64,000 nt of DNA, taken from the NCBI GenBank assembly GCA_000719105.1, contig JODX01000032.1, positions 3,405-67,404 on the forward strand, read 5' to 3'. Positions 1 to 64,000 of the stretch are shown in pieces (positions within the stretch are counted from its first letter, which is position 1; the number at the start of each line of letters is the position of its first letter). The DNA comes from Streptomyces sclerotialus (lineage in GTDB: Bacteria; Actinomycetota; Actinomycetes; Streptomycetales; Streptomycetaceae). A program made the translations under genes and the position numbers. The notes under the pieces were generated by a model. The model was given only the letters and a program-made list of their open reading frames with translations. It searched no databases and was not told where the DNA came from.

Positions 1-643
1 GGGTGGCCTCGCGCCGGGCCCGGGCTCCCCGGCGGGGAGCGGCGGCACGCAGCCGGGTGGGCGTGGCGGCGTACACGGCGCGGATCGTGTCGTTGAACTG
101 CCGCACGCTGGCGAACCCGGACGCGAACGCGATGTGCGTGACCGGCAGGTCGGTGGTCTGCAGCAGTACGCGCGCGGAGTGCGCCCGCTGGGCCCGGGCG
201 AGCGCCACGGGGCCGGCGCCCACCTCGGCGGTGAGCTGCCGCTGCACCTGGCGGGCGCTGTAGCCGAGGCGTGCGGCCAGCCCGGTGACGCCCTCCCGGT
301 CGACGACGCCGTCGCCGATCATGCGCATGGCACGACCGACGACGTCCGCGCGTACGTTCCACTCGGCGGAGCCGGGCACGGCGTCCGGGCGACAGCGCCG
401 GCAGGCCCGGAACCCGGCGCCCTGGGCAGCGGCGGCGGTCGCGTAGTACCGCACGTTGTGCCGCTTCGGGGTCACCGCCGGGCAGCTCGGCCGGCAGTAG
501 ATCCCGGTGGTGCCGACGGCGAAGAAGAACACACCGTCGAACCGCGCGTCCCTGCTGCGCACGGCCTCGTACCCGGTCTCTTCGTCAATCACGCTGTCCA
601 GTCTGCGGGACCCCGGCCGGCCCGGCTGGCGGGAATCGGACAT
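1..643 (-). CDS. Ada/AlkA-type alkylation repair protein with AraC HTH (partial, C-terminus outside window)
   Basis: The first 214 residues read inward from an ATG at 643. Residues near 50-95 hold the four-cysteine zinc site of the Ada N-terminal domain (IYCRPSCPA, then CRRCRPD). In this family the zinc-bound cysteine takes a methyl group from DNA methylphosphotriesters and switches the protein into an activator. Residues from about 100 onward form an AraC-type helix-turn-helix ([14 protein letters not shown] and [14 protein letters not shown]). The frame is still open at the left edge. In Streptomyces this arrangement is often followed by an AlkA 3-methyladenine glycosylase domain, but that part is not visible, so a stand-alone AdaA-like regulator is also possible. 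It is transcribed away from rsgA's stop, 60 bp away in the same direction. Confidence 0.88.
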
Positions 644-703
644 GACGCTCCCCGGCCCGCGGGCGCGGGCCGGGAAGGCGTCAGGCACTTCACGTCCGGT
701 ACC

Positions 704-1855
704 TCACATGTGGCGCCCCCGCTTCGCCTCCATCGCCGCGCGCCCCTCGGCACCCCTGCGCTTCCACTCCCGGCGGAGCTCCGCGCGCATCCGCGCGTCG
801 GTCTTCGCAACGATCCGCTGGTTCTCGCGCAGCAGCTTGCGATAGCTGTCGAGGCGCCGCTCCGGCAGCGCGCCCGACTCGACCGCGGCGAGCACCGCGC
901 ACCCCGGCTCCGCGGTGTGCGCGCAGTCGTCGAAGCGGCAGTCGGCGGCCAGTTCCTCGATCTCCGCGAAGACCTGGCCGACACCGGTCTCCGCGTCCCA
1001 CAGGCCTACGCCGCGCAGCCCGGGGGTGTCGATGAGCACCCCGCCGCCGGGCAGGGCGAGCAGGTTGCGGGTGGTTGTGGTGTGGCGGCCCTTGCCGTCG
1101 ACGTCACGCGTGGCCTGCACCGCCATGACGTCCTCGCCCAGCAGTGCGTTGGCGAGCGTCGACTTGCCCGCGCCGGACTGCCCGAGCAGCACGGACGTGC
1201 CGTCGGCCAGCACCGCGCCGAGGACGTCGATGCCGTCCCCGGTGGCCGCACTGACGGGCAGCACCTGCACACCCGGCGCGGTCCCCTCCACGTCGGCCAC
1301 GAGATGCCCGACCGTCACCGCGTCCGGCACGAGGTCGGCCTTGGTGAGCACGACCACGGGCTGCGCGCCGGACTCCCAGGAGTCCGCCGCGTTATGCAGC
1401 AGTGCCTCACCGCTCGAACTGGACATGGCGAGCGCCAGGAACCGCTCGATCCGCCCGAGGTCGAGTTCGACCGCGAGCGACACACAGATGACGACGTGAT
1501 CGATGTTAGTGGCCAGGACTTGGCCCTCAGAACGCTTCGACGACGTGGACCGCACGAAGGCGGTCCGGCGCGGCAACAGCGTCCGCACGTACAAGGGGTC
1601 GCTGCCCTCTGGATCGACCGCGACCCAGTCCCCCGTGCACACGACCTTCATCGGGTCACGCGGGACGACGAACTCGGTGTCGGCCCGGACAGTGCCGCCG
1701 GGGGTGACAACGTCGCACTGGCCGCGGTCGACGCGCACGACGCGGCCGGGCAGGAGACCCTGCTCGGCGTAGGGAGCGAACTCGGCTTCCCATTCCTCGT
1801 CCCAGCCATAGGTGGCGAGAGGGTGCGACGAAACCGAAGGAAAAGAGAAAGACAA
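704..1855 (-). CDS. rsgA: Ribosome small-subunit-dependent GTPase A
   Basis: This is a circularly permuted GTPase that assists 30S subunit maturation. The motifs occur in the permuted order: VLTKADL (G4), then GQSGAGKST (P-loop), then DTPGLRG (G3). The C-terminal zinc site is CX4CXHX5C (CRFDDCAHTAEPGC). The N-terminal OB-fold contains the stretch RVDRGQCDVVTPGG. I chose a TTG start at 1855 because AAGGG lies seven bases upstream and this gives 383 residues, near the family size. A GTG at 1870 is the alternative. The frame stays open to 2032, but that extension looks non-coding and overlaps a mini-ORF in another frame. A decayed copy of the 5' end lies just upstream at 2095-2330. Confidence 0.92.
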   Translation of the reverse strand: MSFSFPSVSSHPLATYGWDEEWEAEFAPYAEQGLLPGRVVRVDRGQCDVVTPGGTVRADTEFVVPRDPMKVVCTGDWVAVDPEGSDPLYVRTLLPRRTAFVRSTSSKRSEGQVLATNIDHVVICVSLAVELDLGRIERFLALAMSSSSGEALLHNAADSWESGAQPVVVLTKADLVPDAVTVGHLVADVEGTAPGVQVLPVSAATGDGIDVLGAVLADGTSVLLGQSGAGKSTLANALLGEDVMAVQATRDVDGKGRHTTTTRNLLALPGGGVLIDTPGLRGVGLWDAETGVGQVFAEIEELAADCRFDDCAHTAEPGCAVLAAVESGALPERRLDSYRKLLRENQRIVAKTDARMRAELRREWKRRGAEGRAAMEAKRGRHM

Positions 1856-1917
1856 GGGGTGACCCTTCACACGGGTGGCCCCGGCACCGCGCCCACTGGC
1901 GCGGGAGAAGAGTGAGG

Positions 1918-1989
1918 TCAGCCGGAAACCACGAAGATGGACTGAATGCACTTCCGGATGCGGGCAACGCCCATCGCAACGACAGCCAT
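1918..1989 (-). CDS. Conserved 23-residue mini-ORF upstream of rsgA (possible leader peptide)
   Basis: An ATG at 1989 opens a 23-codon ORF ending in TGA, 62 bp ahead of the rsgA start. It has a near-perfect Shine-Dalgarno (GGGAGGTGTGACCG directly before the ATG), much stronger than that of rsgA itself. The peptide begins MAVVAMG and ends FVVSG. A diverged copy with the same ribosome-binding site, start, length class and ending sits at 2378-2452. Retention of frame in both copies suggests a translated peptide, perhaps a leader acting on rsgA. I do not recognise the family. Its function is inference. Confidence 0.5.
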   Translation of the reverse strand: MAVVAMGVARIRKCIQSIFVVSG

Positions 1990-2094
1990 CGGTCACACCT
2001 CCCAGGTCACGCGCAACGAACAGCGGCGGCACGAAGCAGCCACAGGAACGAACACGACCCTAGCCACCTGGCCGGACGATGCACCAGCAATTTT

Positions 2095-2330
2095 TCAGCG
2101 CAACGCCTCGTCGTGGCGACGTCGCACTGCCCACGGTCGAGGCGCAGCACGCGGCGGGGCAGGGGAACTGAATCCGTGCTGACACATCCGTGGGGTCGAG
2201 CTCCGGCTGGACGCCACCGAGGTGCAGGTCCGTCGGCCCGCGGCCGGCCGCGGGGGCAGGCGGGCGAGGGGGTGCGACGACGTCGGGGAAGCCGGAAGAG
2301 AAGAGGAATACAAGGGGAACCCTTCGAGGG
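2095..2330 (-). pseudogene. Degenerate fragment of the rsgA 5' end
   Basis: On the minus strand this reads a TTG preceded by GAAGGG, then a peptide ending SSHPLAR that matches SSHPLAT of intact RsgA. After a gap a second block reads LPRRVLRLDRGQCDVA, matching LPGRVVRVDRGQCDVV. The material between and after these blocks is lost, and no GTPase motif remains. With the mini-ORF copy upstream, it looks like an old partial duplication of the rsgA promoter-leader-5' region that has decayed. An independent promoter unit that captured rsgA-like sequence is less likely. Confidence 0.6.
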
Positions 2331-2377
2331 GCGGCTCCGGCTGTGCGCGCACGCGGGCGCGGGTGATGCGGTAAGGG

Positions 2378-2452
2378 TCAGCCGGTGGCCACGGAGGTGG
2401 AGTGGATGAACGACTTCTGATCGCGGGCAGCGCCCGGCTCAGGGACAGCCAT
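2378..2452 (-). CDS. Second copy of the rsgA-upstream mini-ORF (24 residues)
   Basis: The ATG at 2452 has the same GGGAGGTGTGACCG ribosome-binding site as the copy at 1989, and a stretch of about 23 bases around site and start is identical in both. The peptide begins MAVPEPG and ends TSVATG. It keeps start, stop and near-identical length although its downstream rsgA copy has decayed, which hints that the peptide itself may be selected. Function unknown. Confidence 0.45.
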   Translation of the reverse strand: MAVPEPGAARDQKSFIHSTSVATG

Positions 2453-2573
2453 CGGTCACACCTCCCGTTCCTCGCTCGCTCACTCGATCGGCAGCGGCGG
2501 ACAGCCACTGCGCCGTGTCCGGCTCACCACAGGAGAGGCAGCCGCTCGGGTGCCACCGGACTTTCGGCGCCCC

Positions 2574-2804
2574 TCAGCCGTCGTCACCGGTATCGGCCCC
2601 GTCCATCGCGTCGGCCAGACTCCTGGGGCGCAGGTCGGTCCAGTTCCGCTCCACGTACTCCAGGCAGGACCGGCGGGTGTTCTCGGGGTGGGCGACGGTC
2701 CATCCGGCGGGTACGTCGACGAAGGCGGGCCACAGGGAGTGCTGCCCTTCGTCGTTGACGAGGACGAGGAAGGTGCCGTTCTCGTCCTCGAACGGGTTGT
2801 CCAT
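2574..2804 (-). CDS. MbtH family NRPS accessory protein
   Basis: A 76-residue MbtH protein, which binds NRPS adenylation domains and supports their folding and activity. The family signature is visible: NPFEDENG at the N-terminus, the spaced tryptophans of HSLWPAF and PAGWTV, then [10 protein letters not shown] near the C-terminus. The ATG lies two bases after the stop of the NRPS gene and is preceded by GGGAG inside the NRPS 3' end, so the two are co-transcribed and probably translationally coupled. Its likely partner is that NRPS. It may also serve the adenylation protein at 48.7 kb, as MbtH proteins can act in trans. Confidence 0.95.
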
Positions 2805-2806
2805 GG

Positions 2807-5800
2807 TCAGCTCCCTGCAGGGGGACGGTGCCGGGCGGTGCCGTCGAGCGCGGCGGCGAGGACCGGCCCGATGTCGGCCAGGGCCTCCGGCCGCATCAGG
2901 CGGGTGTGGCTGTGGGCGACGGAGTGCTCGGTGATCGTGCCGCTCACGTACGGGCGCCAGCTGTCGGAGAGTTCCTCCACGCCGAAATACCGTGGCGTCG
3001 CGGAGAACAGCAGCAGATCACCGTCGTAGCGCTCCGGGTTGAAGTGCCGCATGCACCGCAGGTTGTCGTTGTAGACGGTGGTGGCGGCGGCAAGGGTGCG
3101 CTCCTCCAGGAATTCCGGCGGCAGAGTGCCGTCACGGCGCAGGAATTCCAGTACGGTGCCACGGTCCTGGCCCAGGAACCGTTCTGCTCGGTAGCCCCCG
3201 GAATCGAGGAGGAAGCCGAGCACTTCCTGTTCGTCGCGAGGCGTGTCGGCGAATTCCGCCAGTTCTCCCTCTCCGAAAGCCCTGGCGTCCAGCACGGCGA
3301 GAAAGGCCACCTCTTCCCCTTCGTCCTGGAACCGGCAGGCCAGGGAGTGCGCGGTGATTCCGCCGAACGACCAGCCGAGCAGGTGATAAGGGCCGGCCGG
3401 CTGGACCGAACGAATGCGTTCCGCGTACTCACCGACCATCTCCTCCAGCGTGGCGGGCGCATGCTCCGGATCGCTGAGCCCGCGCGCCTGGACGCCGTAC
3501 ACGGGCCGCTCCACCGGAAGATGGCGCAGCAGCCCGGCGTACGGCCAGCTCATCCCGCCTGCCGGGTGGAGGCAGAACAGCGGAGGCCGGCTGCCCTCGG
3601 GGCGCAGCGGCAGCAGGACGCCCAGCGCGTCGCCGGACGGGCCGCCGTCCAGGGCCAGGGCCAGCCTGGCCGGGGTGGGCGCCTCGAACAGGGCGCGGAC
3701 CTCCAGCTCCGCCCCCAGGGTGGAGCGCACTCGGGAGACCAGCCGCGTCGCCAGCAGTGAGTGCCCGCCCAGTTCGAAGAAGTCGTCCTCCGCGCCGACG
3801 TCCGGCACGCCCAGGACCTGCGCGAAGATTTCACACAGCGCCTCCTCCGCCTTGGTCCGCGGCCCACGGGAGGCACGCGCGCCGAACACCGGGGCGGGCA
3901 GCGCACGGCGGTCCAGTTTCCCGTTCGGAGTCACCGGCAGCTCGGGCAGCAGCACGATGGCCGCGGGCACCATGTACGGCGGCAGGGACCCGGCGAGGTG
4001 GGCGCGGAGGGCGGTGTTCAGAGTGCCGAGCCGGGTGCTGGTGGTGGGGCGGTTGGTGAAGGCGGACGGCTCCTGACCCGAGGCGGGGAGCGGCCGGTAG
4101 GCCTCGACGATCGCCTCGTCGGCGTCCGGGTTCTCGGGCACGAAGAGCGCGTCGAAGTGGTCGTCCTGGTCGCGGGACCAGGTGGTGACGGTGCGGAAGC
4201 CGTGCTCCTCGCCCAGTCGGTGGAGTGCTTCGGGGTCGGCTCCCCCGGCCGCGTCCGGGTCGGTCAGGTGGTGCAGGGCGACGGTCAGGGGGCGGTCGTC
4301 GTAGAGGGCGTGCTGCGCGGCGGCCTCCCGGGCCAGGCGCTGGTTGGGGATGCGGGTCACCGACAGGGGGCCGGTGCGGCCGTCGGCCGGGCGGGTGGTC
4401 CGGTGGGCGATGAGGTGCCGGGTCAGAGCGGTGGTGTCGGTGATGTCCCGGTTCCAGGCCAGGCGGCGTGCGGGGGCCGGGACGGGCGACGGCCGGGTGT
4501 GGAGGGTGACGTCGTAGCGGTAGCGGCTGAGTTCGTTGTGGTGGCTGCCGCGTTTGAGCCGTACGTCCACCGCCGTGATCTGCGGCAGGTGGTCCCGCAG
4601 TGCGGTGAAGTACTCCGGGGCCACCAGCAGTTCCTTCTCCACGAGCAGGTCGTGCTCCACGGCGGCGCGCACCGCGGCCGGAGGTGTCCCGGCCGGCGCC
4701 CGGTGCAGTTGGACGGCCGTGCGCAGGCACCGTGCCAGACGCAGGTTCCGCACGTCCCCGACGAACACCGCCCCGCCCGGAGCAAGCAGTCCCATCACTT
4801 CCGTGAGGACCTGGGTGAGGTAGTCCGCGTTCGGGAAGTACTGGACCACGGAGTTCACCACCACCGTGTCGAAGAATCCCGTCGGCAGTCCGGTGAGGTC
4901 GTCCGCCGGCCGGCAGCGGAGTTCGACTCGCCCGGTGAGCTCGGGCCGCTCCGCGATCCGGCGCCCGAGTGCTTCGATGACCTGCTGTGAGAAGTCGGTG
5001 GCCCAGTAGCTCCGGCAGTCCGGGGCCAGCCGGCTGAGCAGCAGTCCACTGCCCACCCCGATCTCCAGCACCCGCCCGGGCCGCAGCTGCCGCACGCGCT
5101 CCACGGTTCGCTGCCGCCACTCGCGCATCTCCTCCGGCGGGATCGGCCGCCCGTCGTAACTGCTGTTCCAGCCCGAGAAGTCCTCGCCGAACGCGGCAGC
5201 CTGCCGCCGGCCGTAGAGCTGGTCGTAGATCCCGCGCCATTCCCCGACACGTCGCCCTTCGTCCTCGCGTTCCGCTTCCCCGGTCCGGTGGGCGGGGACG
5301 ACATAACCGACCAGGTGTTTGCCGCCCGGGCCGTCCTCGCGGACGGCGACCACCGCCCGTGCGACGTCCGGGTGGGCCGTCAGAGCGGATTCCACCTCGC
5401 CGGGCTCGATGCGGAAGCCCCGGATCTTGACCTGGTCGTCGCACCGGCCGAGGAACTCCAGCTGCCCGTCGGCCCGTCGGCGCACCACGTCCCCGGTCCG
5501 GTACATCCGTTCCCCGGGCGCTCCGAACGGATCGGCGACGAACCGGAGCGCCGTCAGCCCCGCCCGGCCCAGATACCCCCGCGCCAGCCCGGCCCCGGCG
5601 ATGTACAGCTCCCCGGCCACCCCCGGCGGCACCAAGCGCACCCCGTCGTCCAGGACATACGTCCGCGTGTTGTCCAGAGGCCGGCCGATGGGGGGCGTGT
5701 CCGTCTTGGCCAGCGGTCCGGCCATCGTCGCGCAGACCGTGGTCTCGGTGGGCCCGTAGACGTTCTCCATCCGCCGGCCAACGGACCACTCCGCGACCAG

Positions 5801-8800
5801 TCCTCCCGGACACGCCTCACCGGCCACCGTCAGCACCATTCCCGCGGGCAGGCTTCCCGCAGGCATCGCCGCCAACGCGGTGGGCGGCAGCATGAGGTGG
5901 GTGATGCCGTGGCTGGTGCAGGTGTCGGCCAGCGGCCGGCCGGGCAGCAGCCGATGGCCCGGCACCACCACCAGCGATGCCCCCGACAGCAGCCCCGCGC
6001 ACAGCTCCCACACCGCGGCGTCGAAGCTCGCCGAGGCGAACTGCAGCACCCTGGAGTCCTCCGTCACCCTCTGGCGTCCGGCCGCGGTGGCCGCCAGGTT
6101 CGCCAGCCCGGTGTGCGGGACCACCACTCCTTTGGGCCTGCCCGTGGAACCGGAGGTGTAGATCACGTATGCCGGATGCTCCGGGAGGAGCCGCCCCACC
6201 CGGTCGGCGTCCGCGGGCGCCGCGTCGGACGCCCGGCTCAGCACGCCTCTGACCTCGGGTGAGTCCAGCACCAGCAGCGGCACGCCCGCGTCCGGGAGTT
6301 CCGGCCCGGTGCGGGCGTCGGTGACCAGGAGGACGGGCGCCGTGTCAGCGAGCATGAACGCCAGCCGCCCGGCCGGATAGCCGACGTCCAGCGGCAGGTA
6401 CGCTCCGCCGGCCTTGCCGATCGCCAGCAGTGTGACGATCAGCTCGACCGAGCGGCCGAGCGCCACCGCCACCACGCACTCGGGCCCGACGCCCTTGCCG
6501 ATCAGCACCCGCGCCAGCCGGTTGGCGGCCGCGTCCAGCCGGCCGTAGGTCAGCCTGCCGTCCTCCCCCACCACGGCGACCGCGTCCGGGGTCCGTGCCA
6601 CCTGAGCCTCGAAGAGTTCCGGCAGCGTGGCCCGCGGTCCGGGCCGCACCGGAGCCGTCCCGGCCGCCAGCACCCGCGCCCGCTCCCCGGCCGTCAGCAG
6701 TTCGATGCCGCCGATCGACCGTTCCGGATCCCCGCACACCACCTCCAGCAAGCTGGTCAGGCGGCCGCTCAGCGCCTCGACCGTCGCGTGGTCGAAGACG
6801 TCGGTGTTGTACTCGATCACCCCCGTCAGGCCTTGTGGCCTCCGGTCGGCCGAGGGCCGCTCGGCCAGGTGAACGGTCAGGTCGAACTTCGAGGTACTGG
6901 TGTCGGCGAACTGACTCTCGGCCCGCAGGCCCGGCATGGACAGCTCGCCCCGTGGGGTGTTCTGCCAGGCCAGAACGACCTGGAACAGAGGGTGGTGGGC
7001 GAGGGAGCGGGTCGGGGCCAGGAGGTCCACGAAGTGCTCGAAAGGCACGTCCTGGTGGGTGTGGGCCTCCAGGCTCCTCCTTCGGACCTGGTGGACCAGG
7101 TCACGGAAGGCGGGCCGGCCCGAGGTGTCGATCCGCAGCACCAGGGTGTTGACGAAGAACCCGACCAGGTCTTCCACCGCCTGGTCCACACGGCCGGCGA
7201 CAGCGATACCGACGGGGATGTCGGTGCCCGCCCCGAGGCGGGTGAGCAGGGCGGCCAGCGCGGCGTGCACCACCATGAACGGAGTGGCCCGGCACTGCCG
7301 GGCCAGGTCCACCAGCGCGGTGTGCAGCCGCGGGTCCCACTCGAAGGGGAAGACGGCCCCCCGGTGACTGGCCCGGGGCGGGTGCGGGCGGTCGGTGGGC
7401 AGGGTGATGCGCTCCGGCAGCCCGGCCAGCGTCCGCTTCCAGTAGGCCACCTGCTGCGCCCACAGACTGGTGGGATCCTCGGCATCACCGAGCAGGTTCC
7501 GCTGCCACAGTGTGTAGTCGGCGTACTGCACCGGCAGCGGCGCCCACGCGGGTGCCCGCCCCTGAGCGCGGGCCTGGTAGGCATGGGACACATCACGCCA
7601 CAGCGGCCGCAGCGACCACCCGTCCGCCGCGATGTGGTGCACGATCAGCACGAGCGTGCACTCCGTCGAGGAGACCCTCAACAGCCGCGCGCGCACCGGG
7701 ACTTCACCGGCCAGGTCGAAGCGGTACCGGGCAGCTTCGGCCACCGCTTCGTCCAGTTCCGCCTCGGTGACCTCGGTCTCCGCCAGTTCCGGCCGGGCGT
7801 CCGCGGCCTCCAGGACGGTCTGCTGAGGTACACCGCCGATCTCGGGGAACACCGTCCGCAAGGCCTCGTGCCGGCTCACGACATCGGCCAGTGCCTGCCG
7901 CAGCGCCGGCACCTCCGGACGGCCGTGCAGCCGTACGGCCAGGGACATGTTGTAGGTCGCCGACGGACCCTCCAGCCGGTGCAGGAACCACAGCCGCGCT
8001 TGCGCGTACGACAACGGCAGCCGCTCCGGACGGGGCTCCACCGGCAGGAGCGGGGGTCGTGCCGCACTCGCGCCGGCCACCTCCCGCGCCAGCGCGGCCG
8101 GGGTGGGGGCCTGGAACAGGGCGCGTACCTGGAGCTCCACCCCGAGGGCGGCACGGACCTGGGTGACCACTTGCGTGGCCAGCAGCGAGTGCCCGCCCAG
8201 TTCGAAGAAGTCGTCCTCCGCGCCGACGTCCGGCACACCCAGGACCTGCGCGAAGACGGCGCACAGCACCTCCTCGCCGGGGGTGCGGGGCCGCCGGGAG
8301 GTGCTCGCGCCGGACTCCGGAGCGGGCAGGGCGCGCCGGTCCAGTTTCCCGTTGGGCGTCAGTGGCAGTTCCGGCAGGACCAGGACCGCCGACGGGACCA
8401 TGTGGTCCGGCAGCCGCTCCCGGGCGAAGGCCCGCACCGCACGTCCGTCCGGCCCGCCGTGCTCGGTGTGGCCGGCCGCGTCCGGAACGACGTAGCCGAC
8501 GAGCCGGGTGTCCCCCGGACGGTCCTGCCGGGCCACGACCGCCGCCCGGGCCACGCCCGGATGGGCGGCGAGCACCGCCTCGACCTCGCCCGGCTCGACG
8601 CGGAAGCCCCGGATCTTGACCTGGTCGTCGCACCGGCCGAGGAACTCCAGCTGCCCGTCGGGCCGACGGCGCACCACGTCCCCGGTCCGGTACATCCGCT
8701 CCCCCGGCGCCCCGAACGGATCGGCGACGAACCGATCCGCCGTCAGCCCCGCCCGGCCCAGGTACCCCCGCGCCAGCCCGGCCCCGGCGACGTACAGTTC

Positions 8801-11236
8801 CCCGGCCGCCCCCGGCGGCACCAACCGCAGGCCGCCGTCGAGCACATGGGCGCGCGTCCGGGGAAGCGGACAGCCGATCGGCACCGCCGTCTCCCAGTCT
8901 GCCGCGTCCGCCGGCAGCGGGAACGTCGTCACCACATGGGTCTCGGTCGGTCCGTAGTTGTTCCGCACCCGCAGCGACGGGTTCCGCCGGACGAACTCCC
9001 GCACCCGTTCAGAGGGCCGGAACGGTTCACCGGCCTGCACCAGATGTGTCAGATCCGGGAGGGCACGGCCCTGCCGCTGCGCCGCGTCGCACAGCGCCTC
9101 GATCACCGGATGCGGCGCGAACACCTCGTTCACCCGGAGCCCGTCCAGCCAGGCGGCCAGCTCGTCCGGACTGCGGCGCGTCTCCTCCCTGGGCAGCACC
9201 AGCGTCTTCCCGGACAGCAGGGCGGAGAGCAGTTCCTGCGCACACACGTCGAAACTCAGCGCGGCGAACAGCGCCGTCCTCGTGCCCGCCCCGCCACCGA
9301 GCGCCCGGCCGTTCCAGTCCACCAGGTTGACCAGCGCACCACCGGGCATCGTCACGCCCTTCGGCCGTCCCGTCGATCCGGAGGTGTAGATCACATACGC
9401 GGGATGCCCGGCGACGAGCGGCCGGACCCTGTCCGCATCGGACACCGCGGCGGCCGAAGCACCCTGCATTGCGGCATCCGCCTCCGCGCTGCCCCACACC
9501 AGCCGGGGCACGTCCGCATCCGGCAGCCGGGCCGCGCTCCCGGCGGCGGTGATCAGCAGGGCGGGCGCCGCGTCGGTGAGCATGAGCGTCAGCCGCTCGG
9601 CCGGATAGCCGGTGTCCAGGGGCAGGTAGGCACCGCCTGCCTTCAGCACCGCCATGACGGTGATCACCAGTTCCGGGGAGCGTGGCAGTGCCGACGCCAC
9701 CACGCTTTCCGGCCCGACGCCCCTGTCGATCAGCACCCGTGCCAGCCTGTTCGCGGCCGTGTCCAGTCGCCTGTAGGTCAGCGTGGTGTCCCCCGCCAGT
9801 ACCGCGACCGCGTCCGGGGTCCGTTCCGCCTGTGCCTGGAACAGTTCCGGCAGCGTGGCCCACGGCCCGGGCCGCACCGGCCCCGTCCCGGCCGCCAGCG
9901 CCCGCGCCCGCTCCCCGGCCGTCAGCAGGCCGATGCCGCCGATCGTCCGGTCCGGATCCGCGCACACCGCCTCCAGCACGGCGACCAGACGGCGCTGGTG
10001 GGCGGCCAGGTCGACCTGGTCGTAGAGATGCGGGTTGGCGTCCAGTTCGATCCGCAGGCCCTCGCCGTCGGACGGGTCGCAGCAGTCGATGGAGAGATCG
10101 TCGACCAGGCCGTTGGCGATGCTCCGGACCGCTGCCCGGTGCCCGGCGAACCGCAGGTCGTAGGCGAACCCCTTGATGTTGACCAGCGGACCCGTCAGGT
10201 CGTCCAGCCCGCCGGTCAGGCCCAGGTCGCGCCGCAGTTCCTCACCCCGGTACCGCTGGTGACGCATGATCTCCTTGGTCTTCCGCGTCACCTGCCGCGC
10301 CAGCTCCCGGCCCGTCGAACGACCGTCCAGCGACACGCGCAGCGGCAGTACGTTGGCGAGCATCGCGGGGATGCGCCGCAGTTCGGCGTCGGTGCGGGCC
10401 GTCGTCGGCAGGCCGAGCACGATGTCGCGTGCGCCCGTCATGCGGTGCAGGTAGGCGGCCACGACCGCGGTCATGAGCATCGACCAGTGCACGGTGATGT
10501 CGCGGGCTGTCGCGCGCAGCCGTGCCTCGGTAGCGGCCGGCAGGTGTTCGCCGTACCGCAGGTTCCCGGCCGGCCGCCGGCTCGGACGGGCGCTCAGGCG
10601 GGGCGGATCCGGCAGGTCGGCCAGCTGCTGCAGCCAGTACGCGCGGTCCTCGGCGTACGCGGGCGAGGAGCGGTACTCCGCGTCCCGCTCCAGCAGTACG
10701 GCCAGGGGAGGAAACGGAGCGGGGTCGGCGGAGGCGCCCTCGGCGCATGCGGTGTACAGCTCGGCCACACGACGGGTGAAGAGCGCCCCGCCCATGGCAT
10801 CCACCACGATGTGGTGCATCGCCTGGTACAGGAGGAAGTGTTCGGGACCCAGCTCGAACAGCGCGAAGGAGAAGAGGTCGTCGCGCCGGAGGTCCAGCGG
10901 CCGCGCGAGGTCGGCGCGCGCCCAGGACTCGGCCGTGGCCCGCGGGTCCGGTTCGCCGCTGACGTCGAACACGGGGAGGTCCCATCCCTCGCACGGCGCG
11001 ATGACCTGCCACAGTCCGTCCGCGTCCTCGTGGAACCGCGCGCGCAGGGCCTCGGCCTCCTTCAGTGCCTGCCGCAGGGCGTCCCCGAGCGCCGCGGCAT
11101 CGATACGCCCGGCGATGTCCAGGAACTCGGCGATGCGGTAGTACTGGCCGTCGGGGTCCAGTTGGTGCGCCAGCCACACCTCACGCTGGGCGGCCGACAG
11201 CGGCAGACGTTCGCGGCGTGCATCGGACGATGTCAT
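2807..11236 (-). CDS. Two-module non-ribosomal peptide synthetase (C-A-T-C-A-MT-T-TE)
   Basis: A 2,809-residue NRPS with GGGAGACCGA before its ATG. Domain order by motif: C1 (HHIVVDA near 140), A1 ([11 protein letters not shown] near 618, [10 protein letters not shown] near 963), T1 ([11 protein letters not shown], Ser near 1014), C2 (HHIAADG near 1202), A2 (same A3 motif near 1700), an inserted methyltransferase at about 1995-2245 (EIGVGSGLL), the A2 tail, T2 (Ser near 2492) and a type I thioesterase (GWSFGG near 2620). C1 has no upstream module and resembles the EntF-type C domain that accepts a carrier-bound acyl or aryl starter, so the product may be an acylated dipeptide with an N-methylated second residue. 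By eye the specificity codes are DVQFVANVVK (A1, proline-like) and DAWMTAVVCK (A2, unassigned). No transporter or starter-loading gene is adjacent. Confidence 0.95.
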
Positions 11237-11567
11237 TCGGTCTCCCTCGCTGGGAAGCGGACGCTGCCTGCCGATAGCCGAGCGGACGCATCTCGGCGCA
11301 TCTCGGCGCACGAGGAATGACCTGAGTGAAAGCCCGCGGCTGCTGAAGAGGTGATCGATGGACCGGAACTCGAAGCCGGCAGGAGAACCGCTGATTCCGC
11401 GAGCGGCTTTCCTTATCACCCTCATCGCATATTCGCCATTACCGAAATTGATGCTACGCCTGCACGCGCAGCACAATCCATTACACGATGGAGTGATATC
11501 GAAGGATCCGGACCTGCATTTTGCGTCGCAGCCGAGTAAGCCGCCCGGCAGCAGGTGCGCCCGCCCC
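11237..11567. promoter_or_regulatory. Non-coding region holding the NRPS promoter
   Basis: This is a 331-bp gap between the NRPS start and the stop of the CBM2 membrane protein, both on the minus strand. The part at about 11400-11520 is clearly more AT-rich than its surroundings, as expected for a promoter. I see no convincing hexamer pair, palindrome or protein-coding frame. Confidence 0.4.
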
Positions 11568-13094
11568 TCAGCTCACCGTCGCGCAGGCGTGCCCGTTCAG
11601 CGTGAACCGGTCCGGGACGCCGTTGCCGCCCTGCCGGGAGCCGATGAAACCGACGCCGAAGGTGCCGCCCGGGCTGACGGTCCTGTTGTAGTCGGCCGCG
11701 GAGGCCGTGACGCGGGAGCCGTCCTGCTGGAAGGAGCCGTCCCACATCTGGGAGACGCGCTGGCCGTCCTCGAACGCCCAGCCGATGCTCCAGTCGTCGA
11801 GGGCCTCGACGGAGGTGACGGTGACCGTGGCCTGGAAGCCGTCCGGCCATTCGTTGACGATCTCGTAGCGGAGGTGGCAGAAGGCGTCCGTGGAGCGCGT
11901 GGGCTCGATCGGCCGGTGCGAGACACGGGCGGGAGAGGGGCCCTCGCCCCGCGGTTCCGGCTCGGAGCCCCCGGTCGTCGGCGTGGACCCGGGCGTGGAC
12001 GCGGCGGTGGATGTGGATGTCACGGTCGCGCGCGGTGATCCCGACGGGTCGTCCGGGGTACCGGACGGCCGGGGAGCGACGGTGGGCAGCGACGGAGCCG
12101 TCTCCGCCACCGGTCCGCTGCTCTCCGTCTCCCCGGCGGCCGTGTCACCGCGCTCGCGGTCCTGGGGCATGAGGGTGACCGCGAGAGCCAGGACGGACAC
12201 GATGCCGGTCGCCGCCAGCAGGCCGGTGCGGCCGATCCGCGGCTTGGGTTCCCGGCCGGGCGACAGGCCCCGGTCGGTGCCCGAGGAGTCGGCGCGGCCG
12301 GCGCTCAGCCCGGCCTCGGCGGCCCGGCGCCGCCGCTCCAGATAGGCGAGGCCGCCCCAGCCGATCACGCCGCCGGCCAGCGCGGCGGGCAGCCCGCCGC
12401 CGTGCAGCCGCAGACAGGCGGCCGCCTCCGCGCAGCCGGCGCAGGTGGCGAGGTGACGGGAGAGGTCCTCGGGCGCGTCGGTGCCGGGTACGCGGGTGAC
12501 GGCGTCCAGCAGCCGTGCGTAGCTGCGGCAGCCGGCGTCCATGGGGGATGCGAGGTGGCCGCGGCGGCACCGGTCCCGGAACAGCGCCCGCGCCTGCTCG
12601 AGTCCGCCGGAGACCGACCCCGGGTCGAGGCCGAGCCGCCGGGCGACCGCGGGCAGGGGCAGCGCCTCCACCTCGGCCAGCCACAGCAGGTCCGCGTCCG
12701 CCTCCTGGAGCTCGCCCAGGGCACGCAGGGCGAGCGGGCGGCGCGGGGGCGGCCCGGTGTAGCGGGCCGCCTTGTCGGAGTTGAGCCAGAGCCGCAGGTC
12801 CGGGTCGAGGTGGTGGCCCTGCCCGGCGGCCTCCCAGGACGCGGCCGTGGTGCGCACCGCCGCCAGCAGGAACGGCACACGCGACGGCCGCGGCACCCGG
12901 CGGCCCCTGCCCCGGCCCGCCCCGGCCTCCTCGGCACGCATCTCCCGGACGCCGTGCGTGAACGCCTCGGTGGCCAGCCGGGTCGCCGAGGCCGACCCGG
13001 AGGTGCACAGATCGGCGTACGAGAGGACCGCGTCCCAGCACTCCGAGAGGAGCGTGGCCTCGTGCGCGTCCTGAGGCGTGGGCAGGTCGGGCAT
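11568..13094 (-). CDS. Membrane protein fusing sigma-like HTH and zinc finger to an extracellular CBM2
   Basis: A 508-residue protein starting at an ATG with GGAG six bases upstream. Residues 1-190 resemble an ECF sigma factor with a weak region 2 and a region-4-like HTH ([18 protein letters not shown]). A zf-HC2 anti-sigma-type motif follows ([10 protein letters not shown]). A single membrane helix lies near 315-335 ([17 protein letters not shown]), followed by a long Ser/Thr/Pro-rich linker. The last 100 residues are a family 2 cellulose-binding module ([13 protein letters not shown], then FGVGFI and FTLNGHAC). The layout predicts a cytoplasmic regulator tethered to a cell-surface polysaccharide sensor. 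Whether the sigma-like part binds RNA polymerase is unknown, since region 2 looks degenerate. Confidence 0.8.
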
Positions 13095-13215
13095 GGATCT
13101 CCTGCGTCCATGTAAGAACTGGAGACCCAATCGTCTCACTGGTAACGGAAGTTGTGCAGTCAACCGTTCCAGGGTGGACGGGTCGGGCACGGATCAGGGA
13201 CGGGCCAGGGGCGGG

Positions 13216-14562
13216 TCAGACCGCGACGTCCTCCTCGACGCCCCCCTCGGTGTCCCCTTCCACCGCCGGGAGGCTGTCCATGAAGGAGCTCACCGAGAAC
13301 ACCGCGTTGCCGGCTCCGGGCGGGCCGTATCCGGGCGGGGAGGAGAGCCCGAAGTCCTCCATCGTCTGCCGGTACGCCTGGAGCAGCCGGATGTGGTACT
13401 CCAGCGGCGCCCCCTGCGGATTGGCCTTGCCGAGCGGGGTGGTCGGCTCCGGGCACCAGGTGGTGAAGCGGGGCGTGATGCCGTGCGACATGAAGAAGCG
13501 CAGGCCCTCGGTGGTGGAGGCGATGGCCTCGTCGACCGTCTTGAAGCCGAAGGGCTCGGCCATCTCGACGCCCGCCACGAAGTTGGGGATGACGTTGCGC
13601 GCGCCGAAGACCTCCGTGGAGTCCAGTACCCGCTTGTGCCACTCGTCGCGGCCGACGTAGCGCTCCTTGCCGGGGCAGAAGATCTTGAACAGGTACTCGT
13701 CCCACACCTCGTAGTTGGGGTGGTAGATCTGCACGCCGTAGTCCTTGAACCGCTGCACGTCGTCGCGCGGCAGCGCCTGGGCGACCACCTTGCCGATCCA
13801 GCGGCCCGGGAAGCGCTCCTCGATGGCCTTGGCGTAGTGCCCGTAGAAGTCGGCCTCGTCGCGCCCGGAGACCGTCTTGGTGATCGCGCCGCCGGTGAGG
13901 GTGTAGGCGGTGGACGCCTTCGCGGTGTCGTAGCGGTCGATGATCTCGAGCGCCTCCAGCACCTCCTCGACGTCCTTCACCCCCGTGTAGGGGCGCCCGG
14001 CGGCCTTGTGCTGGCGCCAGTTGTGGTTGATGTCGCAGTACTGGCACTCCTCCTTGGCACCGAAGTACTGGCAGACCCGGAAGACGGTGAGGTAGATCAG
14101 GTAGCCCCACTGGATGGTCGGGGCGACCTCCATCACGGACTTCCCGTTGGAGAGCTTGTGCCGGTAGTACTCGGGCATGGGCGGCACGCCGACGTCCGAG
14201 ATCCGCTTGCCGTCCAGGTAGAGGCCGAGCATGCCGTGCTCGTCGGCGGCGACCCGGTACGGGGACGACGGGTTCACCCGCACGGACACCACGGTGCGCC
14301 GCAGGTCGTACGGGCCGCCGGTGAGGATGATCTCCTCGGGCGGGCGGTTCAGCGCGGCCTCGCCCAGCTCGGGCAGGGTGCCGTGGTCGAAGGAGAAGAT
14401 GAAGTACGACTTCGGCTTGACGTCACCGTCCTCGTTGCCGGTGAGGGCCGACTTGTCGAAGGCCACCCCGCCCCTGAGCAGGTCCTCCTTGAAGACGGCC
14501 TCCCGCGGCACGTGCGGGAACCGTTCCATCAGATCCTCGACCAGCGCCGTACGGCTGCCCAT
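13216..14562 (-). CDS. Radical SAM protein of unknown function
   Basis: A 448-residue protein with GAGGAG upstream of its ATG. The cluster-binding segment reads CQYFGAKEECQYC, with cysteines spaced CX8CX2C instead of the usual CX3CX2C. Downstream segments (TGGAITKT, then GVQIYHPNYEVWDEYLF and GVEMAEPFGF) suit a radical SAM TIM barrel. Glycine-rich loops and a conserved-looking C-terminus (SSPPGYGPPGAGNAVFSVSS) follow. I cannot name the reaction. No precursor peptide, methyl acceptor or cofactor pathway gene is next to it. It stands alone between the CBM2 protein and a phosphotransferase pseudogene, with its own promoter space upstream. Confidence 0.8.
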   Translation of the reverse strand: MGSRTALVEDLMERFPHVPREAVFKEDLLRGGVAFDKSALTGNEDGDVKPKSYFIFSFDHGTLPELGEAALNRPPEEIILTGGPYDLRRTVVSVRVNPSSPYRVAADEHGMLGLYLDGKRISDVGVPPMPEYYRHKLSNGKSVMEVAPTIQWGYLIYLTVFRVCQYFGAKEECQYCDINHNWRQHKAAGRPYTGVKDVEEVLEALEIIDRYDTAKASTAYTLTGGAITKTVSGRDEADFYGHYAKAIEERFPGRWIGKVVAQALPRDDVQRFKDYGVQIYHPNYEVWDEYLFKIFCPGKERYVGRDEWHKRVLDSTEVFGARNVIPNFVAGVEMAEPFGFKTVDEAIASTTEGLRFFMSHGITPRFTTWCPEPTTPLGKANPQGAPLEYHIRLLQAYRQTMEDFGLSSPPGYGPPGAGNAVFSVSSFMDSLPAVEGDTEGGVEEDVAV

Positions 14563-14807
14563 CCTTCTTCTCCTCGCTCCCGACTCGCTCAGGGTTGCCC
14601 GTCTGTTGTGCTCGACTCCTCACGGTATGCCCCCGCCTGGGCGGGACGGGCGGCGGGTCCCCCCACGGGCACCGGGGATGCGCGGGGGTGACACAGGTCA
14701 CGGGTGGTTCGGAGGCGTGGGTCACCCGGATGACGGCGAGCCGGTCCCGGTATCGACCGGTATCAATTCGGTTGACGTGCCCCCATCAGGGGCGCTCCCA
14801 TAGCCCG

Positions 14808-15648
14808 ATGCATGTCGACGAGAGCATGATCGACGCTTCCCTCGTACGGCGGCTGCTGGCCGCGCAGTTCCCCCGCTGGGCGGACCTCCCCGTCGATCCC
14901 GTGCACTCCGCCGGCACGGCCAACGCCATGTTCCGGCTGGGCACGGACCTGGCCGTCCGGCTCCCCCGCATCGCGGGCGCCGCACAGGACGTCGACAAGG
15001 AGCACGCGTGGCTGCCCCGGCTCGCCCCGCGCCTTCCGGTGCCCGTTCCGGTACCGCTGGTGAAGGGCGCGCCGGGTGAGGGCTTCCCGTGGGAGTGGTC
15101 GGTGTACCGGTGGCTGGACGGGGAGAATCCGTGGCCGGGTGCGGCGGCCGGTCCGGGTGCCGGTTCGGACGCCGAACGGAGTGCCGGCCCGGACGCCGAA
15201 CGGAGTGCCGGCCCGGACGCCGAACGGAGTGCCGGCCCGGACGCCGAACGGAGTGCCGGCCCGGACGCCGAACGGAGTGCCCGTCTGGGCGGCGGCGCTC
15301 GACGCCCCGCCACGGCCCGGCCCGCCGGTCTGGATCCACGCCGATCTCCAGCCCGGGAACGTGCTGACGTCCGGCGGCCGGCTCAGTGCCGTCATCGACT
15401 TCGGCTGTCTGGGCCTCGGCGACCCGGCCGTCGACCTGATCGCCGCCTGGTACCTGCTGCCCGCCGGTGCGCGTCCCGTCTTCCGCACCGCGCTGGCGGA
15501 CGGGGCCGACGACGCGGCCTGGGCGCGCGGCCGCGGCTGGGCCCTGTCCGTCGCGCTCCTCGAACTGAGCGCCTACCGGGAGACGAACCCGGTCATGGCG
15601 GACATCGCCCGGCACGTCATCCGTGAGGTTCTGGCCACCAGCTCTTGA
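14808..15648 (+). pseudogene. Aminoglycoside phosphotransferase-family protein, broken by a repeat-containing replacement
   Basis: The first frame, from ATG 14808, gives a normal APH-fold N-terminus (SAGTANAMFRLGTDLAVRLP, then EWSVYRWLDGENP). The C-terminal half (VWIHADLQPGNVL with the catalytic loop HADLQPGN, then VIDFGCLGLGDPAVDL) is in a different frame. The roughly 80-100 residues that normally join the halves are missing; a short stretch with 4.75 copies of a 24-bp tandem repeat stands in their place. The unit is a multiple of three, so copy number does not cause the frame change. The gene is probably inactive. A sequencing error within the repeats could explain the frame but not the missing segment. 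Confidence 0.75.
15168..15281. repeat. 24-bp direct tandem repeat, 4.75 copies
   Basis: The unit begins GACGCCGAACGG and ends CCGGCCCG. Four full copies start at 15168, 15192, 15216 and 15240, with an 18-base partial copy at 15264. The copies are identical, which points to recent expansion by slippage or unequal exchange inside the phosphotransferase pseudogene. Confidence 0.95.
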
Positions 15649-16956
<1,308 letters not shown>

Positions 16957-16989
16957 GCGGCGAGTAGCGGAGCACGTCCTGCACCCCCG

Positions 16990-18537
16990 TCAGGTCTCGC
17001 GGTGGCCGCCGGACCCGCCGATGCTCTGGGCGTGGCGGAACAGCCCGTTCGGGTCGTAGCGGTGTTTGACGGCGACGAGGCGGTCGTAGTTGCCCTGGTA
17101 GTAGGCGTGCTGCCAGTCGTGCAGATCGGGGTCGGCGAAGTTGACGTACGCGGCGTCGGTGCGCAGGCCCTGGCGCAGGGTGCGGTACAGGGCGCGCTGC
17201 TGGGCGAGGAGCCGGTCGGTCACGTGCCGTGGGGCGCCGGGCTGCCAGTGGGTGCCGATGTCGATGACGAAGGCGGCCCGGCGGTGCGGGTAGGCGGTCG
17301 CGTCCGGATCCGGGGCGGTGCCCGCGCCGCCCATCGCGAACATCGCCACGTAGACGGAGTTCTCCCCCTTGCCGGGCTGCCACTCCTCGATCCAGTCGAT
17401 GACGTCCACGACCGTGTGCCGGTCGAGCCGGCGGTCGGCGACCAGGCACTTGAAGGCGCCGGCCTCGGGCTTGGGCGGTGCGGTCCACAGGTACTTCTGC
17501 CCGTCGAAGAAGTGCCGCTGCTCCAGGAACTTCCCGGCCGGCTTCAGCGCGAGGACCGGGGCCAGGGTGCGGCGCAGCGCGTCCTCGTCGCCCAGGCGCT
17601 GTCCGAGCAGGGAGAGGACGGCGCCGCTGCCGTCCCCGGGGTTCCTGAAGGTGATCTGCAGATCGAAGTCGTGATGCCGGTCGGCGGCCAGGACGTCCTG
17701 CACCGCGTCCATGACCTCGACGCCGCGTACGGCGGGGAAGGACAGCTCGAAGACGCCGACGGACTGCCCGGAGACGTCGACGGCGCGGTAGGTGAAACCG
17801 GTGTTGATGCCGAAGTTGCCGCCCGCGCCGCCCCGGCAGGCCCAGAACAGGTCGGCGTTCTCCCGTTCACTGGCGCGCACGAGGGAGCCGTCGGCCAGCA
17901 CGAGCCGGGTCTCGGCCAGCCGGTCGCAGGTCATGCCCCACTTGCGGTCGTTGAAGCCGAGCCCGCCGCCGAGCGTCAGCCCGGCCATGCCCACGGTGGG
18001 ACAGCGCCCGCCGGGGACGTACAGGTGGGCGGCCCGCGCGTCGTACACGTCCGCGACGGTGGCCCCGCCCCCCACCACGAGCCGGTCCTCCCCGCTGGGC
18101 ACCACGCTCTTCATCCGGCGCAGACTGATCAGCAGGCCCGTGGTGGTGGAGAGGCCGGCGAAGCTGTGGCCGCCCGAGCGGACGGCGAACGGCATCCCGT
18201 GGCCGGCGGCCCAGCCCAGGGCCGCCCGTACGTCGCCCTCCGTGGCGCACGCGGCGATCCCGGCCGGCCGCACCGCCGCGTAACGCCGGTTGTTCGGGAG
18301 CATCAGCCCTTCGTAGGGCGCGTCCTTCGGCCGGTACAGTCCCGCGCCGCCGCTCAGGGCGCGGCTCAGCTGCCGCCAGGCCGAGGCGGGCAGGTCGGCG
18401 ACACCGGTGTCCCGCGGCTCCCGCACCGCGGCGGCCCGGGCTGCCCCGCCCGGCATGCCCGGCATCAGAGCGGCACCGGTCAGGGTCGCCATCTGCGTTC
18501 CACGCCGCAACACACCCCGGCGACTGATGTCCACCAT
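16990..18537 (-). CDS. Secreted FAD-binding oxidoreductase with berberine-bridge (BBE) domain
   Basis: A 515-residue flavoprotein with a twin-arginine-type leader (SRRGVLRRGTQMATLTGAALMPG). The PCMH-type FAD domain has RSGGHSFAG (His near 122) and GGRCPTVG (Cys near 178), the two residues that give bicovalent FAD attachment in the BBE-like family. The C-terminal BBE motif is YYQGNYDRLVAVKHRYDPN. Such enzymes oxidise sugars, alcohols or secondary metabolites; the substrate is not evident. GGAGAGCA precedes the ATG. It is divergent from lacZ across a 251-bp gap and convergent with aldO, so a role in carbohydrate oxidation is plausible but inferred. Confidence 0.9.
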   Translation of the reverse strand: MVDISRRGVLRRGTQMATLTGAALMPGMPGGAARAAAVREPRDTGVADLPASAWRQLSRALSGGAGLYRPKDAPYEGLMLPNNRRYAAVRPAGIAACATEGDVRAALGWAAGHGMPFAVRSGGHSFAGLSTTTGLLISLRRMKSVVPSGEDRLVVGGGATVADVYDARAAHLYVPGGRCPTVGMAGLTLGGGLGFNDRKWGMTCDRLAETRLVLADGSLVRASERENADLFWACRGGAGGNFGINTGFTYRAVDVSGQSVGVFELSFPAVRGVEVMDAVQDVLAADRHHDFDLQITFRNPGDGSGAVLSLLGQRLGDEDALRRTLAPVLALKPAGKFLEQRHFFDGQKYLWTAPPKPEAGAFKCLVADRRLDRHTVVDVIDWIEEWQPGKGENSVYVAMFAMGGAGTAPDPDATAYPHRRAAFVIDIGTHWQPGAPRHVTDRLLAQQRALYRTLRQGLRTDAAYVNFADPDLHDWQHAYYQGNYDRLVAVKHRYDPNGLFRHAQSIGGSGGHRET

Positions 18538-22099
<3,562 letters not shown>

Positions 22100-22157
22100 G
22101 GCGGCACGCTAACGGCCACCACTGGCAAAGGCGCCTCCCGCCTTCGGCGCACCGCCT

Positions 22158-22724
22158 TCAGTGGTCCGCGCAGCACGGGGTCGGGTCCGGTACCTCGAAG
22201 GGCACCAGGACACCGCCCACGGCAGGCATGGCGGCCAGCACGAGCTCGCCGTTCTGCCACTGCGGCCGTACGTGGTCCCGCGTCACCAACTCCGTGTCTC
22301 CGGCCGGCGGTTCCTGGGCTCCCAGGACGGTCACCCGGTCGATCGCGCTGCGCGACAGCAGGTCCGCGATCGTGAGGGTGCCGGTGAGGGACGCGACGCC
22401 GGGGTACAGCACCGCACGGCCCACCTCGTCGGGGGCGCCGTCCGTGACCTCGTACCCCTTGGCCGTGAGCCACTCGTGGACGGAGTCCCGCACCTCCCGC
22501 GTCGGCAGCGCGAAGGAGAGCACGACCCGGGGGCGGTCGCCGTTCCGCACCAGGTGCGTGCAGCCGAACCCGTCGGGGGGGAGTCCGAGTTCGGACGCCA
22601 GCGTCTGAAGCAGGTGATCGGCCACGAGCAGGTCGGTCACGTCCGTGTCGACGGTGAGGGCGTCGGCGTACGAGGGCGGCGCGACGTCGCGTCCGGAAGG
22701 CCTGGACTGCACGGGGAACGACAT
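22158..22724 (-). CDS. Hypothetical protein, 188 residues
   Basis: An intact frame from ATG 22724 with Streptomyces-like codon use. The sequence has no signal peptide or membrane segment. Visible segments are VTDLLVADHLLQTLASELGLPP, shortened here to its core LLVADHLLQTL, and ELVLAAMPAVGGVLVPFEVP; it ends in CCADH. I recognise no domain or catalytic motif. It follows the frameshifted small gene on the same strand with a 58-bp gap and may share a transcript with it. It sits at the edge of the zone of broken genes. Confidence 0.6.
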   Translation of the reverse strand: MSFPVQSRPSGRDVAPPSYADALTVDTDVTDLLVADHLLQTLASELGLPPDGFGCTHLVRNGDRPRVVLSFALPTREVRDSVHEWLTAKGYEVTDGAPDEVGRAVLYPGVASLTGTLTIADLLSRSAIDRVTVLGAQEPPAGDTELVTRDHVRPQWQNGELVLAAMPAVGGVLVPFEVPDPTPCCADH

Positions 22725-22875
22725 GTGACCTGCCTCGAAGTCGCGCTGGAACGGTAGAGCTGTGAAGCCGTGGGAGCAGTGAACCGACTTTCGTAGCCTG
22801 CCATCGGAACGGCGACCTACCGGAACCAACCGACGACGCTCAGATGGCCGAAGCCTGAACAGATTCCGTGCAACA

Positions 22876-23408
22876 GTGGTGACGGATCTCAACGAGCGGG
22901 AGAGCTGGCTCGCGCCGGCGCGCGAAAGCCGCCGCACACAACGTTGGTGGCACGTCCTCGAAGACCGACTACCGCAGGACTTCCCGGACCTCGTCGCGCT
23001 CGAGGACGAGGTATCAGAGTGCAGGGAATTCCAGCCTTGCATCGTGCCGGGCCTGTTCCGGACGAAGGCGTACGCGACAGCCGTGATCCAGGGAGGTATC
23101 GCCGGCACCCTCAATGCAGACCAGCAGACCAAGGTCTGCGTACGCATGGAGCGACTTTGCAGGTACTGCCCTTCACCGCAGGCGCCTGCCAGGGCGGACC
23201 ATATTCCTACTTGATCTACAGCTTCCCTCCCCCCGCAGAGCTCGAAGTGGCCCTGCTGGAGAACTTCGCGGGCCACGCCTATCTGGAATCCCGAGAGGAT
23301 ACGGTCCGCCTGGGCGGCGCCTTCGACCACCTGGGAGCCTCAGCTCTCAGCACCTTGGACTCCGAGGCGCGGATCGTCCAGATCGCCGGGGAAATGACCG
23401 ATCCGTAA
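22876..23408 (+). pseudogene. Remnant of an XRE/DUF5753 (Scr1-type) regulator
   Basis: The first frame (ALEDEVSECREFQPCIVPGL, then LFRTKAYATAVIQGG) is the start of a DUF5753 domain, found in Streptomyces after an XRE helix-turn-helix. The HTH is absent. The frame changes near 23157, with a deletion, to QVLPFTAGACQGG and YSYLIYSFPPPAELE. The remaining tail (FDHLGASALSTLDSEARI) matches the end of the domain. In this family the protein pairs with a DUF397 partner, and a DUF397 remnant follows directly. Not functional. Confidence 0.75.
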
Positions 23409-23429
23409 GGGGAATCAACTACACAGAGG

Positions 23430-23540
23430 ATTGACGTCCGTGATGCGAAAGCGATATCCGGTTCCCCACTGACTTTCACTCCCGCCGCTTGGCGCGCCTT
23501 TGTCCGTGCACTCAGCGTCGATAGCCTCGCATTCAAGTGA
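23430..23540 (+). pseudogene. C-terminal remnant of a DUF397 protein
   Basis: Reading IDVRDAK and then LTFTPAAWRAFV to a TGA at 23538 gives the DUF397 core, without any intact start. DUF397 genes commonly follow DUF5753 regulators, as in toxin-antitoxin-like Scr1/Scr2 pairs. Both halves of the pair are decayed here. Confidence 0.7.
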
Positions 23541-23912
23541 ATGGCGATGCCGGGATACGGTTCCCGCGATCCGCGTGGAATGCTTACATGATCTTGCGAG
23601 CCGCCGACGGCCGGGTCATGTCCCGCCCATACCGCCGCAGCGCCCCGGGAACCGGTGCAATCTCGGCCTCCCTCATCATGCCCGACGGACCCGACATATC
23701 GGGCGGGCCGGCGCGATCTGATGCGACCGCGCGATCGTCTACGCCCACGTCCGACTCCGCCTCCGATCGTCCACTGACGTGGCCGTCAGAAGGCTCGGAA
23801 GGTCCGACGGAACCATTCCGGCGGGCCTTCAGTACATCCTTGTGGACATCAAATGCGACAGGGGCTGGTACTCCAGCCGTAGATCGCTGGTGCGACGTCC
23901 GACCGACCGCGC
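23541..23912. other. Stretch without a recognisable gene
   Basis: This 372-bp segment has open frames on both strands, but codon composition is uneven and none shows a known domain. It appears to be decayed DNA between the DUF397 remnant and the merR gene. A C-terminal fragment of another gene is possible but not identifiable by eye. Confidence 0.4.
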
Positions 23913-24290
23913 CTACGGGTGCGTGTCCGTGATCGCGATGACCTCGTCGAGGCGGTCCAGAGCAGCCTGCAGGTCGTCGACCTTGGCCTGGATGCGGTCG
24001 CGCTCGGCGCGCAGCATGGCTCGTTGCTCGGCGTCGGTGTGCCCGGTGTCCCAGCATGGAAGGAGTTCCGCAATCCTTCGGCTGGTCAGACCGGCGGCGA
24101 ACATCTGCTGGAAGAAGCGCACCAGGGTGACGGTGTCCTGCCGGTAGAGGCGCTGGCCGGACGGGCTGCGCTCCGCGATGAGCAGCCCCTGCTGCTCGTA
24201 GTAGCGCACGGCGCGTACCGAGACGCCGGCGCCCCGTGCCACCTCGCCGATGCGGATCAGCCGCTCGGCCGCGGCCTCCGTGACGGTCAT
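23913..24290 (-). CDS. MerR family transcriptional regulator
   Basis: A 125-residue regulator with GAGGGATCACC before its ATG. The N-terminal winged HTH is typical (IRIGEVARGAGVSVRAVRYY, then EQQGLL and GQRLY). A long dimerisation helix follows (RAERDRIQAKVDDLQAALDR). A single cysteine-containing segment (LLPCWDTGH) is present, but no metal-binding loop, so it probably senses an organic or redox signal. It is divergent from an SDR gene with an 80-bp gap holding a MerR-type operator, so it most likely controls that SDR and itself. It remains intact inside a zone of broken genes. Confidence 0.92.
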   Translation of the reverse strand: MTVTEAAAERLIRIGEVARGAGVSVRAVRYYEQQGLLIAERSPSGQRLYRQDTVTLVRFFQQMFAAGLTSRRIAELLPCWDTGHTDAEQRAMLRAERDRIQAKVDDLQAALDRLDEVIAITDTHP

Positions 24291-24331
24291 GGTGATCCCT
24301 CTCGCCTCGCCCCGGTCCTGACGGCCGGCAC

Positions 24332-24363
24332 TTGCCTCTGACGCCAGCGTCAGGTTTTAGCGT
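24332..24363 (+). promoter_or_regulatory. MerR-type operator-promoter for the SDR gene
   Basis: A -35 TTGCCT (24332-24337) and a -10 TAGCGT (24358-24363) are separated by 20 bp, longer than the usual 17-18. The spacer holds the perfect dyad CTGACGCCAGCGTCAG (24338-24353, 7-bp arms). A dyad in an overlong spacer is the hallmark of MerR-activated promoters. The predicted start point is at or one base before the SDR ATG (24371). Confidence 0.75.
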
Positions 24364-24370
24364 ACCGGGC

Positions 24371-25099
24371 ATGGACATCAACAACTCCGTCGCCCTTGTC
24401 ACCGGAGCCAACCGCGGCCTGGGCCGCGCCTTCGCCCAGCGCCTGCTGGAACGGGGCGCCCACAAGGTCTACGCGACGGCCCGCCGACCGGTGACCGTGG
24501 ACCTGCCCGGGGTCGAGGTGCTGCCCCTCGACATCACCGATCCCGCATCCGTGAGGGCCGCCGCCGAGGCCGCCCCGGACGTCTCGCTACTCATCAACAA
24601 CGCGGGAATCAGTACGGGGACCGACCTGGTGACCGGTTCGCTGGACGCCGTGCGGCACGAGCTGGAGACCAACATGTTCGGCCACCTGGGAATGATCCGG
24701 GAGTTCGCGCCGGCGCTCGCCAGGAACGGCGGGGGCGCGATCGTCAACGTCCTCTCCGCCATGTCGTGGTTCGGGGGCAAGGGCGCCAATGCCTACCACC
24801 TGAGCAAGGCCGCCGCCTGGGCCATGACCAACGGCGTCCGCCTGGAGCTCGCCGAGCAGGGCACGCTCGTCACAGCGGTACACCTCGGCCTGGCCGACAC
24901 CGACATGGCGGCGGGCTGGCCCGTGGACAAGATCGCTCCCTCGGACCTGGCCGACGCGGCGCTCGACGGTGTCGAGGCGGGCTCCGCCGAGGTCCTCGCC
25001 GACCAATGGAGTCGGGACGTCAAGTCCCGGCTGCCGCAGACGCCGGAAGAGTTCAACGCCGCGATGGACCGCGCCCTGGCGGCGTTGGTGGCGGCCTGA
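24371..25099 (+). CDS. Short-chain dehydrogenase/reductase
   Basis: A 242-residue SDR with cofactor motif TGANRGLG, NNAG at the end of strand 4, a serine in the NVLSAMSW segment and catalytic YHLSK. The classical Tyr-X3-Lys pair is therefore present. The acidic residue after strand 2 is not obvious; an Arg-Arg pair (TARRP) suggests NADP(H). The substrate is unknown. The ATG at 24371 coincides with the predicted transcription start, and no Shine-Dalgarno is present, so the mRNA is probably leaderless. Regulation by the divergent MerR protein is strongly suggested by the operator in between. Confidence 0.9.
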   Translation: MDINNSVALVTGANRGLGRAFAQRLLERGAHKVYATARRPVTVDLPGVEVLPLDITDPASVRAAAEAAPDVSLLINNAGISTGTDLVTGSLDAVRHELETNMFGHLGMIREFAPALARNGGGAIVNVLSAMSWFGGKGANAYHLSKAAAWAMTNGVRLELAEQGTLVTAVHLGLADTDMAAGWPVDKIAPSDLADAALDGVEAGSAEVLADQWSRDVKSRLPQTPEEFNAAMDRALAALVAA

Positions 25100-25146
25100 G
25101 GGCCCCTCGGGCCGCGCTGACATGCTCCGCCCGCAGTTGTGGATCT

Positions 25147-26036
25147 TCATGTTGTGGCGGGGGCCGGGTGTTCGCGGTGCTCGTCGGCACGGATGACGGC
25201 CAGAAAGGCGTGGGCGAGCATCGCGAGGGTCAACCAGCGCAGCCAGAGAGTGTGGCGGCGGGACCTGGTGCTCGTCCAGGCCGGCGAGGCCCTTGCCGGC
25301 CTGGAAGGTCTCCTCGGCCCTCCAGCGGGTTCCGGTGACGCGGACCAGGGCGGGCAGCGGTACTGGCCGCGGGCTGAAACAGCGGTAATAGGCCACCTCG
25401 CCGGTGGTGCGGTTGCGGCGGATCAGCAGCTGGCAGGTGCCGGCCGAGTGGGTGGGGATCAGGTCGACGGCGGCCCAGACGTAAGGGCGCGGGCCTTTGC
25501 GCCAGCGCCCGCGGACAGTTGCTGCCAGCCTCTTCGGGGCACCGTGCGCATCAGCACGTCACCACGGAACTTGCCGACAGGAGTGTGTACTTCGGTGCGG
25601 CAGGAGACGGCCATGACGTATCCCCTCCCGTGCGTGGCAATCATCGACAGCAGGGCCGGGTTGCCGCCGTAGACCTCGTCGCCGGTGACCCGGCCGGCCG
25701 TGTGACGGCCGGCCCAGAACCTCTCGAGCATCGCGGCAGCGAGCTGCGTCTGGGTGGCGAACCGCACCTCGTCAGGTTCCAGGCCCGCCCTGCGGCACCG
25801 CTCGGGATCGTCGGGCCATGCTCTGGGCAGGTACAACTCACGGTCGACGGCGGCGTGTCCGCACGGCGTGGCATGGACAAGATGGACCGCGGCCTGGGAG
25901 TTCTCGATCCGCCCGGCGGTACCGGTGCACTGTCGCTGCACTCCGACGGTCGCGTTCCCCTTCTTCACGTCGCCAGTCTCGTCGACGACGAGGACGGCCT
26001 GCTCGGCGCCGAGGCGATCGACAATGAAGGATTTTT
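25147..26036 (-). pseudogene. IS701-type DDE transposase, 5'-truncated and frameshifted
   Basis: On the minus strand the DDE-fold segments are readable: VLVVDETGDVKKGNATVGVQ near 25990, VTGDEVYGGNPAL near 25670 and YVWAAVDLIPTHSAGTCQLL near 25450. TRWRAEETFQAGKGL lies near 25310 and HTLWLRWLTLAMLAHAFLAV near 25200. Frame changes occur near 25515 and near 25245. The N-terminal third is missing; similarity stops near 26036, where unrelated remnants begin. It is a dead insertion sequence. I could not define terminal inverted repeats. Confidence 0.8.
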
Positions 26037-26080
26037 TTGCCCGGCGACGCAATGCCATTCGACAACTCGACTTCCTGGCC

Positions 26081-26346
26081 TCACAGTTCTCCCATTCGGA
26101 GATGCTCGGCAACGAAGAGGTCATCATTCGTTCCGCAAACGTGCGTACACGTCGCATCTGCACGACTCTTCAAGCATCCGCTATCGAGGTGGCCTTGCAG
26201 GCGGTTGTTGGAATTCTTTGTCTTGCCGACGTACGTTCCGGGGTTCAGCTGGTCCTTGAACTCGTAGATTCCTGGAATCTAGGTCTGCAGCCAGTCCCCA
26301 CGGCTCAGATCGGCGGCGTCCAGCCATCTTCCGAGTTCAGACATCG
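26081..26346 (-). pseudogene. Remnant of a polymorphic toxin: HINT edge plus GIY-YIG nuclease domain
   Basis: From 26278 down to a TGA at 26081 the minus strand reads IPGIYEFKDQLNPGTYVGKT, then NRLQGHLDSGC, CTHVCGTNDDLFVAEHL and RMGEL. GIY and TYVG at this spacing are the GIY-YIG nuclease signature. Directly upstream in frame, but separated by a TAG, is ELGRWLDAADLSRGDWLQT, resembling the pretoxin HINT domain that precedes toxin tips in Streptomyces polymorphic toxins. The delivery part is gone. This is inferred from motif similarity by eye. No immunity gene is recognisable. Confidence 0.6.
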
Positions 26347-26552
26347 CCAGGCCCGATGCCGTCGAGAAGACGGCGGATCTCCTCGGCACCCGTCGCTTCG
26401 ACTTCTTCTGCCTCAACGACGTCAACAGTCCGGTCGACCAGCGGCAGCGTATCGCCGAGGAGCTCCACCACTTCCTCGAGGCCTGCTTCCCCTTCCCGAG
26501 CCACTACGAGCGCCGGGGGGCGGGCGGCGATACCCGCCCCACCGAGTTCTGA
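26340..26552 (+). pseudogene. C-terminal remnant of a Stealth-family sugar-phosphotransferase
   Basis: The frame ending at TGA 26550-26552 reads DAVEKTADLL, then FDFFCLNDVNSP and HHFLEACFPFPSHYE. This resembles the last conserved region (CR4) of Stealth proteins, hexose-1-phosphate transferases of capsular and cell-surface polysaccharides. Only about 70 residues remain and no start is present. It abuts the toxin remnant, consistent with deletion and recombination in this zone. Confidence 0.55.
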
Positions 26553-26571
26553 GCCCTCGGCGACCGAGCCC

Positions 26572-28290
26572 TTACGAGGGCAGCACCCACACCGGGTTCG
26601 AGTAGAACCACAGGTCCTGCCACGGGTCCGCGTCGCCGACCACGTCGATGGCCGGGCCCGCGGGGTCGACGGCCGCGCCCATCGCGCCGACGGCCGTGCG
26701 CTTGCCGTCGCTGCCGCGGAGGCGGACGTAGAGCGGGCGGTCGACGCGGCCGAGCTCGTAGGTGAGGCGGACCGTGCCGGTGTTCTTGTTGACCTCGTAC
26801 GACTTGACGACCTTGGCGGTCGGCGCGGTGAAGGTGTCCTTGTCCTCGACCTCGCCGGTCACGTCGCCCTGGATGACGTCGACGCGTGCGAGCGTCGGCA
26901 CGAAGCCGGCCCAGTTGGGGCCGCCCGCGAGGGCCACGTCCACCGTGAGGGTGACCTTGGTGCCCTTCTTGACGTGGAGGGCGCCGCCGAGGGTGGCCCA
27001 GCGGCTGCCGCCCGAGACGCGGACGTCGAGGCCGCTGAGGAGCTGGCCGTGGTCGACCCAGATGCGGCCGGCGCGGATGCCGTCCATGACGGCGGCGTAC
27101 TCGAAGCTCTCGGCGCCGACGTGGGTGCGGCTGTAGTAGCCGGGCCAGAAGTCGTTCTCCGTCAGGTCGATCTGGCCGCCGTAGACCGGGTCGTCGTACC
27201 GGCCGTTGGCGTTGAAGTCGCCGCCGCCGCGCGCGGCGGTGTCGGCGTAGATCTGGTGGGAGTCGGAGTTGGCGGTGATCCACCAGGGCTTGCCCTCGGC
27301 GAGGAGGCTGTCCCAGAGGCCGCCGACGGTGGCGGTCATCCAGTCGAAGCCGCCCCAGGTGCGGTAGCTCTCCAGCGGGTAGCCGGGATAGGAGTTGGCG
27401 CTCGGGCTGCCGTCGTAGATGCCGCGGGCCCCGCCGGGTCCGTTGGGCTTCGGCAGGCCGGCGGCCTGGTGGCCGGGGGCGCCCTCGAAGCCGACGGCGA
27501 TGCGGTGGCCCGCGGGCGTCGCGTCGCGCCAGGCACGGATCTCGTGCGGGGAGTCGATGCCCTTGCGCGCCGGGTGGTTGGCGAGCATCAGCGCGTCCTT
27601 GACCTTGCGCCGCTTCACCTGGTCGGAGAGGAAGTTGAGGCCCGCGATCGCGAGGGCCTCGTTGGCGGCGGAGGAGGCGGTGGCGCCCTTGACCGCGCCG
27701 TCGTAGCCGGTCTCGAACTGCTTGAGGACGGAGACCTCGTTCTTGCCGGGGTGCACGAAGACCGTGCCGTGCTCGGCGGCCGGGATGTTCCACTCCAGGC
27801 CCTGGAAGACGAGGGTGTCCTCGTAGGCGGCGCGGGCCTCCTTGATGTCCGGGTTGACCTTCTCGACGCCGATCTTGGCGTGGGTGGCGCTGCCGTGGTC
27901 GGTGATGACCATCCAGTCCAGGCCGTGCCGGGCACCCTGGCGGACCTGGTCGACGACGCGGTACTTGCCGTCGCTGCTGTACTGGGTGTGGATGTGGTGG
28001 TCGCCGGACAGCCAGAGGAAGCCGTTCTTCTTGCGGCTGCTGCCGCTGCCGGAGGCGTACGCCGGTGCGGCGCCGCCGGCGGTCTGGCCGATGACACTGC
28101 CGGCGGCCAGACCCGCACCGAGCAGGCCCGCGCGGCGCAGCAGCGAGCGGCGCGACTGCTGCTCGGGGGAGAGCGCCTCGTCGGGCACGGTGATGTCGAA
28201 GGCGGCGGGGAGCGGCGCCGCGTCGTGCGCGTGACCGTGGTCGTGGCTGTGGTCGTGTCCGTGATGGTGATGCCCGTGTCCGTGCCCCAT
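26572..28290 (-). CDS. Exported PHP-domain phosphoesterase with histidine-rich N-terminus
   Basis: I chose ATG 28290, preceded by GGAGGCGCGCC, giving 572 residues. The N-terminus is a His/Gly/Asp cluster (MGHGHGHHHHGHDHSHDHGH), an apparent metal-binding tract. It is followed at 45-75 by a twin-arginine leader (RRSLLRRAGLLGAGLAAGSV). The PHP metal ligands appear in order: SGDHHIHTQYSSDG, VITDHGS, NHPARKG and ANSDSH. PHP proteins hydrolyse phosphoesters using a metal cluster. The C-terminal 150 residues look like a beta-sandwich. The substrate is unknown. A His tract placed before the Tat signal would stay cytoplasmic or be cleaved, which is odd. Confidence 0.88.
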   Translation of the reverse strand: MGHGHGHHHHGHDHSHDHGHAHDAAPLPAAFDITVPDEALSPEQQSRRSLLRRAGLLGAGLAAGSVIGQTAGGAAPAYASGSGSSRKKNGFLWLSGDHHIHTQYSSDGKYRVVDQVRQGARHGLDWMVITDHGSATHAKIGVEKVNPDIKEARAAYEDTLVFQGLEWNIPAAEHGTVFVHPGKNEVSVLKQFETGYDGAVKGATASSAANEALAIAGLNFLSDQVKRRKVKDALMLANHPARKGIDSPHEIRAWRDATPAGHRIAVGFEGAPGHQAAGLPKPNGPGGARGIYDGSPSANSYPGYPLESYRTWGGFDWMTATVGGLWDSLLAEGKPWWITANSDSHQIYADTAARGGGDFNANGRYDDPVYGGQIDLTENDFWPGYYSRTHVGAESFEYAAVMDGIRAGRIWVDHGQLLSGLDVRVSGGSRWATLGGALHVKKGTKVTLTVDVALAGGPNWAGFVPTLARVDVIQGDVTGEVEDKDTFTAPTAKVVKSYEVNKNTGTVRLTYELGRVDRPLYVRLRGSDGKRTAVGAMGAAVDPAGPAIDVVGDADPWQDLWFYSNPVWVLPS

Positions 28291-28428
28291 GGCGCGCCTC
28301 CTGGATACCGCTGTCGTGCGCGGCGCCACTGCGCCGCGTGAGGAGAATCCAGGCAGAAGATGAATGTTGTACGACAGGGGGATGATCGGCGGGCGTCACG
28401 GACGCGGCCGCTCGCCTCAGCACTCACA

Positions 28429-28461
28429 GTTTTCCCGGCCGCCCTTGTACGTCACACCTTC
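28429..28461 (+). promoter_or_regulatory. Possible PHO box between two secreted phosphoesterase genes
   Basis: Three consecutive 11-base units begin GTTTTCCCGGC, CGCCCTTGTAC and GTCACACCTTC. The first is close to the Streptomyces PhoP direct-repeat unit (GTTCACCCGGC type); the others are weak. The 240-bp gap separates divergent secreted phosphoesterase genes, so phosphate control would make sense. This is a low-confidence reading. Confidence 0.2.
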
Positions 28462-28530
28462 CGACCGCGACTTTGGGTGCCGACGCTCTTCCTTCCCCCA
28501 GGCAGACGGACGGACCGGAGACACCTTCTC

Positions 28531-29862
28531 ATGAGACGAATCCTCGGCACCCTCACGGCCGGTGTGCTGGCCCTCGCCGCGTCGCTCGGCGCCGGCACCA
28601 CACCCGCAGCAGCTTCTTCCGACGCCAGTGGCAGCGGCACCTTCGACATCCTGACGTACAACATCGCGGGCCTGCCGCTCGGGCTCGGCGACAGCGATCC
28701 GGAGACGAACACACCGCTCATCGGGCAGCGGCTCGGGGCGTACGACATCGTCAACCTCCAGGAGGACTTCAACCACCACGCCGCGCTGTACGCCAACGAC
28801 ACCCACCCGTACCGCACGGCCACCAGCGGCGGCGCGGGCCTCGGCGACGGCCTCAACACCCTGTCCGACCGGCCCTTCGAGGACTTCGAGCGGGTCGACT
28901 GGGACGACTGCACCGGCACGGACTGCCTGACCCCGAAGGGCTTCACGCTGGGACGGGTGCGGCTGGCCGAGGGCGTCTTCGTGGACCTGTACAACGTCCA
29001 CACCAACGCCGACGTGACGGACGCCGCCCTGGCCGCCCGCCGGGCCAACATCGAGCAGCTGTCGGACTTCATCCGGGCCAACTCCGCGGGCAACGCGGTG
29101 ATCGTCATGGGCGACACCAACACGCGCTACACCCGGACCGGCGACAACATCCGCACGCTGCTGGACGAGAACGGGCTGACGGACCCTTGGGTGGAACTGG
29201 TGCGCGGCGGCACGCCTCCCGCGCAGGGCAGTGACCCGCTGGTGTGCGACGCGGCGGCCCCGGCCGACGACTGCGAGGTGGTGGACAAGGTGCTGTACCG
29301 GAGCAGCGACCTCGTCGCCCTCGACGCCACCCGCTACGGCAACGAGTGGGCGTCCTTCCTGCGATCCGACGGCGAGCACCTGTCCGACCACTTCCCGCAC
29401 ACGGTCGGTTTCACGTACACACCCGACCCGTCCCTCCGGGCGAGCGACTTCTTCGGCGGACCGCACGGCACGGCCTTCAACGACGCCGACGACCTGCCGT
29501 CCGCGCCGTCACCGCGCACACTGACGCTGCGCGGCGGCTCCCGCCTGGACGCGGTGTCCCTGACCCACGACGGCGGCACGGTTCTGTCCCACGGCGGTAC
29601 GGGCGGCACGGCCGCGTCCCTGACCCTGGCCTCCGGCGAGCACCTCACGTCGGTGCGGCTGACGCGTGGTGAGAAGGACGGCCGTACCCGGGTCTTCTCC
29701 GCGGCCTTCACCACCGACAAGGGCCGTACGGTGACGGCCGGTTCGCCCACCTCGGACGCAGCCACCTTCACGGCGCCCTCGGGCTGGCAGATCGTCGGCT
29801 TCACGGGCCGCTCGGGCGACGAGATCGACAAGCTGGGGGTGCTGTACGCGCCGGTCCGCTGA
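28531..29862 (+). CDS. Secreted endonuclease/exonuclease/phosphatase-family hydrolase with C-terminal lectin-like domain
   Basis: A 443-residue protein with a Sec signal peptide (MRRILGTLTAGVLALAASLG, cleavage near AAA-SS). The EEP fold motifs are present: LTYNIAGLP, the metal-ligand glutamate in VNLQEDF, VIVMGDTNTRY and the terminal SDHFPH. The family includes DNase I, sphingomyelinases and inositol phosphatases; the substrate is not evident. Residues about 325-443 (TLTLRGGSRLDAVSLTHDGG, then GWQIVGFTGRSGDEIDKLG) resemble a jacalin-like lectin, suggesting carbohydrate targeting. It is divergent from the PHP phosphoesterase and convergent with the next gene. Confidence 0.88.
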   Translation: MRRILGTLTAGVLALAASLGAGTTPAAASSDASGSGTFDILTYNIAGLPLGLGDSDPETNTPLIGQRLGAYDIVNLQEDFNHHAALYANDTHPYRTATSGGAGLGDGLNTLSDRPFEDFERVDWDDCTGTDCLTPKGFTLGRVRLAEGVFVDLYNVHTNADVTDAALAARRANIEQLSDFIRANSAGNAVIVMGDTNTRYTRTGDNIRTLLDENGLTDPWVELVRGGTPPAQGSDPLVCDAAAPADDCEVVDKVLYRSSDLVALDATRYGNEWASFLRSDGEHLSDHFPHTVGFTYTPDPSLRASDFFGGPHGTAFNDADDLPSAPSPRTLTLRGGSRLDAVSLTHDGGTVLSHGGTGGTAASLTLASGEHLTSVRLTRGEKDGRTRVFSAAFTTDKGRTVTAGSPTSDAATFTAPSGWQIVGFTGRSGDEIDKLGVLYAPVR

Positions 29863-29871
29863 GCCCGGCGG

Positions 29872-30657
29872 TCAGTGACCACCGCGTTCCGTCCGGGCGA
29901 ACGAGGACACCTCGCCGTACGTCGGCGTGCGGCCGGACGGCGCGCGTCCGGACCGTACGCCGGTGGCCGCATCCAGGGCCGCGCCCAGTGCCCGCCGGTA
30001 CAGCAGGGAGCCGAGGCTGACCCGGCTCACGCCCAGGTCGCCGAGGTGCGCGACGGTGGGGCCGGTGGGCGAGTACAGGATGTTCAGCGGCACGTCGAGG
30101 AAGCGTACGAGGGAGGCGACGGCGTCCGGGTCGGTCAGGCCCGGTACGAACACGCCGTCGGCGCCCGCCTGCCGGTACGCGTCGAGACGGGACCTGGTGT
30201 CCCTGTCCGTGTCGTCGCCGTTGCCGTTGCCGTCGCCCAGCCAGTATGTGTCGGTGCGGGCGTTGATGAACAGGCCGGGTGCGGCCGCCCTGACCGCCGC
30301 GATCTTCGCGGCGTGCAGCGCCGTGTCGCCGAGCCCGTCCTCCAGGTTGATACCGGCGGCCCCGACGGCGTACAGCTCCCGCGCGAACTCCCCCACCTCG
30401 TCCGGGTCGTCGCTGAAGCCCCCCTCGGCGTCGACGGACAGCAGGAACGGTTCCGAGCCGAGGGCCAGGGCGAGGGCGAGCGTCCGGTCGCGTGTCGCGG
30501 CCGCGCCGTCGGGCAGACCGGCGGAGGCGGCGACACCGAGGCTCGTCGTCCCGATCGCGGGGAAGCCCTCGGCGGCGAGCGCGACCGCCGAGGCGTGGTC
30601 CCAGGCGTTGGGCAGGAGCAGTGGCGCGTCGCCGTGGTGGAGCCGGTGGAAGTCCAT
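29872..30657 (-). CDS. Isocitrate lyase/PEP mutase family protein
   Basis: A 261-residue TIM-barrel enzyme of the ICL/PEPM superfamily. The visible markers are LPNAWDHASAVALAAEGF, TTSLGVAASAGLPDG, LSVDAEGGF (metal-ligand acids), GINLEDG, and NARTDTYWLG. The family cleaves or rearranges C-C and P-C bonds of 2-oxo or carboxy acids; this subgroup (short, NAWD motif) is of uncertain substrate. TAGCGT ends seven bases before the ATG at 30657 with no ribosome-binding site, so a leaderless mRNA is likely. A GTG at 30666 is the alternative start. It is convergent with the EEP hydrolase (9 bp gap). Confidence 0.88.
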   Translation of the reverse strand: MDFHRLHHGDAPLLLPNAWDHASAVALAAEGFPAIGTTSLGVAASAGLPDGAAATRDRTLALALALGSEPFLLSVDAEGGFSDDPDEVGEFARELYAVGAAGINLEDGLGDTALHAAKIAAVRAAAPGLFINARTDTYWLGDGNGNGDDTDRDTRSRLDAYRQAGADGVFVPGLTDPDAVASLVRFLDVPLNILYSPTGPTVAHLGDLGVSRVSLGSLLYRRALGAALDAATGVRSGRAPSGRTPTYGEVSSFARTERGGH

Positions 30658-30732
30658 GAGGTCCACGCTAGGAGCGCGTCGTTTCGGCGCCGGCCGAAGT
30701 GTTGCGGTCCTGCGGGGACGTCCCGGCCGGAA

Positions 30733-30768
30733 CCTGGGACGCCCCGGTTCCGGTCGGGGCGTCCCAGG
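30733..30768 (-). terminator. Strong hairpin after the arabinogalactan operon
   Basis: Perfect 13-bp arms CCTGGGACGCCCC (30733-30745) and GGGGCGTCCCAGG (30756-30768) enclose a 10-nt loop. It starts three bases after the esterase stop. No T-tract follows, as is common in Streptomyces. Confidence 0.75.
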
Positions 30769-30771
30769 GGC

Positions 30772-31860
30772 TCACTCGGCCGGCCGCACCGCGCCCTTCG
30801 GCACGAGGTGCCGGTCGACCAGTTCGTCGCGGACCAGGCCCGCGTACACGGTGGCGCCGTGCACGGAGGTGTGCGTGTTGTCGCGCTTCTCGTTGTAGAG
30901 GTACAGGGCCTTGGAGTCCTCCGCCCCCAGCGACTCGACGAGCTCCTTGGTCCTCGCGGTGAGGTCGATCAGGGGGACGTCCTGGTCGGCCGCGACCTGG
31001 CGGATGACGGCCGGGTGGTCCACGCCGAGCCCGTTGACGAGCAGCGCCGTGCCGTTGTTCAGGGTGCCGTCCGCGTTGAACCAGCGCCGCACGATGGGCG
31101 TGACCAGTACCGGCCGGCCGCCCTCGGCGCGGATGTCCGCCACCAGGCTCTCCAGGTTCGCGCGGTACGTCGCCTCGTCGGTCTGCTTGTCGTTGTGCGC
31201 GAGCTGGACGAGGACGAGGTCGCCGCGGCGGATCTGCGGCTGGACGGTGCCCCACAGCCGCGAGTCGGCCAGGTAGGAGACCGTGCTCTCGCCGGAGTCG
31301 GCGTAGTTGGCGACGGAGAGCCCCTTGCGCAGGTACTGCGGCAACTGCTGGCCCCACCCGGAGTACGGGTCACCGGGCTGGTCGCACACGGTGGAGTCGC
31401 CGACGAGGAAGATCTGCCGGGTGTGGCGGGCGGGGGTCACCCGGATGTCGGCGAGGGCGGGCGCGTCACCGCCGAGCGCGAGGTCGAGACCGGGCGTGCC
31501 CTCGGTCCCGGTGGGCTCGCCCTCGGGGGTGCGGACGTTCACGGTGAAGCTGCGGGTGACCCGCTCGCCCGCCTCGGTGGCGGTCTCCGGCAGGAGCGCG
31601 CGCCGGGTCTCCCCGGTGACGCTCGTGCTCGCTGCCTCCGCGCCTCCCAGGACGACCTTCACGTCGTACGTACCGGAGGGGACGTCGAAGTGGCAGGCGG
31701 TGGCGGTGCAGTTCTCCGGGCCGAGCCCGGGGCCGCCGCCTTCGCGCGCCTGCGCCGGCACGGCGGACAGGAGGGTGCCGAGGGCCGCGGCGGCGAGCCC
31801 GGCGATGGCGGTACGTCTCCGTGTGCGTCGCACGACTGTCGTGCTCCTCTCATGAGCCAC
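30772..31860 (-). CDS. Secreted SGNH-type carbohydrate esterase (rhamnogalacturonan acetylesterase-like)
   Basis: A 362-residue secreted protein with signal TAIAGLAAAALGTLLSAVPA. Residues 45-140 form a small beta-domain. The SGNH hydrolase follows: block I FLVGDSTVCD (nucleophile Ser), block II SGESTV, block III LVQLAHNDK and block V DNTHTS (catalytic Asp and His). The order and the YNEKRDNTH segment resemble rhamnogalacturonan acetylesterases, which deacetylate plant polysaccharides. Its start overlaps the end of the upstream GH43 gene by 11 bp, so it is the third gene of an operon with two GH43 enzymes. The target is probably acetylated arabinogalactan or pectin side chains. Confidence 0.88.
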   Translation of the reverse strand: MAHERSTTVVRRTRRRTAIAGLAAAALGTLLSAVPAQAREGGGPGLGPENCTATACHFDVPSGTYDVKVVLGGAEAASTSVTGETRRALLPETATEAGERVTRSFTVNVRTPEGEPTGTEGTPGLDLALGGDAPALADIRVTPARHTRQIFLVGDSTVCDQPGDPYSGWGQQLPQYLRKGLSVANYADSGESTVSYLADSRLWGTVQPQIRRGDLVLVQLAHNDKQTDEATYRANLESLVADIRAEGGRPVLVTPIVRRWFNADGTLNNGTALLVNGLGVDHPAVIRQVAADQDVPLIDLTARTKELVESLGAEDSKALYLYNEKRDNTHTSVHGATVYAGLVRDELVDRHLVPKGAVRPAE

Positions 31861-33271
31861 GTGTCCACTGCTGGTTCGTGCCGCCGTTGCACGCGTACGT
31901 GATGATCGCGGCGGAGTCGGCGGTGGACCCGCCGTTCACGTCCAGGCACTCGCCGGTCGCCCGCGACGTGACGGTCACATATCCTCCGTCGCTCGTCACC
32001 GACCACTGCTGGGCGGCGGACGACGCGTCGCAGTTCTCCTGGGTGACAGTGGCGGCGTTCTCCCGCACGCACAGGGAGCTGTTGCGGACCGCCAGCTGGT
32101 GGTAGCCGCCGCCGACGGACCTGAACCAGAACCGCTGGTTGCCGCCGCCGTTGCAGCCGTACTGCTTGAGCTGGGCCCCCGGCCACTGCGACTGGCTGGT
32201 CACGTCGGCGCACCGTCCGGAGTGGCGGGCGACCAGGGTGCTGTACGTGGCGCTCACACCCGTGACCGTCCCGGCGGCCGTGTCGACCGTCACCTCCGGG
32301 GTCCAGGTCATGGACAGCGTGGTGGAGGTGGGGAAGGCCAGCGGCAGCCAGACGTAGCGGGAGTCGTTGACGCGCCCGCCGAAGGAGTTGCCCCACCGGT
32401 CACCGAGATAGAGGTACGACGTCCCCGAACTCCCCTGCACGGGCAGCACGTACGCGGTCTGCGAGCCGAACGCCGTCGAGTCACCCACGTTCCGCATGGC
32501 CGACCAGGGCCCGGCGAGGTTGGTGGCGGTGGCGTACTGCTGCTGGTTGGGACTCCAGCCCGTGGCACCGGACGTCAGCATGAAGTACACGCCGTTCCGC
32601 TTGAACAGGGCCGGGGCCTCGCGGTGGCCGCCGTGCCAGGGGTCGGCGACGAGGGCGGCGACGCCGGTGTAGTCGGCGGTCAGGCGGTAGATGTGCAGGT
32701 CGTAGTTCTCGCGGGCGGCCGAGACCATGTAGCCGGTCCCGTCCGTGTCGGTGAAGACCGTGATGTCGCGGGACATGTGCTGACCCAGCGGACGGAAGCT
32801 GCCCTGCCAGGTGTAGTCGCCGTCGACGGTGTCCGACACGGCGACGGCGGCGCGGGCCTCGCCGTAGTCGGTGCCGTTCTCCTTGTGCATCCACATCACG
32901 AACTTGCCGGTGGCCGCGTTGTACATGACCTTCGGACGTTCGATGTTGGCGACGGCCAGCTCGGGGTCGGTCGCCTGGGTGAGGACGTGGTTGCGGAACT
33001 CCCAGTTCTTCAGGTCGGTGGAGCGGTAGGCGCTCACGTACCGGAAGGTGTTGTCGTCGTTGCGGTGCTCGCCGAACCAGTAGGAGTACGTGCCGACCCT
33101 GATGATCCCGCCGCCGTGGGCGTGGACGGGGTTCCCGCTCGTGTCCGTGAACTGCGTCCCGTTGGTGATCGTCCGGGGTGCCGCCTGGGCCGGGCCCGCC
33201 GTCGCGAGGGCTCCGGCCACCGCCAGACAGAGGGCGAGGAGAACGGCGTGCGCGCGTCTCGTCCCACTCAC
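31850..33271 (-). CDS. Secreted GH43 galactanase-like enzyme with C-terminal ricin-type CBM13
   Basis: The GTG start at 33271 shares GTGA with the stop of the upstream gene, giving 473 residues. A Sec signal (VLLALCLAVAGALATAGPAQA at about 9-30) is followed by a five-bladed GH43 domain: GGGIIRVGTYSYWFGEH, MSRDITVFTDTDGTGYM and HREAPALFKRNGVY with the likely acid glutamate. This pattern matches the exo-beta-1,3-galactanase subgroup (GH43_24), which usually carries CBM13, as here: residues 345-473 have three QXW-type repeats (QRFWF, QQWSV, QQWTRG). It should release galactose from beta-1,3-galactan backbones of arabinogalactan proteins. Subfamily assignment is by eye. Confidence 0.85.
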   Translation of the reverse strand: MSGTRRAHAVLLALCLAVAGALATAGPAQAAPRTITNGTQFTDTSGNPVHAHGGGIIRVGTYSYWFGEHRNDDNTFRYVSAYRSTDLKNWEFRNHVLTQATDPELAVANIERPKVMYNAATGKFVMWMHKENGTDYGEARAAVAVSDTVDGDYTWQGSFRPLGQHMSRDITVFTDTDGTGYMVSAARENYDLHIYRLTADYTGVAALVADPWHGGHREAPALFKRNGVYFMLTSGATGWSPNQQQYATATNLAGPWSAMRNVGDSTAFGSQTAYVLPVQGSSGTSYLYLGDRWGNSFGGRVNDSRYVWLPLAFPTSTTLSMTWTPEVTVDTAAGTVTGVSATYSTLVARHSGRCADVTSQSQWPGAQLKQYGCNGGGNQRFWFRSVGGGYHQLAVRNSSLCVRENAATVTQENCDASSAAQQWSVTSDGGYVTVTSRATGECLDVNGGSTADSAAIITYACNGGTNQQWTRGS

Positions 33272-34383
33272 TCCCTTCCACCCCCTCCACCGTCCGCGGC
33301 GGGCGCGTCGGCGACCGGGACACCGAAGTCGGGCGTGCCGTCCCGCTTCCAGCCGAGGCGCTGGACGCGGGTGTGGCGGTTGGGGTCGTTCAGCGGGTCG
33401 CCGGTGATCTCCTTGTACTGGCGGGCGTGGTAGACGAGGACGTCGGTGCGGCCGTCCTCGGCGACCGTGAAGGAGTTGTGGCCGGGACCGTACTGCCCGG
33501 TGGTGTCGTTGCTGGTGAAGACCGGGACCGGGGACTTGGACCAGTTCGCGGGGTTCATGAGGTCGGCGTCGGCGTCGATGGTGAGCAGGCCGAGGCAGTA
33601 GTTGTGGTCGGTGGCGCTGGCCGAGTACGACATGAACAGACGTCCGTTGCGCTTGATGACCGCCGCGCCCTCGTTGACCTTGAAGCCGATGCACTCCCAG
33701 TCGTACTCGGGCGTGGTGAGCCGCACCTGTGGACCCCTCAGGGTCACCGGGTCGGCCATCTCCGACAGCCAGATCGCGGTGTTGTTGTCCATACCGGGCT
33801 CGTGCTGCGCCCAGGCGAGGTAGCGGGTGCCGCGGTGGGTGAAGGTGGTGGCGTCCAGGGAGAAGGTCTCCCACGCCGTCTTGACCTGCCCCTTCTCTAC
33901 CCAGGTCCCCTTGAAGGGGTCCCGGTGGGCGTTCTCCAGTACCCAGATGCGGATCGCCCACACGTCCTCGGCGGGGGCCGCGGCGAAGTAGATGTACCAC
34001 TTGCCGTCGATGTGGTGGATCTCCGGTGCCCAGATGTGCGCGCCCATGTCACCGGTGGCGTGCTTGCGCCAGATGACGCTCTCGTCGGCGGTCGTGAGGC
34101 CGCGCAGGGTGCGGGAGCGGCGCAGGATGATCCGGTCGTACTCGGGGGACGTGGCCGTGAAGTAGTAGCGGCCGTCGGTGTGGCGGTGGATGTGGGGGTC
34201 GGCGCGGTTGCGGACCAGGGGGTTGACGTAGGGGGCGGCGGGCTTGCGGCCGGCCTCCGCGTCGGTCCCCGCAGCGGCCGCGTGGGCTGCCTGCGGCAGG
34301 GCACCGAGGGTGCCCGCGGCGAGGGCGCCCTTCAGGAGCAGGCGCCGGTCGGGGGTGGTGGGGAGGCTGTCGTCAGGGCTCAT
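33268..34383 (-). CDS. Secreted GH43 alpha-L-arabinofuranosidase-like enzyme
   Basis: A 371-residue enzyme with a twin-arginine-like signal (DRRLLLKGALAAGTLGALPQ). The GH43 catalytic residues are visible: base Asp in NRADPHIHRHTDGRYYF, the pKa modulator region HIWAPEIHHIDGKWYIYF, and the acid Glu in GFKVNEGAAVIKRNG. The pattern resembles the GH43_26 arabinofuranosidases known from S. avermitilis, which release arabinose from arabinan and arabinogalactan side chains. It is the first gene of the operon and overlaps the galactanase gene by four bases (GTGA), so the two are coupled: side-chain removal and backbone cleavage. Confidence 0.87.
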   Translation of the reverse strand: MSPDDSLPTTPDRRLLLKGALAAGTLGALPQAAHAAAAGTDAEAGRKPAAPYVNPLVRNRADPHIHRHTDGRYYFTATSPEYDRIILRRSRTLRGLTTADESVIWRKHATGDMGAHIWAPEIHHIDGKWYIYFAAAPAEDVWAIRIWVLENAHRDPFKGTWVEKGQVKTAWETFSLDATTFTHRGTRYLAWAQHEPGMDNNTAIWLSEMADPVTLRGPQVRLTTPEYDWECIGFKVNEGAAVIKRNGRLFMSYSASATDHNYCLGLLTIDADADLMNPANWSKSPVPVFTSNDTTGQYGPGHNSFTVAEDGRTDVLVYHARQYKEITGDPLNDPNRHTRVQRLGWKRDGTPDFGVPVADAPAADGGGGGRE

Positions 34384-34529
34384 GCGGGCTGCCTCTCAGG
34401 TGGGGGTGCACGGGGGACGAAAGCAGAAGGGGCACAGAAGAGAACAGGAACGTTCGACATTTCGCACAAGATCTGTCATCCCGAACGCCGAAAAGGTAAG
34501 GGCGTGTTACGAAGAGGTCAACGGGTCGC
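34384..34529 (-). promoter_or_regulatory. Promoter region of the GH43 operon
   Basis: The segment upstream of the first GH43 gene is AT-richer than its surroundings and contains the 8-bp palindrome GAACGTTC (34448-34455) next to TTCGACATTTCG, a possible operator. The regulator is unknown; the LacI protein at 38.3 kb is one candidate. Confidence 0.3.
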
Positions 34530-35229
34530 GCGGAACGCACCTCGTCGACCCGTCGTGCATGCCGCGGCCCGCATGAAGTTCTGGGGCGACCACGCGGGCT
34601 TCCGGGCCGACAACCACGACCCGACCGTCGCCCTGCACACAGCCGCGGCGGAAGCGGGGGTGTCCCGGTTCGTGCTCATCAGCGTCTCCGGCGTGTCCAT
34701 CGGCACCCGACGCGCCGCCGTGGTCGACGAGAACACCGGCACCGGCACCCCCGCCATCGCCTACTGCCGGGTCGAGCCGGCCACCGGGAACGCGCTGCGC
34801 GGTGCCACGACGCCGGGAATGACTCTGGTGATCCTGCGTCCGCCGTTCATCTGGGGCCCGGGACCGACCACCCTCGCCGAGGCGGTCGTCGCCTCCGGCA
34901 AGGGGCGGTGGATGTGGATCGGCGGCGGCCGCCACACCATGGACTTCGTCCACGTCGGCAACCTCGCCGACGCCGTCGGGCCGGCCCTCACCCGCGGTCG
35001 CCACGGCGCCCCCTGCCTACGTCACCGACGGCACCCCCATGCCGATCCGCGACTTCTTCACCGCCCTGCCGGCGACCCAGGGTGTCGACGTCAGCGGCAG
35101 CCGTAGCGTCCCGCGGGCCGTCGTCGCGCCGATCACGCCGACCTCGGCTACCGGCCGCGCATCAGCCTCGACGCCGGCCTGCGGGAGATGACGCCCCAGC
35201 CCGCCGGCCTCGATGCCGATTCGGCGTAG
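34530..35229 (+). pseudogene. NAD-dependent epimerase/dehydratase, truncated and frameshifted
   Basis: The frame around VVHAAARMKFWGD, then AAEAGVSRFVLISVSGVS and LVILRPPFIWGPGPTTLAEA, is the middle of an extended SDR epimerase. The N-terminal nucleotide-binding motif is missing. The frame changes near 35010 to AYVTDGTPMPIRDFFTALPA and again near 35140 to ISLDAGLREMTPQPAGL before a TAG. The catalytic Tyr-Lys region is also disturbed. It is inactive as read. Two separate shifts make a simple sequencing error less likely. Confidence 0.75.
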
Positions 35230-35338
35230 TGGCTCGACGGTCCCGACGAGCCACACCTCACCTTCCGGGACACCTCCCCGAAGGGGCGCCCGGGGTGCCC
35301 AGGCGACTGCCGGTCGTGTGTGGACGTAGCGTCGTGGC

Positions 35339-36283
35339 ATGACCGGCAGCCCCTTCCCGTCCCTCGCCGACGCCCTCGCCCGGGGCCCGCTCGTCCTCGA
35401 CGGCGGCATGTCCAACCAGCTGGAGGCCGCGGGCCACGACCTGAGCGACACCCTCTGGTCGGCCCGTCTCCTGGCCGACCGGCCGGAGGCCGTCACCGGC
35501 GCCCACCTCGCGTACTACGAGGCGGGCGCGGACGTGGCGATCACCGCGAGCTACCAGGCGACCTTCGAGGGGTTCGCCGGGCGCGGGATCGGGCGGGAGC
35601 GGGCGGCCGGGCTGCTGCGGCTGAGCGTCGACGCGGCACGCGAGGCCGCACTGCGGGCCGGGGGCGGCACGGCCGCCGGACGGCGCCCGCTGCGGGTGGC
35701 CGCGTCCGTCGGGCCGTACGGGGCGATGCTCGCCGACGGTTCCGAGTACCGGGGCCGTTACGGGCTCACCGTCGCCGAGCTGGAGCGGTTCCACCGGCCG
35801 CGCCTGGAGGTGCTGGCCGCCGCCGCGCCCGACGTCCTCGCCCTGGAGACCGTGCCGGACACCGACGAGGCCGAGGCGCTGCTGCGGGCGGTGCGCGGAC
35901 TCGGGGTGCCCGCGTGGCTGTCGTACACGGTCGCCGGTGACCGCACGCGCGCGGGGCAGCCGCTGGAGGAGGCGTTCGCCCTGGCCGCCGGCGTGGACGA
36001 GGTGATCGCGGTGGGCGTGAACTGCTGCGACCCCGACGACGTGGACGGCGCCGTCGCGACGGCGGCCGCCGTGACGGGCAAGCCGGTCGTGGTCTACCCG
36101 AACAGCGGCGAGGCCTGGGACGCGGACACGCGCGCGTGGACCGGCCGCGGCACCTTCACCACCGGGCGCGTGGCGGGGTGGGTGCGGGCCGGGGCACGGC
36201 TGATCGGCGGGTGCTGCCGGGTGGGGCCGGAGACGGTCACGGAGATCGCGGGAGTGGTACACAGAGGGGCGCCAACGGGCTGA
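35339..36283 (+). CDS. mmuM: Homocysteine S-methyltransferase
   Basis: A 314-residue zinc-dependent methyltransferase that makes methionine from homocysteine and S-methylmethionine. The zinc ligands are in GVNCCDP (first Cys) and IGGCCR (Cys pair near the C-terminus). LVLDGGMSNQLEA near the N-terminus is the family signature, and ITASYQATFEGF is also characteristic. TAGCGT (35327-35332) ends six bases before the ATG and no ribosome-binding site is seen, so the message is probably leaderless. It is convergent with a carboxylesterase 7 bp away. No S-methylmethionine permease (MmuP) is adjacent. Confidence 0.93.
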   Translation: MTGSPFPSLADALARGPLVLDGGMSNQLEAAGHDLSDTLWSARLLADRPEAVTGAHLAYYEAGADVAITASYQATFEGFAGRGIGRERAAGLLRLSVDAAREAALRAGGGTAAGRRPLRVAASVGPYGAMLADGSEYRGRYGLTVAELERFHRPRLEVLAAAAPDVLALETVPDTDEAEALLRAVRGLGVPAWLSYTVAGDRTRAGQPLEEAFALAAGVDEVIAVGVNCCDPDDVDGAVATAAAVTGKPVVVYPNSGEAWDADTRAWTGRGTFTTGRVAGWVRAGARLIGGCCRVGPETVTEIAGVVHRGAPTG

Positions 36284-36290
36284 CCCGCGC

Positions 36291-38006
36291 TCACGACCGA
36301 CGGACCCCTCCGGACCGTGAGCGCCGGAAGCGCCGTACGGCCGACAGCGGTGCCGTTCCGAACAAGGGCCATGTGGGTCTCGTGGCCCACATGGGCGAAC
36401 CGGGCGAACGCAGCTCCGGTGTGCCGCCCGGAGTGAGGGACCCGACCGGGGCGGCCCGGGACGCCCGGCGCGGGTCGGCCTCCCACAGGGCCAGTTCGCG
36501 GTCGTACGGCCCGTGGACGATCCGGGGCTCGTACGGGCCGAGGGCGGCGGGCCCCAGTGCCCCGGCCCCGGCCCCGGCAGCCGGATCGTCGAAGATCCGT
36601 ACCGGGTGCGTGGCGTCCCAGGCCGGCCAGCCCGGGTCACCGGTGGCCGCGAACCGCACCCACGCCGTGTGCATCTCGTCGGCGAGCTCCCGCGGGGCTC
36701 CCTCGCCCGCGAGCGACACCGATGCCGGTGTGGCGCCGGTGTCGAAGACGAAGCCCAGCTCCAGGGCGTGGCAGGCGCCGAGGCCGGGCACACGGGACGG
36801 CCAGGCGAACTCGTAGACGTACGTGGCGGCGCGGGCGCGGTGGGCGTCGGCGAGGCGGAGCAGCGGGACGCGCAGCAGATGGTCGGTGACCAGCCGGCCG
36901 ACGAGTTCGGCGGGGGTGGCCCGCGGGTGGAGCCGGCGGTAGCCGCGGAGGACCTCGGGGCCGCAGTGGCAGCGGGCGCGGGCTCCGGCGAGGGCGACCG
37001 GGCCGAGCCGGTCGACGCGGTCGAGGAGCCCGCTGGGGGCCAGCCACAGCCGGTGCTCCTCACTGGTCCAGCCCAGGAGCAGGTCGACGCCGTGGGCGGG
37101 GCCGCCGTCCGGTGCGTCGTCCGCCAGCAGCGCCTCCAGGGGGTTGCGGGGCACCAGGTCGCCGTCGACGACGATGCCGAAGGCGGGCCCGCCGAGCACC
37201 GGGCTGCTGCGCCTGCCGACCTCGGCCTGTGCCGCGGCCAGGGCGTGGCGGTCGGCCTCCGCGAAGGCGGCGGCGGTCGCCGGGACGCGCAGCCGGGCCG
37301 CCATCCGGCGCACCATGCGCCGCACCTTGTCGCGGTCGGTGGCCTCGGGCGGCCCGCTCTGCAGCACGGCCCGCCGGAACAGGCCCCGGGCCCGGGGGGC
37401 GGCCAGCAGCGCGCCGATGCTGATGGCGCCCGCGGACTGGCCGAAGACGGTCACCCGGTCCGGGTCGCCGCCGAACTCCGCGATCGCCTGGTGCACCCAC
37501 TCCAGGGCGGCCAGCTGGTCGCGCAGGCCAAGGTTGGCCGGGGCGTCCGGGAAGAGGCCGTACCCCTCCACGCCCAGGCGGTAGTTGACCGACACCAGCA
37601 CGACGCCGTCGCGCGCGAAGGCGTGGCCGTCGTAGACGGGGACGGCCGACGAGCCGCGGGTGAGCGCTCCGCCGTGGATCCACACCATCACCGGCAGCCG
37701 GGCGTTCCGGCCCGGTTCGGGCGTCCACACGTTCAGGTTGAGACAGTCGTCGCCCGCCACCACCGGGTCGTACAGGATCCTGGCGAACGCCTCCGAGTAC
37801 GGCGGCTTCGGCGGGGTCGGCCCGAACGCGCCCGCGTCCCGCACGCCCTCCCAGGGCTCGGGCGGCACGGGCGGCCGGAACCGGTGGGGGCCGAAGGGCG
37901 GTGCCGCGTACGGGATGCCGCGGAAGACCGCCACCCCGTGCTCGTGTCTTCCGCGCACGTCCCCGTACGGCGTCCTGACCACGGGTTCCGTCCGGTCTGC
38001 CGTCAT
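36291..38006 (-). CDS. Type B carboxylesterase
   Basis: A 571-residue alpha/beta-hydrolase. The nucleophile elbow is VFGQSAGAISIGAL near residue 195, the oxyanion hole WIHGGAL, the acidic residue in WTSEEHRLW and the catalytic His in GACHALELGFVF. The family marker EDCLNLNVWTP-like segment appears as GDDCLNLNVWTPEP. No signal peptide is seen. The C-terminal 60 residues are basic and low-complexity (RRFRRSRSGGVRRS) and may be read-through past the natural end. Substrates of the family include p-nitrobenzyl and xenobiotic esters. Upstream lie six 15-bp repeats and the divergent LacI gene. Confidence 0.9.
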   Translation of the reverse strand: MTADRTEPVVRTPYGDVRGRHEHGVAVFRGIPYAAPPFGPHRFRPPVPPEPWEGVRDAGAFGPTPPKPPYSEAFARILYDPVVAGDDCLNLNVWTPEPGRNARLPVMVWIHGGALTRGSSAVPVYDGHAFARDGVVLVSVNYRLGVEGYGLFPDAPANLGLRDQLAALEWVHQAIAEFGGDPDRVTVFGQSAGAISIGALLAAPRARGLFRRAVLQSGPPEATDRDKVRRMVRRMAARLRVPATAAAFAEADRHALAAAQAEVGRRSSPVLGGPAFGIVVDGDLVPRNPLEALLADDAPDGGPAHGVDLLLGWTSEEHRLWLAPSGLLDRVDRLGPVALAGARARCHCGPEVLRGYRRLHPRATPAELVGRLVTDHLLRVPLLRLADAHRARAATYVYEFAWPSRVPGLGACHALELGFVFDTGATPASVSLAGEGAPRELADEMHTAWVRFAATGDPGWPAWDATHPVRIFDDPAAGAGAGALGPAALGPYEPRIVHGPYDRELALWEADPRRASRAAPVGSLTPGGTPELRSPGSPMWATRPTWPLFGTAPLSAVRRFRRSRSGGVRRS

Positions 38007-38053
38007 CGTCCGCCAGCTCCTCGCGCTCGTGGGCCGTCGCCCTGCCCACTGTC

Positions 38054-38143
38054 GTCCCGTGCACCGTCGCCACGTGCACCGCTGTCCCGTGCACCGCCGT
38101 CATGTGCATCGCCGTCATGTGCATCGCCGTCATGTGCATCGTC
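38054..38143. repeat. 15-bp tandem repeat, six copies
   Basis: Units begin at 38054, 38069, 38084, 38099, 38114 and 38129. The last three read GTCATGTGCATCGCC with one change; the first three are variants of GTCCCGTGCACCGCC. They lie in the divergent gap between the carboxylesterase and the LacI regulator. Each unit carries a GTGCA(C/T) core, so a regulator could bind periodically, or it may be simple expansion. Confidence 0.9.
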
Positions 38144-38221
38144 GTCGTGGATCAGAGCATCGCATCGCCTCCGGTCCGATTCCCGATGTCTTCACGTCGC
38201 TGTGTGGTCCACCTAGGGTAG

Positions 38222-38232
38222 GAAGCGCTTTC
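38222..38232. promoter_or_regulatory. LacI-family operator candidate
   Basis: GAAGCGCTTTC matches the LacI/GalR-family operator pattern (GAANCGNTTNC type with a central CG). It lies 58 bp upstream of the LacI start, next to the sequence CACCTAGGGTAGG that may belong to its promoter. Autoregulation is the simplest reading. Confidence 0.6.
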
Positions 38233-38290
38233 TGTCGGGTGCTCTCTGTCAGGTGCATGGCCCTCGGGCGGGCCGGAGAGGCGGTCTTCG

Positions 38291-39370
38291 ATGGTCCGTT
38301 CCGGGAGCGGCGGTGCGATGGCGCCCGCCCGTGCGGGTACCGGCGGCGGTACGTCGGCCGGGCCGACACTGGCCGTGGTCGCGCGCGAGGCCGGCGTGTC
38401 CGTGCCGACCGCGTCCAAGGTGGTCAACGGACGGGAGGACGTGGCACCCGAGACCAGACGGCGGGTGACCGAGGCGCTGGAGCGGCTCGGCTACGTCCGC
38501 AGACCCCGCTTCGAGGCGACGAAGGCGCCGGGACTGATCGACCTCGTCGTGCGCTCACTGGACAGCTCCTGGTCGGGCGCGGTGCTGCACGGGGTGGAGG
38601 AGGCGGCGCACGACGCCGGACTGGAGGTGGTCGTCACCACCGGTTCGGTCCGGTCCCGGGGCGGCGGCCCCGAGCGCGACTGGCTGGACAAGCTCACCGC
38701 GCGCGGGCCCTCCGGGATCCTGCTCGACCTCGCCGAACCGACCCCGGCCCAGTACGCCTGGCTGGACCGGCACCGCGTCCCGTACGTGCTGATCGACCCC
38801 GTGGTGGAGCCGCCGCCGGGCGTGGTGTCGGTGGGCGCGGCGAACTGGCAGGGCGGCGTCACGGCCGCCGGGCACCTGCTCGGGCTGGGGCACGAGCGGA
38901 TCGCCTGCGTCGGCGGGGACCGCGGCACGATGTGCGGCGACGCACGGATCGCGGGCTACCGTTCGGCGCTCGCCTCCGCCGGGATACGGCACCGCCCCGA
39001 GTACGTCCGGCACGGCGACTTCGACGAGACCACGGCGTACCACCGCACGCTGGAACTCCTCGGCCTGCCGCAGCCGCCCACCGCCGTGTTCGCCTGCTCG
39101 GACACGATGGCCCTCGGGGTGTACCGGGCGCTGGCCGAGCGGGGGCTGCGGGTGCCGGACGACGTCAGCGTGGTCGGCTTCGACGACCTGCCCGAGGCGC
39201 GCTGGGCCGCGCCCGCGCTCACGACGGTGCGTCAGCCGCTGTCGGAGATGGCCGCGACGGCACTGCGCCTGCTGGTGCGGATGATGGCGGGCGAACGGCC
39301 GGAGGGGACGCGTACGGAGTTGTCGACGCGGCTGGTGGAACGGTCCAGTACGGCGCCGCCGCGGAGCTGA
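38291..39370 (+). CDS. LacI family transcriptional regulator
   Basis: A 359-residue regulator. The N-terminal HTH with hinge helix is typical ([20 protein letters not shown], then [13 protein letters not shown]). The periplasmic-binding-like sugar domain follows ([59 protein letters not shown]). It is divergent from the carboxylesterase and convergent with thuA. The start used, 38291, gives 25 extra residues before the HTH; an internal ATG (residue 10) is possible. The likely ligand is a sugar, possibly linked to the nearby arabinogalactan enzymes, but no proof is in the sequence. Confidence 0.92.
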
Positions 39371-39381
39371 CGGCCGGCGGG

Positions 39382-40032
39382 TCAGTCCGGCAGCCCGGCC
39401 GCCCAGCCGATCCCGCCCCGCAGGTGGGCGAGGAAGTCCGGGTCCTGGTACGCCTCGGAGGCGTGGCCGAGCGCGGTGTAGAAGACCCGGCCCGCACCCT
39501 GCTCGCGGCACCACGCCAGGGGGTGGTCCTCGCCCATCCCGCCGCCGTCGTACGACGACTCGTCGGCCGAGACGAGCACGTGCACCGCGCCGCGCGGGCT
39601 CTCCCGGAAGTCGTACCACTCGTCGGTGAACTCCCAGACGGCGGGGAGGTGGCGGGTCGCCGGGTGGCCGCGGTCCTCGATCACGGCCTTGCCGGGCTGG
39701 TACGCGGGGTGGCGCGCGAAGCGGGCGCCGAGCAGTTCGCCGTAGTACGGCCAGTCGTACTCGGTGCAGGCGGCCGCGTGCACCCCGGCGAAGCCGCCGC
39801 CCTCCTCGACGTACGCCCTGAGCCCCGCGCGCGCCGCCTCCGTCAGCACCTCACCGCTCGTGGAGAGGAAGACGACCGCCGCGTACGGGTCGAGGGGCGC
39901 CTCGAGGTCCGCCGGGTCCCCGGTGGCGTCGACGCCGAAGCCGAGGGTACGCAGGGCGGTCACACCGGCCGGGACGGAGTCGTGGCGGTAGGCGGTGGTG
40001 CGGGTGTACACGAGGATGCGGGCTGCTGTCAT
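39382..40032 (-). CDS. ThuA-domain protein
   Basis: A 216-residue protein with the ThuA (trehalose utilisation) glutamine-amidotransferase-like fold: ILVYTRTTAYRHDSVPAG, VVFLSTSGEVL, GGGFAGVHAAACTEYDWPYY, HPLAWCREQGAGRVFYTALGH and WAAGL. ThuA-family proteins occur in sugar catabolism, where they may act on 3-keto-disaccharides or related metabolites. The full domain is present. It is convergent with LacI (11-bp gap). Confidence 0.88.
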   Translation of the reverse strand: MTAARILVYTRTTAYRHDSVPAGVTALRTLGFGVDATGDPADLEAPLDPYAAVVFLSTSGEVLTEAARAGLRAYVEEGGGFAGVHAAACTEYDWPYYGELLGARFARHPAYQPGKAVIEDRGHPATRHLPAVWEFTDEWYDFRESPRGAVHVLVSADESSYDGGGMGEDHPLAWCREQGAGRVFYTALGHASEAYQDPDFLAHLRGGIGWAAGLPD

Positions 40033-40052
40033 GCGGGCGAGCCTATGCCGCG

Positions 40053-40691
40053 TCAGCCGCCCACACCCACGTCGTTGTTCGGGGCCCCGTCCCCCTCGGG
40101 CGGCAGGTCGCCGCGCTCGACCGGTTCACCGGCCGGAGGGGACGGGAGGATCCGGGCCGCCTCCTCGTCGGTCGGGCGGTGGACGGCCTCGGCGGCGGTG
40201 CGCAGGACGTCGCGGTCCACGGTGGCCGTGTCGCCGCCGACCCGGATCACGTGACCGTCCTCCGGGACGGCGTACTCGTGCCAGGCACCCGTCGTGCGGT
40301 ACCAGGCGTTCCCGTCGGGCTCGCAGGTGACGCGGTCTCCGGTGCCCTCGCCGACCTGCTGCTCCGGGCAGTCCTCGGCGGTCATCGTGCCGCGCTCCAC
40401 GCGCAGTTGCAGCTGGGCGCCCTTCTCCTTGGACCAGTAGACGGCGGAGAAGCCGTCGTCGCCGGACACGCCGACCGACTGCTCGGCGAGGGTGAACCCC
40501 GGGGCCTCGGTGAGGTACACGAGCTCGGGCCCGATACCGAGCGCCTCGGCCCGCTCCCGGAGTCCGGCGCCGGGGGAGGCGAGCGGCCGCGGCTCGCGGT
40601 CGCCGGTCACGGCCTTCTCATCGCCGCAGGCAGTGAGGAGCAGCAAGGGCAGCAGCGTCAGGGGCGGCAGCAGGCGCGCGACACGGATCAT
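40053..40691 (-). CDS. Putative lipoprotein
   Basis: A 212-residue secreted protein with lipobox LLTAC after a hydrophobic core (LLPPLTLLPLLLLTACG), so it should be anchored in the membrane. The mature part contains FTLAEQSVGVSGDDGFSAVY and two cysteines (ED-C-PEQQ and T-C-EPDG) that may form a disulfide. No named domain is recognised. Its start, ATG 40691, has AGGA about nine bases upstream; a GTG at 40709 is the alternative. It lies 20 bp upstream of thuA on the same strand, so both may be co-transcribed. Confidence 0.75.
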   Translation of the reverse strand: MIRVARLLPPLTLLPLLLLTACGDEKAVTGDREPRPLASPGAGLRERAEALGIGPELVYLTEAPGFTLAEQSVGVSGDDGFSAVYWSKEKGAQLQLRVERGTMTAEDCPEQQVGEGTGDRVTCEPDGNAWYRTTGAWHEYAVPEDGHVIRVGGDTATVDRDVLRTAAEAVHRPTDEEAARILPSPPAGEPVERGDLPPEGDGAPNNDVGVGG

Positions 40692-40810
40692 GCCTTCATC
40701 CTGCCGCACAGGTGTTCCACTGGCGCTCCACAGGTGTCGCTCGGTGTCCGAATCCTTGCGTGTCCGATTCCTTCAAGACCCCCGCCCCGTACCCCTCCTA
40801 CGGTGGCCGC

Positions 40811-41215
40811 ATGACTCCACGATTCGATGCGGTCGGCATCGTCGTCTCCGACATGGCCGCCTCCGTCGCCTTCTACCGCCGTCTCGGCTTCGCCTTTCCC
40901 GAGGGCTCCGGGACCGCGCCGCACGCCGAGGCCCGGCTGCCCGGCGGGCTGCGGCTGCTGCTCGACACCGAGGAGACCGTGCGCTCCTTCCACGCCGACT
41001 GGAAACCGGGCCCCGGCGGCCGGACCTCGCTGGCGCTGCTGTGCGAGAGCCCGGCCGAGGTGGACGCCGTGTACCGCGCGTTGGTGACCTCAGGGCACCA
41101 GGGCGAGCTCGAGCCGTGGGACGCGGCGTGGGGCCAGCGGTACGCGGTCGTGCAGGACCCGGACGGCAACGGGGTGGATCTCTTCGCCCCGCTCGGCCCG
41201 CGGCAGGAGGCCTAG
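40811..41215 (+). CDS. VOC (glyoxalase/bleomycin resistance) family protein
   Basis: A 134-residue protein with two beta-alpha-beta-beta-beta repeats: [20 protein letters not shown] at the N-terminus and [19 protein letters not shown] at the C-terminus. Members bind metals or drugs and carry out isomerase, dioxygenase or sequestration functions; the substrate is unknown. TACGGT (40799-40804) ends six bases before the ATG with no ribosome-binding site, indicating leaderless translation. The stop overlaps by four bases the end of the convergent AraC gene, so the two may be regulated together. Confidence 0.88.
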
Positions 41216-41904
41216 ACGCCGAGCAGCTCCCCGAGCGGCACCCCCGCCAGCTCCCTGACGTCCCGCGCGAGATGGGCCTGGTCCGCGAAGCCCGCGCGGG
41301 CCGCCGTCTCGGCGAAGGGCACCCCGTTCCGGGCCAGGGCCAACGCCCGCTGGAACCGTAGGACACGGGCCAGCGTCTTGGGGCCGTAACCGAACGCGGC
41401 GAGGGCGCGGCGATGCAACTGGCGTGCTCCGATGCCGAGTTCGTCGGCGGTCGCGGCGACTGGGCGGCCCGCGTCGAGTGCGGCGACGATCCTGCGCAGC
41501 AGCGGATCGGGGGCGGCGGAGGCGGCCGCCCGCGCGAGCGCCGCTTCCTCCAGTCCGCGCGCCGGGTCGGCCGCGGCGTTCACCCGTGCGGTGAGGCGCC
41601 GTACCTCCGCCGCCGGCCAGAGGTCGGCGAGCTCGACGCGCCGATCGCGCAGTGCGTGGGCGGGGACGCCGAGGTAGGCGGGCGCGGTGCCGGGGTGGAA
41701 GCGGACACCGGCCCAGGGTCCGGACGCCGCCCCGGGCGCGTGCGCGCGTGTGTCGGGCCCGGCGACCAGTAACCGCCCCTCGTGCCACAGCAGGTCCATG
41801 CAGCCGTCGGGCAGCACCAGCCCCGTGGCGGGCGACGGCGAGCCGCCGCCGGTTCTCGTCCACACCACCGCGCCCGGCAGCCGGGACGCTCTCTCCGCGT
41901 ACAC
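41212..41904 (-). CDS. AraC family transcriptional regulator (N-terminal DUF6597-like)
   Basis: A 230-residue protein. The N-terminal 90 residues ([20 protein letters not shown], then GVRFHPG) fit the DUF6597 sensor seen before AraC domains. The HTH pair is [20 protein letters not shown] and [20 protein letters not shown]. The GTG start at 41904 follows TAGCCT (41917-41912 on the minus strand) by seven bases, a leaderless pattern. That -10 overlaps the stop codon of the next AraC gene upstream, only ten bases away. The likely target is the convergent VOC gene. Confidence 0.88.
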
Positions 41905-41914
41905 GTGCGCCAGG

Positions 41915-42850
41915 CTACGCCGCGCGGTTGCGGTGCTCCTGGGGGCTGATGCCGTACACCCTCTTGAAGGCGCCGGAGAGAGCGAAGGCGCTGCCGTAGC
42001 CGACCCGGCGGGCTATCGCGTCGAGGGTGTCGTCCGTGTCGCGCAGCCGGTCGGCGGCGAGGGCGAGGCGCACGCCGGTGAGGTACGTCATCGGGGGCTC
42101 GCCCACGAGTTCGCCGAAACGGCGGGCCAGTGCGGCGCGTGAGATCCCGGCCTCGGCGGCCAGCGACGCCACCGTCCAGGGGTGCGCCGGGTCGTCGTGG
42201 GCAAGCCGGAGCACCCGGCCCACGACCGGGTCGCCCAGCGCCCGGTACCAGGCGGGCGCCTCGGCCTCCGGGCGGGCGAACCAGGTCCGCAGCGCCGCGA
42301 TGACGAGCAGGTCGAGCAGCCGGTCGAGGACGACGGGCTGGCCCGGTTCGTCCCGGACGATCTCGTCCATCAGGTACGGGGTGAGCGGGCACCGCCACGT
42401 GTCGGAGGACAGGGTCAGCAGCGGCGGCAGCGCGTCCAGCAGCCGTCCGCCGACCTCGCCCGGCCACAGGTAGGTGCCGATCAGCAGGACCGCCGAGCCG
42501 TCGGGCCGGTCGCCCCAGGTCCGGACGCCGAGGTCCATGGAACCGTTGAGGGGGCGGCCGTCCGGATAGGCGCACTCCCCGCCCGGCGAGATCACGGCCC
42601 GCGGCTCGGTCGCCGGGTCGTCGCCGCAGGTGTACGGGGCCGGGCCGCGCGCGATGGCGAGATCCCCCGCCCTCAGCCGGAGCCGCTTCCCCGTGTCCGG
42701 GGCGATCCACGCCTCGCCGCGGACCATGAGCATCACCGTGAGCGGGGCGCGGTCCTCGACACGGACGCACCACGGCGGGTCGAAGCACGCCCGGATCATG
42801 AGGGCGCCACGGGCGCGGGGGCCCTCCAGCAGGCCGGCGAGCGGGTCCAT
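41915..42850 (-). CDS. AraC family transcriptional regulator with cupin_6 sensor
   Basis: A 311-residue regulator. The N-terminal cupin-type domain ([20 protein letters not shown], then [16 protein letters not shown]) is the AraC cupin_6 layout. The C-terminal HTHs are [20 protein letters not shown] and [20 protein letters not shown], ending in [17 protein letters not shown] (42862-42857 on the minus strand) ends six bases before the ATG at 42850; no ribosome-binding site is present, so leaderless. It is divergent from an NmrA-type reductase 80 bp away, which this subfamily commonly regulates. Confidence 0.92.
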
Positions 42851-42930
42851 GGCGTCAGCGTAGACGCGCGCATATGGAATTGAGCCGTTCGCCGATGTTC
42901 GCCTGCGGAGCGCGACCGTTGACTGGTGCC

Positions 42931-43815
42931 ATGACAGAGATGACATGGAGCGGGCCGGACGGGACGGACAGGGCGGACGGGACGGACGGGACGGACAGGA
43001 CGGTACTGGTGACCGGGGCGTCGGGGCGGACCGGCAGCCGGGTCGCCGCGGCGGCTCGGGCGGCCGGGCTCACGGTGCGGGCCGGGTCGCGTGCGACGGG
43101 CTTCGACTGGGCGGACCGGTCGACGTGGGCGGTGGCGCTGCGGGGCGCGGACGCGGCGTACCTGATGTATCCCGCGGACATCGGCCACCCCTCGGCGGCC
43201 GGGGCGATCGGCGCGCTGGCCGGCGAGGCGGTCGCGCACGGGGTGCGGCACCTGGTGCTGCTCTCGGGGCGCGGCGAGGACCAGGCCCTCCCGGCGGAGG
43301 AGGCGCTGAAAGCCTCGGGAGCGGACTGGACGGTCGTACGGGCCGCGTGGTTCGCCCAGAACTTCAGCGAGGGCCCGCTGGTGGACGGGCTGCGCCAGGG
43401 CGAGCTGGTGTTCCCGGCGGGCGAGGTGGCGGAGCCCTTCATCGATGTGCGGGACATCGCGGACGTCGTCGTGGCCGCGCTGACGGCGGGCGGCCGGTAC
43501 GCCGGCCGGACCCTGGAGCTGACCGGGCCGCGCCCGATGGGCTTCCGCGAGGCGGTCGCGGAGGTCTCCAAGGCGGCGGGGCGGGACTTCGCGTACGTTC
43601 CCGTCTCCGCCCGCGAGTACGGCGAGGCCCTGGCCGGTTTCGGCATCCCGCCCGGGGAGGCGGCCGTGCTGGTCGAGATCTTCGAGACGCTGCTGGACGG
43701 CCGCAACGCCCATGTCACGCCGGGCGTCCGGGAGGTGCTGGGCCGCGAGCCGCGCGACTTCGCGGACTTCGCGCGGGAGGCCGCCGCGGCGGGCACCTGG
43801 GCTGCCGATGTGTGA
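42931..43815 (+). CDS. NmrA-like NAD(P)-binding protein
   Basis: Starting at ATG 42931 the protein has 294 residues. An acidic/Gly/Thr-rich low-complexity start (from GGACGG-type DNA repeats) precedes the nucleotide-binding motif VLVTGASGRTGSRVAAAA. HLVLLSGRGEDQAL, WTVVRAAWFAQNF and FIDVRDIADVVVAAL follow, as in NmrA/quinone-oxidoreductase-like atypical SDRs that bind NADP and act as redox sensors or reductases. The catalytic Tyr-X3-Lys is absent. An upstream ATG at 42874 is possible. The divergent AraC gene probably controls it. A long inverted repeat terminates it. Confidence 0.88.
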   Translation: MTEMTWSGPDGTDRADGTDGTDRTVLVTGASGRTGSRVAAAARAAGLTVRAGSRATGFDWADRSTWAVALRGADAAYLMYPADIGHPSAAGAIGALAGEAVAHGVRHLVLLSGRGEDQALPAEEALKASGADWTVVRAAWFAQNFSEGPLVDGLRQGELVFPAGEVAEPFIDVRDIADVVVAALTAGGRYAGRTLELTGPRPMGFREAVAEVSKAAGRDFAYVPVSAREYGEALAGFGIPPGEAAVLVEIFETLLDGRNAHVTPGVREVLGREPRDFADFAREAAAAGTWAADV

Positions 43816-43853
43816 CGGGCGGGATGGCTGACGCCCGGCGGCATGGACGCCGC

Positions 43854-43924
43854 GGGGCCGGCCCGTCGTACGGAGGCAGTGCCTGCCCCGGAGGCAGCAC
43901 CTGCTTATACGACGGACCGGCCCC
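43854..43924. terminator. Bidirectional terminator with 17-bp arms
   Basis: Arm GGGGCCGGCCCGTCGTA (43854-43870) pairs with TACGACGGACCGGCCCC (43908-43924), one mismatch. The 37-nt interior contains further inverted GGAGGCAG/CTGCC elements. It lies between convergent genes (NmrA-like and YihY), so it probably stops both transcripts. Confidence 0.8.
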
Positions 43925-43944
43925 GTCCGGCGGTCTCCCCGGGC

Positions 43945-45096
43945 TCACTCCCCCGGCGGCGCCCCGCCCCCCGGCTTGTCGGACGCCTTGGCATGGGTGC
44001 GCAGGCGCGAGGTGACGTCCTCGGGCGGCAGGAAGCGGGACCAGCGTTCGGGGAACTCGGAGGGCATGTCCGGATCGTCGGGGTCGTGGGGCTCGGCGGC
44101 GCGGGCCGCGGCGGCGCGGGCGACGTACTCGGCGGCCAGCTCCTCCCGCAGACGCTCGTTGGCGGCGCGCGCGGCGGCCGTGGCGGCGGCCGGCCAGACC
44201 CGGTCGATGGCGGCGTTGACGGCGGCGCCGACCAGCACCGCGAACGCGGACACGCCGATCCAGAGCAGGACGGCGACGGCGGCGGCGAGGGAGCCGTAGA
44301 TCGTCGCGCCCTCGATCGTGTTGGTGAGGTAGATCCGCAGCAGGAAGCTGCCGAGCACCCACATGCCGAGGGCGACCAGGGCGCCCGGGGCGTCCTCGAC
44401 CCAGGGCGAGCGCACGGGCACGGAGACGTGGTACAGCGTCGTCAGGAACACGACCGACAGGACGATCACGACCGGCCAGTACAGGATCTGCACCAGGGTC
44501 GTCGACCACGGCAGGACGTTCACCACCGCGTCCGGGCCCGCGACCATCAGCGGCAGCGCCACCGACCCGATCAGCAGCGCCACGATGAACAGCAGGAAGG
44601 CCAGCAGCCGGGTCTTGACTATGCCGCGCACACCGTCGAGGCCGTACATCACGGTGATGGTGTCGATGAAGACGTTCACCGCTCGGGATCCGGACCAGAC
44701 CGCGAAGAGGAAACCGACGGAGATGACGTCGGGTCTGCCGCCCTGCGTCACATCGTCCAGAATCGGCTGGGCGATCTCCTGGACGCCGCGGTCGGACAGC
44801 ACCGTGCGGGAGGCCTCCAGAAGGTTGTTCTCCAGGCTGGAAATGGTGTCGGCGCCCGTCCAGGCGTCGACGTAGTAGAGCAGGCCGATCAGACTGACGA
44901 GCAGCGGCGGCACGGACATCAGCGTGAAGAACGCCGCCTCCGCCGCGAGGCCGAGAACGCGGTACTCGATGCACGAGTTCACGGTGTCCTTCAGCAGCAG
45001 CCAGGCTGTTCTGCGCTTGGAGACGTTCCGGTAGAGGGCACGGGCCCGGTGGAGACGGCCGGAGGGGCTCTCGGAGAACTTTCTTGCTGGCTGCAC
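43945..45096 (-). CDS. YihY/BrkB family inner-membrane protein
   Basis: A 383-residue integral membrane protein with the YihY layout of six hydrophobic segments: EAAFFTLMSVPPLLVSLIGL, FLFAVWSGSRAVNVFIDTI, LLAFLLFIVALLIGSVALPL, ILYWPVVIVLSVVFLTTLY, ALVALGMWVLGSFLLRIYL and AAVAVLLWIGVSAFAVLVGA. The last 90 residues are a charged, Ala-rich cytoplasmic tail. Some homologues were once called ribonuclease BN; that activity belongs elsewhere and the true role is unknown. It is monocistronic on the minus strand. Confidence 0.92.
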   Translation of the reverse strand: MQPARKFSESPSGRLHRARALYRNVSKRRTAWLLLKDTVNSCIEYRVLGLAAEAAFFTLMSVPPLLVSLIGLLYYVDAWTGADTISSLENNLLEASRTVLSDRGVQEIAQPILDDVTQGGRPDVISVGFLFAVWSGSRAVNVFIDTITVMYGLDGVRGIVKTRLLAFLLFIVALLIGSVALPLMVAGPDAVVNVLPWSTTLVQILYWPVVIVLSVVFLTTLYHVSVPVRSPWVEDAPGALVALGMWVLGSFLLRIYLTNTIEGATIYGSLAAAVAVLLWIGVSAFAVLVGAAVNAAIDRVWPAAATAAARAANERLREELAAEYVARAAAARAAEPHDPDDPDMPSEFPERWSRFLPPEDVTSRLRTHAKASDKPGGGAPPGE

Positions 45097-45454
45097 GCCT
45101 CTTACGGTATCCGCCGCGACAGGCGGCCCTCACCATGCGGTACCGATGCCGGGGCTCCCGGCGGTACGGATTGCCGGGCCTGTTCCGGTACGGGCGCCGG
45201 AGCGGGGGCGTCACCGGTGCCCCGGCCGTCCCGTACCGATGCCGGGGCCCCGCTACCGAGGCCGTAGGCCCCGTCGGTACCCGCGGCCCCACCCGCCCGC
45301 GCCCCCGGACCGCACGCTTCCCACGGGTCCCGCCGCACGGCAGAAATACGAGGGCAACCCATGGGAAACCAGCGAAGATTACTCATGCACTTTCTGTCAT
45401 GCTCTCGCTGGCCGAATCAGGTGGGGTCGGTCGGCGGGATGGTTGATGACGCCC

Positions 45455-45487
45455 GCTTCAGCGAGAGGGGAAGTTCCCCGTTGAAGC
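45455..45487 (+). ncRNA. Nested stem-loop of unknown function
   Basis: GCTTCA (45455-45460) pairs with TGAAGC (45482-45487) and inside it GGGGAA (45467-45472) pairs with TTCCCC (45474-45479). The pairs are perfect. It lies 0.7 kb ahead of the Pls-like gene. I recognise no riboswitch class. Confidence 0.3.
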
Positions 45488-45656
45488 ACATCCGCGGGCT
45501 GCACCGAAGGAGCCGCGGAAGATCGGCCGTAGCACGGGAAAGCGTCAATTGCCCGAACTCCCTTGACCTGTTCGTGAATACACCGAAAGAATCCAGATTG
45601 CATTCCACTGCGGACCACCGCCAAGGGGGAGGGGCGCCGCACAACGGGGGACGTGG

Positions 45657-45722
45657 GGACACCTGACCAAGTGTCCTAGCTGCAGCGTTGCCCGTGATCC
45701 GCCGGAGATCCGGGCGGATCAC
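45657..45722 (+). terminator. Two consecutive stem-loops (possible terminator or attenuator)
   Basis: GGACAC (45657-45662) pairs with GTGTCC (45671-45676). Then GTGATCCGCC (45694-45703) pairs perfectly with GGCGGATCAC (45713-45722) over a 9-nt loop. The second is strong enough to be a Streptomyces terminator. It may end a short upstream transcript or attenuate a long leader of the synthetase operon. Confidence 0.4.
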
Positions 45723-46180
45723 CCCCGTACTGCTCCGTGCCGACCCACATGGCTGTCCGGTTCCACTCTTTCACACGCCGACTGGACATAACCGCTCGCC
45801 ATGTCATTACGCGCCACGCCGCTCAGCCCAGGGCGTATTTCAACTGTGAACCGCCCCGGAGAAATCCATGCATTCACTCGCGCCACGCACTCCTCTTTCC
45901 CACCCGTTTCCGCATGTCGCCGCCGCTGCGACGCAATGCGCGCCGGGTGCGACGTGATCTGTCACGGCCCCTGACAAACATTTATTGACGCCCCGGTAAC
46001 CGGCCCACGCCAGGAACCGGACAACGGGGCGCGGGCGTATTCCCTGCAACGGGCGGACCGTGCGCCCGGGCCCGCCGCGAGGCGGCCGGGCCCCTCGCCG
46101 CGGTCGCCCGCGATCCGGCGCCGCTCCGCGCGCCGCACACACAACACAGACGCTGAAACGAACATGCACTAGGAGTTCAT

Positions 46181-48727
46181 GTGGTGGGAAACAGCGGTGA
46201 GGCCACGACTGCCGCTCCGCCCGACCTTCCGGCCGCGCAGGTCGCATGCACGGACAACGGCGCGCAGGCCGCGCGCCCGGACTCCGGGCAGCTCACGCGC
46301 GCGGACACCGAGCGGATCCTCGCCGAGGTGCTGGCCGCGGTCGTGCGGGTCGATCAGGTGTCGGCCGACAGCCACTTCTTCGACGACCTCGGCGCCAATT
46401 CACTGGTGATGGCCCACTTCTGCGCCCGGATCCGAAAGCGGTCCGACCTGCCGTCGGTGTCGATGAAGGACGTCTACGCCCATCCGACGGTCCGCGGTCT
46501 GGCCGCCGTCCTGGCCGGGGCCGAGGAACCGGGCCCCGAGCGGGCGCCCGTGCAGGCCGAGCCGGTGCCGCCCGGAAGCTCGTTCCGCCACGCGCTCTGC
46601 GGAACGCTGCAGTTCCTGGTCTTCGTCGGATACAGCCTGCTCGGCGCGGTCGCCCTCACCCAGGGGTACGAGTGGGTGGCCGCCGCCCCGTCGGCCGCCG
46701 GCGTCTATCTGCGGGCGGCGCTGTTCGGCGGCCTGCTCGTCGTCGGGCTGACCCTGCTGCCGGTCGCCGCCAAGTGGCTGCTGATCGGCCGCGCCAGGCC
46801 GGCCGAGTTCCCGGTCTGGGGCATGACCTACTTACGGTTCTGGATCGTCCGGGCGCTGCTGCACACCAGCCCGGCGATGCTCCTCGTCGGCAACCCGCTG
46901 TACGCGGTCTACCTGCGCGCCCTCGGTGCCCGCATCGGCCGGAACACGACGATCCTGAGCCGCTCGGTGCCCGTCGCCGCGGATCTGCTCACGGTGGGCG
47001 AGGGCACGGTGATCCGCAAGGACTCGTCGCTGCAGTGCTACCACGCCCACGCCGGGCGCCTGCGCACCGGCCCCGTCACCCTCGGCCGCGACGTGTTCGT
47101 GGGCGAGCGGACCGTGCTGGACATCAACACCTCGATGGGCGACGGATCCCAGCTCGGCCACTCCTCCGCGCTGCGTCCCGGCGAGTCGGTGCCGGCCGGG
47201 GAGAGCTGGCACGGCTCCCCCGCCGAGCGCACGACGGTCGACCACATACGCGTCGCCCCGGCGCCGTGCGGCACGCTCCGCCGGGCCGGCTACGCCGCCG
47301 GCTCCCTGCTCCAGGTCTTCCTGCTGTGGGTGCCGCTGGCCGTCGGCGGCCTGTACCTGCTGTTCGCGGTGGCCCCCGGTCTCGAGGCGCTCGTCGACGC
47401 GCAGGCCCGGGACATCGGCTCGCTGCGCTTCTACGTCGAGGCGCTGGTGCTGTCCGTGGTGCTGTTCCTGGGCGGCACCGCGATCGGCGCGGTCACGGTG
47501 CTCCTCGTGCCGCGCCTGCTGAACCGGATGATCAAGCCGGACAGGGTGTATCCGCTGTACGGCTTCCAGTACGGGGTGCACCGCACGATCACCCGTCTGA
47601 CCAACATCCTGTTCTACAAGTGGCTGTTCGGTGACAGCTCGTACATCGTCTACTACCTGAAGGCCCTCGGGTACAACCTGTCCCGCGTGCAGCAGACCGG
47701 CTCCAACTTCGGGACCGAGCTGAAGCACGAGACGCCGTTCCTGTCCACGGTCGGCCGGGGCACGATGGTCGCCGACGGCCTGTCGATCATGAACGCCGAG
47801 TACTCGGCCACCTCGTTCAAGGTCAGCCGGACGTCGATCGGGGCGCGCAACTTCCTCGGCAACGCCATCGCCTACCCGGCCGGGGGCCGTACGGGCGACA
47901 ACTGCCTGCTGGCCACGAAGGTGCTGGTGCCCCTGGACGGCGAGGTCCGCGAAGGGGTGGGGCTGCTCGGCTCGCCCCCGTTCGAGATCCCGCGGTCGGT
48001 GGAGCGCGACAGCCGCTTCGACCATCTGCGCCAAGGAGCGGAGTTCCAGCGGCGGCTGCATGCGAAGAATCGTTACAACCTGAAGTCGATGGGGATGCTG
48101 TTCGCCCTGAGGTGGGTGTGCGGCTTCGTGCTCACGGTGCTCGGCTTCGCGGCCGTCGACCTGTACTGGCACGGCACCGCGGCACTCGCCGTGGTCACCG
48201 CGTTCATGGTGCTGAGCCTCGTGTTCATCGTCGTGTACTTCGCGCTCGTGGAGCGCTGCATCCTGCGCTTCCGCCCGCTGCAGCCGGAGCTCTTCTCCAT
48301 CTACGACGAGCGCTTCTGGCACATCGAGCGCCTGTGGAAGGTGCCCGACCTGCACCTCGGCGTGCTGAACGGCACCCCGTTCAAGGTCTGGGCCTGGCGG
48401 CTGATGGGGGCGAAGTTCGGGAAGCGGGTCTTCGACGACGGCCTCTACCTGACCGAACGGACGCTGTCCACGGTCGGCGACGACTGCACCTTCAACATGG
48501 GCAGCAGGCTCCAGGCGCACTCGCAGGAGGACGGCACCTTCAAGTCGGACCACGTCAGGCTCGGCGACGGCGTGACCCTCGGGGTCGGCTCGCTGGTCCA
48601 CTACGGCGTGACCATGGGCGACGGGGCCGAACTCGCCGCCGACTCCTTTCTGCTGAAGGGCGAGCAAGTACCGCCGCGCGCGCGGTGGGGCGGCAACCCG
48701 GCCACGGAGGACCGGGGACGACGGTGA
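46181..48727 (+). CDS. Pls/PosA-type membrane poly-amino-acid synthetase subunit (carrier + six TM + three C-like domains)
   Basis: A GTG at 46181, five bases after AGGAG, gives 848 residues. Residues 38-108 are a carrier domain with the pantetheine serine in FFDDLGANSLVMAHFCARIR. Six hydrophobic segments follow in pairs (near 140-165, 170-200, 370-400, 415-450, 640-665, 667-695). Between and after them lie three hexapeptide/beta-helix-like domains (RNTTILSRSVPVAADLLTVG, TMVADGLSIMNAEYSATSFK, DDCTFNMGSRLQAHSQEDGT). This is the C-terminal half of the epsilon-poly-lysine synthetase (Pls) architecture, in which tandem C-like domains elongate an isopeptide chain at the membrane. The adenylation domain is on the next gene, overlapping by four bases. 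Confidence 0.88.
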   Translation: MVGNSGEATTAAPPDLPAAQVACTDNGAQAARPDSGQLTRADTERILAEVLAAVVRVDQVSADSHFFDDLGANSLVMAHFCARIRKRSDLPSVSMKDVYAHPTVRGLAAVLAGAEEPGPERAPVQAEPVPPGSSFRHALCGTLQFLVFVGYSLLGAVALTQGYEWVAAAPSAAGVYLRAALFGGLLVVGLTLLPVAAKWLLIGRARPAEFPVWGMTYLRFWIVRALLHTSPAMLLVGNPLYAVYLRALGARIGRNTTILSRSVPVAADLLTVGEGTVIRKDSSLQCYHAHAGRLRTGPVTLGRDVFVGERTVLDINTSMGDGSQLGHSSALRPGESVPAGESWHGSPAERTTVDHIRVAPAPCGTLRRAGYAAGSLLQVFLLWVPLAVGGLYLLFAVAPGLEALVDAQARDIGSLRFYVEALVLSVVLFLGGTAIGAVTVLLVPRLLNRMIKPDRVYPLYGFQYGVHRTITRLTNILFYKWLFGDSSYIVYYLKALGYNLSRVQQTGSNFGTELKHETPFLSTVGRGTMVADGLSIMNAEYSATSFKVSRTSIGARNFLGNAIAYPAGGRTGDNCLLATKVLVPLDGEVREGVGLLGSPPFEIPRSVERDSRFDHLRQGAEFQRRLHAKNRYNLKSMGMLFALRWVCGFVLTVLGFAAVDLYWHGTAALAVVTAFMVLSLVFIVVYFALVERCILRFRPLQPELFSIYDERFWHIERLWKVPDLHLGVLNGTPFKVWAWRLMGAKFGKRVFDDGLYLTERTLSTVGDDCTFNMGSRLQAHSQEDGTFKSDHVRLGDGVTLGVGSLVHYGVTMGDGAELAADSFLLKGEQVPPRARWGGNPATEDRGRR

Positions 48728-51297
48728 GCGGGGGAACCGAACCGATGGACCTGATGGACATGAAGCGGAAGCGGGCCGAGGACGCCCGCGAGTTCTGGCG
48801 CGGGGTGCTCACCGCGGGCGGACCGACGGTCGTCCCCCGCTGGACACCGGCTCCCGCGGCCGGGACGGGCGAGGTCGAGGTGGCGCTGCCCGACGGGTTC
48901 CTGGCGGCGGTGCGGGCCCTCGCACTGCCCCTGGACTCCGTCCTGCTGGCCGCCCACGCACGCGTGCTCGCCGTACTGACCGGCGAGCGGGAGGTCACCA
49001 CCGGCTGGGTGGCCGTGGCGGACGGCCGTCCGCTGCCCTGCCGGCTGACCACCGGGACGGGCTCGTGGCGCGAGCTGCTGCGGCACGCACGGCAGGTCAC
49101 CGCCGACGTCCGGGCGTACGCGGACTACCCGGTCGACGAGCTGCGGCAGGAACTGGGACTCGCGTCGGCACCGTTCGAGACCGTGCTGGACGCCACCGGC
49201 AGCGACGGCGCCCTGGAAGGGGACGCCGTGCTCCGCGTGGGCCTGAAGCGGCAGGGCGACCGGATCGGGCTGCGGGTCCGCCACCGCACCGACGTGCTCG
49301 GCGGAGAGGCCGCGGCCCGGATCGCCGGCTACCACGTCACCGCGCTGACCTCGCTGGCCCTGGACCCGGAGGCCGACTACGGGCGGCAGGGGCTGCTCTC
49401 CGCCGACGAGACGCGCCGGCAGCTCGACGGGCTGGCGGGGCCGCGCCGGGAGCTGCCGGACCGGCGGGTCCACGAGCTGTTCGAGGACCGGGTGCGGGCC
49501 CACCCGGACGCGGTGGCCGCGGTGTGCGGCGCCGACCGGTGGACGTACCGGGAGCTCAACTCCCGCGCCAACCGGATCGCCCGGGCCCTGCTCGTCCGCG
49601 GCCTGGAACCCGAGGGCGTCGTCGCGGTGGTGACCGAGCGGAACCTGGACTGGGCCGCGGCCGTCCTCGGGGTGCTGAAGGCCGGGGGCGTCTATCTGCC
49701 CGTCGAGCCGCACTTCCCCGCCGGGCGCATCGCCAAGACGCTGTCCCGGGCCGAGTGCGCGCTGGTGCTGACGGAGGACGGCAGCACGGCCACGCTCGAC
49801 GCGGCGCTGTCCCGGCTGTCCGGCGTGGAGAGCCTCCTCGTCGACACCGCCTACGAGGAGGGGCACGCCGACGACGACCCCCAGGTGCCCGTCTCCGGCG
49901 ACCGGCTCGCGTACATCTACTTCACCTCCGGCTCCACCGGTGAGCCGAAGGGCGCGATGTGCGAGCACGCCGGGATGCTCAACCACGTCCTCGCCAAGAT
50001 CGAGGACCTGGGCATCGAGGAGGGGCAGGTGGTCGCCCAGACCGCGCCCCAGTGCTTCGACATCTCGCTGTGGCAGCTGGTGTCCGCGTTCCTGGTGGGT
50101 GGGCGGACGCTGCTGGTGGAGCAGGAGGTGATCCTGGACGTCGACCGGTTCGTCGACCGGATCACGGCGGGCCGGGCCAATGTGCTCCAGGTCGTGCCGT
50201 CGTACCTGGAGGCCGTCCTCGCCCATCTCGAGCAGAACCCGCGCGCGCTGCCCGACCTGCGGATCGTGTCGGTCACCGGCGAGGCGCTGAAGAAGGAGCT
50301 CACCGAGCGCTGGTTCGCCTCGCACCCGACCGTCCCGCTGGTCAACGCCTACGGCCTGACCGAGACCTCGGACGACACCAACCACGAGGTGCTGCGCCGG
50401 CCGCCGGAGGGCGACCGGGTGCCGCTCGGCCGGGCCGTGCGCAACGTGCGGGTGTACGTCGTGGACGAGCACCTCGGCCTGGTGCCGCTGGGCGCCCCGG
50501 GCGAGATCGTCTTCTCCGGGGTCTGTGTCGGCCGGGGGTACGTCAACGATCCCGAGCGGACCCGGCGGGCCTTCACCGCCGACCCGTACCGGCCGGGCGA
50601 GCGGCTGTACCGCAGCGGCGACCAGGGGCGCTGGCGGCCCGACGGCAAGCTGGAGTTCCTGGGCCGCAAGGACACCCAGGTGAAGGTGCGCGGCTTCCGC
50701 ATCGAGATCGGCGAGATCGAGAACGCGCTGCTGAAGGTGGCGGGCGTCCGCGACGGCGCCGTGGTCGTGGCCCGGGGCGAGCACCTGGTCGCCTTCTACA
50801 GCGGGCGCAAGCAGCTCGACGCCGAGGTACTGCGCCGGACGCTGGCCGCCTCGCTGCCCGCGTACATGGTGCCGACGGTCGTCCACTGGCGCGAGCACCT
50901 GCCGCTGACCGCCAACGGCAAGGTCGACCGCAAGCAGCTCACCGCTCTCGCCGAGGAGCTGGGCACCGCCGGGGACGGCCTCCCCGCTCCCGCGCCGGGG
51001 ACGCCGACCGAGGAACGGCTGGCGGCCGCGTGGGCCCAGGTGCTCGGTCTCCCGCCGGCCCGCGTCGGCCGGCAGGACCACTTCTTCGACCGCGGCGGCA
51101 CCTCGCTCTCGGCCGTGAAGCTGGCGATCGCCCTGGACCGGACGGTGTCCCCCAAGGACATCACCCGGCACCCGGTCCTCGCCGAGCTGGCCGCACTGAT
51201 CGACGCCCGGACCGGGGCGGAGGCACCGGCCGCCGCTCCCGGCGCGCCCACCGGCTCCGGCACCACCGGCGTACGGACCGGGACCACCACGCCATGA
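48724..51297 (+). CDS. Adenylation-carrier protein with vestigial condensation domain, partner of the Pls-like protein
   Basis: The GTG at 48724 overlaps the upstream stop (GTGA), giving 857 residues; ATG 48745 is an alternative. Residues 10-215 resemble half of a condensation domain without the HHXXXDG site. The A domain has YFTSGSTGEPKGAM near 399, NAYGLTETSDDTNHEV near 545, YRSGDQGRWRPDG and NGKVDRKQL. A carrier domain follows (HFFDRGGTSLSAVKL, Ser near 794). The specificity code read by eye is DIWQSTADDK; two Asp at positions 8-9 would suit an amino side chain such as 2,3-diaminopropionate. It most likely activates Dap for the membrane synthetase. Confidence 0.9.
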   Translation: MSGGTEPMDLMDMKRKRAEDAREFWRGVLTAGGPTVVPRWTPAPAAGTGEVEVALPDGFLAAVRALALPLDSVLLAAHARVLAVLTGEREVTTGWVAVADGRPLPCRLTTGTGSWRELLRHARQVTADVRAYADYPVDELRQELGLASAPFETVLDATGSDGALEGDAVLRVGLKRQGDRIGLRVRHRTDVLGGEAAARIAGYHVTALTSLALDPEADYGRQGLLSADETRRQLDGLAGPRRELPDRRVHELFEDRVRAHPDAVAAVCGADRWTYRELNSRANRIARALLVRGLEPEGVVAVVTERNLDWAAAVLGVLKAGGVYLPVEPHFPAGRIAKTLSRAECALVLTEDGSTATLDAALSRLSGVESLLVDTAYEEGHADDDPQVPVSGDRLAYIYFTSGSTGEPKGAMCEHAGMLNHVLAKIEDLGIEEGQVVAQTAPQCFDISLWQLVSAFLVGGRTLLVEQEVILDVDRFVDRITAGRANVLQVVPSYLEAVLAHLEQNPRALPDLRIVSVTGEALKKELTERWFASHPTVPLVNAYGLTETSDDTNHEVLRRPPEGDRVPLGRAVRNVRVYVVDEHLGLVPLGAPGEIVFSGVCVGRGYVNDPERTRRAFTADPYRPGERLYRSGDQGRWRPDGKLEFLGRKDTQVKVRGFRIEIGEIENALLKVAGVRDGAVVVARGEHLVAFYSGRKQLDAEVLRRTLAASLPAYMVPTVVHWREHLPLTANGKVDRKQLTALAEELGTAGDGLPAPAPGTPTEERLAAAWAQVLGLPPARVGRQDHFFDRGGTSLSAVKLAIALDRTVSPKDITRHPVLAELAALIDARTGAEAPAAAPGAPTGSGTTGVRTGTTTP

Positions 51298-51350
51298 ACC
51301 TCTTCCGCACAGCCCGTGCCACGCGTACTACCGAAAGGACCGTAACGACC

Positions 51351-52349
51351 ATGTCGTCCTCGACTTCCCTGCTCCGCGACGACGTCGCCCTGGACGAGGG
51401 CAGGCCACCGCTGCTCCGCGTCCCGGGCGACGCCCGGGAGTGGCTCACCCCGCACCGGGACGCGCTGCGCGCGGTCGTCGCCGAGCACGGCGCGGTGCTC
51501 GTCCGCGGGCTCGGGGTGAGCGACCGGACGCAGGCGGGCGCCGTCTTCCGGCAGCTCGCCGACGAGCTGATGCCGGAGAAGGAGGCGTTCGCGCCGCGGC
51601 AGGCGTACGGCGACGGCGTCCACTCCTCCACGGCCTGGCCGCCCAACCAGCAGATGTGCATGCACCACGAGCTGAGCTACGCGATGGAGTTCCCCGGCCT
51701 GATGCTCTTCGCCTGCCTCACGGCGCCCGCCGAGGGCGGGGCGACGACCGTGGCCGACGCGGAGGCCGTGCTGGCGGCGCTGCCCAAGGAGCTGACCGAG
51801 CGGTTCGAGCGGGAGGGCTGGCTGCTCACCCGCAGCTACAACGACGAGATCGGCGCCACCCTCGAGGAGGCCTTCGGCACGGACGACCGGAGCGCCATCG
51901 AGGCGTACTGCCGGGTGCACGCCATCGAGTTCGACTGGCAGGACGACGGCTCCCTGCGCACCCGGCAGCGCCGCAGCGCCGTGGTGCGGCACCCGGTGAC
52001 GGGCCGCCGCTGCTGGTTCAACCAGATCGCGTTCCTCAACGAGTGGACGATGGACCCCGAGGTGCGCGAATACCTGGTGGACGTCTACGAGGAGGACGGC
52101 CTGCCGTTCAACACCCGCTACGGCAACGGCGACCCGATCGGCCCCGACGTCGTCGAGGCGATCAACGACGTGTACACCGCCCACACCCTGCGCGAGCCGT
52201 GGCAGGCGGGCGATCTGCTGCTCGTCGACAACGTCCGTACGGCGCACAGCCGGGAGCCCTTCGAGGGACCGCGCGAGGTGCTCGTGGGCCTCGCCGACCC
52301 GGTCAGGTTCGCCGACGTCTCCACGCCCCTGGAAGGAAACGCCCGATGA
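51351..52349 (+). CDS. TauD/clavaminate-synthase-like Fe(II)/2-oxoglutarate dioxygenase
   Basis: I chose ATG 51351 (GAAAGGA upstream, 332 residues); ATG 51294 overlaps the preceding stop as ATGA and would add 19 residues. The metal triad is HXE in MHHELSYAM near residue 104 and the distal His in DNVRTAHSREPFEG near 296. The pattern is that of SyrP/clavaminate-synthase-like enzymes, which hydroxylate free or carrier-bound amino acids. The gene is wedged between the A-T protein and SbnB. SbnB releases 2-oxoglutarate, the dioxygenase's co-substrate. A role in hydroxylating diaminopropionate, free, carrier-bound or polymeric, is inferred. Confidence 0.9.
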   Translation: MSSSTSLLRDDVALDEGRPPLLRVPGDAREWLTPHRDALRAVVAEHGAVLVRGLGVSDRTQAGAVFRQLADELMPEKEAFAPRQAYGDGVHSSTAWPPNQQMCMHHELSYAMEFPGLMLFACLTAPAEGGATTVADAEAVLAALPKELTERFEREGWLLTRSYNDEIGATLEEAFGTDDRSAIEAYCRVHAIEFDWQDDGSLRTRQRRSAVVRHPVTGRRCWFNQIAFLNEWTMDPEVREYLVDVYEEDGLPFNTRYGNGDPIGPDVVEAINDVYTAHTLREPWQAGDLLLVDNVRTAHSREPFEGPREVLVGLADPVRFADVSTPLEGNAR

Positions 52350-53410
52350 CCGCGTACGAACCGGCGGCGACGCCCGCGAGGAAGGCGCCGTCCTTCTCCG
52401 TGATCACCGGCGCCCAGGTGCGGCAGGTCCTCACCGGCCACGAGCGCGAGGTCGTCGACCTGGTGGAGTCCGTCTACCGCCTGCACGGCGCGGGCGACAC
52501 GGTCAATCCGCCGTCGTACTTCCTGCGCTTCCCCGACCGTCCCTCCTCCCGCATCATCGCGCTGCCCGCGTCGCTGGGCGGCGAGAAGCGGGTCGACGGG
52601 CTGAAGTGGGTCTCCAGTTTCCCGGAGAACATCGAGTCCGGTCTGCCGCGCGCCTCGGCCGTGCTCATCCTCAACGACCCGGTCACGGGCTACCCGTTCG
52701 CCTGTCTCGAGGCGTCGGTGATCAGCGCGGCCCGGACGGCGGCGTCGGCGGCGCTGGCGGCCCACCGGCTGAGCGACGCCCGCAAGGGGCGCGCGAAGCC
52801 GTCCCGGGTGCTGTTCGTGGGCACGGGCCTGATCGCCCGATACCTCCACACGTACCTGGCCGCCACCGGCTGGCCGTTCGAGGAGATCGGCGTGCACGAC
52901 CTGTCGGCCGAGAGCGCCGCCGGGTTCACGTCCTACCTGGAACGGTCGGGCACCGACGCCCGGATCACCGTGCACGGCACGGCGGAGGAGGCGATCCGCG
53001 CGGCCGACCTGGTGGTCTTCGCCACGGTCGCGGGCACCCCGCACATCCACGAGCCGAAGTGGTTCGCCCACGACCCGCTGGTGCTGCACGTGTCGCTGCG
53101 CGACCTGGCTCCGGAGATCCTGCTCGGCTCGGCGAACTTCGTCGACGACGTGGAGCACTGCCTGAAGGCGGACACCTCGCCGCACCTGGCCGAGCAGCTC
53201 ACCGGGGGCCGGGACTTCCTGACCGGGACGCTGGACGACGTGCTCGCCGGCCGGGTGGGCGTGCCGTCGGACCGGCCGGTGATCTTCTCACCGTTCGGCC
53301 TCGGCGTCCTGGACCTGGCGGTGGGCGCGTACGTCCACGAGGCCGTGTCCCGGGCCGATCGGCTCCATGTCGTGGACGGCTTCTTCCATGAACTGAGCCG
53401 CCACGGCTGA
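52346..53410 (+). CDS. sbnB: 2,3-diaminopropionate biosynthesis protein SbnB
   Basis: A 354-residue member of the ornithine cyclodeaminase family. The NAD-binding site is VLFVGTGLIARYLHTYL and the family core segments SSRIIALPASLGGEKRVDGL, HVSLRDLAPEILLGSANFVD and FSPFGLGVLDLAVG are present. In staphyloferrin B biosynthesis SbnB oxidatively hydrolyses N-(1-amino-1-carboxy-2-ethyl)glutamate to L-2,3-diaminopropionate, 2-oxoglutarate and NADH. Its ATG overlaps the dioxygenase stop (ATGA), so translation is coupled. The partner sbnA follows. Confidence 0.92.
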   Translation: MTAYEPAATPARKAPSFSVITGAQVRQVLTGHEREVVDLVESVYRLHGAGDTVNPPSYFLRFPDRPSSRIIALPASLGGEKRVDGLKWVSSFPENIESGLPRASAVLILNDPVTGYPFACLEASVISAARTAASAALAAHRLSDARKGRAKPSRVLFVGTGLIARYLHTYLAATGWPFEEIGVHDLSAESAAGFTSYLERSGTDARITVHGTAEEAIRAADLVVFATVAGTPHIHEPKWFAHDPLVLHVSLRDLAPEILLGSANFVDDVEHCLKADTSPHLAEQLTGGRDFLTGTLDDVLAGRVGVPSDRPVIFSPFGLGVLDLAVGAYVHEAVSRADRLHVVDGFFHELSRHG

Positions 53411-53582
53411 CCGCCGCGGCACCGCGGCTCCGCACACGCGCACATACGGGCCCGACCATCCCTTGTGCGTCTCGCGCACCGGAAATATGCGCGAAAAACA
53501 GAAAACAGCACGACAACAAGTCCGTTACCGATACAACACGCCACTTATGACAGCACGGCAAGCGCGAAACAGGGGGGCCGTA

Positions 53583-54569
53583 GTGCCAGTCATATCCGTA
53601 CCCACGGACTTCAACGAGGAGGAGCTGTACGTCGATCTTCAACCGGTCGTCGGGCACTCCCTCTTCCTCAAGTGCGAGGGCTTCAACTTCGCCGGCTCCA
53701 TCAAGGTCAAGGCGGCGCTGGAGATGGTGAAGGCCGCAGAACGGGACGGAGTCCTCACGCCGGGCTCGGTCCTCGTCGAGTCCTCGTCCGGGAACCTGGG
53801 CGTGGCACTCAGCATGATCGCGGCGAGCAGGGGTTACCGGTTCCTGTGTGTGACCGACTCCCGCTGCAACCCGCAGACACGCCGGCTGATGGAGGCGCTG
53901 GGCAGCGACGTCCACGTCATCACCGAGCCGGCCACCGACGGCGGCTTCCTCGGCGCGCGCATCTCGTACGTCCGCGCGCTGTGCGCCTCCGACGACCGCT
54001 ACGTCTGGCTCGACCAGTACACCAACTCGGGCAACTGGCGGGCGCACTACCGCACCACCGCCCCCGCCATCGCCCGGCAGTTCCCGCGCCTGGACGTGCT
54101 GTTCGTGGGCGTGGGCACCTCCGGAACGCTGATGGGATGCGCACGCTGGTTCTGGGAGCACCGGCGCGGCGTGCGCATCGTGGCCGTGGACAGCGAGGGC
54201 TCCGTCTCCTTCGGCGGGGCTCCGGGCCGCCGGATGATCCCGGGGCTGGGCATGAGCGTCAGCCCGCCGCTGCTCGACGAGTCCTGGGTGGACGACCTGG
54301 TGCGCGTCGAGGAGGCGGACACCGTGCGGGCCTGCCGCCGGCTGGCCCGGCGCGGGTTCCTGTTCGGCGGCTCCACGGGCACGGTGGTCAGCGGCGCCTC
54401 CGACTGGCTGGCCCGGAACGGCGGCGACGACCTGACGGCCGTGGCCATCGCCCCGGACCTCGGCGAGCGCTACCTGGACACCGTGTACCGCGACGGCTGG
54501 GTGAGCGACCTGTACGGCGACGACGCCCTGAACACCGAGGAGCTGCCGCTGATCTCCCGCTCGGCCTGA
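53583..54569 (+). CDS. sbnA: 2,3-diaminopropionate biosynthesis protein SbnA
   Basis: A PLP-dependent enzyme of the cysteine-synthase family. In the known pathway it joins O-phospho-L-serine and L-glutamate to N-(1-amino-1-carboxy-2-ethyl)glutamate. The PLP lysine lies in FAGSIKVKAALEM, the substrate loop in VESSSGNLGVALSMIA and the phosphate-binding loop in VGVGTSGTLMG. GTG 53583, with GGGGGG nearby, gives 328 residues; ATG 53547 is an alternative. A 172-bp AT-richer gap separates it from sbnB, so it may have its own promoter as well. It completes the Dap supply. Confidence 0.9.
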   Translation: MPVISVPTDFNEEELYVDLQPVVGHSLFLKCEGFNFAGSIKVKAALEMVKAAERDGVLTPGSVLVESSSGNLGVALSMIAASRGYRFLCVTDSRCNPQTRRLMEALGSDVHVITEPATDGGFLGARISYVRALCASDDRYVWLDQYTNSGNWRAHYRTTAPAIARQFPRLDVLFVGVGTSGTLMGCARWFWEHRRGVRIVAVDSEGSVSFGGAPGRRMIPGLGMSVSPPLLDESWVDDLVRVEEADTVRACRRLARRGFLFGGSTGTVVSGASDWLARNGGDDLTAVAIAPDLGERYLDTVYRDGWVSDLYGDDALNTEELPLISRSA

Positions 54570-54709
54570 CCACGCACCGCCCGACCGCGGCGCTCCGGTG
54601 TCCCCCCAGGGCCCCGGGGCGCCTCGCCGCTCCCGGGGGCCGTCGCACCGGGACGCCCACCCGCCGGATGCCGGGTGAGGGTCCCCGTACCGAGGGGTAG
54701 GTTCCGCAC

Positions 54710-56344
54710 ATGGCAGCGAGCACCCATGAAGTGAGCAACCAGCCCCCGCCCTTGCAGGGCCATGACGTCTTCACCGCCGACCGGGCCCTCGCGGAGGCGG
54801 TCGAGCGGCACCTCGACCCCCGCCTGCTCGACGAGGTCCGCGCGGAACTGTCGGCGTTCGGACGTACGGCGGGCTCCGTCCAGGTGCAGGAGTGGGGGCG
54901 GCTGGCCAACGAGAACCCGCCGGTGTTGCGGACGCACGACCGCTACGGCAACCGGATCGACGAGGTCGAGTTCCACCCCTCCTGGCACCGGCTCCTCGGC
55001 AAGGGTGTCTCCCAGGGACTCACGGCGGCCTGGGCCCGGCCCGGCGGCCATGTGCGGCGCGCGGCCGCCTTCCTCGTCTGGTCGCAGGTCGAGGCGGGCA
55101 ACGGCTGCCCGCTGTCGATGACCCACGCGGCGGTGCCCGCGCTCCGCGCCGATCCCGCGCTGGCGGCCGAGTGGGAGCCGCGGCTGACGTCCATGGTCTA
55201 CGACCAGGACATGCGGCCTGCCGCCCGGAAGGCCGGTGTCCTGTTCGGCATGGGCATGACGGAGAAGCAGGGCGGCAGCGACGTCCGCGCGAACACCACC
55301 GCGGCACGGCCCCTCGCGGAGGACGGCACGTACGAGCTGAGGGGCCACAAGTGGTTCTGCTCGGCGCCGATGTCGGACGGTTTCCTGGTGCTGGCGCAGG
55401 CGCCAGGAGGCCTCACCTGCTTCCTCGTACCGCGGGTGCTGGCGGACGGCACGCGCAACGTGTTCCGCATCCAGCGGCTGAAGGACAAGCTGGGCAACCG
55501 GTCCAACGCCTCCGCCGAGGTCGAGTTCGACGGGACGTGGGCGCGCCGGGTCGGCGACGAGGGCCGCGGGGTGCGCACGATCATCGACATGGTGGCGGCC
55601 ACGCGCGTGGACTGCGTGCTGGGCTCGGCCGGGCTGATGCGGCAGGCGGTGTCCCAGGCGGTCCACCACTGCACGTACCGAGAGGCGTTCGGCGGGAAGC
55701 TGATCGACAAGCCGCTGATGCGCAATGTCCTCGCGGACCTGGCGCTGGAGTCGGAGGCGGCGACCGCGCTCGGCCTGCGGCTGGCGGCGGCGTACGACGA
55801 CGGCGGCGAGAGCGAGCGCGCGTTCCTTCGGCTGGCGGTGCCCGCCGCCAAGTACTGGGTGACCAAGCGCTGTACGCCGGTCGTGACCGAGGCCCTGGAG
55901 TGCCTGGGCGGCAACGGGTACGTGGAGGAGTCGGGGATGCCCCGGCTGCTGCGCGAGTCGCCGCTCAACTCGATCTGGGAAGGCGCAGGCAACGTCCAGG
56001 CGCTGGACGTGCTGCGGGCGCTGCAGCGCGAGCCGCAGGCGCTGAACGCGTTCCTCCAGGAGGTCGGGCAGACCCGGGGCGCCGACCACCGGCTGGACGG
56101 CGCGATCAAGAACGTGCTGACCGAACTGGCCGATCTGGAGGGCATGGAGGCCCGCGCGCGCCGGCTCGTGGAACGGCTCGCGCTGGTGCTCCAGGGCTCG
56201 CTGCTGGTCCGGTACGCGCCCCCGGAGGTCGCCGACGCGTTCTGCGCCTCCCGGCTGGGCGGCGACTGGGGCACGGCCCTCGGCACCCTGCCGCACACCC
56301 TGGACCTCGCCTCGGTGGTGACCCGGGCGCGCCCGGTCGGCTGA
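54710..56344 (+). CDS. AidB-like acyl-CoA dehydrogenase family protein
   Basis: A 544-residue flavoprotein close to E. coli AidB in length and layout. Visible motifs are GMGMTEKQGGSDVRANTT (flavin-binding), GHKWFCSAPMSDGFLVLAQA, LGGNGYVEESGMPRLLRE and SPLNSIWEGAGNVQALDVL. AidB is induced by alkylating agents and binds DNA, with uncertain dehydrogenase activity. TAGGTT (54698-54703) ends six bases before the ATG, and no ribosome-binding site is present, so leaderless. It is preceded by the Dap cluster but has its own promoter, and a strong terminator follows. The Ada-like gene at 1 kb is not linked. Confidence 0.92.
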   Translation: MAASTHEVSNQPPPLQGHDVFTADRALAEAVERHLDPRLLDEVRAELSAFGRTAGSVQVQEWGRLANENPPVLRTHDRYGNRIDEVEFHPSWHRLLGKGVSQGLTAAWARPGGHVRRAAAFLVWSQVEAGNGCPLSMTHAAVPALRADPALAAEWEPRLTSMVYDQDMRPAARKAGVLFGMGMTEKQGGSDVRANTTAARPLAEDGTYELRGHKWFCSAPMSDGFLVLAQAPGGLTCFLVPRVLADGTRNVFRIQRLKDKLGNRSNASAEVEFDGTWARRVGDEGRGVRTIIDMVAATRVDCVLGSAGLMRQAVSQAVHHCTYREAFGGKLIDKPLMRNVLADLALESEAATALGLRLAAAYDDGGESERAFLRLAVPAAKYWVTKRCTPVVTEALECLGGNGYVEESGMPRLLRESPLNSIWEGAGNVQALDVLRALQREPQALNAFLQEVGQTRGADHRLDGAIKNVLTELADLEGMEARARRLVERLALVLQGSLLVRYAPPEVADAFCASRLGGDWGTALGTLPHTLDLASVVTRARPVG

Positions 56345-56354
56345 GGCGGCCGGC

Positions 56355-56392
56355 ACGGGGGTGGTGCTGCGCCGACACGGCACCACCCCCGT
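56355..56392 (+). terminator. Strong hairpin after the AidB-like gene
   Basis: ACGGGGGTGGTGC (56355-56367) and GCACCACCCCCGT (56380-56392) form a perfect 13-bp stem over a 12-nt loop, 10 bases after the stop. No T-run follows, as usual in Streptomyces. Confidence 0.85.
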
Positions 56393-56691
56393 CATCTGGC
56401 CCCTGGCCGGAGCACCGCCGCCCTCGCGGGCGGCGTTCAACAAGTTTCGGCACGCGGGCTGCCGTTCGCCAGGGTTGCAGGGGGTTGCAAGTCACCCGTT
56501 CCAGCGGTGCGCCACGGGTCCGGGTCCGCCCGTATCGGCTCGTCATCGGCCCGTCGGCGGCTCTCTGTGACCGGAGTGCCCCCTTCCGTGGTCGATCGGC
56601 GGCACACTATGAGACCCGCCGTCAACGCACATGGCGAACGGCCGTGGCCGGGAGACCGGCCACGGCCGGAAGAGCCCGCCGGGAGGAACGA

Positions 56692-58038
56692 GTGGCGCAC
56701 CCGCCGGATGTCACACGGCCCACCGCCCATGACGCGCACCGGGCGGCGGCGCGGGCACTCGAGGGAACCCATGCCGCCGCACCGGCCGGACGGCGCCCCG
56801 GGGCCGCGCACCGGCCGGCGGCCGGGCAGTCCTGGAGCCGGGTGGTCCGCGGCGGCATCGACCCCGATCACGACCTGCGGAGCGACCTGCTCAGCCGCGA
56901 GGAGATCGAGCGGCGCCGGCGGACCTCACGGCTCCGGCACGTCCTGCCCGTCCTGCACGAGGGGCTGCAGCCGTTCACCGGCTCGGGGCAGCACATCGTG
57001 ATGGTCGCCGACGCGGAGGGCCGGGTGCTGTGGCGCGTGGGCGGCGCCTCCGGGCTGCGCCGGGCGGACGGGCACGGTCTCGCCGTCGGCGTGGACCGGC
57101 GCGAGGAGGTGGTCGGCGTCAACGGGCTCGGCACCCCGCTGGTGACCCGCCGCCCGGTCCAGGTCGCCTCCGCCGAGCACTTCGTGCGCATCCTGCGCTC
57201 CTGGGCGTGCACCGGCGCCGTCATCACCGACCCGCGCGACGGCCGGCTGCTCGGCGCGGTCGACGTCAGCGGTCCGCTGGAGAGTCACCACCCGGCCACG
57301 CTCGCCCTGGTCGAGTCGGTGGCCAAACTCGCCGAGGCCCGGCTATGGGACCTGCACCTGACCTCGCTGGAGCGGCTGCGCGCGGTCGCCGCCCCGGTGC
57401 TGGCGCGGATCGGCGGGCGCGCGGTGGCCGTGGACGACCACGGCTGGACGGCCGCGGTGACCGGGATGCCGTACACCCGGCGCCTCGCCCTGCCCGCGGC
57501 GCTCTCCCCGGGCCGGTCCCGGCTGCCGGCCCTGGGCCCGTGCGCGGTGGAAGCGCTGCCCGGGGGCTGGCTGGTCCGGCCCTGCGACGGGCCGCCGGCC
57601 GCCTCCGGCACCGCCCGCCTCGTACTGGACCTGACGCGTCCGCACCGCTGGACGGTGACCGTATCCGGCGGCGCGTGCTCCTGGACCCATGAACTCAGTC
57701 CCCGGCACGCGGAGTTGCTGTACCTGCTGGCCCGGCACCGCACCGGCCGCAGCGCCGCCGCGCTCGCCGACGACCTGTTCGGCGACCCGGCCCGCACGGT
57801 CACGGCCCGCGCCGAGATGTCCCGGGTACGGCGCCGGCTCGGGGCGTTCCTGGAGCACCGTCCGTACCGCTTCGCGGAGGGCGTGGAGGTGGAGGTGCTG
57901 CTGCCCGACGATCCGCTGGACCTGTTCCCCCGGTCGCTGGCGCCCGGAGTGCTGCGGGCCCGCGAGGCGTCCCGCCGGACGGAGGGCGGAGCGGAACGCG
58001 GGGCCGGTCGGGGCGGGAACGCGCGGTGCGAGGGATAA
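56692..58038 (+). CDS. GAF-domain regulatory protein
   Basis: A GTG at 56692 follows GGGAGGAACGA and gives 448 residues. Residues about 85-210 are a GAF sensor domain (GQHIVMVADAEGRVLWRVGG, NGLGTPLVTRRPVQV, AVITDPRDGRLLGAVDVSGP). After a linker, the C-terminus (LSPRHAELLYLLARH, then RAEMSRVRRRLG and PYRFAEGVEVEV) looks like a winged-helix DNA-binding domain. The layout recalls AcoR-like GAF regulators that lack the ATPase domain. The ligand is unknown. It lies alone between two terminated or divergent units, with a 0.35-kb upstream region. Confidence 0.82.
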   Translation: MAHPPDVTRPTAHDAHRAAARALEGTHAAAPAGRRPGAAHRPAAGQSWSRVVRGGIDPDHDLRSDLLSREEIERRRRTSRLRHVLPVLHEGLQPFTGSGQHIVMVADAEGRVLWRVGGASGLRRADGHGLAVGVDRREEVVGVNGLGTPLVTRRPVQVASAEHFVRILRSWACTGAVITDPRDGRLLGAVDVSGPLESHHPATLALVESVAKLAEARLWDLHLTSLERLRAVAAPVLARIGGRAVAVDDHGWTAAVTGMPYTRRLALPAALSPGRSRLPALGPCAVEALPGGWLVRPCDGPPAASGTARLVLDLTRPHRWTVTVSGGACSWTHELSPRHAELLYLLARHRTGRSAAALADDLFGDPARTVTARAEMSRVRRRLGAFLEHRPYRFAEGVEVEVLLPDDPLDLFPRSLAPGVLRAREASRRTEGGAERGAGRGGNARCEG

Positions 58039-58174
58039 CCCTGCGTTCCTCCGGTACCCGTCCGGGCCCCGTGTCCTCTGAAGTAGCATCCCTCCCGAAC
58101 CACCCCATCTGCTTCTCTGTCAACGCCGTCAACGTTGGCCGCAGTTGGCCGGTCGCCATCGGAAGGTTGGTCTC

Positions 58175-59596
58175 ATGAGGCACCGCGGCAGGCACCGACG
58201 GCGCGGACGAGGACGTGCACTGCGCGCGGGGCTGGCCGGTACGGCGTTCGCGCTGACCGCCGCCGCCACTCTGATCAGCACCTCGCAGGCCGCCGGCGGG
58301 GACACCCCCGGCCCGTTGACCGCGCTCACCTCGCCCGCGGAGATCGACGACTTCCGGCTCCGCGAGAGCCTGACCGGCGAGCCGGCGCTCGACACGCTGA
58401 CCGACGCGATGGGCGGCGGCGTCACCGTGCACGAGGTGCTGCGGGACGCCGACCACCCGATGCGGAACGAGGACGACTGCTCCGACTCCGAGCGCTCCGC
58501 GCTGCCCGTCGAACCCACCGCCACGCGCGCGTACTGCTGGGACACCGACGACGCCACCACGCAGGAGTGGCTCCCGCGGTCGGTCACCACCTCGGGCGAC
58601 GCCGACGAGGACGGCACCTGGGGCGGCGACCGCGTCATCCTGGCCGGCTGGACCCACAACGACCGCAGGGCCGGTGAACCGGCGGCGGACCGGGGCCTCG
58701 CCCGGGTGGCGTTCATCGACGCGAGCGACCCGGACGACCTGAAGTACCGCTGGGTCCTGCTGGTCGCGCCGCGCGACGGCGGCCGGGACTTCGACCCGGT
58801 GCGCTCCCGGGCCGGCGGCATGGTCTGGTACCAGGACAAGCTGATCGTCACGGCGAGCACCGGCGCCGCCCACGACGACGCCCTGTTCGTCTTCGACCTG
58901 GACCGCGTCCTGCGGACCGACGTGAGCGACGACGCGGTCGGCCGGGTGGACGGCGGCTGGTCGGCCCACCACCACCGGTATGTGCTGCCGGCGGTCGGCT
59001 CCTACCGCCCGCCGGGCGGCACGTGCACGGCCGCACACGGCGACGCGGCCCCCTGTTTCTCCTCCCTCTCGCTGGACCGCACCTCGGTCCCGCACAGCCT
59101 GGTGGCCACCGAGCCTGCCGGGTCCACCGGGTCCACCGGGTCCACCGGGTCCACCGGCCGGTCCGGTTCCGGCGACGACGCACCGGCACGCGTCTGGCGC
59201 TACCCCTTCAGCACCTCGGCCGACCGCACCGGACTGCTGGGCGCCGACCCCTTCGGCCGGATCGACGCGGTGGAGGCGTACGAGACGGATGCGGCCGGCG
59301 CCCGGGGCGTACTCTCCCACCGGCACCCCGGAGCGGAGGAGGCCGACTGGTACGTGGGCGGCACCCACGAGAACCTCGGCCGACACGGCACGCTGTGGCG
59401 GCAGGACGAGGACGGCGCCGAGGCCGCCGAGTGCACTGCCGACGGGTCCCGCGCCTGCTGGGGGCGGCACACCGAGTCGCTGTCGTACTGGCAGGAGACC
59501 GGCGAACTGTGGACGCTCACGGAACGGCCGGACGCCCCCTCGGAGCGGGTGCTGTACGCGGTGCCGCTGGCGTCGGTGGACGAGGCGCTGGACTGA
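58175..59596 (+). CDS. Secreted hypothetical protein
   Basis: A 473-residue exported protein: an Arg/His-rich N-region (MRHRGRHRRRGRGRALRAGL) and hydrophobic core (AGTAFALTAAATLISTSQAA) form the signal. GGAAGG lies about eight bases before the ATG. The mature protein is acidic, with several cysteines (DDC, YCWD, GTCTAAH, PCFSS, AECT, ACWG) probably in disulfides, and repeated WR and HHHRY segments suggesting a beta-propeller-like domain. A GST repeat (four 9-bp units at about 59120-59157) forms a linker. No enzymatic motif is recognised. Function unknown. Confidence 0.8.
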   Translation: MRHRGRHRRRGRGRALRAGLAGTAFALTAAATLISTSQAAGGDTPGPLTALTSPAEIDDFRLRESLTGEPALDTLTDAMGGGVTVHEVLRDADHPMRNEDDCSDSERSALPVEPTATRAYCWDTDDATTQEWLPRSVTTSGDADEDGTWGGDRVILAGWTHNDRRAGEPAADRGLARVAFIDASDPDDLKYRWVLLVAPRDGGRDFDPVRSRAGGMVWYQDKLIVTASTGAAHDDALFVFDLDRVLRTDVSDDAVGRVDGGWSAHHHRYVLPAVGSYRPPGGTCTAAHGDAAPCFSSLSLDRTSVPHSLVATEPAGSTGSTGSTGSTGRSGSGDDAPARVWRYPFSTSADRTGLLGADPFGRIDAVEAYETDAAGARGVLSHRHPGAEEADWYVGGTHENLGRHGTLWRQDEDGAEAAECTADGSRACWGRHTESLSYWQETGELWTLTERPDAPSERVLYAVPLASVDEALD

Positions 59597-59683
59597 GCGC
59601 GCCGCGTCCGTGCCGGTACGTCCGTATCCACGGAACGGACCTGCCCTGGTCGCAGGAGTGGACCGCATGATTTTCTGACCCCC

Positions 59684-60256
59684 ATGACCTCCATGGCCAC
59701 GATCACCGTCACCACCTGGTCCCTGGAGCAGACGTCCCCCGCGGACCTGCTGCCCGCCCGGGCCCCCGAGGGAGACGTCCGCGTCCTCCGCTCCGGGGTT
59801 GCCTCGCCCGAGTTCAGCCGCTTCCTGTACGCCTCCGTCGGCGGTGACATCAGCTGGACCGACCGGCTGCCGTGGTCGTACGCCCGCTGGCAGGAGCACC
59901 TCGGCCGGCCGGGGGTGGAGACCTGGGTGGCGTACGACCGCGGGACGCCCGCCGGCTACGTGGAGCTGGAGCCGCAGGCCGAGGGGGCCGTGGAGATCGT
60001 GTACTTCGGGCTGCTGCCGGCCTTCCGCGGGCGCCGCATCGGCGGGCACCTGCTGTCGTACGCGACCGCGCGGGCCTGGGACCTGGCCGAGCGGTGGCCG
60101 GAGCTGCCGCCGACCGAGCGGGTGTGGCTGCACACCTGCAGCAAGGACGGCGAGCACGCGATGGCGAACTACCGGCGGCGCGGGTTCAGGCTCTTCGACA
60201 CCAAGGTCGAGGAGGAGCCGGTGGCCGCCACCCCGGGGCCGTGGCCGGGGGCCTGA
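59684..60256 (+). CDS. GNAT family N-acetyltransferase
   Basis: A 190-residue GNAT protein. The acetyl-CoA-binding motif A is VYFGLLPAFRGRRIGGHLLS, followed by the motif B region HAMANYRRRGFRLFDTK. GTPAGYVELEPQAEG is the central strand pair. The substrate is unknown. ATG 59684 is 7 bp after TTTTCT, a weak -10, so leaderless expression is possible; ATG 59693 is an alternative start. It stands alone, in front of the sulfur operon's promoter. Confidence 0.88.
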   Translation: MTSMATITVTTWSLEQTSPADLLPARAPEGDVRVLRSGVASPEFSRFLYASVGGDISWTDRLPWSYARWQEHLGRPGVETWVAYDRGTPAGYVELEPQAEGAVEIVYFGLLPAFRGRRIGGHLLSYATARAWDLAERWPELPPTERVWLHTCSKDGEHAMANYRRRGFRLFDTKVEEEPVAATPGPWPGA

Positions 60257-60426
60257 GCCCGGCGCGCGCGGCGGAGCGGGACCCGACACCGACACCGGCA
60301 CCGACACTGGCAATGACACTCGTCCCGCGCATGACACAGATCACACTGTCTCGTCATTCGGGACGTTCCTGTCCATCATTTGGATGAAGGTGGACTGAGT
60401 CCAAAAAGCCGTGCCACGCTTCCGTC
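60257..60426 (+). promoter_or_regulatory. Promoter region of the sulfur operon with palindrome
   Basis: The perfect 13-base palindrome TGGACTGAGTCCA lies at 60391-60403. Its left half overlaps a possible -35 (TGGACT, 60391-60396), 18 bp before a possible -10 (CACGCT, 60415-60420) that would start transcription at the leader-peptide ATG (60427). The palindrome is a good candidate for a sulfur-responsive regulator site. The part at 60281-60325 holds simple GACACC/GACACT repeats. Confidence 0.45.
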
Positions 60427-60510
60427 ATGTCTGGAACTGGAATTGCCTTGGTGAGTCGGCGGCACGTCGACCTCGGCCGCATGTCCAGCGCCATCTGTCC
60501 GGCGGGCTGA
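60427..60510 (+). CDS. Leader peptide of the sulfate-assimilation operon (27 residues)
   Basis: ATG 60427 opens 27 codons: it begins MSGTGIALVSRRHVDLGR and ends with one Cys close to the stop (AICPAG). The RRHVDLGR block and terminal Cys are characteristic of short leader peptides upstream of sulfur genes in Streptomyces. Cysteine-sensing leader ORFs are known in mycobacteria as attenuators of downstream sulfur genes. No Shine-Dalgarno is seen, so it may be leaderless. It lies 136 bp before the sulfite reductase. Whether the Cys codon mediates attenuation here is inference. Confidence 0.75.
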   Translation: MSGTGIALVSRRHVDLGRMSSAICPAG

Positions 60511-60646
60511 CGAGCCGCAGCACCGCCGTTCTCTCCCTCCCCGCCTCGCCCGCGCAACGGAGCGCAAGCCCGGCACGCATGCCGTAATGCGCCCGCGCGC
60601 GTAGGTCAGAGCCGCATTCCCGCCTGTCCCGAAGGACGTAACAACC

Positions 60647-62338
60647 ATGGCCGCCACCCCGCAGAACCCCGCCGTGCCCCGCCGCAAGGTGAGCCGTCAC
60701 CGCGGCGAGGGGCAGTGGGCCGTAGGTCACCACACCCCGCTCAACGGCAACGAGCAGTTCAAGAAGGACGACGACGGTCTCAATGTGCGGACACGCATTG
60801 AGACGATCTACTCCAAGCGTGGCTTCGACTCCATCGACCCCAACGACCTGCGCGGGCGGATGCGCTGGTGGGGCCTCTACACCCAGCGCAAGCCCGGCAT
60901 CGACGGCGGCAAGACCGCGGTCCTCGCACCGGAGGAGCTGGACGACCGGTACTTCATGCTCCGCGTGCGCATCGACGGCGGCCGGCTGACCGTCGCCCAG
61001 CTGCGCGCCATCGGCGAGGTGTCCCAGGAGTACGCGCGCGGCACCGCGGACATCACCGACCGGCAGAACATCCAGCTGCACTGGATCCGCATCGAGGACG
61101 TGCCGGCGATCTGGGAGAAGCTGGAGGCCGTCGGGCTCTCCACGACCGAGGCGTGCGGGGACTGCCCGCGTGTGATCATCGGCTCCCCCGTGGCGGGCAT
61201 CGCCGCGGACGAGATCATCGACGGCACCCCGGCCGTCGACGAGATCCACGAGCGGTACATCGGCAGCAAGGAGTTCTCCAACCTGCCGCGCAAGTTCAAG
61301 ACGGCCGTCTCCGGCTCCCCCGTGCAGGACGTCGTCCACGAGATCAACGACGTGGCCTTCGTCGGCGTGGTCCACCCCGAGCACGGCCCCGGCTTCGACC
61401 TCTGGGTCGGCGGCGGCCTCTCCACCAACCCCAGGCTGGCCGAACGCCTGGGCACCTGGGTGCCGCTGGACGAGGTCGCGGACGTCTGGGCCGGTGTCGT
61501 CGGCATCTTCCGCGACTACGGCTACCGGCGGCTGCGCACCCGGGCCCGGCTGAAGTTCCTGATGGCCGACTGGGGCCCGGAGAAGTTCCGTCAGGTGCTG
61601 GAGGACGAGTACCTCCACCGCAAGCTCGTCGACGGCCCCGCGCCCGCGGAGCCCGTCTCCGAGTGGCGTGACCACGTCGGCGTGCACAAGCAGCGCGACG
61701 GCCGCTACTACGTGGGCTTCGCCCCGCGCGTCGGCCGCGTCGACGGCGCCACCCTGACCAAGATCGCGGAACTGGCCGCCGCCCACGGCTCCGACCGGCT
61801 CAACACCACCGTCGAGCAGAAGATGATCATCCTCGACGTGGAGCAGGACCAGATCGACTCCCTCGTGGCCGGTCTCGAGGCGCTGGACTTCCAGGTGAAC
61901 CCGTCGCCGTTCCGCCGCGGCACCCTGGCCTGCACCGGCATCGAGTTCTGCAAGCTCGCCATCGTCGAGACCAAGGCACGCGGGGCCTCCCTCATCGACG
62001 AGCTCGAGCGCCGTATGCCGGACTTCTCCGAGCCGCTCAGCATCAACATCAACGGCTGCCCGAACGCCTGCGCCCGCATCCAGACCGCCGACATCGGTCT
62101 CAAGGGGCAGCTCATGCTGAACGACCGGGGCGAGCAGGTCGAGGGCTACCAGGTGCACCTGGGCGGCGCGCTGGCCCTGGACGCCGGCTTCGGCCGCAAG
62201 GTGCGCGGTCTGAAGGTCACCTCCGAGGAACTGCCCGACTACGTCGAGCGCGTGCTGAAGCGGTTCGAGGCCGAGCGCGAGGACGGCGAGCGGTTCGCGA
62301 CCTGGGTCTCCAGGGCTTCCGAGGAGGCGCTGTCATGA
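60647..62338 (+). CDS. Sulfite/nitrite reductase (ferredoxin-type, siroheme)
   Basis: A 563-residue siroheme/[4Fe-4S] reductase with GAAGGA upstream. The ferredoxin-like half-domains are near 80-150 and 340-400. The cluster/siroheme cysteines are in TACTGIEFCKLAIVETKA-type sequence (ACTGIEFCK) and NINGCPNACARIQTADIG. Since it is followed by cysH and cysC, it reduces sulfite to sulfide, with ferredoxin as the likely donor. The gene starts an operon with tight overlaps (ATGA with the zinc-ribbon gene). The leader peptide upstream probably controls it. Confidence 0.95.
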   Translation: MAATPQNPAVPRRKVSRHRGEGQWAVGHHTPLNGNEQFKKDDDGLNVRTRIETIYSKRGFDSIDPNDLRGRMRWWGLYTQRKPGIDGGKTAVLAPEELDDRYFMLRVRIDGGRLTVAQLRAIGEVSQEYARGTADITDRQNIQLHWIRIEDVPAIWEKLEAVGLSTTEACGDCPRVIIGSPVAGIAADEIIDGTPAVDEIHERYIGSKEFSNLPRKFKTAVSGSPVQDVVHEINDVAFVGVVHPEHGPGFDLWVGGGLSTNPRLAERLGTWVPLDEVADVWAGVVGIFRDYGYRRLRTRARLKFLMADWGPEKFRQVLEDEYLHRKLVDGPAPAEPVSEWRDHVGVHKQRDGRYYVGFAPRVGRVDGATLTKIAELAAAHGSDRLNTTVEQKMIILDVEQDQIDSLVAGLEALDFQVNPSPFRRGTLACTGIEFCKLAIVETKARGASLIDELERRMPDFSEPLSININGCPNACARIQTADIGLKGQLMLNDRGEQVEGYQVHLGGALALDAGFGRKVRGLKVTSEELPDYVERVLKRFEAEREDGERFATWVSRASEEALS

Positions 62339-62517
62339 GCGAGCGGGCCGCGCCCTTCCACTGCCCCTACTGCGGCGACGAGGACCTGCGTCCGGGTGAG
62401 CAGGCCGCTCACGGCGCATGGGAATGCCGCGCGTGCAACCGAGCTTTCCAGTTGAAGTATCTCGGGCTGCTGGCCCGGGGGGTTCAACGAGCCGACAGCG
62501 GAGGGGATCACATATGA
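62335..62517 (+). CDS. Small zinc-ribbon protein of the sulfur operon
   Basis: A 60-residue protein with two CXXC pairs (FHCPYCGDED and WECRACNRAF), a zinc-ribbon layout. Its ATG overlaps the reductase stop (ATGA) and its own stop overlaps the cysH start, so all three are translated together. Small CXXC proteins at this position are conserved in Streptomyces sulfur operons, and none has a proven role that I know of. It may deliver or protect a metal cofactor or serve as an electron carrier. Confidence 0.85.
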   Translation: MSERAAPFHCPYCGDEDLRPGEQAAHGAWECRACNRAFQLKYLGLLARGVQRADSGGDHI

Positions 62518-63278
62518 CGACCGCTCAGACCGCTCAGGCGGATTCCGGTACGACCCCGCACGACCAGGAGACGGCCGGCGCCGAGGACGCCCGGCGCGCC
62601 GAACTCAAGGCGCTCGCCGAGCAGGCCGGCCGCGACCTGGAGGACGCCTCGGCCCTGGAGATCCTGCAGTGGGCCGCCGACACCTTCGGCAGGCGCTTCT
62701 GCGTGACCTCCTCCATGGAGGACGCGGTGGTCGCCCACCTCGCCTCCCGCGCGATGCCCGGCGTCGACGTCGTCTTCCTCGACACCGGCTACCACTTCGA
62801 GGAGACCATCGGCACCCGGGACGCGGTGGAGGCCGTGATGGACGTCAACGTCATCACGCTGACGCCGCGGCAGACGGTGGCCGAGCAGGACGCCGAGCAC
62901 GGCCCGAAGCTGCACGACCGGAACCCCGACCTGTGCTGCTTCCTGCGCAAGGTGAAGCCGCTGGAGGAGGGCCTCGCGCGGTTCGACGCGTGGGCGACCG
63001 GCCTGCGCCGCGACGAGTCCCCGACCCGGGCGAACACCCCGGTCGTCGGCTGGGACGAGAAGCGGCAGAAGGTGAAGATCTCGCCGATAGCCCGCTGGAC
63101 GCAGGACGACGTGGACGCCTACGTCACCGAGCACGGCGTGCTCACCAACCCCCTGCTCATGGACGGATACGCCTCCGTGGGCTGCGCCCCCTGCACCCGC
63201 CGGGTCCTCGAGGGCGAGGACGCGCGCGCCGGCCGCTGGGCGGGCCGCGCCAAGACCGAGTGCGGACTGCACGGCTGA
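62514..63278 (+). CDS. cysH: Adenylyl-sulfate (APS) reductase
   Basis: A 254-residue reductase with the N-type ATP-pyrophosphatase fold (CVTSSMEDAVVAHLASR, then VVFLDTGYHFEET). The [4Fe-4S] cysteines CC in LCCFLRKVKPLEE and CXXC in GCAPCTRRV mark the APS-reducing type, not PAPS-only enzymes, and the protein ends with the redox cysteine ECGLHG. It converts adenylyl sulfate to sulfite, with thioredoxin. Its ATG overlaps the zinc-ribbon stop. cysC follows 52 bp downstream. Confidence 0.95.
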   Translation: MTTAQTAQADSGTTPHDQETAGAEDARRAELKALAEQAGRDLEDASALEILQWAADTFGRRFCVTSSMEDAVVAHLASRAMPGVDVVFLDTGYHFEETIGTRDAVEAVMDVNVITLTPRQTVAEQDAEHGPKLHDRNPDLCCFLRKVKPLEEGLARFDAWATGLRRDESPTRANTPVVGWDEKRQKVKISPIARWTQDDVDAYVTEHGVLTNPLLMDGYASVGCAPCTRRVLEGEDARAGRWAGRAKTECGLHG

Positions 63279-63330
63279 CATGGCCGAGACATCGCGGAAC
63301 GCCCCCCTTCCGCAGAACCAGGAGAACCAA

Positions 63331-63867
63331 GTGACCACCGGAGCCACCGTCTGGCTCACGGGTCTGCCAAGCGCCGGCAAGACCACCATCGCGTACGAGC
63401 TGGCCCGGCTGCTGCGCGAGGACGGCCACCTCGTGGAGGTGCTCGACGGCGACGAGATCCGCGAGTTCCTCACCGCCGACCTCGGCTTCAGCCGCGCCGA
63501 CCGGCACACCAACGTGCAGCGCATCGGCTTCCTCGCCGACCTGCTGGCCCGCAACGGCGTCAAGGCGCTGGTGCCGGTCATCGCGCCGTACGCCGACAGC
63601 CGCGAGGCGGTGCGCAAGCGTCACGAGGTCAGCGGTGCCGCGTACGTGGAGGTGCACGTGGCCACGCCGGTCGACGTCTGCTCCGTACGCGATGTGAAGG
63701 GGCTGTACGCCAAGCAGGCCGCGGGCGAGATCTCCGGGCTCACCGGGGTGGACGACCCCTACGAGGAGCCCGTCTCCCCCGACCTGCGCATCGAGTCGCA
63801 GCACCAGACCGTGCAGGAGTCCGCGGCCACGCTCCACAAGCTGCTCGTCGAAAGGGGTCTGGCATGA
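63331..63867 (+). CDS. cysC: Adenylyl-sulfate kinase
   Basis: The GTG at 63331 with AGGAG seven bases upstream gives 178 residues and the standard N-terminus (TTGATVWLTGLPSAGKTT); an in-frame ATG at 63280 lacks a ribosome-binding site. The P-loop is GLPSAGKTT and the APS-binding segments are DGDEIREFL, GFSRADRHTN and IAPYADSREAVR. It phosphorylates APS to PAPS. As CysH uses APS directly, this kinase probably supplies PAPS for sulfotransferases. Its stop overlaps the cysD start (ATGA). Confidence 0.94.
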   Translation: MTTGATVWLTGLPSAGKTTIAYELARLLREDGHLVEVLDGDEIREFLTADLGFSRADRHTNVQRIGFLADLLARNGVKALVPVIAPYADSREAVRKRHEVSGAAYVEVHVATPVDVCSVRDVKGLYAKQAAGEISGLTGVDDPYEEPVSPDLRIESQHQTVQESAATLHKLLVERGLA

Positions 63868-64000
63868 CGACCGTCGCCTCCGTCTCCGAGGAGACCGACA
63901 GCCCGTACGCCCTCTCCCACCTGGACGCGCTGGAGTCCGAGGCGGTGCACATCTTCCGCGAGGTGGCGGGCGAGTTCGAGAACCCGGTGATCCTGTTCTC
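63864..64000 (+). CDS. cysD: Sulfate adenylyltransferase subunit 2 (partial, 5' end only)
   Basis: The first 45 codons are visible: a short variable N-terminus, then SHLDALESEAVHIFREVAGE and NPVILF, which precede the SGGKDS-type ATP-binding loop of CysD. CysD with CysN activates sulfate to APS. The ATG overlaps the cysC stop and has GAAAGGGG upstream. The gene continues past the right edge. Confidence 0.92.
   Translation, partial: MTTVASVSEETDSPYALSHLDALESEAVHIFREVAGEFENPVILF

Follow-up and report, generated by a model that had tools for sequence, protein, structure and literature searches.

How can a membrane enzyme related to poly-lysine synthetases work without an adenylation (A) domain of its own, and what does it make? 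The Pls/PosA synthetases have been described as single chains, the monomer being set by their own A domain. In the window (the whole stretch of DNA analysed, 64,000 nucleotides) a carrier-membrane protein of this kind is followed by separate genes for an A-carrier protein, a dioxygenase and two enzymes of L-2,3-diaminopropionate (Dap) synthesis. Probably, Dap is made by this five-gene cluster, oxidised on a carrier protein and passed to the membrane enzyme. Our best reading, with a probability of about 0.45, is a two-protein, membrane-anchored synthetase for an oligomer of oxidised Dap.

The ORF calls and profile searches confirmed the cluster, with all genes on the plus strand (Table 1). An earlier note on this DNA had described five same-strand genes with these domains, and the profile searches agree; a Pls/PosA-type membrane protein lacking an A domain, a separate A domain, a Dap pathway and a dioxygenase are indeed there, as judged by gene content and homology. 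Three overlaps of 4 bases (GTGA, ATGA and ATGA at 48724, 51294 and 52346) had also been listed. All are present, but the middle one requires gene 3 to start at 51294. The start at 51351, an ATG preceded by an AAAGGA stretch, is in our judgement more likely, and with it only two junctions would overlap. Gene 5, judging from its relatives, probably starts at the GTG rather than at the TTG that opens the frame.

Table 1. Features of the five-gene cluster (46181–54569)
Feature	Position	Strand	Basis
Gene 1 (T-TDD): carrier (T) and Pls/PosA membrane domain, 848 aa, no A domain	46181..48727	+	TIGR02353, PP-binding, AF2 model
Gene 1, carrier domain, aa 47-110	46319..46510	+	PP-binding match
Gene 1, NRPS_term_dom (membrane condensing domain), aa 139-841	46595..48703	+	TIGR02353
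Gene 2: condensation remnant, A, carrier, 857 aa	48724..51297	+	AMP-binding, AMP-binding_C, PP-binding
Gene 2, weak condensation-domain remnant, C-terminal part only	48724..49398	+	profile matches
Gene 2, adenylation domain, pocket DIWVSTADDK	49480..50922	+	profile match and code extraction
Gene 2, carrier domain	51013..51201	+	profile match
Gene 3: Fe(II)/2-oxoglutarate dioxygenase, 332 aa (alternative start 51294)	51351..52349	+	PF02668
Gene 4: SbnB-type dehydrogenase (Dap synthesis)	52346..53410	+	TIGR03944
Gene 5: SbnA-type PLP synthase (Dap synthesis), ORF opens at TTG 53463, start GTG 53583 probable	53583..54569	+	TIGR03945

Among the best 80 dioxygenase loci, 68 of the 71 with full flanks have the five genes in order, and gene 1 lies upstream of the dioxygenase in all 74 loci with room for it. 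A chance arrangement is ruled out by this conservation. Nor is the cluster rare, as had been assumed: with two candidates scored per genome, a close relative of gene 1 occurs in 142 of 392 same-genus genomes, its own included. It occurs commonly in the genus, across many Streptomyces species.

Gene 1 scores 757.9 bits with the terminal-domain profile TIGR02353 (cut-off 423.1), and all 40 sequences aligned keep Ser74 of its carrier. AlphaFold (mean pLDDT 73, the carrier part poor) models the protein with long helices in three pairs and with three regions of beta-helix-like fold, in line with the earlier proposal of six transmembrane helices and three such regions and with the three transmembrane pairs and three soluble domains of the Pls/PosA proteins. 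In a structure search, the 50 matches listed contained no whole-domain match, hexapeptide acyltransferase-type folds appearing instead. The profile score and the predicted six long helices and three soluble regions are features shared with the epsilon-poly-lysine synthetase and PosA, as the available part of PMC10522769 presents them. Judged by its sequence, gene 1 is a member of the Pls/PosA family. It differs from these enzymes, which carry A, carrier and membrane domains in one chain, in that the A domain is encoded by a separate gene, belongs to another clade and lacks Glu at code position 3.

In the trees, the split T-TDDs cluster with one-chain A-T-TDD Pls/PosA proteins of other actinobacteria (support 85/79 to 91/91), the only outside rows of the T-TDD tree being two distant Streptomyces Pls, and the TDD trees having lost 4 of 6 and 8 of 10 intended Streptomyces Pls rows because their match to gene 1 was below the length filter. 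The split proteins are thus placed beside the one-chain synthetases with moderate support. The codes of the one-chain A-T-TDD proteins start with DAET[IV]GT in all 107 that were read, of 120 listed.

In the A domains of Pls and PosA, code position 1 is Asp and position 3 is Glu, according to the available part of PMC10522769. In gene 2 these positions read D and W, Trp standing where the conserved Glu is expected. As a control, the same code positions read DAETIGTVVK in every one of the 16 A domains of Streptomyces Pls that passed the length filter (20 regions had been fetched). In the tree, the gene 2 domain lies among NRPS-type A domains, in a clade of 29 rows (100/100) that is separate from the 16 Pls domains. 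The "split Pls" of the earlier note does not survive this placement and the exchange of Trp for Glu: for the A domain, a simple split is ruled out by the tree and the pocket. By these sequence features, gene 2 is an NRPS-type A-carrier module and not the missing half of a Pls. About 225 residues preceding its A domain, overlooked earlier, look like the C-terminal portion of a condensation domain. The match is weak in the window (12.3 bits, E 0.069, cut-off 30.6) and better in the L043 and L095 relatives, the latter (28.7 bits, E 7e-7) still being below the cut-off.

The pocket is well conserved, DIW[VLICA]ST[AT]DDK being found in 74 of 75 aligned gene 2 A domains, the window included. The string DIWVSTADDK and its variants were absent from the literature searched. 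The signature DVWQMIGDDK, reported for beta-OH Dab in the available part of PMC12283262, shares with it W at position 3 and DD at positions 8–9, which is only suggestive. We offer the acids at positions 8 and 9 as a putative stand-in for the amine-binding Glu of Pls/PosA.

Genes 4 and 5 exceed the equivalog cut-offs for SbnB and SbnA, respectively (412.3 bits against 326.9 with TIGR03944; 383.2 against 349.95 with TIGR03945). These genes and the gene 2 pocket vary together, which suggests that gene 2 may activate Dap: in L106, the one A domain of the 75 without this pocket is of an unrelated kind, and SbnA and SbnB are missing. L106 retains the dioxygenase and has a membrane protein with three carriers, so that the dioxygenase is not necessarily linked to Dap. 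In L133, which has the gene 2 kind of pocket and the dioxygenase, SbnA and SbnB were looked for and not found.

Gene 3 matches the TauD family (PF02668, 158 bits), its best match both by sequence and by fold being At3g21360 (1y0z). H105, E107, H299 and R308 are invariant in 52 aligned sequences; we take the first three to be the HxE...H facial triad and R308 to be the 2OG-binding Arg, as expected of an on-carrier Fe/2OG enzyme. Since the facial acid E107 is present, a halogenase is ruled out. Dap hydroxylated at the beta carbon would be an unstable N,O-acetal, which makes a "hydroxylated poly-Dap" a less than obvious product. SyrP, SyrB1/SyrB2/SyrC and AmbC/AmbD ("AmbD" being only a database label) are cases of on-carrier tailoring. 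As there, an A-carrier protein adjoins an Fe/2OG enzyme, and this linkage supports a putative action of gene 3 on the aminoacyl carrier. The presumed acceptor is, unlike in those systems, a membrane condensing protein.

The following route may be proposed. SbnA and SbnB, by their family membership, would supply Dap; the gene 2 A domain would activate it and load its own carrier, as the co-variation of pocket and pathway genes suggests. Gene 3 would then oxidise the carrier-bound diamino acid by the on-carrier logic of SyrP or SyrB1/SyrB2. The unit would move in trans to the gene 1 carrier, either loaded directly by the A domain or handed over by acyl transfer, and the membrane domain, as in its family, would form amide bonds repeatedly and free the chain. 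The Dap supply and the action in trans are suggested by gene content; the oxidation product, the transfer and the polymer we infer. What speaks against this reading is the absence from the gene 2 A domain of the Glu by which Pls/PosA bind the side-chain amine. The same observation would fit a quite improbable alternative, in which the substrate of gene 2 is another amino acid and Dap serves as a free acceptor in the membrane step, as a condensing enzyme could accept a free diamino acid. However, the A-carrier protein, dioxygenase, SbnB and SbnA occur together without gene 1 in six of 20 more distant loci. In these (L119, L120, L123, L124, L125, L127) no T-TDD is found in the fetched stretch, the pocket is the same as that of gene 2, and the genomes are outside the 142 with a close gene 1. 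As SbnA and SbnB stay with gene 2 there, Dap seems to serve gene 2.

It is rather unlikely that genes 1 and 2 make a dipeptide or another small Dap-derived molecule, released by hydrolysis, with the membrane domain forming one bond or serving in export. The system has two carriers, gene 2 has its condensation remnant, and the cassette also adjoins conventional NRPS or lipid genes. Moreover, 46 of 76 gene 2 relatives have a tail of thioesterase length, which speaks for a short product set free by hydrolysis. GHSSG or GHSAG occurs in 43 of these 46 tails, and the single one scanned (L043) matches Pfam Thioesterase. On the other hand, the tail, which was also considered as a candidate TE-like transferase for a SyrC-type transfer step, is missing in the other 30 and in the window gene 2, and the membrane domain clusters with one-chain Pls/PosA proteins. 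An improbable variant is plain poly-Dap made with a trans-acting A domain, the dioxygenase acting on the finished chain or elsewhere. The available part of PMC4668381 describes for S. albulus PD-1 a similar gene set: Dap from cysteine synthase and ornithine cyclodeaminase homologues, and a Pls-type synthetase having a carrier and a membrane domain with three tandem soluble regions, which, unlike here, form one chain with the A domain; the word "dioxygenase" is absent from that paper. The PDAP pockets have, in the available part of PMC10522769, Phe at position 2 and, as other family members, Glu at 3, against Trp in gene 2 and Ile in 74 of the 75 aligned A domains, the window included. Further, the dioxygenase stays with the A-carrier protein even in loci without the membrane protein.

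No described product of the five-gene cluster was found in the open papers searched, nor an earlier description of an A-domain-free Pls-type protein or of this gene set in open PMC text; "diamino", "Dap" and "dioxygenase" are absent from the main text of two cinnamoyl-peptide papers (PMC6510318, PMC9321520). The cluster hints at a family of metabolites that the papers searched do not describe and that is spread across a large share of Streptomyces genomes. If the best reading is true, a natural two-part version would offer a modular route to new cationic polymers, and the membrane condensing domain would be separable from the A domain for mechanistic study.

The streptothricin beta-lysine system is similar in that a stand-alone A domain helps to build a diamino acid oligomer, as Maruyama 2012 is said to describe; it is not known to have a Pls-type membrane domain or a Dap pathway. 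Only tentatively, about a third of the sampled same-genus genomes may encode a trans-loaded membrane synthetase for polyamides of an undescribed class, oligomers made from an oxidised vicinal diamino acid, with units such as 2,3-dehydro-Dap or a C2/C3-oxygenated, N,O-acetal-type Dap, the monomers being changed by swapping the A-carrier/dioxygenase cassette. The cluster may have arisen when an A-domain-free Pls/PosA-type carrier-membrane protein joined a mobile cassette for making, loading and oxidising 2,3-diamino acids. In favour of recruitment in trans, four T-TDD genes (L158, L161, L162, L163) have no gene-2-like A domain in the fetched stretch. In L129 the A-carrier protein and dioxygenase have as neighbours a GHMP kinase and a relative of argininosuccinate lyase, and in L130 a PALP enzyme. 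These neighbours resemble the DabABC-type pathway, which reportedly provides 2,3-diaminobutyrate for friulimicin. A link of the five-gene cluster to the "dipeptide" cluster SCO6429-38 of S. coelicolor, which is named in the papers searched, is only a candidate lead.

The five-gene cluster is real, conserved and widespread. It is a new variant of the Pls/PosA type, in which the membrane half (gene 1, the T-TDD) is apparently served by a separate, portable cassette of A-carrier protein, dioxygenase and 2,3-diaminopropionate (Dap) enzymes. Profile matches bear out the five genes of the earlier note, and the overlaps it described are all present, though one depends on gene 3 starting at 51294, the alternative to 51351. 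The assembly (7.02 Mb, 92 contigs, 85% complete) has Streptomyces as its nearest named matches, the dioxygenase being 91% identical to that of S. poonensis and 85% to that of S. ruber. Of two candidates scored, the single TIGR02353 match in the assembly is gene 1, thus no one-chain Pls is seen there. The genes flanking the cluster are not counted in it.

Coordinates of the cluster, its surroundings and selected related loci
Feature	Location	Strand	Basis or recurrence
Cluster: T-TDD, A-carrier, TauD-type dioxygenase, SbnB, SbnA	window, 46181-54569	+	NCBIfam and Pfam
Downstream acyl-CoA dehydrogenase/AidB relative	window, 54710-56344		NCBIfam/Pfam; family in 21/80 related loci (rough gene call)
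Upstream gene	window, 43945-45096	-	family in 22/80 related loci (rough gene call)
NRPS region	window, 2807-14562	-	
Orphan carrier-membrane gene	L158, 8684-11305		
Orphan carrier-membrane gene	L161 (G472:C85)		
Orphan carrier-membrane gene	L163, 9136-12366		
Variant locus, Amycolatopsis taiwanensis	L106, 6467-13316		
One-chain Pls/PosA protein	L167 (G412), 7113-11189		

Relatives of gene 1 are present in 142 of 392 same-genus genomes (E <= 1e-180, own included) and in 13 of 296 class-drawn genomes (E <= 1e-120), nine of the 13 being from the same genus, own included. For the dioxygenase the count is 225 of 392 at the looser cut of E <= 1e-60, at which other dioxygenases are picked up as well. 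When named genomes were scanned with the dioxygenase, 231 relatives emerged; the best 80, which were kept, are mostly from Streptomyces, and the other genera include Amycolatopsis, Kutzneria, Pseudonocardia, Actinomadura, Actinoplanes, Actinacidiphila and Microtetraspora. All five genes stand in order in 68 of the 71 loci with enough flank on both sides, a fraction that leans towards close relatives, since the 80 loci are the best matches. The exceptions are L059, where SbnA was not found on a short contig, L075, with SbnA at the opposite end of the locus, and L106. Gene 1 copies in four genomes (G183, G068, G059, G263) contain one in-frame stop, due to decay or sequencing error.

The idea of a split Pls, put forward in the earlier note, does not hold for gene 2: the A-domain tree and the pocket code rule it out as the half that a Pls would have lost. 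At the ten Stachelhaus positions, set by GrsA numbering, the gene 2 pocket reads DIWVSTADDK. With that of the window counted in, 75 A domains could be aligned, and 74 of them carry DIW[VLICA]ST[AT]DDK; in six of the 80 loci gene 2 is missing or too incomplete. As a control, Streptomyces Pls A domains were read at these positions: of 20 regions fetched, 16 passed the length filter, and all 16 give DAETIGTVVK, in agreement with PMC10522769, which gives Pls an Ala at position 2 and a Glu at position 3. In the tree, which has 70 rows and samples roughly one T-TDD locus in five, the 29 gene-2-type A domains form a single group (support 100/100). Within it the T-TDD-linked ones make up a subgroup (17 rows, 100/96); the A domains of Pls sit apart in a group of their own on a long branch (100/100).

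About 225 residues N-terminal of the gene 2 A domain weakly resemble the C-terminal part of a condensation domain. The scores of this remnant (12.3 bits in the window copy, 28.7 in L095, 27.7 in L043, 15.5 in L168, 14.0 in L123) are all below the cut-off of 30.6, and it is unaligned in seven relatives. A tail of at least 290 residues follows the carrier motif in 46 of 76 relatives, 43 of these having GHSSG or GHSAG; the sole tail scanned, that of L043, matches Pfam Thioesterase (65.5 bits). The remaining 30 and the window copy have no tail of this length.

Gene 1 contains one carrier and a TIGR02353 match over 703 residues (NCBIfam/Pfam). In its AF2 model (40 aligned sequences, mean pLDDT 73.1, pTM 0.74) the carrier is unreliable, as residues 1-128 are mostly below 60 pLDDT. 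Long helices are predicted at 134-167, 172-202, 365-397, 415-448, 619-662 and 668-694, with beta-helix-like stretches between and after them. Foldseek yields mainly hexapeptide-repeat acyltransferases at low query coverage, with TM by query length at most 0.15 among the 50 matches listed. In the TDD tree (33 rows, one-chain proteins gathered via L167) the split T-TDDs fall together with Pls/PosA proteins of the one-chain form from other actinobacteria, the forks joining the two forms having support 85/79 and 91/91; root and direction of change are unproven, since just two of six requested Streptomyces Pls rows entered, on long branches. The TDD of L167 is 55% identical to gene 1; the A domain of L167 shares 59% identity with one from a Streptomyces Pls and 32% with gene 2. 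The code is readable in 107 of 120 listed homologues of L167 and begins DAET[IV]GT in all 107, positions 8-9 being unaligned in this set. L167 and the listed proteins P0125-P0244 are numerous Pls/PosA proteins of the one-chain form with DAET-type pockets, labelled e.g. Streptosporangiaceae, Actinoplanes, Geodermatophilus and Pseudonocardia, and their membrane domain is closer to the one in gene 1 than to the one in Streptomyces Pls. By the strict definition of a Pls/PosA synthetase, which calls for a one-chain layout and a Glu pocket, the system is not one; its membrane half does belong to the family and may work like Pls/PosA.

Four residues of the dioxygenase, H105, E107, H299 and R308, do not vary across 52 aligned sequences, which fits a working Fe(II)/2-oxoglutarate site. 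The model is good (pLDDT 90.3), the closest structure being At3g21360; database labels on two near relatives include 'AmbD', a label and not evidence. On chemical reasoning, beta-hydroxylation of Dap would give an N,O-acetal, since the beta carbon bears nitrogen, and this is stable only when acylated. Desaturation or alpha-oxidation is equally likely on the same reasoning, which is not a result.

No gene-2-like A domain was found in the fetched stretch beside the T-TDD of L158 (G218), L161 and L162 (G472) or L163 (G442), and each of these genomes also holds a locus (L159, L160, L164) where a T-TDD stands with gene 2, the dioxygenase and SbnB. Judged from gene content, such orphan genes are signs of work in trans. 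L162 may be a cluster piece, as a 66% SbnA stretch lies at its edge near a contig end. In L106 three carriers precede the membrane domain. This locus keeps the same dioxygenase alongside a free carrier and an A domain of unrelated type, lacks SbnA and SbnB, and is possibly a membrane synthetase for a different monomer.

Since the best 80 are biased to close relatives, distant dioxygenase loci were sampled (20 of 36 listed places, 26 genomes; dioxygenase identity 46-76% in the 20). The T-TDD is present in L118, L121 and L131. Six loci (L119, L120, L123, L124, L125, L127) have A-carrier, dioxygenase, SbnB and SbnA together with no T-TDD within about 20 kb, and their genomes (G006, G080, G069, G088, G227, G287) are outside the 142 with a close gene 1. 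Several of these cassettes have ketosynthase, FabA-like, FabG-looking and DsbA-like genes close by, identified with Pfam in single cases taken from L123 and L127 and by eye in the others; such surroundings look like cinnamoyl/polyene-lipid peptide clusters. The phosphoglycerate dehydrogenase of L127 could be a phosphoserine source for SbnA. L122 has A-carrier and dioxygenase with SbnB as an end piece only, and L128, cut by a contig end, shows SbnB and SbnA. In L126, L129, L130 and L132 SbnB was not found and the nearest SbnA-like enzyme is just 33-34% identical. Pfam, applied to L129 and L130 of these four, shows A-carrier and dioxygenase with a GHMP kinase, an ATP-grasp enzyme and an argininosuccinate-lyase relative in L129, and with a PALP enzyme in L130. 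These genes resemble DabABC of friulimicin, and the two are likely 2,3-diaminobutyrate clusters. Neither SbnA nor SbnB was found in L133, and in L134-L137, which are NRPS loci, the A domains are of another kind. All 14 gene-2-type A domains of the 20 loci that passed the length filter have DIW at positions 1-3 and DD at 8-9. Thus A-carrier and dioxygenase stay paired with either of what seem to be two different 2,3-diamino acid supplies, and the membrane protein is an exchangeable partner.

For poly-Dap, a one-chain synthetase and two Dap enzymes are already described in passages of PMC4668381, as are PosA and its family in passages of PMC10522769. In the open PMC literature, neither the five-gene set nor a Pls-type protein that lacks an A domain turned up; as the search covered open PMC, a product may have been described in subscription journals or MIBiG.

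About 32 kb from the cluster, the NRPS of 2889 aa, with two A-domain stretches, adjoins a radical SAM protein (NF045502, 170.7 bits) and is probably a biosynthetic cluster of its own.
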